NCBI GenBank assembly: GCA_012518635.1
Contig: JAAYRT010000006.1
Location: 1 to 39,562, forward strand
Origin: Halanaerobiaceae bacterium
GTDB lineage: Bacteria > Bacillota > Halanaerobiia > Halanaerobiales > DTU029
Direction of reading: 5' to 3'
DNA: 39,562 bases
Below the pieces are notes generated by a model. It saw only the letters and a list, made by a program, of their open reading frames with translations. It was not told the origin of the DNA and searched no databases. Both the position numbers and the translations under genes were made by a program. Shown in pieces: positions 1 through 39,562 of this stretch; within the stretch, counting starts at the first letter, position 1; the number at the start of each line of letters is the position of its first letter.

Positions 1-1389
1 AGGACCTTTGAGATTGCCGGGAAAAAGGCCGGCCTTGTTTTTATTGACGGTTTTATAAAGGATGACCTGATTCTGCCAATCCTGAAGCTGATGGAGACAG
101 AAAGGGAAGAACTGTCGGTAGATGTAATTAAGAAAATCACCGATAAACGGCTGCCCTATTATGAAATAAATACAGTCCAGGACCTGGACAAGGCAGTCCA
201 GGAGGTTCTGGCCGGTCCCCAGCTTTTACTTGTTGACGGGGTGGATGAAGGGATGATCATCGATGGCCGGACCTGGCTGGGGAGATCACCGGAAGAGCCG
301 GAACTGGAGAAAGCCACCAGGGGACCTGCCGATGGTTTTGTGGAGACCATGCTTTTTAATGTGAATGCAGTCCGGAGAAGAATCAGGGATGCGAATTTCC
401 GGGCAGAGGTTATCCAGGTGGGAAAACGCTCCAAGAATGATGTGGCCCTGGTCTATATGAAGGATATAGTCAACCCGGATCTTTTACAGGATGTTAAAAG
501 TAAATTGGAGAGTGTTGATATAGACGGGCTGCCCCTGGCAGATAAGACTGTGGAAGACATCATAACCGGCGGTACCCTGAATCCCCTGCCCCTGGTCAGA
601 TATACGGAAAGACCTGATAATGTGGCAGCCCATATCCTGGAGGGGAATCTGGCCATAATTGTTGATAACTCTCCCACGGCTCTGATTCTGCCTGCCCCCT
701 TTATCTCCCATATCCAGACCCTGGAGATTTTCAGAAAAGGACCTATCCTGGGTGCCTATCTCTCCATCCTGAGGTTAGTTGCTATCCTGATCTCTGTATT
801 CCTGCCGGCTGTATGGCTGCTGCTGGCCAATAATAAGGAGTTTTTGCCGGAATACCTGCATTTTATTGGTGTCAAGCAGGAGGGGACTGTCGGGCTGGGT
901 TTACAGTTTATCCTGGCCAGTCTAGGTATTGACCTGATCCGGATGGCTTCCATCCAGACACCGGATACCCTGGCCACCTCTCTCAGTCTGGTCAGTGCCC
1001 TCTTACTGGGTGATTTTGCTGTCCAGGTGGGCCTTTTTTCCCCAGAGGTTATCCTCTATATGGCTGTGGCAGCCCTGAGTACTTTTTCCATCCCCGGTTA
1101 TGAGATGGTCATGGTCCTGAAGATGTTCAGATTTATCCTCTTGATTGCGGCAATTTTTGCGAATATCCCGGGTTTTCTCCTGGCTGCCCTCCTTATCCTG
1201 ATTTGGCTGACCTCTACCAAATCCTTTGGAGTAAGCTATCTATGGCCGATAATACCCTTTAATTATCAGGCCTTAAAGTCCTGCCTCTTCAACCAGACAG
1301 TCCTGGACCTTTCCCATCTGCGTCCGGCTGCCTACGGGGTGAAGGATAAGGACCGGATGATGAAAGAAGATGAGAAGGAGCGGGATTGA
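1..1389 (+). CDS. spoVAF: SpoVAF/GerA-family spore membrane protein (5' truncated by window edge)
   Basis: The reading frame is open from base 1, so the N-terminus lies outside the window; about 462 residues are visible, close to a full GerA-A-type subunit (about 490). The family sits in the spore inner membrane, and SpoVAF acts with the SpoVA channel during germination. The N-terminal soluble domain holds the family block RPDNVAAHILEG followed by IIVDNSP and an FISHIQTLEIF block. Hydrophobic membrane segments follow from roughly base 760 to 1240, with GIDLIRMASIQTP and the proline-rich YLWPIIPFN block near the C-terminus. The LGIDLIRMASIQTP and GLFSPEVILYMA blocks resemble SpoVAF more than the nutrient receptors GerAA or GerBA. 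No spoVA genes are in view, so the SpoVAF assignment rests on sequence alone; a general GerA A subunit is the alternative. Confidence 0.8.
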   Translation, partial: RTFEIAGKKAGLVFIDGFIKDDLILPILKLMETEREELSVDVIKKITDKRLPYYEINTVQDLDKAVQEVLAGPQLLLVDGVDEGMIIDGRTWLGRSPEEPELEKATRGPADGFVETMLFNVNAVRRRIRDANFRAEVIQVGKRSKNDVALVYMKDIVNPDLLQDVKSKLESVDIDGLPLADKTVEDIITGGTLNPLPLVRYTERPDNVAAHILEGNLAIIVDNSPTALILPAPFISHIQTLEIFRKGPILGAYLSILRLVAILISVFLPAVWLLLANNKEFLPEYLHFIGVKQEGTVGLGLQFILASLGIDLIRMASIQTPDTLATSLSLVSALLLGDFAVQVGLFSPEVILYMAVAALSTFSIPGYEMVMVLKMFRFILLIAAIFANIPGFLLAALLILIWLTSTKSFGVSYLWPIIPFNYQALKSCLFNQTVLDLSHLRPAAYGVKDKDRMMKEDEKERD

Positions 1390-1464
1390 GAGGATATAGG
1401 GGAGTGATGATAGGGATGATAAAAAGATGAAAGAAGGAAAATGAGAAAGGAGTCATTTTAATCT

Positions 1465-2475
1465 ATGGTAATTGGTATTCCCAGGGCATTAATGTATCAT
1501 TATTATTACCCGGCCTGGCAGGCCTTTTTCCGGGAGTTAGGCCAGGTGGTTCTTCTCTCGCCTGAGACCAATAAGGAAATCCTGGATCAGGGAGTGAAGG
1601 CGGCAGTTGATGATATCTGCCTGCCCTTTAAGGCGTATTACGGCCATGTCCTTAGTCTATGCAATAAGGTGGACTGCCTTTTCGTTCCCCGTTTTATCAG
1701 CCTGGGGAAATATAATTATATCTGTCCCAAGTTCATGGGCCTGCCAGATATGCTGCGGGCCAATATCGAGGACTTGCCGGAATTGCTTGATCCGGTAATT
1801 GACCTGAGGAAGGGGGTTTTTCCCCTCCGGAAGCTGGCCTATCAAATAGGCAGGAGGTTTACTGGCAATATCCTGGAAATAGAGAAGGCTTACAGGAAGG
1901 CTAAGGAGAGGTACAGGGATTTTCTACAATCCCGGCGAGCAGGCTTTAAAGGGAATAAGGAAATGGTTCTGGCTGTAGAAAGAAGAGGATTGATATTTAG
2001 CAAAAGTGGATCAAGTGCTGAGAGAGAAAAGGACAGTAAGCCAGACTGGGCAGGGGACATCACGATAGGAGTCCTGGGCCATTCCTATCTCCTGAATGAT
2101 GCCTATCTGAGTATGAGGCTCCTGGACCGCCTGGAGGAGATGGGGGCCAGGGTTCTTACAGCAGAGATGCTGGAGGAGGGGCTGTTGGAGAAGGCGGCCA
2201 GTAGACAGAATAAGCCGGCTTTCTGGTATTTTAACCGGCAGATAATGGGGGCAGCCTATCACCTATTCCGGCAGGTAGACGGTTTAGTCCAGGTAACGGC
2301 CTTTGGCTGCGGACCGGACTCCCTGGTCAGGGAGCTGATTGATATCAAAGCTAAAAGGGAAGGCCTTCCTGTATTGAATATCAACCTGGATGAACATAGT
2401 GGTGAAGCAGGTATTTTAACCAGGCTGGAGGCCTTCATAGATCTTATAGAGAGAAGGAGAAGAAAATGCAGATAA
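1465..2475 (+). CDS. Acyl-CoA dehydratase activase-related protein, DUF2229/COG3580-like
   Basis: This 336-residue protein opens with IGIPRALMYHYYYPAW, the typical start of the DUF2229 family linked to 2-hydroxyacyl-CoA dehydratase activation. Cysteines at C52 (in DDICLPFK), C66, C71, C87 and C282 (in FGCGPDS) could bind an iron-sulfur cluster. The C-terminus has LDEHSGEAG followed by TRLEAFIDL. The next gene has the same two landmarks, CLPFK and DEHSxxAGxxTRLEAF, so the two are likely paralogous partners. AGAAAGGAG precedes the ATG, and the gene overlaps the next by 10 bases, which suggests translational coupling. Its biochemical role is unknown. By family it may form part of a low-potential electron-transfer or reductase unit with the ATPase two genes downstream. 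Confidence 0.8.
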   Translation: MVIGIPRALMYHYYYPAWQAFFRELGQVVLLSPETNKEILDQGVKAAVDDICLPFKAYYGHVLSLCNKVDCLFVPRFISLGKYNYICPKFMGLPDMLRANIEDLPELLDPVIDLRKGVFPLRKLAYQIGRRFTGNILEIEKAYRKAKERYRDFLQSRRAGFKGNKEMVLAVERRGLIFSKSGSSAEREKDSKPDWAGDITIGVLGHSYLLNDAYLSMRLLDRLEEMGARVLTAEMLEEGLLEKAASRQNKPAFWYFNRQIMGAAYHLFRQVDGLVQVTAFGCGPDSLVRELIDIKAKREGLPVLNINLDEHSGEAGILTRLEAFIDLIERRRRKCR

Positions 2476-3572
2476 CCTTTCCCCACATGGGAGATATGGC
2501 AGTAGCAGTGAAGGCCCTTTTTCAGGAACTGGGCTTTTCTGTTGTTGTCCCACCGCCCATCAGCAGGAAGACCCTGAATCTGGGGGTCAAGTATAGTCCC
2601 GAGTTTGCCTGTCTCCCTTTCAAGATAAATCTGGGTAATTTCATGGAGGCCCTGGATAAGGGGGCTGATCTGGTAGTTATGGGCGGCGGTTGCGGCCCCT
2701 GCCGCTTCGGTTATTACGCCGAGGTACAGAGGGAGATACTGCAGGAAAAGGGTTATGAGTTTTCCATGTATGTTATTGAACCAGGGATTATTGATAATAT
2801 TAGAAAGATCAGGGAGACCTTTGGCCCCTTGTCTATGCGGAAGGTGGCTTCTGCAGTAAGGCTGGCCTGGAATAAGGCTGCTGCTATTGACGAGATATAT
2901 AGTCTGGTCCTGAAGAAAAGGGCCCTGGAAGCTGAAGAAGGGGTGGTGGACAAATTATATGCCGGGTTTATCAGGGAGATAGATGAGGCTATGTCTCTGG
3001 ATGGGATAAGAAGAATAAAGAAGGAATATAGGGAAAAGATTGAGGATTCTTCTGCTGAATATAAGAGGGGATTACCCCTGAAGGTCGGCCTGGTGGGGGA
3101 GATTTACCTGGTCCTGGAGTCTTTTGTGAATCTGGAGATAGAGAAAAAGTTGGGGCAGCTGGGTGTTATGGTGGAGCGGGAATTATATATGAGTACCTGG
3201 TTGTTGAATTTCTTCCATTTAAGAAATGATGAAAAACATATCAAAAGGGCAGCCCGCCAATATCTGGGTTCCTTTGTAGGCGGCCATGGGATTGACAGTA
3301 TCGGCAATACGGTCCGCTACAGCAGGAGGGGCTTTGACGGGGTGGTCCAGCTGGGACCCTTTACCTGTATGCCGGAGATTGTTGCCCGCTCTATTTTGCC
3401 TGCAGTAAGTAAGGCTGAGGGGATACCGATATTGACTTTCTTTTTTGATGAACATAGTGCAGATGCAGGTATACAGACCCGGCTGGAGGCCTTTGTAGAT
3501 TTACTGGAAAGAAAAAAACGGCAGAAAATGAGAGGTTCAGAGTATAAAGGGGAGATAGTCTATGGCCAGTGA
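2466..3572 (+). CDS. CoA-protein activase-like protein, COG3581-like
   Basis: A 368-residue protein with cysteines at C49 (FACLPFK), C76 and C79 (GGGCGPCRFG) and C301 (GPFTCMPE), spaced as expected for iron-sulfur ligands in the HgdA/HgdB and double-cubane-protein superfamily. The C-terminal FFFDEHSADAG then TRLEAFVDL mirrors the preceding gene, pointing to an ancient duplication and a probable heterodimer. It overlaps the upstream gene by 10 bases and the downstream ATPase by 11, so all three should be made together. The family has been called CoA protein activase without a proven substrate. A cluster-bearing reductase component powered by the adjacent ATPase is an inference from family relatives. 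Confidence 0.78.
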   Translation: MQITFPHMGDMAVAVKALFQELGFSVVVPPPISRKTLNLGVKYSPEFACLPFKINLGNFMEALDKGADLVVMGGGCGPCRFGYYAEVQREILQEKGYEFSMYVIEPGIIDNIRKIRETFGPLSMRKVASAVRLAWNKAAAIDEIYSLVLKKRALEAEEGVVDKLYAGFIREIDEAMSLDGIRRIKKEYREKIEDSSAEYKRGLPLKVGLVGEIYLVLESFVNLEIEKKLGQLGVMVERELYMSTWLLNFFHLRNDEKHIKRAARQYLGSFVGGHGIDSIGNTVRYSRRGFDGVVQLGPFTCMPEIVARSILPAVSKAEGIPILTFFFDEHSADAGIQTRLEAFVDLLERKKRQKMRGSEYKGEIVYGQ

Positions 3573-4524
3573 GAAATATTACCTGGGTGTGGATGTAGGT
3601 TCAGTAAGTACAGACCTGGCTTTACTGGATAGTTTCGGTAACCTGGTGGAGAAGGTTTATTTGCGGACCAGGGGAAAACCGGTAGAGGTACTGAAAGAGG
3701 GTTTGAAATTCCTGGAGGATAAGTATCCGGGATTAGAGATAGATGGAGTAGGGACAACAGGGAGCGGACGGGCCCTGGCCGGAGTCGTACTGGGTGCTGA
3801 TGTAGTAAAAAACGAGATAAGTGCCCATGCGGTGGCAGCCAGCAGGATTATCCCTGATGTGAAGACAGTGCTGGAAATTGGCGGCCAGGATTCCAAGATA
3901 ATCATCATCCGGGATGGAATCCCGGTGGATTTTGCAATGAATTCTGTCTGTGCGGCGGGAACCGGTTCTTTCCTGGATCAACAGGCAGCCCGCCTGGAGA
4001 TTCCCATTGAGGATTTTGGTAATTATGCCCTGAAGGCCAGAACACCGGTACGGATTGCCGGCCGTTGTTCAGTTTTTGCCGAATCGGACATGATTCACAA
4101 ACAGCAGCTGGGTTACGGTCTGCCAGAAATCATTGCCGGCCTCTGTGAGGCCATGGTGCGCAATTATTTAAATAATGTAGGTAAGGGTAAGGAAATTGAA
4201 CCACCGGTAGTTTTTCAGGGTGGAGTTGCTGCCAATGTGGGGATAAAGGCAGCCTTTGAAAAGGAGTTGGGCTGCAAGGTCCATGTACCGGAATATTATG
4301 ATGTCATGGGTGCCATTGGAGCCGGAATCCTGGCCAGGGAGTATATACTGGAAAATAAAAAGAAGACCAATTTCAAGGGTTTTGAAATCACTGATTTTGC
4401 TTTCAAGACCAGCAGTTTTGAATGTGATGGCTGTCCCAATCATTGTGAGATAGTAAATATCTATGAAAATGAAAAACTTATTGCCCGCTGGGGTTATCAA
4501 TGTGCCCGCTGGGAAGCAGTTTAA
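3562..4524 (+). CDS. Acyl-CoA dehydratase activase-type ATPase (ASKHA, BadF/BadG/BcrA/HgdC family, COG1924)
   Basis: The start YYLGVDVGSVSTDLALLD is the phosphate-1 loop of the ASKHA ATPase fold; LEIGGQDSK (about 104-112) is the second phosphate loop, and GGVAAN (220-225) with MGAIGAG (249-255) complete the nucleotide site. C130 in NSVCAAGTGSF and C169 in AGRCSVFAESD match the two cysteines that hold the [4Fe-4S] cluster between the two subunits of HgdC-type activators. Known members hydrolyse ATP to push an electron to a partner at very low potential. At 320 residues it is about 60 longer than HgdC: the tail adds C288, C291, C295 and C314. It overlaps the upstream COG3581-like gene by 11 bases. 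No dehydratase alpha or beta subunit is nearby, so its partner is most likely the preceding two genes. Confidence 0.88.
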   Translation: MASEKYYLGVDVGSVSTDLALLDSFGNLVEKVYLRTRGKPVEVLKEGLKFLEDKYPGLEIDGVGTTGSGRALAGVVLGADVVKNEISAHAVAASRIIPDVKTVLEIGGQDSKIIIIRDGIPVDFAMNSVCAAGTGSFLDQQAARLEIPIEDFGNYALKARTPVRIAGRCSVFAESDMIHKQQLGYGLPEIIAGLCEAMVRNYLNNVGKGKEIEPPVVFQGGVAANVGIKAAFEKELGCKVHVPEYYDVMGAIGAGILAREYILENKKKTNFKGFEITDFAFKTSSFECDGCPNHCEIVNIYENEKLIARWGYQCARWEAV

Positions 4525-4545
4525 TATGGCCGGCTCTTTTCTTAA

Positions 4546-4565
4546 ATTCTAATTTATGTTAGAAT
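4546..4565. repeat. Short inverted repeat after the activase operon
   Basis: ATTCTAA at 4546-4552 and TTAGAAT at 4559-4565 form a perfect 7-bp stem with a 6-base loop. There is no T-tract behind it, so it is not a convincing terminator; an operator or a transcript-end hairpin is possible. It lies 22 bases after the activase stop codon and about 75 bases before the SGNH gene. Confidence 0.35.
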
Positions 4566-4639
4566 AACAATTATAGAAACAATATTCCTGGAGAATTTTA
4601 ATTTGTACATAATTTTTGTATGAAAAGGAGCTGGTTATA

Positions 4640-5278
4640 TTGTTAATAAAAGATGATAGTCTGGTTTTGTTTCAGGGTGACAGTATTACTGATTGTGGCA
4701 GGGACAGGAATAACCCGGATGACCTGGGAAATGGTTATCCTTTACTGGTGGCCTCCCTGTTTAATTCCCTTTATCCGGAGAAAAATGTTAAGTTTATCAA
4801 TAGAGGAATCAGCGGTAACCGGGTCCGGAACCTGAAGGAGCGCTGGCAGGAAGACTGCCTGGACTTAAAGCCGGATTATGTCTCCATATTGATCGGGATT
4901 AATGACTGCTGGCGCCGTTATGATAATAATGACCCTACCAGCAGCAGTGATTATGAGAAGGATTACCGCTATATCCTGGAGAAAACCAGGGATGAATTGG
5001 GGGCAAAACTTATCCTTCTGGAGCCCTTTGTTCTGCCCTATCCGGCAGACAGGGAAGCCTGGCGGGAAGACCTGGATCCGAAGATTCAGGTAGTGAGAAA
5101 GCTGGCCAGGGAATTTGATGCCCTCTACATAGCCCTTGACGGCCTATTTGCAGAGGCGGCCAGCAAGGCAGCTCCTGCTTACTGGGCTGGTGATGGTGTA
5201 CATCCGTCGCCTGCAGGCCATGGCCTGATTGCCCGGGCCTGGCTGGAGAAGGTGGCTGGCCTGGATATCTCCCGGTAA
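4640..5278 (+). CDS. Cytoplasmic SGNH/GDSL hydrolase (probable carbohydrate acetylesterase)
   Basis: The SGNH blocks are all present: GDSITD (nucleophile Ser), the oxyanion Gly in NRGISGNRV, the Asn in IGINDCW, and DGVHPS with the catalytic Asp and His near the C-terminus. I chose the TTG at 4640 because AAAAGGAG at 4623-4630 stands the right distance upstream; an in-frame ATG at 4616 overlaps that Shine-Dalgarno sequence. The product is about 212 residues with no signal peptide or membrane segment, so it should act in the cytoplasm. Relatives remove acetyl groups from xylo-oligosaccharides or other sugars. A role next to the GH43 xylosidase elsewhere in this window is plausible but unproven. 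The next gene starts 15 bases downstream. Confidence 0.82.
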   Translation: MLIKDDSLVLFQGDSITDCGRDRNNPDDLGNGYPLLVASLFNSLYPEKNVKFINRGISGNRVRNLKERWQEDCLDLKPDYVSILIGINDCWRRYDNNDPTSSSDYEKDYRYILEKTRDELGAKLILLEPFVLPYPADREAWREDLDPKIQVVRKLAREFDALYIALDGLFAEAASKAAPAYWAGDGVHPSPAGHGLIARAWLEKVAGLDISR

Positions 5279-5292
5279 GGGAGGAGGAGAAG

Positions 5293-6672
5293 GTGGGGAT
5301 TATTGAAAGGCAGGACCTGTTGGCTGTTTATTATGCAGGCAATTCCCGTGAACAGACTAAATACCGGCATGAATACAGTCTGGTGGAGGTAAAGAAGAGG
5401 GAGAGGGATCTCTCCCCTTTACTGAAGAAACTGCCGGCTGATACTTTAAGATTCCTGGAGATAGCAGGAGACCTGGCTGAGAAGTATCAGCTCAGGCTTT
5501 ATCTGGTTGGCGGTCAGGTCAGGGATATTTTTCTCAAGGTAGAAAACAGGGATCTGGATTTAGTCCTGGAAGGGGACCTGGAAAGTTATATCAGGGAACT
5601 GGCTGATGTTTTTAAGGTGCAGTATATCTATAATGCTCAGTTCAGAACCGGTAATCTGGTCCTGCCTTGCGGCCTCAATATTGACCTGGCCGGCTTGAGG
5701 AGGGAATCCTATAGATATAGTGGAGCCCTCCCGGATGTAGAGCCGGCTGAAGATATCCTGGAGGACCTTTTCCGCCGGGATTATACGGTTAATAGCCTGG
5801 TACTTAGCCTGAATAAGGCTGAATGGGGCCTGCTGCTGGATTTTTTTAACGGCCTGGAGGATTTACAGGAGGGTAAGTTAAGGCTCTTGCATCCCTTCAG
5901 TTTCCTGGATGACCCGATCAGGATAATCCGGGGGATCAGGCTGGCTGTTAAAACAGGCTTTACCTTTGAAGAGGAGAGCTTTGCTTTACTGGAGGAAGTC
6001 CTTACAAAAGCTGATTTTTCCCGCCTTTCCCTGGACAGGGTTTTGAAGGAAATGGAATTGCTTTTTGCCAGCCCTGTGGACCCGGCTCTTGTTGCATTGC
6101 TTAGAAGCTATCCTGTCTTCAGGCTGCTGAAACTGGAGCTGGAGATAGATGAGAAACTGACGGAACAGGCAAGGGAACTGGAGTCCTACCTTGCTGAATT
6201 TGGGGAAAAGAATTATAATATAGAGGAATGGGTAATGAGGATGGCCCTCTTCCTTGCTGATGCAGGGGAAGGGGTTTTGAACTGGAAAGTCAGGTCAGAT
6301 TTTAAGGAGATATTTCTGGCCTATTATAGATATAAGCACCTGTTGGTTGAACTGGACCGGAACCTGGCTGCTGATGAACTGGCGGCAAAGCTAAAGGGCC
6401 TGAGAGATGAAGAATTGTTGATTTTGCTGGTCAAGGCTGGTAGCAGAAGGATTAAAGAAAATATCCTGCGTTATATGAAAGAACTGAAGGATATTGAACT
6501 GAAAATCAATGGCAGGGATTTGCTGGCCAACGGGCTGGAGCCGGGCCCCCTGATCAGGGAAATTCTGGATGAGGTTTACAGGAAACGTCTAAAGGGAAGT
6601 CTCGACACCCGGGAGGAACAGCTGGCCTATGCCCGGGACCTGATCAGGAAATCAGGAGAGAATAAAGAATAA
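5293..6672 (+). CDS. cca: CCA tRNA nucleotidyltransferase / poly(A) polymerase family protein
   Basis: A class II nucleotidyltransferase of 459 residues. Motif A is LVGGQVRD (about 71-78) followed by the metal-binding pair D87 and D89 in NRDLDLV. Further family blocks are FRRDYTVNSL (about 160) and DDPIRIIRGIRLAVKTGF, the counterpart of the usual RILRAxRFA region. It should add CCA to tRNA 3' ends, or adenosines to RNA if it is the poly(A) polymerase variant; sequence by eye does not separate the two. The GTG start at 5293 has a strong GGGAGGAGG site. There are about 48 residues before the usual enzyme start, an unusual N-terminal extension. No HD phosphohydrolase motif was seen in the C-terminal half. 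Confidence 0.85.
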   Translation: MGIIERQDLLAVYYAGNSREQTKYRHEYSLVEVKKRERDLSPLLKKLPADTLRFLEIAGDLAEKYQLRLYLVGGQVRDIFLKVENRDLDLVLEGDLESYIRELADVFKVQYIYNAQFRTGNLVLPCGLNIDLAGLRRESYRYSGALPDVEPAEDILEDLFRRDYTVNSLVLSLNKAEWGLLLDFFNGLEDLQEGKLRLLHPFSFLDDPIRIIRGIRLAVKTGFTFEEESFALLEEVLTKADFSRLSLDRVLKEMELLFASPVDPALVALLRSYPVFRLLKLELEIDEKLTEQARELESYLAEFGEKNYNIEEWVMRMALFLADAGEGVLNWKVRSDFKEIFLAYYRYKHLLVELDRNLAADELAAKLKGLRDEELLILLVKAGSRRIKENILRYMKELKDIELKINGRDLLANGLEPGPLIREILDEVYRKRLKGSLDTREEQLAYARDLIRKSGENKE

Positions 6673-6695
6673 GAGGATAGGAGTGTTTTAAAATC

Positions 6696-7349
6696 TTGAA
6701 TAGAATAGTTTTTTATATATTGCTTTTTCCAATTGGTCTCTTATCTATTTCTTTTCACGAATATATGCATGGCAAAGTTTCCTATATGTTGGGGGACCCG
6801 ACCCCGGCCTTGATGGGGAGGTTGACCTTAAATCCCCTGGCCCATTTGGATCCCCTGGGAGCCCTGGCCATGATGATTTTCAAGGTCGGCTGGGCAAAAC
6901 CCGTACCGGTCAACCCCGGTTATTACAAAAATCCCAGGAAGGGCTTGATGTATGTGGCATTAGCCGGGCCGGCCTCAAATTTTTTCCTGGCCTTTGTTTT
7001 TGCTATCCTGTTACGTGTTTTTATCCTGGCTAATAATATTGTCATATATTATAATCTTGGAAACATCATTATTAATCGTGCTAATTCCCCCCTTATACAT
7101 ATTATTATTTTGTTACTTTTCCTGGGAGTTTATCTCAATATAGCTCTGGCTATCTTTAACCTGCTGCCCTTGCCGCCGCTGGATGGTTCCAAGATCCTGA
7201 TGGGGATACTGCCGCCCCGTTTCAGGCGTTATTTTTATAAGCTGGAAGGACCTATTGGCCTGATTATTATTCTGGCTTTATTTTATTTTGAAATAATTGG
7301 GAAAATAATCTATCCTATTGTTGATCTCTTCCTGAATATTTTGATATAA
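6696..7349 (+). CDS. Site-2 protease family (M50) intramembrane zinc metalloprotease
   Basis: The zinc motif HEYMH (H21, E22, H25) sits in the first membrane segment and the third ligand is in NLLPLPPLDGSKIL (D163). GRLTLNPLAHLDPLG and AGPASNFFLAF are standard blocks of the short, PDZ-less M50 group. Four to five hydrophobic segments span the 217 residues. The start is TTG at 6696, with AGGAG about 11 bases upstream. This subgroup often lies directly before scpA in Clostridia, as it does here (13-base gap), but its substrate is unknown. Confidence 0.87.
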   Translation: MNRIVFYILLFPIGLLSISFHEYMHGKVSYMLGDPTPALMGRLTLNPLAHLDPLGALAMMIFKVGWAKPVPVNPGYYKNPRKGLMYVALAGPASNFFLAFVFAILLRVFILANNIVIYYNLGNIIINRANSPLIHIIILLLFLGVYLNIALAIFNLLPLPPLDGSKILMGILPPRFRRYFYKLEGPIGLIIILALFYFEIIGKIIYPIVDLFLNILI

Positions 7350-7362
7350 AGGTAGGAGAATT

Positions 7363-8091
7363 ATGACATATGAACTTCACTTAGACAGCTTTCAGGGACC
7401 CCTGGAGGTCCTTTACCAGTTGGTAAAAAAGAATAGAATAGAAATTTCAGAGCTGTCACTGGCCAGTATTACGGAACAATATCTGGATTATATGGAGAAA
7501 TTAAAGGAATTTAACCTGGAACTGGCCAGTGAATTCATGCTTATTGCCACTGAGTTAATCCAGCTGAAACTCAGGACCCTCCTGCCTGTTGATAAGGGGG
7601 AGGAAGGTGAGAAAGAGGACAACTCTGATCTGGTCAGGAGACTACAGGAATATCACTACTTCAAAAAGGTTTCCGAGATATTGGGGGAATATGAGGAAAG
7701 GGGCAGTAAATATTTCCGCCGGGCCATCGAGCTGGACTTTTTTATTGATGAAGAGATTGAAATTAACCTGGATCTGAAATTGGCTGATTTGCGGGGAGCC
7801 TTTATCTGTGCCATGACCGCCTATCATACCCGGAGTCCGGAAGAGGAAGAAGAGTCGGAAAGGGAATGGAAGGAAATCAGCTTTGAGGATATCAGGATTG
7901 AGGATAAGATTGATTTTATTATCAATAAATTAAAGGAAACAGCCTCGGTCCTTAATTTCAGTGATTTGATACTTGATAAGAATAACCGTCTGGAGATTGT
8001 AGTTACCTTTTTGGGGGTACTGGAGTTAGCCCGCCTGGCTAAAATCAGTATTAAACAGGAAAAGGTTTTCTCTGATATTAAGATTAAATAA
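7363..8091 (+). CDS. scpA: Segregation and condensation protein A (kleisin)
   Basis: The N-terminus YELHLDSFQGPLEVLYQLVKK is the kleisin region that grips one SMC head, and LASEFMLIATELIQLKLRTLLP is the conserved ScpA helix that follows. The C-terminal 70 residues form the predicted winged-helix part that binds the other head. The 242-residue length is normal. With ScpB, encoded next, and Smc, encoded at 12088, it makes the bacterial condensin complex that organises and separates the chromosome. ATTATG is preceded by AGGTAGGAG. Confidence 0.95.
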   Translation: MTYELHLDSFQGPLEVLYQLVKKNRIEISELSLASITEQYLDYMEKLKEFNLELASEFMLIATELIQLKLRTLLPVDKGEEGEKEDNSDLVRRLQEYHYFKKVSEILGEYEERGSKYFRRAIELDFFIDEEIEINLDLKLADLRGAFICAMTAYHTRSPEEEEESEREWKEISFEDIRIEDKIDFIINKLKETASVLNFSDLILDKNNRLEIVVTFLGVLELARLAKISIKQEKVFSDIKIK

Positions 8092-8129
8092 AGTTTATTG
8101 TATATAAAAATAAGTCAGGTGATAAAAGG

Positions 8130-8741
8130 ATGGAAGATTTGATTGCGACCATAGAAGCATTAATCTTTGCCTCCGATGAGCCGGTATCTATTGAGGAGAT
8201 CAGTAAAGCACTGGCTATCAGGGTCAGAGATGTAAAAGAAGCCCTGGATGAACTTTATACTGCCTATCTTGATAAAAGACACGGTATTTACCTTAAGGAA
8301 TATAATGGCCGCTATATTTTTGTAACCAAACCGGAGTATGTCAGTGTTATAAAGGAGATGCACCAGAAAAGAATTACCCGCCTGACTCCGGCTGCCCTGG
8401 AGACTCTGGCCATCATTGCCTATAAACAGCCCATCACCAGGGCAGAAATAGAGGAGATCAGGGGTGTCAAGGCAGAAAAAACCCTGCTTACTTTAAGTAA
8501 GTATGGCCTGATTGAGGAGATGGGCAGAAAGGAAACCATCGGTAATCCAATCGTCTATGGGACCACGGAGAAATTCCTGGAGCATTTTGACCTGACAGAC
8601 CTTTCCCATCTGCCGGAGGTGTTGCCGGAAGACCTGCAGATAGTGGATGATGTGGGAGAAGGATCATATGGGCTGGCCGGCGGCGAAGAGGAAGAATTGG
8701 ATTTGTTTGGTGAGGATTCAGAAGAGCTGAATGAGGATTAA
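8130..8741 (+). CDS. scpB: Segregation and condensation protein B
   Basis: A 203-residue tandem winged-helix protein. LIATIEALIFASDEPVSIEEI opens the first domain; LTPAALETLAIIAYKQPITRAEIEEIRGVKAE is the strongly conserved core of the second, where YKQPITR is the ScpB hallmark. It dimerises on the ScpA middle region and regulates the Smc ATPase cycle. It follows scpA after 38 bases. The C-terminal 30 residues are very acidic and likely disordered, as in many Firmicutes ScpB proteins. Confidence 0.95.
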   Translation: MEDLIATIEALIFASDEPVSIEEISKALAIRVRDVKEALDELYTAYLDKRHGIYLKEYNGRYIFVTKPEYVSVIKEMHQKRITRLTPAALETLAIIAYKQPITRAEIEEIRGVKAEKTLLTLSKYGLIEEMGRKETIGNPIVYGTTEKFLEHFDLTDLSHLPEVLPEDLQIVDDVGEGSYGLAGGEEEELDLFGEDSEELNED

Positions 8742-8843
8742 CATACATAATGTGGTGATCAGGAATAAATTCCGCTGACAAAGATACACCTGGAATAATT
8801 ATCTATAAATAGGGAATTAATAGGATTAGTCAGGAGTGATTTG

Positions 8844-9518
8844 ATGCTGGTCCTATTGATAGCCCTATTTTTATTTTTGTTATTTTTCCTCATGACCTCT
8901 CTCAAGGTACGGATTCAGTACAGGCTGGAGGACAAGGATTTTACCTCGGTAACAGAAATAGATACCTGGTTTCTTGTAGCTGGTTTACCAATCAGGGTAT
9001 CCCTCCTGGAGAATCCCCTCCTTAATTTTTTCAGGGATTTCTTCCGGGGCCTTGATGATGTTTTCCGGCGGATCTGGTCAAGGGATAGAAAAGAGGATGT
9101 TGAGCAAGGGTTTGGGGCAGTTACAAAAGCCCTGGGCAGGCTGAAGGATTATTTGGCCTTGTTTTTTGACAGGGATTTACTCCATATCCTATCCAGCAAT
9201 CTGCATATCAGATGTCATTATCTCTACTGGAGGACTGAACAGGGCCTGACTGATCCTGCCTATACCGCGATTTTCAATGGTATAATCTGGACAGTCAAGG
9301 GAATCCTTTTAAAGATACTTGATGAGTTGGTCTATTTTGAGGAAGGGATTATACTGGATGTAATACCGGATTTCCATGAACTGAAGTTTTCGACCTCCTT
9401 CTGTGGAATATTTTCTCTCCCTCTGGGAAATATTATATATACGATTAGCAGGGTTTTTCTGCATAGAGCCGTTACTTCCATAAAGAATTGGAAATATAAT
9501 GCGACGGAGATTGTCTAA
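8844..9518 (+). CDS. DUF2953 domain protein (YtfI-like)
   Basis: A 224-residue protein with one strongly hydrophobic N-terminal helix, then a soluble region with the DUF2953 pattern KVRIQYRLEDKDF and a C-terminal block SFCGIFSLPLGNIIYT. It matches the Bacillus YtfI group, which is found beside ytfJ/gerW in sporulating Firmicutes; the same order holds here. I chose the ATG at 8844 rather than the TTG at 8841 because AGGAGTG stands 7 bases ahead of the ATG. Function is unknown. A membrane-attached role in spore formation is inferred from the neighbour only. Confidence 0.75.
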   Translation: MLVLLIALFLFLLFFLMTSLKVRIQYRLEDKDFTSVTEIDTWFLVAGLPIRVSLLENPLLNFFRDFFRGLDDVFRRIWSRDRKEDVEQGFGAVTKALGRLKDYLALFFDRDLLHILSSNLHIRCHYLYWRTEQGLTDPAYTAIFNGIIWTVKGILLKILDELVYFEEGIILDVIPDFHELKFSTSFCGIFSLPLGNIIYTISRVFLHRAVTSIKNWKYNATEIV

Positions 9519-9543
9519 GATCAGCCAGGGGAGGTTCGGGAAA

Positions 9544-9945
9544 ATGGGAGAACATCCGATTGAAAATTTGATGGATACAGCGATGAGCAATATCAAGAAC
9601 ATGGTTGATGTCAACACAATTGTGGGAGATCCGGTTGAGACAGTTGACGGGACTGTAATCATTCCCATCTCCAGGGTTTCCTTCGGCTTTGCTGCCGGCG
9701 GGGGAGAGATAAATACAGCGGGTAAGGGAAAGGATACAGAGGATAAAAAGCCCTTTGCCGGAGGCAGCGGTGCCGGAGTAAGCATCAATCCCATGGCCTT
9801 TTTGGTAGTGGGAAAGGAACAGGTCCGTTTATTGCCTGTAAACAATAATGCAGTGGTGGATAGAATAATCAATGTAGCCCCGGAAATCATGCAGCAGATA
9901 GAGAATATACTGGAAAAGTTTAAAGAAAAGCAGTGTAATCCATAA
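9544..9945 (+). CDS. gerW: Sporulation protein GerW/YtfJ
   Basis: HPIENLMDTAMSNIKNMVDV, NTIVGDPVETVDGTVIIPIS and a glycine-rich FGFAAGGGE block are diagnostic of the YtfJ (GerW) family. In Bacillus subtilis YtfJ is made in the forespore and is needed for normal spore germination. The ATG at 9544 is preferred over the one at 9499, which lies inside the upstream gene: AGGGGAGG at 9527-9534 serves 9544, and relatives start with MEHPIENL. The product is about 133 residues. The gene follows the ytfI-like gene after about 25 bases, so the pair is probably co-transcribed. Confidence 0.92.
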   Translation: MGEHPIENLMDTAMSNIKNMVDVNTIVGDPVETVDGTVIIPISRVSFGFAAGGGEINTAGKGKDTEDKKPFAGGSGAGVSINPMAFLVVGKEQVRLLPVNNNAVVDRIINVAPEIMQQIENILEKFKEKQCNP

Positions 9946-10007
9946 TATTTGTATATATCTCTTCATATACTTAAAAAGTGATAAGTTCTGAAATAGGTGG
10001 GATAATC

Positions 10008-11165
10008 TTGAAAAGGAACTTGTGCTTTTTAAGTATTTTTTTAATGACCTATATTACCCTGTCCAGTTTTAGCAGCCCTCTTCAGGTAGCTGCCATGCCG
10101 CAACTGTCGGCCAGATCAGCTGTTTTAATTGATGTGGAGACCGGCCAGGTCTTATATAATAAACACATGCACCTGAAGGCTTTTCCTGCAAGCCTGACCA
10201 AGGTTCTGACCACTATTATTGCCCTTGAGGAAGGGAATTCAAAGGAACTGGTGACAGTCAGCAGGCGGGCTGCCTATCAGGAGGGTTCCTCCATCTATCT
10301 ACGGGAAGGAGAGAAGATAAAGCTGGAAGATCTCCTCTATGGGGTCATGCTGGCATCCGGCAATGATGCTGCTGTTGCAGTTGCAGAACATATCGCCGGT
10401 TCTATAGAGGGATTTGCTGAATTAATGAATGAAAAAGCCAGGGAGATGGGGGCCCTGAATAGTAATTTTGTAAACCCAAGCGGTTTGCCGGATTCTGCCC
10501 ATTATTCAACAGCCTATGACCTGGCCATGATAATGCGTTATGCCCTGCAGAATGAAAAGTTCCGGGAGATTACAGGGACAAAGCAGAAGACCATCCCCTG
10601 GGCTGATAATGATTGGGGACGGGGCCTGAGGAATCATAATAAGCTCCTCTGGCAGTTTGATGATATAACAGGGGGAAAGACAGGTTATACAAAAGCTGCT
10701 GGCAGGTGTCTGATAGCCTCAGCCATAAAGGATGGCCGGGAGGTGGTGGCAGTTGTCTTAAATGATCCGGATGACTGGCTGGATATCCGCAAATTACTGG
10801 ACTTTGGCCTGGAAAATTTCAAAAGTATCCGGGTTGTGGAAAAAGGAGAACCAGTCTATAGCCTGGCCTGGGAGAAGACAGACAAGGGTAGGCTGGATTT
10901 GCTGGCTGCTGATTCCCTGGAACTTTTGGTTCCTGCTGCCGGTGAAGTAAGGGTGAAAAAACAGGTTTACCTGAAGGAAGACCTGAATTTACCGGTCCGA
11001 CAGGGGGAAGAGATGGGAATCCTTTGTTTTCTTGATGATTATAAGGTTATAGCAGAGACTCCGCTGGTGGCAGCAGAAGACCTGCATTATAATTCTATCT
11101 TTCTCCGTTTCTGGCACTGGCTCAGGGAAAAAACAGGGAAAAAGGGAGGATTATATTCATTGTAA
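10008..11165 (+). CDS. D-alanyl-D-alanine carboxypeptidase (S11 family, DacF/DacB-like)
   Basis: All three penicillin-binding motifs are present: SLTK (nucleophile S62, K65), SGN (about 117-119) and KTG (about 224-226), numbered from the chosen start. The enzyme trims the terminal D-alanine from cell-wall stem peptides and so limits cross-linking. The TTG at 10008 follows AGGTGG by 7 bases and gives a clean signal peptide: MKRN, a hydrophobic stretch, then QVAAMP as a probable cleavage zone; the GTG at 9978 would lengthen it without a better site. A C-terminal domain of about 100 residues includes a basic amphipathic end that could anchor it to the membrane. Its place after gerW suggests a spore cortex role, but a vegetative role is possible. 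Confidence 0.9.
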   Translation: MKRNLCFLSIFLMTYITLSSFSSPLQVAAMPQLSARSAVLIDVETGQVLYNKHMHLKAFPASLTKVLTTIIALEEGNSKELVTVSRRAAYQEGSSIYLREGEKIKLEDLLYGVMLASGNDAAVAVAEHIAGSIEGFAELMNEKAREMGALNSNFVNPSGLPDSAHYSTAYDLAMIMRYALQNEKFREITGTKQKTIPWADNDWGRGLRNHNKLLWQFDDITGGKTGYTKAAGRCLIASAIKDGREVVAVVLNDPDDWLDIRKLLDFGLENFKSIRVVEKGEPVYSLAWEKTDKGRLDLLAADSLELLVPAAGEVRVKKQVYLKEDLNLPVRQGEEMGILCFLDDYKVIAETPLVAAEDLHYNSIFLRFWHWLREKTGKKGGLYSL

Positions 11166-11221
11166 CAGAAGTATTTATTCAAGAGAGATTAATAATGAGG
11201 CCTTAATTATAGAAAAAATTG

Positions 11222-11250
11222 TTTACAGTCATTAGTTAATCATTTATAAT
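11222..11250 (+). promoter_or_regulatory. Sigma-A-type promoter for the pseudouridine synthase gene
   Basis: TTTACA at 11222-11227 and a perfect TATAAT at 11245-11250 are 17 bases apart. Transcription should start near 11257, about 19 bases before the ATG, leaving a short leader that carries GAGGTG. Confidence 0.75.
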
Positions 11251-11275
11251 TTAAGTAGTTATAGAGGTGTTATAG

Positions 11276-11980
11276 ATGGAGAGATTACAGAAAGTTATCG
11301 CCCAGGCAGGTATTGCCTCCAGGAGAAAGGCTGAAGAGCTGATTCTGGAGGGGAGAGTCAGGGTAAATGGAGAACCTGTCCGGGAACTGGGCATAAAGGT
11401 AACAGAAGATGACCTGGTTGAGGTAGATGGGAGGCCTGTCAGGGAGGAAAAAAAGGTCTACATCCTTTTAAATAAACCGGCAGGTTATATCAGTACAGTG
11501 GATGATCCCCGGGGGCGGAAAACTGTCCTGGACCTGGTGGCTGATGTAAAGGAGCGGGTTTACCCGGTAGGCAGGCTGGATTATGATACCAGCGGTCTTT
11601 TGATCCTGACCAATGATGGAGACCTGACCTATAAATTAACCCATCCTTCCTTTGAAGTAAAGAAAACCTACCTGGTAGAGGTAGAAGGCAATCCGAGGAA
11701 GGAACTGGAAAGACTGGAGCAGGGTGTTTTGCTCAGTGACGGGATGACAGCTCCAGCCCTTGTATCCAGGGTGAAGGCCGGGAAAGAGAGCACCAGTTTT
11801 CAACTGACCATTCATGAGGGAAGGAACCGGCAGGTGAGAAGGATGTGTGAAGCAATAGGTCATCCTGTAAAGAGTTTAAAAAGAATAAAGTTTGCCTTTC
11901 TGGAATTGGCTGATCTGCCTGAGGGGAAATATCGCTATTTGACTGAAAAAGAGATAAAAAACTTACAGGGACTGGCCTGA
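11276..11980 (+). CDS. rluB: Ribosomal large-subunit pseudouridine synthase, RluB/RsuA family
   Basis: An N-terminal S4 RNA-binding domain (RLQKVIAQAGIASRRKAEELI, about 3-23, with RVNG) is followed by the synthase domain. The catalytic aspartate is D102 in GRLDYDTSGLLILT, and the motifs LLNKPAG and EGRNRQVRRMCEAIGHPV complete the family pattern. The enzyme converts a uridine in 23S rRNA to pseudouridine; RluB is more likely than RsuA in Firmicutes, but the exact site cannot be read from sequence. At 234 residues it is typical. It has its own promoter just upstream and a terminator about 55 bases downstream. Confidence 0.92.
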   Translation: MERLQKVIAQAGIASRRKAEELILEGRVRVNGEPVRELGIKVTEDDLVEVDGRPVREEKKVYILLNKPAGYISTVDDPRGRKTVLDLVADVKERVYPVGRLDYDTSGLLILTNDGDLTYKLTHPSFEVKKTYLVEVEGNPRKELERLEQGVLLSDGMTAPALVSRVKAGKESTSFQLTIHEGRNRQVRRMCEAIGHPVKSLKRIKFAFLELADLPEGKYRYLTEKEIKNLQGLA

Positions 11981-12035
11981 AATGAATGCAGGATTTTTAT
12001 TTTTTATAAAGAATATATAAATTATAGAATTTCTT

Positions 12036-12064
12036 AACCTATCCAGTAAAGGATAGGTTTTTAT
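12036..12064 (+). terminator. Intrinsic terminator after rluB, directly upstream of smc
   Basis: AACCTATCC (12036-12044) pairs perfectly with GGATAGGTT (12051-12059) around a 6-base loop, and TTTTT follows at 12058-12062. The smc ATG is only 24 bases beyond the hairpin, so there is no room for a promoter in between. smc must therefore rely on read-through or on a promoter lying before the hairpin. Confidence 0.8.
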
Positions 12065-12087
12065 CTTGTAGACTGGGGTGAAAATTA

Positions 12088-15000
12088 ATGTTCCTGAAAA
12101 AAGTAAAAATAGACGGGTTTAAATCTTTTGCCAATCCTATATTAATAGATTTTCCCGCCCCTTTAGCAGCTATAGTCGGCCCCAATGGCAGTGGGAAGAG
12201 TAATGTTATTGATGCCATTAGATGGGCCCTTGGTGAACAGAGTGCTAAAAGCCTGCGTGGCGGTAAGATGTCTGATATTATTTTTGCCGGCAGTGCTGAT
12301 TATAAAGCCCTGGACAGGGCCAGTGTTACCCTTTATATTGATAATTCAAAAAAGATCCTTCCCGCTCCTGAGAGGGAAATCAGAATCAGGCGTTGTGTGA
12401 ATAGGGAGGGCCAGAGTGATTATTACATAAATGGACAACCCTGCCGTCTGAAGGATATCAGGGAATTATTGATGGATACCGGTCTTGGTAATGAATCATA
12501 TTCTATTGTGGAACAGGGGAAAATCGATGCCATTCTCAGCAGCAAACCTGAAAAATTGCGGGGTTTATTTGAAGAGGCTGCCGGGATAGTCAAACATAAG
12601 ACCCGGAAGGAAGAGGCAGAGAAGAGACTGGAGGAGACCAGAAAGGACTTACAGCGGGTTAAGGACCTGATCTGGGAACTGGAAAAACAACTGAGGCCCA
12701 TGAAAAGGTCTGCAGAGAAGTTACAAAAATACAGGAGATTCAGGGATGAACTGGAGAAACTGGAGGTTAACCTCTTACTGGATCAATGGGAAGAGAATGA
12801 GAGGATACTCCTTGATGGTAAGAAGGATGAAGAATCCTTACAAAACAGGCTTACAGAACTGGAAATGAGGGTGGAGGAAACAGCCAGGCTCCTGTCAGAA
12901 AAGGCAGAGGAATTACGACAGGAAGAGGCAGCAGTAGAAGAACTGCAAAACAAACTCTACCTGCTCAGGAGCAGGAAGGAAGAGGCTGCCAATCAGTTGC
13001 AGATACTGGAGGAAAGGGATAGCGGATTACGCAGGGAAAGGGAAAACCACCTGCGGCAGCTGGATAATATGCAGGCTGACCTGGCCCGGAGCAGGAGAAA
13101 GGAAGAAGAACTGGAGGCCAGGTTAAGTGAACTGTCCCGGCTGGAGGAGGAGATTAATGGGACCTTACAGGCCCTGGAGAAAGAATTAAGGGGAATTAAG
13201 GACCTTATCAATGTAAAAAAAGATGAACTGCACCAGAGACGGGATTTTATCTTCAGTGAGAACCTGGAACTGAAGGAACTCCAGTCGGAGCTGGAACAGA
13301 GAAGGGAAAAGGGCCGTTTTCTGGAAAGAGAGATAGAAAGACTGGCTGACAGGAGGAAACTGGTTTCCGGGGAATTTGATGAAAATCTCCTGAAGAGAAA
13401 GGAACTGCTGGAGCAGAGGAATACATTAGAGGCTGAATTTCTGAGCACCAGGCAGGATTTATTGTCCTGCCAGAAAAGGGAAGCAGAGTTAGCAGCAGAA
13501 ATAAGGAAAGAAGAGGAGAAATTAGAAACTATAAAAAACCAGTATAATCATAGCAGCTCCCATTTGAAATTATTACAGGAGATGGAAGATGATTATGAAG
13601 GTTATTACCGGGGAGTAAGGAATGTCCTGCAGCAGCGGGATAAGCTGCCTGGTATCAGAGGGGTTATAGCTGACCTGATCCAGGTAGATAAAAGATATGA
13701 ACTGGCTATTGAAACAGCCCTGGGCGGCAGGCTGCAGAATATTGTCACTGAGGATGATGCTGCTGCCAAAAGGGCAGTCAAGTTTTTGAAAGAGAGGAAG
13801 GGTGGTAAGGCAACCTTTCTGCCCTTAAATATGGTCAGGGGCAGCCAGGCCAGGATAGAGAAGGCCGGACTGGATAAGCTGCCGGGTTTTATCGGCCTGG
13901 CTACTGATCTTGTTACTTATTCACCTGAGCTGGAAGGGATAATCCAGAGTTTACTGGGAAGGACCCTTGTTGCGGAGAATATCGATACTGCGGTGGAGAT
14001 TGCCAAAGAGTTAAAGGGCAGTTTACAGATTGTAACCCTGGAGGGTGATTATATTAGTTCCGGCGGAGCTATTACCGGCGGCAGCCAGAGCAGTACTAAA
14101 CCTGGCATCCTGGGCCGCAGCCGGGAGATCAATGAGCTGAAAGACAAACTGAGGGAACTGGCTGTAGTATTCGAAAATGAGAAGGCCAACCTGGAGGAAT
14201 TGCGGCAGGCCAGGGAAGAACTTTTACAATTGGCCAGGGAAAAGGAAGAAGAGCTGAAGAGACTGGAATTTGCGAAAAATGATTTGAATAAGGATATAAT
14301 AAATCTGGATAAGGAAAGCAGCCGGCTGGAGAGAGAGCTGGAGCTTATCGATAAGGATTTTGAGGAATATCACAGCCAGCTGGGCCTGAATGATAATAAA
14401 CTGCAGCGGCTGGAACAGGAACTTTCCATCATCAATGATGAGCAATTCCGGGAGAGGGAGGAACTCGGCCAGAAAGAAGGGGAAATCCGGAAGCTGGAAG
14501 AAGAGGAAGAAGAAAAGAACAGGAAATTGACAGAAATAAAAATAGAGCTGGCCACTGTCCAGCAGGAGAAGGACAGCCTGCAGCGGGAACAGGAGGAGCT
14601 GGAGGATGATTTTGCTAACCTGAGGAAAAGGGAGCAGGATTTACAGAAGGTTTTACAGGAGATTGAAGATAAACTGCTCGCTATTGCTGAACGCCAGGTT
14701 GAGTTGGAGGAAATGGAAAGGAATTTTGCCCGGGAGAGCCTGGAAGTGGAGGCAGAATATAATAAACAGGCGGCAGCCTTACAGGTAAAAGAAGAGCATC
14801 TTAGGGGCCTCCAGGAAGGCTATAATAAAGACCAGCTGGATTTAAATAAGATAAGGGAAGAGTATCATAGGGTCAGCTTCAAGGTAAGCAGGCTGGAGGA
14901 TAAAAAGAACCAGATAGAGGAACGCCTGCAGGAAGAATATGAGGTTGAGCCGGAAAAGTGTTTCCAGGACAGGTTCCGGATAGAGAACCAGGCCCTGGTC

Positions 15001-15645
15001 AGCCAGAGGGTGCAGGAACTGAGGGACAGTATTAAAAAACTGGGTCCCATAAACCTGGCTGCTGCTGAGGAGTATGAGGATTTGAAAAAACGGCTGGATT
15101 ACCTGAAGGAACAGAAGGATGACCTCATACAGGCAAAAGAATCCGTAGTTAAGGTTATTGAAGAATTGGAAAGGAGTATGAGTTCCCTCTTCTATCAGAC
15201 CTTTGTAGCTGTAAAGGAAGAGTTTGAAAAGACCTTCCAGGAGTTATTCAATGGTGGCAAGGCTGAATTGTACCTGACCAGGCCGGAGAACCTGATGGAG
15301 ACCGGTGTTGAAATTGAGGCCCAGCCGCCAGGCAAGCAGTTAAAGAACCTGACCCTGATGTCAGGAGGAGAGAGGGCCCTTACTGCTATTGCCCTGGTCT
15401 TTGCCTTTTTACGGGTCAATCCCAGCCCGCTTTATATACTTGACGAGATTGATGCTCCCCTGGATGATGCCAATGTCAGGAGGTTTGTCAATTATTTGAA
15501 AACCTATTCCCAGGATGCCCAGTTTCTCGTGGTTACCCATAATAAAGTCATGATGTCAGAAGCAGATATAATCTATGGTGTGACTATGGAAGAAAAGGGA
15601 GTTTCCAAGATCGTTTCTTTAAGGCTTGATGAAGAAATTGCCTGA
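12088..15645 (+). CDS. smc: Chromosome segregation protein Smc
   Basis: A full-length 1185-residue SMC ATPase. The Walker A motif GPNGSGKSNV lies at 31-40 in the N-terminal head, followed by ALGEQSAKSLRGG. Long coiled coils run from about 165 to 515 and 665 to 1020, separated by a hinge that includes GVIADLI, ALGGRLQNIV and the glycine-rich GGAITGGSQSS. The C-terminal head has the signature MSGGERALTAIAL (near 1090) and Walker B YILDEIDAPLDD (near 1116). It partners with ScpA and ScpB, encoded about 4 kb upstream, to load at origin-proximal sites and compact the chromosome. GGGGTGA precedes the ATG. ftsY follows after 99 bases. Confidence 0.98.
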   Translation: MFLKKVKIDGFKSFANPILIDFPAPLAAIVGPNGSGKSNVIDAIRWALGEQSAKSLRGGKMSDIIFAGSADYKALDRASVTLYIDNSKKILPAPEREIRIRRCVNREGQSDYYINGQPCRLKDIRELLMDTGLGNESYSIVEQGKIDAILSSKPEKLRGLFEEAAGIVKHKTRKEEAEKRLEETRKDLQRVKDLIWELEKQLRPMKRSAEKLQKYRRFRDELEKLEVNLLLDQWEENERILLDGKKDEESLQNRLTELEMRVEETARLLSEKAEELRQEEAAVEELQNKLYLLRSRKEEAANQLQILEERDSGLRRERENHLRQLDNMQADLARSRRKEEELEARLSELSRLEEEINGTLQALEKELRGIKDLINVKKDELHQRRDFIFSENLELKELQSELEQRREKGRFLEREIERLADRRKLVSGEFDENLLKRKELLEQRNTLEAEFLSTRQDLLSCQKREAELAAEIRKEEEKLETIKNQYNHSSSHLKLLQEMEDDYEGYYRGVRNVLQQRDKLPGIRGVIADLIQVDKRYELAIETALGGRLQNIVTEDDAAAKRAVKFLKERKGGKATFLPLNMVRGSQARIEKAGLDKLPGFIGLATDLVTYSPELEGIIQSLLGRTLVAENIDTAVEIAKELKGSLQIVTLEGDYISSGGAITGGSQSSTKPGILGRSREINELKDKLRELAVVFENEKANLEELRQAREELLQLAREKEEELKRLEFAKNDLNKDIINLDKESSRLERELELIDKDFEEYHSQLGLNDNKLQRLEQELSIINDEQFREREELGQKEGEIRKLEEEEEEKNRKLTEIKIELATVQQEKDSLQREQEELEDDFANLRKREQDLQKVLQEIEDKLLAIAERQVELEEMERNFARESLEVEAEYNKQAAALQVKEEHLRGLQEGYNKDQLDLNKIREEYHRVSFKVSRLEDKKNQIEERLQEEYEVEPEKCFQDRFRIENQALVSQRVQELRDSIKKLGPINLAAAEEYEDLKKRLDYLKEQKDDLIQAKESVVKVIEELERSMSSLFYQTFVAVKEEFEKTFQELFNGGKAELYLTRPENLMETGVEIEAQPPGKQLKNLTLMSGGERALTAIALVFAFLRVNPSPLYILDEIDAPLDDANVRRFVNYLKTYSQDAQFLVVTHNKVMMSEADIIYGVTMEEKGVSKIVSLRLDEEIA

Positions 15646-15744
15646 AAAAGCCAATAAAGAAGATGCTAATATATGCTAAAAAAAAGCTGTTCTAATAATA
15701 TTGCCTGATAGTGGAAATAAATAAATTAAAAAGGAGTAATGCAG

Positions 15745-16773
15745 ATGTTGAATTTTTTTAAGAGGGATAAGGATAAAAAAGAGCAGAAACTTGAAGATGT
15801 AATAGAAGATAAAAATAGAGAAAAATCTGTTGAGAGTGAAGGGGAAGGGAAAAAGGAAAAACAGGGCCTTTTTAGCAGATTGAAATCCGGCCTGAGTAAG
15901 ACCAGGGATGGGTTTATAAATCAGGTCAGCAGTCTATTTGCTTCCTATGGTAGGATAGATGATGAACTTTTTGAGGAACTGGAAGAGATTTTGATCCAGG
16001 CTGATGTAGGTGTAAGGACTACCATTCAGCTGGTAGAGGAACTGAAGGAACGGGTGGAAGAGGAAGGAATCAAGGAACCGGAAAAATTGAATGAGCTTTT
16101 CAGGGAACAATTGACTGAGCTTCTGAAGGCAGAATACACCAGATTGGAACTGGCAGATGGCCTGAATATATTAATGGTGGTTGGGGTAAATGGTGTAGGA
16201 AAGACCACCACCATAGCCAAGATTGCCCAGAGATATAAGAATGAAGGGAAGAGTGTCCTTCTTGCTGCCGGTGATACCTTCAGGGCTGCGGCCATAGACC
16301 AGCTGCGGGTCTGGAGTGAACGGATTGGAGTCAATCTCATTGCCCAGCAGGAGGGGGCAGATGCGGCAGCAGTTGCCTATGATGCTGTCCAGGCAGCTAA
16401 AGCCAGGGATGTTGACCTCCTGATTGTGGATACTGCCGGCCGCCTCCATACCCAGAAGAATCTCATGGAGGAGTTAAAGAAGGTAAAGAGGGTTATCGAA
16501 AGGGAGGGGGAAGGAAGCAATATTCAGGTCCTGTTGGTCCTGGATGCCACCACTGGACAGAATGCCATCAATCAGGCCAGGTTATTCCATGAGGCCATTA
16601 ATGTTGACGGTATTGCCTTGACCAAACTGGATGGCACAGCAAAGGGCGGTATTGTAGTTGCTATAAAAAATGAATTGGGTATTCCCATTAAATTAATCGG
16701 TGTGGGTGAAGCAGCAGAAGACTTACAGGATTTCAAGGCGGAAGACTTTGTGAAGGCCCTATTTATAGATTAA
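15745..16773 (+). CDS. ftsY: Signal recognition particle receptor FtsY
   Basis: A short, charged N-terminal region of about 45 residues precedes the NG GTPase domain. G1 is GVNGVGKTT (about 147-155), then DTFRAAA, DTAGRLHT (about 229) and the specificity motif TKLDGTAKGG (about 293). The end GVGEAAEDLQDF is the usual closing motif. It docks ribosome-SRP complexes to the Sec translocon through the paired GTPase Ffh, encoded at 19619. I chose the ATG at 15745 because AAGGAG at 15731-15736 is 8 bases ahead of it and only 2 ahead of the ATG at 15739. The product is 342 residues. Confidence 0.96.
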   Translation: MLNFFKRDKDKKEQKLEDVIEDKNREKSVESEGEGKKEKQGLFSRLKSGLSKTRDGFINQVSSLFASYGRIDDELFEELEEILIQADVGVRTTIQLVEELKERVEEEGIKEPEKLNELFREQLTELLKAEYTRLELADGLNILMVVGVNGVGKTTTIAKIAQRYKNEGKSVLLAAGDTFRAAAIDQLRVWSERIGVNLIAQQEGADAAAVAYDAVQAAKARDVDLLIVDTAGRLHTQKNLMEELKKVKRVIEREGEGSNIQVLLVLDATTGQNAINQARLFHEAINVDGIALTKLDGTAKGGIVVAIKNELGIPIKLIGVGEAAEDLQDFKAEDFVKALFID

Positions 16774-16788
16774 TGGAGATGAAGTCTT

Positions 16789-17559
16789 ATGCGGATAGGA
16801 TTTTTTGATTCCGGTATAGGCGGGCTTACTGTCCTTTATGATTCCCTGCGTTTGCTGGAAGACCAGGATTATATATATTATGCAGATATAGAGAATGTTC
16901 CCTATGGTACCAAGGATAAGGAGCTGGTAAAGGAGTATATCTTTACTGCCATTGATTTTATCATCAGGCAGGGGGTGGATGCCCTGGTCCTGGCCTGTAA
17001 TACTGCCACCAGTATTGCTGTCAGGGAATTAAGGGCCAGATATCAGATTCCCATTATTGGAATGGAACCGGCAGTAAAACCGGCTGTAAAGAATTCCAGA
17101 GAGAAGAGGGTGCTGGTACTGGCTACCCCCCTGACCCTGAAAGAGGATAAGTATGAGGATCTGGTCTCCAGGGTGGACCAGAATCATATAGTGGATTCTT
17201 TACCCCTGCCGGGTCTGGTAGAGTTTGCTGAAAATTATCGTTTCGAGGAACCGGCAGTAGAGGAGTATCTACGGAGGAAACTGGCTCCTTTTGACCTGGA
17301 GAAATACGGTACCATCGTCCTGGGTTGTACCCATTTCCTTTATTTCAAAAAAATGTTCCGACAGATTTTTCCTCCAGGGGTGGAGATAATAGATGGCCAT
17401 GAGGGAACCATCAGGCATCTGGCTAAAATCATGCAGATTCCACTGCGGCAGGAAGGGGTTAACCCTATTGATCTGCTGGACAGGCATGTCAGCCTGTATT
17501 TATCAGGAATAGAGGGAGACAGGGAAATCCTGCGAAAATATTTTGCTGTTCTTCAATGA
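16789..17559 (+). CDS. murI: Glutamate racemase
   Basis: The two catalytic cysteines are C70 in LACNTATS and C180 in GCTHF, with D7 in FFDSGIGGLT binding the substrate amine region and YYADIENVPYG close by. The 256-residue length is typical. It converts L- to D-glutamate for peptidoglycan stem peptides in the cytoplasm. The gene lies 15 bases after ftsY, so it is probably on the same transcript; TGGAGATGA lies before the ATG. Confidence 0.95.
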   Translation: MRIGFFDSGIGGLTVLYDSLRLLEDQDYIYYADIENVPYGTKDKELVKEYIFTAIDFIIRQGVDALVLACNTATSIAVRELRARYQIPIIGMEPAVKPAVKNSREKRVLVLATPLTLKEDKYEDLVSRVDQNHIVDSLPLPGLVEFAENYRFEEPAVEEYLRRKLAPFDLEKYGTIVLGCTHFLYFKKMFRQIFPPGVEIIDGHEGTIRHLAKIMQIPLRQEGVNPIDLLDRHVSLYLSGIEGDREILRKYFAVLQ

Positions 17560-17690
17560 TTTCTGCTTATTCCTGAAGTTTTTTTCAAAAAAAAATTCTT
17601 GTATTAAAATTATTATTGTGATATCATCTTAAAAAAGCAAATATACATTTATTAAATTGCCGGACTATAGTTAAGGTCTTTTTATTTTTC

Positions 17691-17699
17691 TGTTACAAT
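17691..17699 (+). promoter_or_regulatory. Extended -10 promoter for the citrate synthase gene
   Basis: TGTTACAAT at 17691-17699 fits the TGnTATAAT extended -10 pattern, with no clear -35. A second candidate upstream is TTGTAT (17599-17604), 17 bases, then TATCAT (17622-17627). Either would drive the gene at 17773. The rest of the 213-base gap after murI is A/T-rich and shows no gene. Confidence 0.5.
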
Positions 17700-17772
17700 C
17701 AGTATGGGAGTAGGACAGAAGAAAGTAACAGAAGGAAGATTAAATTAGGCGGAGAAGGAGTGAGTAGAAATT

Positions 17773-19044
17773 ATGAAAAACCGTGTAAATGAGTTGTTGA
17801 GTGATGTAAAGAATCCGGAGCTTAAGGAAAAATATAGAGAACTAATCCTGACCTTACTGGAAAAGGGTTATTTTCCTGGCCTTGAAGGAGTACCTGTCAT
17901 AAAATCTGGCATCAGCCATATAGACGGGGAGGAAGGAACCCTTACATATAGAGGTTATCCAGTACAGGAATTAGCGGAATATTGCACATATGAGGATATC
18001 TGTTATTTGCTGATACATGGTGATCTTCCCTTGCTCAAAGAAAGGGTCCAGTTGCGTAGTGAGCTTTTTGCCAAGAAGGATTTATCAGAAAGTGTCAGTA
18101 AGGTAATTATGGAGATGGATGAAAACCTCCATCCCATGTACATGTTGAGTTCCAGTGTTCTATTGTTACAGGCTGAAGACCAGGAATGTGCCTGTGTGAA
18201 CGATTATATGCTTAATTACCGGCGCGGCCTTAATTTGATAGGAAAACTACCCAGTATAATAGGTGTTTTCCGCAATAAGGATGCAGATTTTGCCGCCGGT
18301 AAAGAGTTTGATTCTTTTGCCCAATATTGTCTATATGTCTTTAATCCGGAACTGGCCATGGACAGGAATTGGGTAAATGTCTTTGAAAAGATTTTAATTT
18401 TACATGCTGACCATACCATGAATAATAGTACTTTCTCAGTCAGGGCTGTTGCCTCTTCACTGGCCAGTATTTATGCCTCAATTGCTTCGGCAATTAATTC
18501 CCTTTCCGGCCCCTTGCATGGTGGTGCCAATGAGAGAGCCATCAAGATGTTCGAGGAGATCGGTTCTCCGGATAATGTGGAGGCCTTTATCGAGCAGAAA
18601 CTGGCCCGTAAGGAAAAGATTATGGGGATTGGACACCGGGTCTATAAAACCTATGACCCCCGTTCCCTTTACATGAAGAACAAGATATTGCCCATGGTCT
18701 TTGGTGAAGAGAGTATTATCGAAGTAGATGAGGAGATGGTCAACCTCTATGAGATAGCGAGGAAGATTGAGCAGGTGGTATTGGAGAAGCTATCAGAGAA
18801 GAAATTATACCCGAATGTGGATTTCTGGTCAGGCTTGATTCTGAAGGCTCTCGGCATTGAACCTGAGTATTTTACCACTATCTTTGCCCTGGGCAGGATC
18901 CTGGGCTGGGTCTCCCACTGGATAGAACATATGAAAGTAAGAAATAAGATCTTCAGGCCAGAACAGCTTTATAATGGTATCGGAGTCAGGCATATTATTC
19001 TGGATACTGAAGAAGAAGCAGCTTCTACAAACAATGTTGTTTAG
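17773..19044 (+). CDS. Citrate synthase (citrate/2-methylcitrate synthase family)
   Basis: The catalytic set is present: a His in HADHTMNNST (211-214), H249 in LHGGANE, H288 in GIGHRVYK and D350 in NVDFWSG; SGISHIDGEEGTLTYRGYPV is the usual N-terminal block. The 423-residue length is a little above the 370-residue Bacillus type because of an N-terminal helix. It condenses acetyl-CoA with oxaloacetate, the first step towards 2-oxoglutarate. No aconitase or isocitrate dehydrogenase gene is in view, and it stands alone between its own promoter and terminator. A 2-methylcitrate or other acyl-CoA preference cannot be excluded by eye. Confidence 0.92.
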   Translation: MKNRVNELLSDVKNPELKEKYRELILTLLEKGYFPGLEGVPVIKSGISHIDGEEGTLTYRGYPVQELAEYCTYEDICYLLIHGDLPLLKERVQLRSELFAKKDLSESVSKVIMEMDENLHPMYMLSSSVLLLQAEDQECACVNDYMLNYRRGLNLIGKLPSIIGVFRNKDADFAAGKEFDSFAQYCLYVFNPELAMDRNWVNVFEKILILHADHTMNNSTFSVRAVASSLASIYASIASAINSLSGPLHGGANERAIKMFEEIGSPDNVEAFIEQKLARKEKIMGIGHRVYKTYDPRSLYMKNKILPMVFGEESIIEVDEEMVNLYEIARKIEQVVLEKLSEKKLYPNVDFWSGLILKALGIEPEYFTTIFALGRILGWVSHWIEHMKVRNKIFRPEQLYNGIGVRHIILDTEEEAASTNNVV

Positions 19045-19073
19045 AAGATTAGCATAAATTCTTTTGCAAAATT

Positions 19074-19106
19074 CTCCTGATGGAGTACTTCCATCAGGGG
19101 TTTTTT
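19074..19106 (+). terminator. Intrinsic terminator after citrate synthase
   Basis: CCTGATGGA (19076-19084) and TCCATCAGG (19090-19098) make a perfect 9-bp stem with a 5-base loop, followed by TTTTTT at 19101-19106. Confidence 0.93.
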
Positions 19107-19143
19107 ATTGAAAAAAATTTTTAATAAATTCAAGCTTAATTAC

Positions 19144-19173
19144 TTGACAGCAAATGATTTGTTATAGTATACT
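19144..19173 (+). promoter_or_regulatory. Sigma-A promoter of the ylxM-ffh operon
   Basis: A consensus TTGACA (19144-19149) is followed after 18 bases by TATACT (19168-19173). Transcription should begin near 19180, giving an 80-base leader before ylxM in which I see no strong structure. Confidence 0.85.
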
Positions 19174-19262
19174 AAACACTGTAAAGCAAAAATACTTAAC
19201 AGCTGACTTCCTGCTAGTGGCTTCAATTCAGAAAAATTTGATAGAGGGTATAGGTGGTCTAC

Positions 19263-19604
19263 ATGTTGGATAAAGTTATTGAAATTGGTATATTATTTGA
19301 TTTTTATGGCAGTCTGTTGACAGGTAAACAACAGGAGACCATCCAGTTATATTATTATCAGGACTTATCCTTGAGTGAGATAGCTGAAAGGCTGGAAATT
19401 AGCAGACAGGGTGTCTATGACCACCTGCACCGTGCAGAAGAGGCCTTGCGGGATTATGAAGAAAAACTGGGCTTGATTAATCGTTATAAACTACTGAAAA
19501 ATGAATTGGATGAATTGGAAAAAGCCATTAAGGAATATCAGATAGAGAATACGGTCAAGAGTAATTTGATCAAGAGGGTTGAAAAGATTAAAAAACACCT
19601 ATAG
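19263..19604 (+). CDS. ylxM: YlxM/p13-like SRP-associated DNA-binding protein
   Basis: The start LFDFYGSLLTGKQ-type block and a sigma-70 region-4-like helix-turn-helix (LSLSEIAERLEISRQGVYDHLHRAEEAL) define the YlxM family, which lies directly before ffh in most Firmicutes. A coiled-coil tail follows. In streptococci a homologue modulates the SRP; the DNA target, if any, is unknown. I chose the ATG at 19263 because relatives begin MLEK and AGGTGG is 5 bases upstream; a GTG at 19254 would add three residues. About 113 residues. Confidence 0.9.
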   Translation: MLDKVIEIGILFDFYGSLLTGKQQETIQLYYYQDLSLSEIAERLEISRQGVYDHLHRAEEALRDYEEKLGLINRYKLLKNELDELEKAIKEYQIENTVKSNLIKRVEKIKKHL

Positions 19605-19618
19605 GGAGGAAGTTATAG

Positions 19619-20956
19619 ATGGCATTTGAAGGGTTGGCGGAAAAGTTACAGAATGCCTTCAAAAAATTGCGGGGCAAGGGTAGGCTGAATGAACAGGATG
19701 TGAAGACAGCTCTTAAGGAAATCAGGATGGCCCTGCTGGAAGCTGACGTAAATTTCAAGGTAGTAAAGGATTTTGTTAAGAAAATAGAAGAGAGGGCTGT
19801 CGGCCATGAGGTTATGGAGAGTTTAACTCCAGCCCAGCAGGTTATCAAGATAGTAAATGAAGAATTGACAAGCCTGATGGGAGGCCAGAAAAGCGAACTT
19901 GTCTTTGCCGCCAAACCGCCAACAGTATTCATGATGGTAGGACTACAGGGTGCGGGAAAGACCACTCAGTGTGGGAAGCTGGCCCGTATTTTAAAGGAGA
20001 AAGGTAAAAACCCCTTGCTGGTTGCCGGGGATATTTACCGCCCGGCGGCAATTAAACAGCTGCAGGTCCTCGGAGAGCGGCTGGGAGTTCCGGTTTTCAG
20101 TATGGGAGACCAGCATAGCCCTGTAGATATTGCCAAAGCTGCTATCAACCATGCCAATACTGCCGGTAATGATGTGGTACTAATAGATACTGCCGGTAGA
20201 TTGCATATAGATGAGGCAATGATGGATGAATTGAAGGCTATCAAGACCAACATCAAGCCTCATGAGATATTACTGGTTGTTGATGCTATGACAGGACAAG
20301 ATGCAGTAAATGTAGCCCAGAACTTTGATGAGGCCCTGGGGATTGATGGAGTTATCCTGACCAAACTTGATGGAGATGCCCGTGGCGGGGCAGCCCTATC
20401 CATTAAGGCAGTTACCGGTAAGCCGATTAAATTTGTTGGTATGGGTGAGAAACTGGATGCCCTGGAACCCTTCCATCCAGACCGGATGGCTTCCCGTATC
20501 CTGGGCATGGGGGATGTCCTGACCCTGATCGAAAAGGCAGAGGCCAATATAAATGCCCAGAAAGCCATGGAGTTGGAGGAAAAACTGCGGAAGAATGAGT
20601 TTACCCTGGATGATTTTCTGGAGCAGATGGAACAGGTCAGGAATATGGGGCCACTGGAACAGATACTGGGCATGATTCCGGGTTTGTCCAGTGCCGGCCT
20701 GAAGAATCTCCAGGTGGATGAAAAGCAGCTGGACCGGATCCAGGCCATAATCTTCTCCATGACTCCGGAAGAGAGGAGGAATCCGGATATTATAAACGGC
20801 AGCCGGAGACGGAGGATTTCTGCCGGCAGCGGGACCACTATCCAGGATGTAAACCGTTTATTGAAACAGTTTAAACAGACCAAGAAGATGATGCGCCAAT
20901 TGAGCGGTATGACAGGAAAGGGTAAATTTAAAGGGAGATTTCCCTTTTTCCAATAG
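19619..20956 (+). CDS. ffh: Signal recognition particle protein Ffh (SRP54)
   Basis: N domain residues 1-90, then the GTPase with G1 [10 protein letters not shown] (108-117), [17 protein letters not shown] and [13 protein letters not shown]. The methionine-rich M domain from about 330 holds [13 protein letters not shown] and the RNA-binding loop [20 protein letters not shown]. It binds signal sequences of membrane proteins on the ribosome and 4.5S RNA and hands them to FtsY. The 445-residue length is normal. It follows ylxM by 14 bases with GGGAGG before the ATG. Confidence 0.98.
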
Positions 20957-21009
20957 ATTATAAATATCGATTCAGTATAAAAACTTTGTTACAAAAAATA
21001 TAAATATCT

Positions 21010-21038
21010 TGCTATAAAGAGAGCTTTATATAAAGCTC
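21010..21038 (+). promoter_or_regulatory. Putative extended -10 promoter with overlapping palindrome before rpsP
   Basis: TGCTATAAA at 21010-21018 fits an extended -10 box. The perfect 18-base palindrome GAGCTTTATATAAAGCTC spans 21021-21038, just where transcription would begin. The palindrome could instead be the weak end of the ffh transcript, since only CTTT follows it. Confidence 0.4.
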
Positions 21039-21103
21039 CTTTAGATAAAACTTAAAACTAACTTTAGAGAAGTTTTTATGGAGTTCTGGAAGGAGGTGAA
21101 GGT

Positions 21104-21367
21104 ATGGCAGTAAAGATTCGTTTGAAAAGAATGGGCAGGAAGAGAAGTGCCTTTTACCGTGTAGTTGTCGCTGATGAAAGAAAACCCCGTGATGGTGGTG
21201 TTATTGAGGAATTAGGTTATTATAACCCGACCACCGAACCAGCGACAGTAAAAATTAACGAAGAGAAAGCCCTGGAGTGGTTAAATAAAGGGGCCTTACC
21301 ATCTGATACCGTTAAGAGTCTTTTTAGAAAGCAAGGTATTATGGCCAAATATAATGAGCAGAAGTAA
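21104..21367 (+). CDS. rpsP: 30S ribosomal protein S16
   Basis: [29 protein letters not shown]-type sequence from residue 3 is the S16 signature, with [11 protein letters not shown] after it. The 87-residue length is typical. It is an assembly protein of the small subunit. The site AAGGAGGTGA gives a very strong start. It leads the rpsP-khpA-rimM-trmD segment, standard in Firmicutes. Confidence 0.98.
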
Positions 21368-21382
21368 AGGGGGATTGCTCCG

Positions 21383-21616
21383 ATGAAAGAATTGGTTGAG
21401 ACAATTGCAAAAGCTATAGTCGATAATCCTGATGAAGTTCTTGTAAATGAAGTTCTAGGAGAAAAATCTGTTATACTGGAACTTTCCGTAGCTGAAGAAG
21501 ATATGGGTAAGATAATCGGTAAACAGGGGAGGATCGCCCGGGCTATTCGTACAGTAGTAAAGGCTGCTGCTACCAGAGAAGGTAAAAAAGCTATAGTTGA
21601 TATTCAGGATAACTAA
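21383..21616 (+). CDS. khpA: KH-domain RNA-binding protein KhpA (YlqC)
   Basis: A 77-residue protein that is a single type II KH domain; the GxxG loop is in [19 protein letters not shown]. KhpA works with KhpB/EloR in RNA binding linked to cell-wall elongation in streptococci and clostridia. It lies 15 bases after rpsP and 15 before rimM, the usual order. Confidence 0.95.
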
Positions 21617-21631
21617 TCCCGGGGTATAGCC

Positions 21632-22147
21632 ATGAATGACGAAAAGCTGATAAGGATAGGAAAGATTACAAAGTATCAGGGTAACAGGGGTGAGGTGAGG
21701 GTTTTACCTCTTACCGATTCGCTGGAAAGGTTTGAATTACTGGAAGAGGTCTATTTAGTTAAGGGGAATATCCGGGAATATAAAAGGATAGAATCCCTGC
21801 GCTACCATAAGAACTTTGTTATCCTGAAATTCGAGGGTGTAGATGATATCAATACTGCCCTGGAATATAGAGATTTTCAGGTCTGTATACCTGAAGAGGA
21901 TTTGTTACCCCTGGAGGAAAACGAGTATTATATTGATGACTTACTCGGCTTTAATGTTGTTACCCGGGAAGGAGATTTTCTGGGAAAAATCTCTGACGTT
22001 CTTGTAACCGGCGGCACAGATGTATTTGTGGTTAAAGGTGAGGAAAAAGAATATATGATCCCGGCTGCCCTTGAGCTCATCACCGAAGTAAATGAAGAGG
22101 AAAAAAAGATGATTATTGATCCGATTCCAGGATTACTGGATCTATAG
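21632..22147 (+). CDS. rimM: 16S rRNA processing protein RimM
   Basis: The N-terminal block [21 protein letters not shown] and the PRC-barrel blocks [19 protein letters not shown] and [15 protein letters not shown] identify RimM. It binds S19 and assists maturation of the 30S head. Length 171 residues is normal. It has a CGGGGT-like weak site and is probably coupled to khpA. Confidence 0.96.
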
Positions 22148-22170
22148 CAGGAGGGCAGGAGGTAATAAAG

Positions 22171-22920
22171 ATGTTTTTTGATATCTTAACCTTATTCCCG
22201 GAGATGTTTACAGGCCCTTTTGATGAGAGTATAATTAAGCGGGCCAGGGAAAAGGGTATCATAGAGATAAATTTAATCAATATACGGGATTATACCACCG
22301 ATAAACACAATACAGCTGATGATGCTCCCTATGGAGGAGGCGCCGGTATGGTCATGAAGCCAGAACCCATTTACCGGGCCTGGCAGGAGCTCCATGAAAA
22401 AAGGGGAGATGTTCCTGTAATAATGCTGAGCCCCCAGGGCAGGTGTCTTGACCAGGAGATTGTCAAGGAGCTGAGCCGGGAAGAAGGCCTGATACTCCTC
22501 TGCGGGCATTATGAAGGTATCGATGAGAGGGTCAAGGAATTGATTGTAACAGATGAGATTTCCATTGGTGATTATGTACTCACCGGCGGAGAGCTGGCCG
22601 CCATGGTACTGGTTGATGCAGTGGCCAGGATGTTACCCGGTGTACTGGGAGATGAAGAGTCGAAAATAGAGGATTCCTTCTATAATGGTTTACTGGATTA
22701 TCCAGACTATACCCGGCCCAGAGAATTTATGGGTCTTGAGGTTCCCGAAGTTTTACTGAGCGGCAACCATGGGGAGATTGAAAAATGGCGGCGGAGGGAA
22801 GCCCTGAAGAGGACCTACCTGAGGAGGCCGGATTTACTGGAAAATAAGGAACTTAGTCCAGAGGAATTTAAAATACTGGAAGAGATAAAGCAGGAAATTG
22901 AAGGTGGAAAGAATGGGTAG
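22171..22920 (+). CDS. trmD: tRNA (guanine-N1-)-methyltransferase TrmD
   Basis: [38 protein letters not shown] and [14 protein letters not shown] are the successive trefoil-knot and SAM-binding motifs of TrmD. It makes m1G37 in tRNAs, which prevents frameshifting. 249 residues. GGAGGCAGGAGGT-like purine-rich sequence precedes the ATG. The end overlaps the next gene by 8 bases. Confidence 0.97.
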
Positions 22921-23500
22921 AATAGATGTAGAAGTGTTTCTGGGCCTGATCCATTATCCGATCCGGAATAAACAGGGGGAGATAATCACCACGACTGTTA
23001 CTAATCTGGACCTTCATGATATAGCCAGGGTCGGCAGGACATATAATATAAACAAATATTTTGTTATCCATCCTATCAAATCTCAGCAGGCCCTGGTCCG
23101 GAGGATGAAGAAATACTGGACCAGTGAATATGGGGCAAAATATATCCCTAACCGTAGTGAAGCCTTTTCTGTCCTGGAGATTGTTAGCAGCCTGGAAGAG
23201 TCCCTGGGCATAATCAGGGAGATTTGCGGTAAGGAGCCTTATCTGGTGGCTACTGATGCAAAACAATTCTCCAATTCTGTAAGTTATAGAGAGATGAGGG
23301 AGGTCATGTTTAATACAGACCGGCCAATCTATCTCATCTTTGGTACAGGATGGGGATTGACAGAAGAGATGGTAGAGTCCTGTGATTATATCCTGGAACC
23401 AGTATGGGGCCGGGGGGATTTTAATCATTTGTCTGTCCGTAGTGCAGCATCAATTATCCTGGATAGATTGCTGGCAGAAGAGTGGTGGAATGAAAAATAG
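22913..23500 (+). CDS. SPOUT-type RNA methyltransferase, COG4752 family
   Basis: The C-terminal third carries a SPOUT knot pattern: [16 protein letters not shown], then [22 protein letters not shown], where the Leu-Ser-Val-Arg-Ser-Ala block resembles the SpoU SNLSVRAA loop. The N-terminus [27 protein letters not shown] is typical of COG4752 proteins. The target RNA is unknown. I chose the ATG at 22913, overlapping the trmD stop, because AGGTGG stands 5 bases ahead; a TTG at 22898 would add five residues. About 195 residues. Its place between trmD and rplS suggests a tRNA or rRNA substrate. Confidence 0.82.
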
Positions 23501-23542
23501 ATAATCTGCTTATATTTTGTAATGGAAGGAGGTTTAATGAGG

Positions 23543-23899
23543 ATGAGCGAGATCATTAAGGAAATAGAAAAACTCCAGTTAAGGGATGATATACCTGATT
23601 TTAAAGCAGGGGATACCTTGAGAATCATGGTTAAAATCATTGAAGGTGGTAAAGAGCGTCTACAGGCCTTTGAAGGTATCGTAATCAGCCGTCAGGGCAC
23701 TGGTGTCCGTGAAACCTTTACCATCAGGAAGGTATCCCACGGTGTTGGTGTTGAAAGGATTTTCCCTGTCCATTCACCGAGGATTGCTGAATATAAAGTT
23801 TTATCCCGTGGTGATGTAAGGAGGGCCAAGCTATATTACCTCCGTCAAAGAAGGGGTAAAGCAGCCCGTGTTAAGACCAAACGGGAAGTTAAAAAATAA
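23543..23899 (+). CDS. rplS: 50S ribosomal protein L19
   Basis: [44 protein letters not shown] and [13 protein letters not shown] are the successive L19 blocks, and the end [21 protein letters not shown] is standard. L19 lies at the 30S-50S interface. The ATG at 23543 gives the family-like start MSEIIKE with AAGGAGG 10 bases upstream; the ATG at 23537 is only 4 bases from it, and one at 23522 overlaps it. About 118 residues. Confidence 0.96.
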
Positions 23900-23941
23900 G
23901 AGTACAGGATTTAAAACAGTTAAGAAAACAAGAACTTTAAC

Positions 23942-23986
23942 AATATCTAAGATGGGGCGGGAATTACCTGTCCCTTTTTAGATATT
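23942..23986 (+). terminator. Intrinsic terminator after rplS with an outer second stem
   Basis: GGGGCGGG (23954-23961) and CCTGTCCC (23967-23974) form an 8-bp stem with two G-T pairs and an AATTA loop, followed by TTTTT (23975-23979). Around it, AATATCTAA (23942-23950) and TTAGATATT (23978-23986) are perfect complements. Confidence 0.85.
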
Positions 23987-24018
23987 CTGGGAGAAAAAAT
24001 ACAAGGGGTTGTTAATAG

Positions 24019-24873
24019 ATGATTCAATGGTACCCGGGACATATGGCAAAAACGAGGAGGATACTGGAAAAGGATTTAAAGATAGTGGATCTGGTGGTGG
24101 AGGTCCTGGATGCCAGAATACCGCTTAGCAGTCAAAACCCTGAACTCGCTGAGCTCCTGGGAAATAAAAAGAAAGTCGTAGTCCTGAATAAAATGGACCT
24201 GGCGGACAGGACCATTTCTGAGCAGTGGAAGAACTATTTTGCCAGGGATTATCCGGTAGTCCTGGTCAATTCCCTGACCGGTGAGGGGATAAAGGATTTG
24301 CTTTCCTTCATAGAGGCAGAAGGAAGGGAGATCAATCAAGTCCTGCTGGAGAAGGGCCGCAATAAAAGGGATATCAGGATTATGGTAGTGGGGATACCCA
24401 ATGTAGGCAAATCGGCCCTGATCAATGTACTGGCAGGAGTTAAATTTGCCAGGACCGGTAATAAACCGGGAGTGACCAGGGGCAGGCAGTGGATAACTGT
24501 CCGTAAGAATATCCAGCTGCTGGATACACCAGGTATATTATGGCCTAAGTTTGATGATGAGGATGTGGGTTACCGGCTGGCCCTGACAGGGGCAATCCGG
24601 GATGAGGTCTATGATGAAGAGGCGGCAGCCTGTAAACTCATAGAATATATAATAGAGATTGATAAAACAATCCTGGAAGAGGCCTATGATATAGAGTTTG
24701 ATCCAGACCAGGAAATATCTTATGATATATTGGGTAAAGTTGGACAGAGGACCGGCTGCCTGATGAGTGGTGGCAGGATTGACATGGGCAGGGCTGCCAG
24801 TAGGCTGATCAATGATTTCCGGAGAGGGAAACTGGGCAGTATATCCCTGGAAGTACCTGGAGATGATAGTTAA
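24019..24873 (+). CDS. rbgA: Ribosome biogenesis GTPase RbgA (YlqF)
   Basis: A circularly permuted GTPase: the G4 motif NKMD (57-60) comes before G1 GIPNVGKS (125-132), GVTRG for G2 and DTPG (169-172). The start IQWYPGHMAKT holds the His needed for activity in this family, and the C-terminal ANTAR-like RNA-binding region ends the 284 residues. It promotes late assembly of the 50S subunit. rnhB starts inside its stop codon (TAATG), as is usual for this pair. Confidence 0.96.
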   Translation: MIQWYPGHMAKTRRILEKDLKIVDLVVEVLDARIPLSSQNPELAELLGNKKKVVVLNKMDLADRTISEQWKNYFARDYPVVLVNSLTGEGIKDLLSFIEAEGREINQVLLEKGRNKRDIRIMVVGIPNVGKSALINVLAGVKFARTGNKPGVTRGRQWITVRKNIQLLDTPGILWPKFDDEDVGYRLALTGAIRDEVYDEEAAACKLIEYIIEIDKTILEEAYDIEFDPDQEISYDILGKVGQRTGCLMSGGRIDMGRAASRLINDFRRGKLGSISLEVPGDDS

Positions 24874-25814
24874 TGAATTGGCAGAAATATACTATCAAAG
24901 AGATTGAAAAAATGCTATTTGCCGATACGGGTTCAGAGATGAATGAGACCCTGCTGGAATCCCTGGCCAGGGATGAACGGTCCGGGGTGCAGAAACTACT
25001 GGTCAGATACAGGAAACTGCTCATCGAAGAGGAAGCCAGGAGGCAGAGATGGGAGAGGATGAGGGAATTCTCCCGGAAAATACGGGTAAATGGATATCGT
25101 TTTATTGCCGGAATAGATGAGGCCGGGAGGGGGCCTCTGGCCGGGCCTGTCGTGGCTGCAGCAGTTATCCTGGACCCGGAAGAACCCATCTATGGACTGG
25201 ATGATTCCAAGAAACTGACCGGGAAAAAGCGGGAAGAGTTATATGATATAATCATGGAAAAGGCCCTGGCTGTTGCAGTCGGGATAGTGAACAATAAGGT
25301 TATTGACCGGAAGAATATCCTCCAGGCTACCTTTCAAGCCATGAGTGAGGCTGTCAATAAATTGTCCCGGACTGCTGATTATGTACTGATTGATGGGAAT
25401 ATGGAGATACCCGGCCTGGACATCCCCCAGGAGGCGGTAATAGATGGTGACCAGAATGTTGATGCCATTGCTGCAGCCTCCATCATAGCCAAGGTGACCA
25501 GGGACCGGATTATGGATAAATACCATGAGTTTTACCCTGAATATGGCTTTGACAGGAATAAGGGCTATGGGACCAGTGAACATATCGAAGCGTTGAAAAA
25601 ATACGGACCTACTCCCATCCACCGTTATTCCTTTACTATAGTTAATAATTATTTTTTTGAAAAGGTGAAAGACAGCATTCATTTAGCAAGAAATAAGGAG
25701 GAACTAAGGGATATCGGCCAGACGATAGCTGATTATGCTCTTTTTTCCGAAGAGAATCTGGCTGTTTTACGACAAATTTATAAGAGGAGATATTATGAGG
25801 TTTCAGGAGAATAG
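24873..25814 (+). CDS. rnhB: Ribonuclease HII with a C-terminal extension
   Basis: The RNase H core begins at about residue 76 (RFIAGIDEAGRGPLAGPVV), with D82 and E83 as metal ligands, D174 in VLIDGN and D197 in NVDAIAAASIIAKVTRD; GYGTSEHIEALKKYG closes the fold. The first 70 residues are the substrate-binding extension common in Firmicutes. It cuts RNA in RNA-DNA hybrids, including single misincorporated ribonucleotides. After the usual end near RYSFTIV (about 256) there are some 55 further residues, helical and charged, so at 313 residues it is longer than the usual 250-260. Confidence 0.95.
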   Translation: MNWQKYTIKEIEKMLFADTGSEMNETLLESLARDERSGVQKLLVRYRKLLIEEEARRQRWERMREFSRKIRVNGYRFIAGIDEAGRGPLAGPVVAAAVILDPEEPIYGLDDSKKLTGKKREELYDIIMEKALAVAVGIVNNKVIDRKNILQATFQAMSEAVNKLSRTADYVLIDGNMEIPGLDIPQEAVIDGDQNVDAIAAASIIAKVTRDRIMDKYHEFYPEYGFDRNKGYGTSEHIEALKKYGPTPIHRYSFTIVNNYFFEKVKDSIHLARNKEELRDIGQTIADYALFSEENLAVLRQIYKRRYYEVSGE

Positions 25815-25821
25815 TGAAATA

Positions 25822-25860
25822 CGGCAGTTCGCGAAATCCTGCCTTATCAAAACTAAGGAG
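25822..25860 (+). promoter_or_regulatory. preQ1-I riboswitch upstream of queT
   Basis: GGCAG (25823-25827) pairs perfectly with CTGCC (25839-25843), enclosing a TTCGCGAAATC loop, and the A-rich tail TTATCAAAACTAAGGAG follows. This is the compact preQ1-I pattern: short stem, TCGC-containing loop, AAAAC tail running into the AAGGAG Shine-Dalgarno. The tail should fold back into the loop when preQ1 binds and hide the ribosome site, so translation of queT falls. No terminator is present, which fits translational control. Confidence 0.9.
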
Positions 25861-25870
25861 TTGATTATTA

Positions 25871-26353
25871 ATGAAATTTAATGCAAAGCAGATTACTAAA
25901 CTGGCCCTTGTTGCGGCCATCTATGTTGTTATAACACTTGCAGTTGCCCCTTTTTCTTTTGGCAGGATGGGGGGCTTTCAGGTGCGGATAAGTGAAGCCA
26001 TGACCCTGCTGCCCTTTTTCTGGGGGGAACCGGCAGCAATTGCTCTCTGGCTTGGCTGTATGCTGGCCAATTATATCGGTGGTCTGGGGGTTATCGATAT
26101 TATCCTGGGTTCAGCCCTGACTCTTGTGGCCGGACTTCTGACTGCCAGGACACGTAATATCTATATTGCCGGAATTTATCCTGTAGTAATAAATGCTTTT
26201 GGTGTGGCCTTAATATTGTATTATACTCTGGAATTGCCTTACTGGTTATCTGTTTTTCAGGTTGCTGTGGGACAATTTATCTCAGTCTATGTTATTGGCC
26301 TGCTTCTGGTAAGGATTTTAAGGAGATATGATTTTTTTGATAAGTACTTATAG
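25871..26353 (+). CDS. queT: QueT family queuosine-precursor transporter (ECF S component)
   Basis: A 160-residue membrane protein with about five to six hydrophobic segments. FNAKQITKLALVAAIYVVIT, FGRMGGFQVRISEAMTLLPFFWG and ANYIGGLGVIDIILGS are the QueT blocks. QueT is the substrate-binding S component for preQ1 or a related queuosine precursor and borrows a shared ECF energising module, which is not in this window. The preQ1 riboswitch directly upstream independently supports the assignment. Confidence 0.95.
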   Translation: MKFNAKQITKLALVAAIYVVITLAVAPFSFGRMGGFQVRISEAMTLLPFFWGEPAAIALWLGCMLANYIGGLGVIDIILGSALTLVAGLLTARTRNIYIAGIYPVVINAFGVALILYYTLELPYWLSVFQVAVGQFISVYVIGLLLVRILRRYDFFDKYL

Positions 26354-26475
26354 TTTATTTCATAGAGTTTAATTTCTAACTACAGTTGATAATTGGCGGA
26401 AATACAGAAAGTATTTAAGCAGTGGATAAAGTAAGTATAAAATATAATAAATATAATAGGAGAGGAGCAAGTGAT

Positions 26476-28065
26476 ATGGCAGAGATAATTAACCCGATTC
26501 TGAAAGGATTTAACCCGGACCCTTCAATTATCAGGGTAGGTGATGATTATTTTATCGCTACATCTACCTTTGAATGGTTCCCGGGAGTTCAGATCCATCA
26601 TTCCCAGGATTTGATTAACTGGCGCCTGGTAAAAAGGCCCCTGGAGAAGCTTTCCCAGTTAAACATGAAGGGAAACCTTGATTCCGGGGGAGTCTGGGCA
26701 CCCTGTTTGACCTATCATGATGGAGTCTTTTATCTGGTCTATACTGATGTAAAACATAGTGGAGGTATCTGGAAGGATACCCATAATTATCTGGTGATGA
26801 CCGATGATATCTATGGAGAGTGGTCTGAGCCAATCTACCTGAATAGCAGTGGTTTTGATCCATCCCTTTTTCATGATGATGACGGCCGGAAATGGCTGGT
26901 AAATCTGGTCTATGACCACCGCAAGGATAAGAATACCTTTGGCGGTATCCTCTTACAGGAGTATTGTCCGGAGGAGAAGAGGCTGGTGGGCCCCATCAAG
27001 AACATTTTCCGGGGTACAGAACTGGGCTTTACTGAAGGTCCCCATCTATATAAAAAGGATGGCTATTACTACCTCCTGACTGCAGAAGGTGGTACCTGGT
27101 ATGACCATGCCGTTACCATTGCCCGTTCCCGGAATATTGATGGCCCATATGAAGTCCATCCAGAAAACCCAATCCTGACTTCAAAGGGTGATCTTACTTT
27201 GCCCCTGCAGAGGGCCGGCCATGCAGACCTGGTTGAAACCCGGGATGGTGAATGGTATATGGTTCATCTCTGCAGCCGGCCTCTGGAGGGAAGGCAGCGG
27301 TCTATCCTGGGCCGGGAGACTGCCATCCAGAAGATAGAGTGGCGGGACGGCTGGCCCTATCTAGTGGGAGGTGGCAACAGGCCGGCCCTGAGGGTTCCAG
27401 CTCCTGACCTGCCAGAGAGGAAGTGGGAAGAGAAGCCTGCCAGGGATGATTTTGACAATGAAGAGCTAGATATGGTTTACCAGACCCTGCGGATCCCCCT
27501 GGGTGAGGACCAGATGACCCTGAAAGAAAGGCCGGGTTATCTGAGGTTGAAAGGTGCAGAAACCTTGAGTTCACTACACCGGCAGAGCCTTGTGGCCAGG
27601 AGACAGGAGCATCTCTGCTATACGGCTACTACCTGCCTGGAGTTTGAGCCGGAAACCTTTCAACAGATGGCTGGCCTGGTCTGTTATTATAACACACAGA
27701 ACTGGTATTATTTAAAGGTATCCTGGGATGAGGAAAAGGGTAAAAGCCTGGGTATACTCAGTTGTGACCGGAATGACTTCGATGAACCCATGGATGAAGA
27801 AATCTCCCTGGAGGGTGTAGATAGGGTCTATCTCCGGGTGATGGTGGATTATGATAAACTCCAGTTCTATTATTCTACTGATGAGAAGGAGTGGCAGAAA
27901 GTTGGTCCGGTACTGGATGCCAGCATTTTATCCGATGAATATGCCACCTATGATAAAAAGTTTGGTTTTACCGGAGCCTTTGTCGGTATCTGTTGCCAGG
28001 ACCTGACCGGCAGGAGGAAGGTAGCTGACTTTGATTACTTTGAGTATACCGGCAGGGATGAATAG
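26476..28065 (+). CDS. Cytoplasmic GH43 beta-1,4-xylosidase
   Basis: INPILKGFNPDPSIIRVGDDYFI opens the five-bladed propeller; D15 (general base), D128 in SSGFDPS and E187 (general acid, in GFTEGPH) sit at the same numbers that I recall for the well-studied Geobacillus XynB3. The C-terminal 200 residues form the beta-sandwich domain that closes the active site. It removes xylose from the non-reducing end of xylo-oligosaccharides. I chose the ATG at 26476, preceded by GGAGAGGAG, over one at 26422. No signal peptide, so substrate must be imported. 529 residues. It has a strong terminator downstream and no sugar transporter nearby. Confidence 0.93.
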   Translation: MAEIINPILKGFNPDPSIIRVGDDYFIATSTFEWFPGVQIHHSQDLINWRLVKRPLEKLSQLNMKGNLDSGGVWAPCLTYHDGVFYLVYTDVKHSGGIWKDTHNYLVMTDDIYGEWSEPIYLNSSGFDPSLFHDDDGRKWLVNLVYDHRKDKNTFGGILLQEYCPEEKRLVGPIKNIFRGTELGFTEGPHLYKKDGYYYLLTAEGGTWYDHAVTIARSRNIDGPYEVHPENPILTSKGDLTLPLQRAGHADLVETRDGEWYMVHLCSRPLEGRQRSILGRETAIQKIEWRDGWPYLVGGGNRPALRVPAPDLPERKWEEKPARDDFDNEELDMVYQTLRIPLGEDQMTLKERPGYLRLKGAETLSSLHRQSLVARRQEHLCYTATTCLEFEPETFQQMAGLVCYYNTQNWYYLKVSWDEEKGKSLGILSCDRNDFDEPMDEEISLEGVDRVYLRVMVDYDKLQFYYSTDEKEWQKVGPVLDASILSDEYATYDKKFGFTGAFVGICCQDLTGRRKVADFDYFEYTGRDE

Positions 28066-28100
28066 TTATAGTTAAAGTGATTATATGTGATTATGCTTCT

Positions 28101-28140
28101 ATAAGGCCCCTCTGGCTCACTGCCCGAGGGGCTTTTTTTA
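28101..28140 (+). terminator. Intrinsic terminator after the GH43 gene
   Basis: GCCCCTC (28106-28112) pairs with GAGGGGC (28126-28132); an inner GGC/GCC (28114-28116 with 28122-28124) lengthens the hairpin. Seven T follow at 28133-28139. Confidence 0.93.
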
Positions 28141-28193
28141 TTGGGAATATATAGAATTGTTTTAATAAAAAGCCTGAAATAGGGAAAAAAATA

Positions 28194-28202
28194 TGTTATA
28201 CT
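28194..28202 (+). promoter_or_regulatory. Extended -10 promoter for tldD
   Basis: TGTTATACT at 28194-28202 fits TGnTATAAT; the -35 position shows only a weak CTGAAA. Transcription would begin near 28209, about 42 bases before the tldD start. Confidence 0.55.
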
Positions 28203-28250
28203 AATATCAGTTATAAAGAGAAAGAAGACCAGGAATGAGGGGGTATTGGA

Positions 28251-29630
28251 TTGAAGCTGGATTATTTAAGGGATTTCAGGGATGAATTTGCTGGCTATAC
28301 GGAGCTGCGCCTGCAGGAAAATACCAATATTTATTTGAGATTGCTCAATGGCGATCTGGTTGATAATTACAAAAAGACTGCAGGAGGTGTTTCCGCAAGG
28401 GTCTATAAAGACGGGGTGTTTGGTTTTGCCTCCAGCCCCCTGATTGATAAAGGGAATGTCAGGGAGGTCATCAAAAAATCCGGGGAGAATGCCGTCCTGT
28501 TGGCAGGGATGGAAAGGCTGAATAAAGGAAACCTGGCTGAAGAAGGCCATGAGATTATCAAGGATTTCTCCACAACCAGGCCCAGGGCCTCCCGGAAAGA
28601 GATGATTGAATTTTTGCAGGAATTATATGATTATACAGTCAGGAAATATAGCGATATAAAGGCCAGTACCTTTGTACTGAACAGCCTGGATATGGAGAAA
28701 AACCTGGTGACTTCCTTTGATACATATGCCTACACCATGGTTCCCAGGACCATCCTGGTGATGAGCCTGGTCATGGAAAAAGACGGAATTATATATGACC
28801 TTTCTGATCTGGTAGGAGGATTGGGTCAATATGAAGACTTCTTTACTGAGCCAGAAAAAATATATGGACAGATAGACACCCTTTATAAAAGGTTGAGGGA
28901 GAAGGCAGAGGGGGTCTATCCTGAGGCAGGTTTCAAAGAAGTCATACTGGATTCGAAGATTTCCGGTATCCTGGCCCATGAAGCCATTGGCCATACAGTT
29001 GAGGCAGATTTCGTAAAAAGCGGTTCTGTGGCCAGGGACTATCTCAATAAAGAGGTTGGCTCAGAACTGGTCAATCTGGTTGATTTTGCTGCAGAATATG
29101 AGAATAAACCCTGTCCGGTCCCGGTCTATATCGATGATGAAGGGACAAAAGCGGAAGATGTGGTCATCATCAAGGATGGTATCCTGAAGAATTACATGAA
29201 TAATAAGGAACTGGCTCTGGAGTTTGGTACAGCACCAACCGGTAATGCCAGGGCTTATGCTTTTTCTGATGAACCCCTGGTCAGGATGAGGAATACGGCC
29301 TTCCTGCCTGGAGAGCATACCCTGGATGAGATGATTGCCTCAATTGAGGATGGTTATTACCTGATTGAGACCAATAACGGGCAGGCAGATGCTACCAGTG
29401 AGTTCATGTTCGGAGTTACTTTCGGTTATGAGATTAAGAATGGAAAGCTGGGCAAGGCTATCAAAGAGACCACTATCTCCGGTGTGGCCTTTGATGTACT
29501 GAAGACGGTCAGCATGGTCTCCGATGAGATGTACTGGTCCATCGGGGGGATGTGTGGTAAAAAGCAGAGCATACCGGTGAGTTTTGGCGGACCGGCCATA
29601 AAATGCAAGGTAAATATAGGGGGTAAGTAA
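28251..29630 (+). CDS. tldD: Metalloprotease TldD
   Basis: The zinc site is ILAHEAIGHTVEAD (HExxxH near residue 243), the TldD hallmark, with GNARAYAFSDEPLVRMRNT and the C-terminal FGGPAIKC. With TldE it forms a heterodimer that degrades unfolded peptides and matures some ribosomally made peptides such as microcin B17. It starts with TTG at 28251 behind GAGGGGG; no better ATG exists nearby. 459 residues. tldE starts two bases after its stop codon. Confidence 0.95.
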   Translation: MKLDYLRDFRDEFAGYTELRLQENTNIYLRLLNGDLVDNYKKTAGGVSARVYKDGVFGFASSPLIDKGNVREVIKKSGENAVLLAGMERLNKGNLAEEGHEIIKDFSTTRPRASRKEMIEFLQELYDYTVRKYSDIKASTFVLNSLDMEKNLVTSFDTYAYTMVPRTILVMSLVMEKDGIIYDLSDLVGGLGQYEDFFTEPEKIYGQIDTLYKRLREKAEGVYPEAGFKEVILDSKISGILAHEAIGHTVEADFVKSGSVARDYLNKEVGSELVNLVDFAAEYENKPCPVPVYIDDEGTKAEDVVIIKDGILKNYMNNKELALEFGTAPTGNARAYAFSDEPLVRMRNTAFLPGEHTLDEMIASIEDGYYLIETNNGQADATSEFMFGVTFGYEIKNGKLGKAIKETTISGVAFDVLKTVSMVSDEMYWSIGGMCGKKQSIPVSFGGPAIKCKVNIGGK

Positions 29631-29631
29631 T

Positions 29632-30918
29632 ATGGAATTACTCGATAAGTGTCTGGCGCTACTGAAGGAAAAAGGTGCTGACGAGGGAGAGGTATCCCTG
29701 ACCCATTTCCAGAATGAAGAGATGGAATTGAAGGCTGGTGAAATCAGCCTCCTGCGTTCCAGGGATGAGTACCATCTGACCCTGCAGGCGATTGTGGATA
29801 AGAAAAAGGCCAGTATCCAGATCAATAAGATAGATGATGAGGCCATTGCAGAGGCTGTAACTGAGCTGCTGAGGAATGCTGAAAATTCCCAGGCGGATGA
29901 AGCAAACGAGGTCTCAGGCCAGATTCAGGAGAGGGAATTCAGTGATTTCAAAGATAATTATGATCCGGAGCTGATGTATAAAAGACTGGATAGGTTCAGG
30001 GAAAAGGCTGAGGCTGATTACCCGGACCTGGTCCTGGAAGGGGCTCTCCTGGAGTATCAGAATAAATTCAATTATTACCGGAACACAAAGGGGGTAAAAC
30101 TGTCTTCCAATTATGATAAGTATTTATTTTATGCCAGCTTTTTCGGCAGGAGGGATGAGCTCACATCTTCCATGAACGGTACAGGTATTGCCCTGGAGAA
30201 CCTGGAAGGAGATTTATATGAACTGGCTTCCCTGCCTTCTTTAATGAGGGAGGCGGTTGAACATCTGGATGCAAGATTAATAGATGGGAAAAAATTCAGT
30301 GGTGATATCCTTATTACACCGGATTCCCTGAGTGGGCTCCTGTATTCAATCTTATCCCATCTGGGTAACAGCATGTTAATTGCTGGCACTTCCTATTTCA
30401 AGGACAAATTAAATGAAAAGGTCCTGAATGAAAAGTTTACCCTGAGGACAGAGCCGGTTTCAGAATATCTGGCTGTTAAAGATTATTATGGCGGAGATGG
30501 TATTATCAACCGCAATGATTATATCTTCGAGAAGGGTGTTCTAAATAATTATCTGCTGGATTTATACGGTTCAAAAAAGACCGGCCTGGAGCGGGGGCCT
30601 TCGACTGGAAGTAATTTAGTGGTTGAGGCCGGGGATAAATCCCTTCCTGAAATGATAGCTTCCATTGACAGAGGGATTATCCTGGGCAGGTTTTCCGGCG
30701 GCCATCCGGCTACAAATGGGGATTTTTCCGGGGTGGCTAAAAACAGTTATTATATAGAAGATGGAGAGATAAAATATCCCATAAAGGAAACCATGATTAG
30801 CGGCAATCTCTTTGAACTATTCCAGAATATTGTGGGGATTAGCAGGGAGAGGGTTAACTTTGGTTTTAATTTTTTCCCCTATATCCATGCCAGGGAGATA
30901 GTTATTTCTTCAAGATGA
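29632..30918 (+). CDS. tldE: TldE/PmbA, partner of TldD
   Basis: A 428-residue protein of the TldD/PmbA fold without the HExxxH motif, which marks it as the non-catalytic TldE partner. NYLLDLYGSKKTGLERGPSTG and the C-terminal blocks EDGEIKYPIKETMISGN and GNLFELFQNIVGIS match the PmbA family. It begins at ATG 29632, two bases after tldD ends, and the pair is surely co-transcribed. No precursor-peptide gene was seen beside the pair. Confidence 0.93.
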   Translation: MELLDKCLALLKEKGADEGEVSLTHFQNEEMELKAGEISLLRSRDEYHLTLQAIVDKKKASIQINKIDDEAIAEAVTELLRNAENSQADEANEVSGQIQEREFSDFKDNYDPELMYKRLDRFREKAEADYPDLVLEGALLEYQNKFNYYRNTKGVKLSSNYDKYLFYASFFGRRDELTSSMNGTGIALENLEGDLYELASLPSLMREAVEHLDARLIDGKKFSGDILITPDSLSGLLYSILSHLGNSMLIAGTSYFKDKLNEKVLNEKFTLRTEPVSEYLAVKDYYGGDGIINRNDYIFEKGVLNNYLLDLYGSKKTGLERGPSTGSNLVVEAGDKSLPEMIASIDRGIILGRFSGGHPATNGDFSGVAKNSYYIEDGEIKYPIKETMISGNLFELFQNIVGISRERVNFGFNFFPYIHAREIVISSR

Positions 30919-30929
30919 GCCTGAAAGAT

Positions 30930-30958
30930 TTGACTTGTCTATCTCTTTCTGCTATTAT
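30930..30958 (+). promoter_or_regulatory. Promoter of the pur operon
   Basis: TTGACT (30930-30935), 17 bases, then TATTAT (30953-30958) with an extended TGC ahead. Transcription should begin near 30965, some 26 bases before the first aptamer. Confidence 0.85.
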
Positions 30959-30990
30959 ATATTTGTAATTCGGAAAAAATTGAATATTTA

Positions 30991-31059
30991 CCTCATATAT
31001 TTGTGGGGATATGGCTCACAAGTTTCTACCAGATAGCCGTAAACTATCTGACTATGAGG
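30991..31059 (+). promoter_or_regulatory. Guanine riboswitch aptamer
   Basis: P1 is CCTCATA (30991-30997) with TATGAGG (31053-31059), perfect. P2 is TTGTGGG with CTCACAA around the canonical L2 GATATGG. J2/3 is GTTTCTACC. P3 is CAGATAG with CTATCTG around the canonical L3 CCGTAAA. The specificity base (position 74 of the xpt aptamer) is C31052, in GACTATGAG, which predicts guanine or hypoxanthine and not adenine. All conserved loop and junction bases seen by eye are intact. Confidence 0.95.
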
Positions 31060-31061
31060 GA

Positions 31062-31163
31062 AGTGTACTTAGGGTTCCGGTCTGCACCTACAGATGTCTG
31101 GACCGAGCGGTACAGATATATTTTATATATTACACCGAAGGGATAAAAGCCCAGGCGGGGAGG
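31062..31163 (+). promoter_or_regulatory. PRPP-type riboswitch aptamer (ykkC family), in tandem with the guanine aptamer
   Basis: The ykkC core blocks are present in order: GTACTTAGGGTTCC (31065-31078), GGACCGAGCGGTACAG (31100-31115), an A/T hairpin, ACACCGAAGGGATAAAAGCCC (31132-31152) and GGGGAGG (31157-31163). GTACT at 31065-31069 can pair with GGTAC at 31109-31113, and TCTG/CAGA makes an inner hairpin. The wording closely matches the PRPP members I recall from thermophilic clostridia, and tandem placement behind a guanine aptamer before pur genes is the known PRPP context. Guanidine and ppGpp variants are the alternatives. Confidence 0.88.
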
Positions 31164-31210
31164 TTCTACTCATGTCAAAAAAAAGTAGATATTTCCGCCT
31201 GGTTTTTTTT
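31151..31210 (+). terminator. Regulated intrinsic terminator of the pur leader
   Basis: CCAGGCGG (31151-31158) pairs perfectly with CCGCCTGG (31195-31202), with inner pairing TCTACT/AGTAGA, then eight T at 31203-31210. Its 5' arm overlaps the last conserved part of the PRPP aptamer (31145-31163), so aptamer and terminator should exclude each other. It is 66 bases before the purD start. Confidence 0.95.
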
Positions 31211-31275
31211 AATATCAGGAAAATTTCTTGTCTTTAAGCTGCCCAGGCAGCAAAACCGGGAAGGAGGGGGTAGTG

Positions 31276-32550
31276 TTGAAAGTACTGGTCATTGGTAATG
31301 GAGGGAGGGAGCATGCCCTTAGTTGGAAGCTGGCCTGCTCCGGTAAAGTAAAAAAAATATACATAGCACCGGGAAATCCAGGAACTGGAGAATTGGGAGA
31401 GAATATCCCTATCGAGGCACTGGATTTTTCTGCTTTAGTGAAATTCGCCAGGGATGAGGGGGTTGATCTGACCTTTGTCGGCCCGGAAGAACCACTGGTA
31501 AAGGGGATTGTAGATAGGTTTCAGGAAGAGGGATTGAGGATTTTCGGCCCCAATAAGGAGGCGGCCAGGCTGGAAGGGAGCAAGGTTTATTCCAAATGGT
31601 TTATGAAAAAATATCAGATACCTACAGCAGAATATGAGGTGTTTGATGATGCAGAGGAAGCCATTGCCTATATAAAGGGGAAGGAATTACCCCTGGTCAT
31701 TAAGGCAGAAGGACTGGCTGCAGGGAAGGGGGTCATAGTGGCCAGGACCAGGGAAGAAGCCCTGGCCGGGGTCAATTCTATCCTGGTGGATAAGGTCTAT
31801 GGTTCAGCCGGAGTCAGGATAGTAGTGGAGGAGTTCCTTACCGGGGAGGAAGCTACTATACTGGCTTTTACAGATGGCAAAACCATTGTCCCCATGCTGG
31901 TTTCCCAGGACCACAAACAGGTTTATGAAAAGGACCAGGGGCCTAATACGGGAGGAATGGGGGCCTATGCTCCAGCACCCCTTGTAGACCAGGCCTTGAT
32001 GGAGCGGGTTTACAGGGAGGTCCTCCTGCCCACTTTACAGGGCCTGCAGAGTGAAGGCATCGATTACAGGGGAGTCCTCTATTGTGGGCTCATGATAAAA
32101 GACGGGGTACCTAAAGTGCTGGAATATAATGTGCGTTTTGGTGACCCGGAAGCCCAGGTCATTTTACCATTATTGAAATCAGACCTGGTGGAGATAGCAG
32201 AGGCGGTAATCGAAGGCCGGCTGGAGGAGCGGGAGATAGAGTGGCATGATAAAAAGTCCCTCTGTGTGGTCATGGCCTCAGGCGGCTATCCCGGGGAATA
32301 TGCCACCGGGAAAGAGATTACCGGCCTGGAAGAAGCCGGTTCCCTGCCTGATATACAGGTCTTCCAGGCAGGGACAAAATGGGAAGGAGATAAGTTATTG
32401 ACTGCCGGGGGCAGGGTGCTGGCGGTGACTGCAACCGGGGACAGTTTTGAAGAAGTCAAAGAGAAGGCCTATAGGGCTGTTGATAAGATCTATTTCCCTG
32501 ATTTCCATGTCCGCCGGGATATCGGCTGGAAAATATTCAGGGATAGCTAG
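31276..32550 (+). CDS. purD: Phosphoribosylamine-glycine ligase
   Basis: KVLVIGNGGREHALSW is the PurD N-terminus. The ATP-grasp domain has LPLVIKAEGLAAGKGVIVA and DHKQVYEKDQGPNTGGMGAYAPAP, and VLEYNVRFGDPEAQVILP holds the metal ligands. It joins glycine to phosphoribosylamine, step 2 of purine synthesis. The TTG at 31276 gives MKVLVIG and stands 8 bases after AAGGAGG (31261-31267); GTG at 31273 is the alternative. About 424 residues. The leader is controlled by the tandem riboswitch. Confidence 0.96.
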   Translation: MKVLVIGNGGREHALSWKLACSGKVKKIYIAPGNPGTGELGENIPIEALDFSALVKFARDEGVDLTFVGPEEPLVKGIVDRFQEEGLRIFGPNKEAARLEGSKVYSKWFMKKYQIPTAEYEVFDDAEEAIAYIKGKELPLVIKAEGLAAGKGVIVARTREEALAGVNSILVDKVYGSAGVRIVVEEFLTGEEATILAFTDGKTIVPMLVSQDHKQVYEKDQGPNTGGMGAYAPAPLVDQALMERVYREVLLPTLQGLQSEGIDYRGVLYCGLMIKDGVPKVLEYNVRFGDPEAQVILPLLKSDLVEIAEAVIEGRLEEREIEWHDKKSLCVVMASGGYPGEYATGKEITGLEEAGSLPDIQVFQAGTKWEGDKLLTAGGRVLAVTATGDSFEEVKEKAYRAVDKIYFPDFHVRRDIGWKIFRDS

Positions 32551-32571
32551 ATGGATAATAAATAAGATAAT

Positions 32572-32601
32572 ATTATATAGAAATCTATATAATGGTATAA
32601 T
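32572..32601 (+). promoter_or_regulatory. Perfect inverted repeat with adjoining extended -10 box before purE
   Basis: ATTATATAGA (32572-32581) and TCTATATAAT (32584-32593) are perfect complements around two A. TGGTATAAT (32593-32601) directly follows and matches an extended -10 box; the -35 position is poor. It could be an operator-governed internal promoter or merely a transcript hairpin in an A/T-rich gap. Confidence 0.45.
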
Positions 32602-32643
32602 TAAAGAAGGAGTGTCAGGCAAGCTTACAGGAGGTGTATTACC

Positions 32644-33165
32644 ATGACAGCAAAAGTTGGTATTCTAATGGGAAGTGATTCTGATTTACCGGTAATGAAG
32701 GATGCTGCTGAGGTACTGGATGAGTTTCAGATTCCCTATGAACTGACAGTCATATCTGCCCACCGCAATCCGGAAAAGCTTTTCCGCTATGCCGGGAGTG
32801 CAGAGGAGAGGGGATTGAAGGTAATTATTGCAGGGGCAGGAGGTGCAGCCCATCTGCCCGGTGTAATTGCCGCCCATACAGTTTTGCCTGTAATCGGGGT
32901 GCCCATCAAGACCTCTACTCTGAATGGCCTGGATTCCCTATTTTCCATAGTCCAGATGCCTGGCGGGGTCCCGGTTGCTACTGTAGGGATCAATGGGGCG
33001 AAGAATGCCGGTTTACTGGCAGTACAGATGCTGGGGCTGGCTGATGAGGCCTTACAGGAGAGATTTACAGAGTATAAAAAGGCAATGGCGGAAAGGATAG
33101 ACGATGTCGGTGCTGAAGTGGAGAGACTGGGCTATCAGGAGTATCTGAAGAAAAGGGGTAGTTAA
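32644..33165 (+). CDS. purE: N5-carboxyaminoimidazole ribonucleotide mutase, class I
   Basis: [30 protein letters not shown] (catalytic His) and [17 protein letters not shown] are class I PurE motifs; class II, which carboxylates AIR directly, has different loops. 173 residues. The normal partner PurK, which makes N5-CAIR, is not in this operon. The start has an AGGAGGTG site. purB follows by 2 bases. Confidence 0.95.
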
Positions 33166-33167
33166 AC

Positions 33168-34559
33168 ATGTACAAGCGGAATATTTTTGAGAATATCAGT
33201 CCTCTGGACCACCGTTATTCCCTGCCCCGGGAGGATTTCCAGGAATATGCTCAGTATTTATCCGAGAAAGCCAGGATAGGATACCAGGCCAGGGTAGAGG
33301 GGGCCCTGGTTAAGGTCCTGGCCAGGAGGGGTATCTGCAGCCAGGAGGCAGCCCGGGAGATCCTGGGGGCCATAGAGGAGATTACTCCGGAGGAGGTTTA
33401 TGAGGAAGAGAGAAAGACCAGGCATGATATCAGGGCACTGGTCAATTGTATCCAGCGGAAGGTCAGCCCTGCGGCCAGGCCTTATGTGCATTTTACAACA
33501 ACCTCCTTTGATATAGTGGATACAGCCAATTCCCTCCGTTTCAAGGAGGCAAGCGAGAAACTGCTGCTGCCCAGATTATATGAGCTGGAGAAATTGTTGA
33601 TGGAGATTGCCCTGCGGGAGAAGGATACCCTGCAGATAGGCAGGACCCATGGCCAACATGCAGTCCCGATAACCTTTGGTTTTGCTATGGCCGAATATGT
33701 CAGCAGGCTGGGGAACAGGATCAGGGAGATTAGGGAGAAGAGCCAGAGGCTGGTAGGGAAAATTGCCGGTGCCGTTGGAGCCTATAATGCCGGTCATCTT
33801 TTCTTTGCTGATCCAGAGGAATTTGAAAGGGAGGTCCTGGCTGAACTGGGACTGGAGCCTGGTTCCCATTCTACCCAGATAGTTGAGCCGGAAGCCATGA
33901 CAGATTTTATCCATGCCCTGGTTTCCTGTTTCGGGGTCCTGGCCAATCTCAGTGATGATATGCGCCACCTACAGCGTTCGGAGATAGGCGAGGTGGGGGA
34001 ATACTTTGCTGCTGAGCAGGTAGGTTCTTCCACTATGCCCCATAAGCGGAATCCCATTAATTATGAGAATGTAAAGAGCCTCTGGAAGAAATTCATGCCG
34101 GGGATGGTAACAGTATATATGGACCAGATTTCCGAGCACCAGAGAGATTTGACTGATTCTGCTTCCAGCCGTTTCCTGCCGGAAATTGCAGCAGGTCTTC
34201 TGATGGCTGTGCAGAGATTGCAGAGGGTTCTGGGCAGGATGCAGGTAGATAGAGAGAATCTGGAGAAGAACTTTGCCATGAGCAGGGAGATGATTGTAGC
34301 CGAACCCCTCTATATACTGCTGGCTTCCCACGGTCATCCGGATGCCCATGAGGCAGTGCGGAGATTGACCCTGGAGGCAGAGGAAAAGGGGATGCCTTTA
34401 CGGGAACTGCTGTTGGAGAAGGATGAATTGAAGACCTATTGGGAGAGGTTTACAGAAAGGCAACGGGATTTACTGCTTAATCCGGAGCGATATACCGGTA
34501 TTGCTGCTGATAAGACAGAGAGGGTAGTGGAAAACTGGAAAAAAGAATTGGGAATATAG
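33168..34559 (+). CDS. purB: Adenylosuccinate lyase
   Basis: The fumarase/lyase signature GSSTMPHKRNPINYE lies near residue 285, and RTHGQHAVPITFG holds the catalytic His region. RHDIRALVNCI and HFTTTSFDIVDTANS are further family blocks. It splits SAICAR to AICAR and adenylosuccinate to AMP. 463 residues. Confidence 0.96.
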   Translation: MYKRNIFENISPLDHRYSLPREDFQEYAQYLSEKARIGYQARVEGALVKVLARRGICSQEAAREILGAIEEITPEEVYEEERKTRHDIRALVNCIQRKVSPAARPYVHFTTTSFDIVDTANSLRFKEASEKLLLPRLYELEKLLMEIALREKDTLQIGRTHGQHAVPITFGFAMAEYVSRLGNRIREIREKSQRLVGKIAGAVGAYNAGHLFFADPEEFEREVLAELGLEPGSHSTQIVEPEAMTDFIHALVSCFGVLANLSDDMRHLQRSEIGEVGEYFAAEQVGSSTMPHKRNPINYENVKSLWKKFMPGMVTVYMDQISEHQRDLTDSASSRFLPEIAAGLLMAVQRLQRVLGRMQVDRENLEKNFAMSREMIVAEPLYILLASHGHPDAHEAVRRLTLEAEEKGMPLRELLLEKDELKTYWERFTERQRDLLLNPERYTGIAADKTERVVENWKKELGI

Positions 34560-34572
34560 GAGGGAAACAGGA

Positions 34573-35280
34573 ATGGAGAAAAAAGAGTTAATGTATGAAG
34601 GTAAGGCCAAGATAATATTTAAGACTGCTGATGAGGATAAGGTAATAGTAAAGTTTAAGGATACTGCAACAGCCTTTGACGGTAAGAAAAAGGGCGAGAT
34701 TGAGGAGAAAGGTTTGCTGAATGCAGCCATTTCAGCCATATTCTTTAAATTACTGGAGGAAAAGGGCATCCCCACTCATTTTGTGGAGCTGATTACTGTT
34801 GATGAGATGCTGGCCAGGAAGGTAGAGATAATACCCATTGAGGTAGTGGTGAGGAATATTGCTGCCGGCAGCCTGGTGAGGAGGTTGGGTTTCCCGGAGG
34901 GAGAGGCACTGGAACACCCCATCCTGGAGTTTTACTTCAAGGATGATGACCTGGGAGATCCTCTGATGAATGAGTATCATATCTTTGGTAAAAAATTGGC
35001 TACAGCTGAGGAATTAGAGGTAATCAAAAAAATGGCCTTTGAGATAAATGAAGTCCTTATCGCCTTCCTGAAGGAGAAGGGTATTGAATTAGTGGACTTC
35101 AAGCTGGAATTTGGCCGGGATGATAATGGAAAGATTTATCTGGCCGATGAAATTTCACCGGATACTTGCCGTTTCTGGGACAGCGAGACAAATGAAGTGC
35201 TGGATAAGGACCGTTTCCGTAAGGACATGGGTAATGTAGAGGAAGCTTACCGGGAAGTGCTGGCAAGATTGCAGGACTAA
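34573..35280 (+). CDS. purC: Phosphoribosylaminoimidazole-succinocarboxamide synthase
   Basis: MYEGKAKIIFKT is the ATP-binding N-terminal strand pair; VVVRNIAAGSLVRRLG, ELVDFKLEFGRD and LADEISPDTCRFWD are the two standard SAICAR synthase signatures. It joins aspartate to CAIR. 235 residues. It lies 13 bases after purB, and the usual purS-purQ-purL genes do not follow it here. Confidence 0.97.
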   Translation: MEKKELMYEGKAKIIFKTADEDKVIVKFKDTATAFDGKKKGEIEEKGLLNAAISAIFFKLLEEKGIPTHFVELITVDEMLARKVEIIPIEVVVRNIAAGSLVRRLGFPEGEALEHPILEFYFKDDDLGDPLMNEYHIFGKKLATAEELEVIKKMAFEINEVLIAFLKEKGIELVDFKLEFGRDDNGKIYLADEISPDTCRFWDSETNEVLDKDRFRKDMGNVEEAYREVLARLQD

Positions 35281-35329
35281 GGAAGTGTGTTCAAACAGGT
35301 AATAATAAGAACAAGGGAGCTGTTAGTCA

Positions 35330-36727
35330 ATGACAGAATTCTATGATCTGGCAGAGGACAAGATGAAGGAGGAATGTGGTGTCCTGGGTATCTTTTGTCC
35401 GGAGAGGGCCAGTGACATTCCTTTCCTGTCCTATCTAGGTCTCCTTTCTTTGCAACACAGGGGTCAGGAGAGTGCCGGTATCTGTATTAATCAGAAAGGA
35501 AATTTTAAAATACATAAGGGGATGGGCCTGGTCGAGAATGTTTTCAAGCAGGAGAAACTGGCCGGCCTGGCCGGGGAGATGGCCATAGGCCATGTTCGCT
35601 ATTCCACTACCGGCTCTACTTTAGCAGCCAATATTCAACCCCTATTGATTAGCTGTATAAAGGGGGATCTGGCTCTGGCCAATAACGGAAACCTGATTAA
35701 CGGCCCGGAACTGAGATTGAGTCTGGAATCTCACGGCTCTATCTTCCATTCCAGCCTTGATACAGAGGTCATTGCCCATCTGGTAGCCCGTTCCTTTGAG
35801 GAAAATATCATTGATGCTTTTCAACAGAGTCTGTATCAGCTGAAGGGAGCCTTCAGTATGGTGGCTCTGACTGCAGACAGCCTGCTGGCCTGCCGGGACC
35901 CCTATGGTTTCAGGCCCCTGGTCCTGGGCAGGTTGGGAAACGGTTATGTGGTGGCATCTGAAACCTGTGCCTTTGATCTAATGGGTGCGGAATTCTTAAG
36001 GGAAGTGGAGCAGGGAGAACTGTTGATAATCAATAAAGAAGGGTTGAAGAGTATTAAATATGCCAGTGAAAGGCCCGGCCGTTTCTGTGTTTTTGAGTTT
36101 ATTTATTTTGCCCGGCCGGACAGTCATTTCCTGGGGAAAAATGTCCACCTGGCCAGGAAGGCCATGGGCCGGGAACTGGCTGCAGAATTGAATATAGAGG
36201 CTGATCTGGTGATACCGATACCCGATTCCGGAACAGCAGCAGCCCTCGGTTTTTCGGAGGAATCTGGCATCCCCTTTTCCCAGGGTATCCTGCGCAACAG
36301 ATATATAGGGAGGACATTTATCCAGCCCATGCAGGAGATCCGTGACCTGAAGGTCAGGATAAAACTGAGTCCGGTCAAGGAGATCATAAAAGGGAAAAGG
36401 GTTATCCTGGTGGATGATTCCATTGTCCGGGGAACAACCAGCAAACAGATTATCAGCAGTGTCAGGGAAGCCGGTGCCACAGAGGTACATCTGGCCATAT
36501 CTTCTCCACCGGTCAAGGACCCCTGTTTTTATGGTTTGGATACCTCCAAAAGAAAGGATCTTATTGCCAGAGAGATGAGTCCAGAGGAGATTGCCAAATA
36601 TATTGGTGCAGATTCCTTGACCTATCTTAGCCATGAGGGCCTGCTGAAATCTCTGGATGCGGATGGTACAGGGTTCTGTACTGCCTGTTTTACCGGAGAA
36701 TATCCATTAGAAGTAAAGAAAAGTTAA
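35330..36727 (+). CDS. purF: Amidophosphoribosyltransferase
   Basis: The propeptide MTEFYDLAEDKMKEE precedes C16, the Ntn nucleophile that becomes the N-terminus (CGVLGIF). The glutaminase half has LQHRGQESAGI and GHVRYSTTG; the transferase half has the PRPP loop ILVDDSIVRGTTSKQ. Cysteines in RFCVF, DPCFYG and GFCTACF match the four ligands of the [4Fe-4S] cluster in the Bacillus-type enzyme. It makes phosphoribosylamine from PRPP and glutamine, the committed step, which fits PRPP sensing in the leader. 465 residues. Confidence 0.97.
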   Translation: MTEFYDLAEDKMKEECGVLGIFCPERASDIPFLSYLGLLSLQHRGQESAGICINQKGNFKIHKGMGLVENVFKQEKLAGLAGEMAIGHVRYSTTGSTLAANIQPLLISCIKGDLALANNGNLINGPELRLSLESHGSIFHSSLDTEVIAHLVARSFEENIIDAFQQSLYQLKGAFSMVALTADSLLACRDPYGFRPLVLGRLGNGYVVASETCAFDLMGAEFLREVEQGELLIINKEGLKSIKYASERPGRFCVFEFIYFARPDSHFLGKNVHLARKAMGRELAAELNIEADLVIPIPDSGTAAALGFSEESGIPFSQGILRNRYIGRTFIQPMQEIRDLKVRIKLSPVKEIIKGKRVILVDDSIVRGTTSKQIISSVREAGATEVHLAISSPPVKDPCFYGLDTSKRKDLIAREMSPEEIAKYIGADSLTYLSHEGLLKSLDADGTGFCTACFTGEYPLEVKKS

Positions 36728-36739
36728 GGGGGAACTGCA

Positions 36740-37768
36740 ATGGGCTTAAAATACAGTGATGCCGGTGTAAATATAGATGCCGGAAACCAGTTTGTGAAAA
36801 AGATAAAGAAGGATGTAGAGGAAACCTTTAATCCTGCTGTTTTACAGGGGATAGGCGGTTTTGCCGCCCTATATGCCCCCGATCTGGGCACCTATAAGGA
36901 GCCGGTCCTGGTCTCAGGTACTGATGGTGTAGGTACTAAGTTGAAGATTGCCTTTTTGTTGGATAAACATGATACAGTAGGTATAGATCTTGTGGCCATG
37001 TGTGTCAATGATATCCTGACAATTGGGGCCAGGCCCTTATTTTTCCTGGATTATCTGGCTGTTGCCAGACTGGAAACAGAAAAGGCTGCTGCCATTGTTT
37101 CCGGAATCGCCAGGGGCTGTAAGGAGGCAGGCTGTGCCCTGATCGGCGGTGAGACTGCTGAGATGCCCGGTTTCTATCAGCCCGGGGAATATGACCTGGC
37201 TGGTTTTGCCGTAGGTATTGTGGACAGGGAGAAGATGATTACCGGGGAAAGGATTAAGGCTGGGGATAGGATTATAGGCCTGGCTTCCAGCGGCTTACAT
37301 AGTAATGGCTATTCCCTGGTCAGGAAAGTTTTCCTGGAGAAGGAAAATCTTGACCTGCAGGAAGCCCTGGAAGAGGGTGGTAAATCCCTTGGGGAAATCC
37401 TACTGCAGCCTACCAGAATATATGTGCAGACCATCCTGAAACTGCTGGAGGATTATGATATCAAGGGTCTGGCCCACATAACTGGAGGAGGCCTGCTGGA
37501 GAATGTTCCGCGGATTTTACCTGAAGGATTGACAGCCAGGATAGAGAAAGACAGCTGGCCGGTGGCTGAGGTGTTTAAGGAACTACAGAGACTGGGTGGG
37601 ATTGCTGAAGAAGAAATGTACCGGACCTTTAATATGGGCATAGGCATGGCAGTAATCGTAGGGAATGAAGAAGCAGATAGTGTAATGGAGGCTGCCTCTA
37701 ATCTGGGTGAGGAGGCCTATCTCATCGGAGAAATCGTCCAGGACGATGCAGGGATAATCATAGAGTAG
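36740..37768 (+). CDS. purM: Phosphoribosylformylglycinamidine cyclo-ligase
   Basis: LKYSDAGVNIDAGN at the start, VSGTDGVGTKLKIAF, ALIGGETAEMPGFY and GLASSGLHSNGYSLVRK are the PurM motifs for metal and nucleotide binding. It closes the imidazole ring to give AIR. 342 residues. It lies 12 bases after purF and is followed by a 99-base gap. Confidence 0.97.
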   Translation: MGLKYSDAGVNIDAGNQFVKKIKKDVEETFNPAVLQGIGGFAALYAPDLGTYKEPVLVSGTDGVGTKLKIAFLLDKHDTVGIDLVAMCVNDILTIGARPLFFLDYLAVARLETEKAAAIVSGIARGCKEAGCALIGGETAEMPGFYQPGEYDLAGFAVGIVDREKMITGERIKAGDRIIGLASSGLHSNGYSLVRKVFLEKENLDLQEALEEGGKSLGEILLQPTRIYVQTILKLLEDYDIKGLAHITGGGLLENVPRILPEGLTARIEKDSWPVAEVFKELQRLGGIAEEEMYRTFNMGIGMAVIVGNEEADSVMEAASNLGEEAYLIGEIVQDDAGIIIE

Positions 37769-37867
37769 CCTTTCTAAATGCTTTAATAATCCAAATAAAC
37801 TCAGTTAAATGAGAATGATTTGTTGAGCTCAGAAGTTTACTTATCTAAAGATAGAGGTGTTGAAACC

Positions 37868-38470
37868 ATGTTAAAGATTGGAGTATTGGTTTCCGGTAAT
37901 GGCAGCAACCTACAGGCTATTATCGATAAGATAGAGGCAGGAGAATTGAAGGCTGAGATAAGTTTAGTTATCAGCGACCGGGAAGAGGCCTTTGCCTTAA
38001 AGAGAGCAGCCAATCATGGCATCGAAGGTTTGTTTATTGACCCGGAAAGATTCGGGAATAAGAGGGAATTTGAAGAAAGACTGGTCCAGCTTTTGAAGGA
38101 AAGAGGGGTAGAGCTGGTAGTCATGGCCGGTTTCATGCGCCTCCTTGGCCCTTGTTTTATCAGGGAGTTCCAGCAGCAGGTCATGAATATTCATCCATCC
38201 CTGCTCCCTTCCTTTCCCGGTTTACGGCCACAGAGACAGGCTCTGGAACATGGGGTGAAGATTAGCGGCTGTACCGTACATTTTGCCGATGAAGGTATGG
38301 ATACCGGGCCGATTATTCTGCAGGGAGCCGTTCCTGTATATGATGATGATACGGAAGAGACCCTGAGTGCCCGTATTCTGGAGAAAGAACACGAACTTTA
38401 TCCGGAAGCCATCAAACTATACAGTGAAGGCAGATTAAAGATTGAGGGCAGGAAGGTCAGGATATTATAG
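37868..38470 (+). CDS. purN: Phosphoribosylglycinamide formyltransferase
   Basis: KIGVLVSGNGSNLQAIID binds the phosphate; the catalytic triad is N107 and H109 in NIHPSLLPSFPG and D145 in GMDTGPI. It transfers formyl from 10-formyl-THF to GAR. The ATG at 37868 gives this standard start, with AGAGGTG 8 bases ahead; an upstream TTG at 37820 has no ribosome site and would add 16 unusual residues. 200 residues. Confidence 0.96.
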   Translation: MLKIGVLVSGNGSNLQAIIDKIEAGELKAEISLVISDREEAFALKRAANHGIEGLFIDPERFGNKREFEERLVQLLKERGVELVVMAGFMRLLGPCFIREFQQQVMNIHPSLLPSFPGLRPQRQALEHGVKISGCTVHFADEGMDTGPIILQGAVPVYDDDTEETLSARILEKEHELYPEAIKLYSEGRLKIEGRKVRIL

Positions 38471-38568
38471 GATTTTTCTTCAGGATTAAAGGAAGTTAAC
38501 TTTAAGTAACATGATTCGGTTATGATAAAAATTTGAGAGTAAATTTAAACTGGAAAGGGGAGTGGAAA

Positions 38569-39562
38569 ATGGCAAAGATTAAAAGGGCCCTGCTCAGTGT
38601 TTCCAATAAGCAAGGTATAGTCGATTTTGCCAGGGAACTGGAGAACCTGGGAATTGAGATTATTTCAACAGGTGGTACATATAGAATGTTGTCAGAGGCC
38701 GGTGTAAAGGTAATCCCTATAGAAGAGGTGACCGGTTTCCCGGAAATGATGGATGGAAGGGTAAAGACACTGCATCCCAATATACATGCCGGGATACTGG
38801 CCCTGAGGGACAGGCGGGAGCATATGGAGGAGCTGGAAAAACAGGGTATAACTCCTATCGATCTGGTGGTCTGTAATCTCTATCCCTTTGCTGAGACTAT
38901 TGCCCGGGAAGGCGTGACACTGGCTGAGGCAGTGGAGAATATAGACATAGGCGGGCCGACCATGATAAGGGCTGCAGCCAAGAATTTTTTAGATGTGGCA
39001 GTTGTAGTGAATCCGGAGGATTATGATTTTATCATTAAGGAGTTAAAGGGAAATGATTCTACTCTGAGCGAAGAGGTTACTATGAAATTGGCCTATAAGG
39101 CCTTCCAGCATACGGCTGAATATGATTATCTGATACAGGATTATCTACAAAAGCTTGTTTATAAGGTAGAGGAAGGAGATTTTCCTGAAATACTCCTGAG
39201 CAAATATAGGAAGAAGCTGGACCTCCGTTATGGAGAGAACCCCCATCAGAAGGCTGTCTTCTATGAGGAACTGGAGCAAAATGAACCTTCTGTATCCACA
39301 GCCAGGCAGCTCCATGGCAAGGAATTGTCCTTCAATAATATCAATGACAGTAATGGGGCATTGGAACTGGTTAAGGAATTTACCGATACTCCAGCAGTGG
39401 CCATAATCAAACATGCCAATCCCTGTGGTATGGCGATTGGCAGCACCTTACTGGAGGCCTACAGGAAAGCCTATGAGGGGGATCCCCTGTCTGCCTATGG
39501 GGGAATCATAGCCTTGAATGGCCAGGTTACAGGGGAACTGGCCAGGGAAATTGCCGGGGAAA
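38569..39562 (+). CDS. purH: Bifunctional AICAR transformylase/IMP cyclohydrolase (3' end outside window)
   Basis: The frame is open to the last base, giving about 331 residues of an expected 510. The N-terminal MGS-like cyclohydrolase domain has [43 protein letters not shown] and [16 protein letters not shown]. The transformylase domain begins with [11 protein letters not shown] and includes [13 protein letters not shown], with the catalytic Lys-His pair. AAGGGGAG precedes the ATG. It performs the last two steps to IMP. No terminator is visible before it, so it belongs to the pur transcript. Confidence 0.97.

Follow-up and report, generated by a model that had tools for sequence, protein, structure and literature searches.

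A predicted tandem guanine-PRPP riboswitch ahead of the purDEBCFMNH operon of a Halanaerobiaceae bacterium, with comparative evidence on a strand that its two aptamers may share

Tandem guanine-PRPP riboswitches form a published class in which guanine promotes and PRPP prevents termination, giving an IMPLY gate (PMC5912903). In the B. megaterium tandem, the PRPP aptamer undergoes more in-line cleavage near its 5' end with guanine and less with PRPP (PMC5912903). Mutual exclusivity of the PRPP P0 helix and the guanine P1 helix was predicted from one mFold structure of the T. mathranii leader (PMC6031431), and according to a 2022 review the exact structural switch of the tandem is still to be established (PMC9481103). 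A literature search of main texts brought up no more recent work on how the tandem operates.

The leader described here lies in the window, i.e. the whole stretch of 39,562 nucleotides that was analysed, from an incomplete Halanaerobiaceae assembly (1.48 Mb, 72.65% complete). It lies between the stop of a TldD/PmbA-type gene at 30918 and the TTG start of purD at 31276. A guanine aptamer directly 5' of a PRPP aptamer, one terminator in common and purine genes downstream were found. Judged from its sequence, the leader very probably controls the purDEBCFMNH operon as a tandem guanine-PRPP riboswitch that has a single transcription terminator. As such it is one more ordinary example of a known, experimentally validated class (Sherlock et al. 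2018) and does not found a new one. The two-input design is already known; what is new is comparative evidence for two sensors competing over one strand. The features of the leader are as follows.

30930..30958, + strand: candidate sigma-70 promoter, TTGACT-N17-TATTAT with TG ahead of the -10 (10/12 matches)
30991..31059, + strand: guanine aptamer (Rfam match, sequence, folding)
30991-30997/31053-31059, + strand: guanine aptamer P1
30999-31007/31015-31023, + strand: guanine aptamer P2
31030-31036/31044-31050, + strand: guanine aptamer P3
31052, + strand: C74, the guanine specificity residue
31054..31058, + strand: strand AUGAG, shared between guanine P1 (as its 3' half) and, alternatively, distal P0 (paired with 31169-31173)
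31059..31167, + strand: PRPP (ykkC 2b) aptamer (Rfam match, folding, PRPP model)
31059-31062/31164-31167, + strand: PRPP aptamer P0
31064-31069/31109-31114, + strand: PRPP aptamer P1
31115-31121/31125-31131, + strand: PRPP aptamer P2
31140-31142/31150-31152, + strand: PRPP aptamer P3 (GGG/CCC)
31145..31210, + strand: single intrinsic terminator, stem 31145-31168/31186-31208 and T run 31203-31210 (sequence and folding)
31169..31173, + strand: CUCAU, which can pair with the shared strand instead, A31168 being bulged; in the terminator-hairpin loop, adjoining the upper 5' strand

The sequence-only reading had placed a 3-base gap between the aptamers and a ykkC aptamer at 31062-31163. The gap is absent, guanine P1 ending at 31059 and PRPP P0 starting at 31059/31060. 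The ykkC aptamer is present with different limits, its P0 starting at that position and closing at 31164-31167, beyond 31163. One strong terminator common to both aptamers had also been proposed, and folding of the stem at the listed positions bears this out; its 5' strand takes up the 3' strands of P3 and P0 in the PRPP aptamer. An automatic terminator scan made no call at this terminator because its loop limit was 8 nt, and folding reveals it.

In the window leader, AUGAG runs into the P0 strand GGAA (31059-31062), and the two are jointly complementary to UUCU-(A)-CUCAU at 31164-31173. At a second tandem locus of the same genome, CGAGGGAA pairs with UUCCUUCG, and the change of nt 77 from U to C is accompanied by matching A-to-G changes in P1 as well as in the extended P0. 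Tandem loci were picked by anchored extraction, many of the loci L126-L154, in opposite orientation, being left out. All 82 tandem loci have a shared strand of 9-12 nt. Most Desulfosporosinus members retain just a three-pair GAG/CUC extension, and most of the collected lone PRPP loci also carry an extended P0.

Pairing of the shared strand was evaluated by exchanging 3' flanks between loci. Distal pairing was better with the own flank both in 55 distinct tandem loci (0/2000 swaps) and in 41 distinct lone PRPP loci (0/2000 swaps). For the 82 tandems, the mean number of Watson-Crick pairs at nt 75-80 was 4.20 with the own flank versus 3.36 with swapped flanks (0/1000), and the duplex energies were -7.24 and -6.09 kcal/mol, respectively (0/200); these counts ignore relatedness. 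The same holds for the partner of nt 77, which is G in 14/17 tandems having C there, while among the 65 having U it is G in 5 and A in 35. Swapped flanks were given the same optimisation, and C77 strands combined with U77 flanks yield G in 15%. On a FastTree tree of the aptamer cores, parsimony at nt 77 gave 6 changes, one of them a joint change to a Watson-Crick pair, and 157 of 500 permutations were as good. As there are few independent changes at nt 77 on the tree, the covariation is inflated by relatedness; the tree counts being no better than chance, sharing of one strand by P1 and P0 across many lineages is held to be well supported by the sequences but not proven.

Folding energies, which cover secondary structure alone and leave tertiary contacts unscored, were calculated for several transcript lengths. 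With the 3' end at 31180, the optimal fold containing guanine P1 (-54.4 kcal/mol) and that containing the extended P0 (-52.5 kcal/mol) are within 2 kcal/mol of each other; once the terminator is complete, the P1 state is the more stable (-71.0 vs -56.9 kcal/mol). At 3' ends of 31171-31192 without ligand, the pair probability is 0.86-0.96 for guanine P1 and up to 0.12 for the extended P0. A near balance of states ahead of terminator completion is what a ligand-biased switch requires.

We lean slightly towards the following general reading. In guanine-PRPP tandems the 3' strand of guanine P1 would double as the distal part of the 5' strand in an extended P0, which lone PRPP switches use as well; the gate would be a three-way exchange between guanine P1, extended P0 and terminator, with the guanine aptamer attached to a pre-existing strand. 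The competition proposed for guanine P1 and PRPP P0 can now be expressed as specific, testable base pairs. A possible but rather unlikely alternative is that the aptamers compete by steric clash alone, with no exchange of a shared strand, as offered in PMC5912903. P1 and P0 do abut directly in the window leader, and the change counts on the tree do not establish covariation, but own partners are favoured in the swap tests on the 82 tandems and, separately, on the lone PRPP loci, and the length of the shared strand is nearly fixed.

With strand exchange, guanine would fix the shared strand in guanine P1, PRPP P0 would be weakened and the terminator would form (OFF). PRPP would steady P0 and P3, which retain the 5' strand of the terminator, and transcription would stay ON even with guanine. 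If both ligands are absent, pairing of 31054-31062 with 31164-31173 as the extended P0 could serve as an antiterminator (ON); the computed ligand-free energies slightly favour guanine P1 over the extended P0, which would count against such a no-ligand ON state. An IMPLY output, OFF only at high guanine and low PRPP, is expected for the window leader, being taken over from the class.

The identity of the second aptamer was examined with two covariance models. Using cmscan, the Rfam Guanidine-I model RF00442 matched 31058-31159 of the + strand with 64.1 bits, a margin of 1.1 bits over the gathering score of 63. A PRPP-specific match was not found among the Rfam models on the leader region, and therefore we built our own PRPP covariance model from an alignment of 24 lone PRPP-type loci of other lineages. 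Because a 25-base pattern matching the aptamer's 3' end had been used to gather these loci, the model test is independent over the remaining aptamer. The model was run on the window and the genome's second locus, on two codA tandems of Priestia and on 30 loci with high RF00442 scores. The window scored 97.4 bits and the second locus 89.5 bits. The Priestia (B. megaterium-type) codA tandems, which are from the same species group as the B. megaterium codA switch studied experimentally (PMC5912903), scored 90.5 and 87.6 bits, both below the window. Other PRPP-type loci scored 92-111 bits and loci with guanidine-I letters 30-52 bits, a two-peaked distribution.

Ligand-contact residues were assigned from the PRPP crystal structure (PMC6031431), with the numbering aligned by motif and without the T. 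mathranii sequence itself.

31062, 31063, 31107, 31108, + strand: contact residues A5, G6, G48 and C49, 5' side
31135, 31136, 31154, + strand: contact residues C77, C78 and G96, middle
31161, 31162, 31163, + strand: contact residues A103, G104 and G105, 3' side

All ten residues checked are kept in the window. A pyrimidine at 49, G at 96, A5 G6, A103 G104 G105 and a P0 helix are the letters and structure of a PRPP 2b aptamer, while guanidine-I would be expected to have A in place of C31108 and to lack structured tails such as those forming P0 here. The sequence thus supports a PRPP-type second aptamer, C49 setting it apart from guanidine-I and G96 from ppGpp aptamers. That it would instead be a guanidine-I or ppGpp sensor on the ykkC fold is very improbable: the Rfam match is to Guanidine-I, though barely over threshold, and a single G96A change turns PRPP into ppGpp specificity (PMC6031431), but C49 and G96 are both PRPP-type, the tails that form P0 are there, the window far outscores guanidine-I-type loci with the PRPP model, and purine genes follow downstream. 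On the PRPP-model scores we rejected the guanidine-I reading of the RF00442 match; exclusion of a ppGpp sensor would rest on G96 and gene context. The PRPP subtype (2b) named in the sequence-only reading is hence borne out by two covariance models, contact residues and gene context, and the lack of a covariance match to a PRPP model, which it had named as counting against it, did not occur. Of the Rfam matches it called for, those to the purine model and to the ykkC fold (as RF00442) were obtained and a PRPP-specific one was not. Rfam places PRPP switches at or under the Guanidine-I cut-off, and mislabelling or missing them is easy.

The Purine model RF00167 matched 30973-31074 of the + strand with 93.5 bits (cmscan, E 3.5e-16; curated cut-off used, 37 bits), and the match has a three-helix fold, the conserved core and C at position 74. 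The guanine aptamer at 30991-31059 and its specificity C at 31052, as first read from the letters, are thereby confirmed. That this aptamer is a degenerate leftover, so that the leader would in practice work as a PRPP ON switch alone, is hardly credible: some other tandems do have altered guanine core letters (AUAAGG; UC/CC at J3/1) and the same extended P0 occurs in lone PRPP switches too, but every core letter is intact in the window, as in the purD-leader copies of the same genus. The altered cores occur in tandems L023, L053, L067, L069, L072 and L112 (AUAAGG in L2; U/C for A73), with C74 kept; to judge by these letters, the ligand specificity or function of such aptamers may have drifted.

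A lax-threshold Rfam scan of both strands of the region gave nothing else near its gathering score, and the whole leader folds with z = -3.4 relative to shuffles. Two promoter-type matches were found where chance alone would give 1.8 in a region this large, and the candidate promoter is backed mainly by its position just past the stop of the upstream gene. Directly upstream is a pair of TldD-like and PmbA/TldE-like genes (28251-30918), both well below the curated equivalog cut-offs.

The earlier reading of a downstream pur operon containing purF holds, the order being purD-purE-purB-purC-purF-purM-purN-purH.

31276..32550, + strand: purD, first gene controlled, start TTG (TIGR00877, 560.6 bits)
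32644..33165, + strand: purE
33168..34559, + strand: purB (TIGR00928, 321.7 bits, slightly below the 326.2 cut-off, though inside the pur operon)
34573..35280, + strand: purC
35330..36727, + strand: purF, whose substrate is PRPP
36740..37768, + strand: purM
37820..38470, + strand: purN
38569..39562, + strand: purH, continuing past the window end

Elsewhere in the window, smc, ftsY, a citrate synthase-like gene and ffh are found in that order (12088-20956). The citrate synthase-like gene is an unusual neighbour between ftsY and ffh, and is below the curated cut-offs shown.

Among 61 relative genomes, 36 carry RF00442 matches, and all 42 matches directly adjoin a Purine match. The closest riboswitch relatives are in Halanaerobiales bacterium CRAIB_MAG80, Halothermothrix sp. 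DTU029 and a Halanaerobiaceae MAG. The second tandem of the source genome is located ahead of a permease gene.

G000:C86:7844-8039 (locus L005), - strand: second guanine-PRPP tandem

The protein behind it has 446 amino acids and matches Xan_ur_permease (PF00860, 170 bits), a purine/uracil-type permease. Compared with the window copy, its P3 (AGG/CCU) and the letters of P0/P1 differ by matched changes. The family set includes at least four further genomes with equivalent permease tandems (L158, L159, L160, L163). Among the collected tandems, purD (27), purE (26) or a gene related to this permease (16) is the nearest recognised downstream gene, and among lone PRPP switches purE (24) or the permease (18); permeases are therefore a common first cistron of PRPP-controlled operons. 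Lone PRPP switches are often ahead of a permease-purE-purB operon (L006, L010, L014, L019, L041, L044, L091, L119 and others). The main text of the 2018 paper (PMC5912903) does not mention an association of lone PRPP switches with permeases, and in a literature search of main texts no PRPP switch was described together with a permease.

A Halanaerobiaceae-type member and a permease twin in one genome join the sole natural IMPLY-gate RNA of the 2022 review (PMC9481103), and the added value is the multi-lineage evidence on the shared strand, the paired permease switch and the corrected boundaries. Like the B. megaterium codA tandem (Sherlock et al. 2018, PMC5912903), the window leader has a guanine aptamer followed by a ykkC 2b aptamer and one terminator, and the dual-pairing strand is also present in the Priestia loci L029 and L098 (AUGAGUAAAAA/UUUUUGCUCAU). 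The B. megaterium tandem controls codA, whereas that of the window would control the purDEBCFMNH operon, and the window P0 differs in being GGAA/UUCU with a bulged A. The PRPP-contact residues are shared with the T. mathranii tandem (Knappenberger et al. 2018, PMC6031431); there, exclusivity of P0 and P1 came from one sequence, whereas pairing was here compared over 82 tandem loci. Lone PRPP switches (H. modesticaldum purB, F. ignava purC) have the same aptamer and the same kind of terminator overlap but, unlike the window leader, no upstream guanine aptamer.
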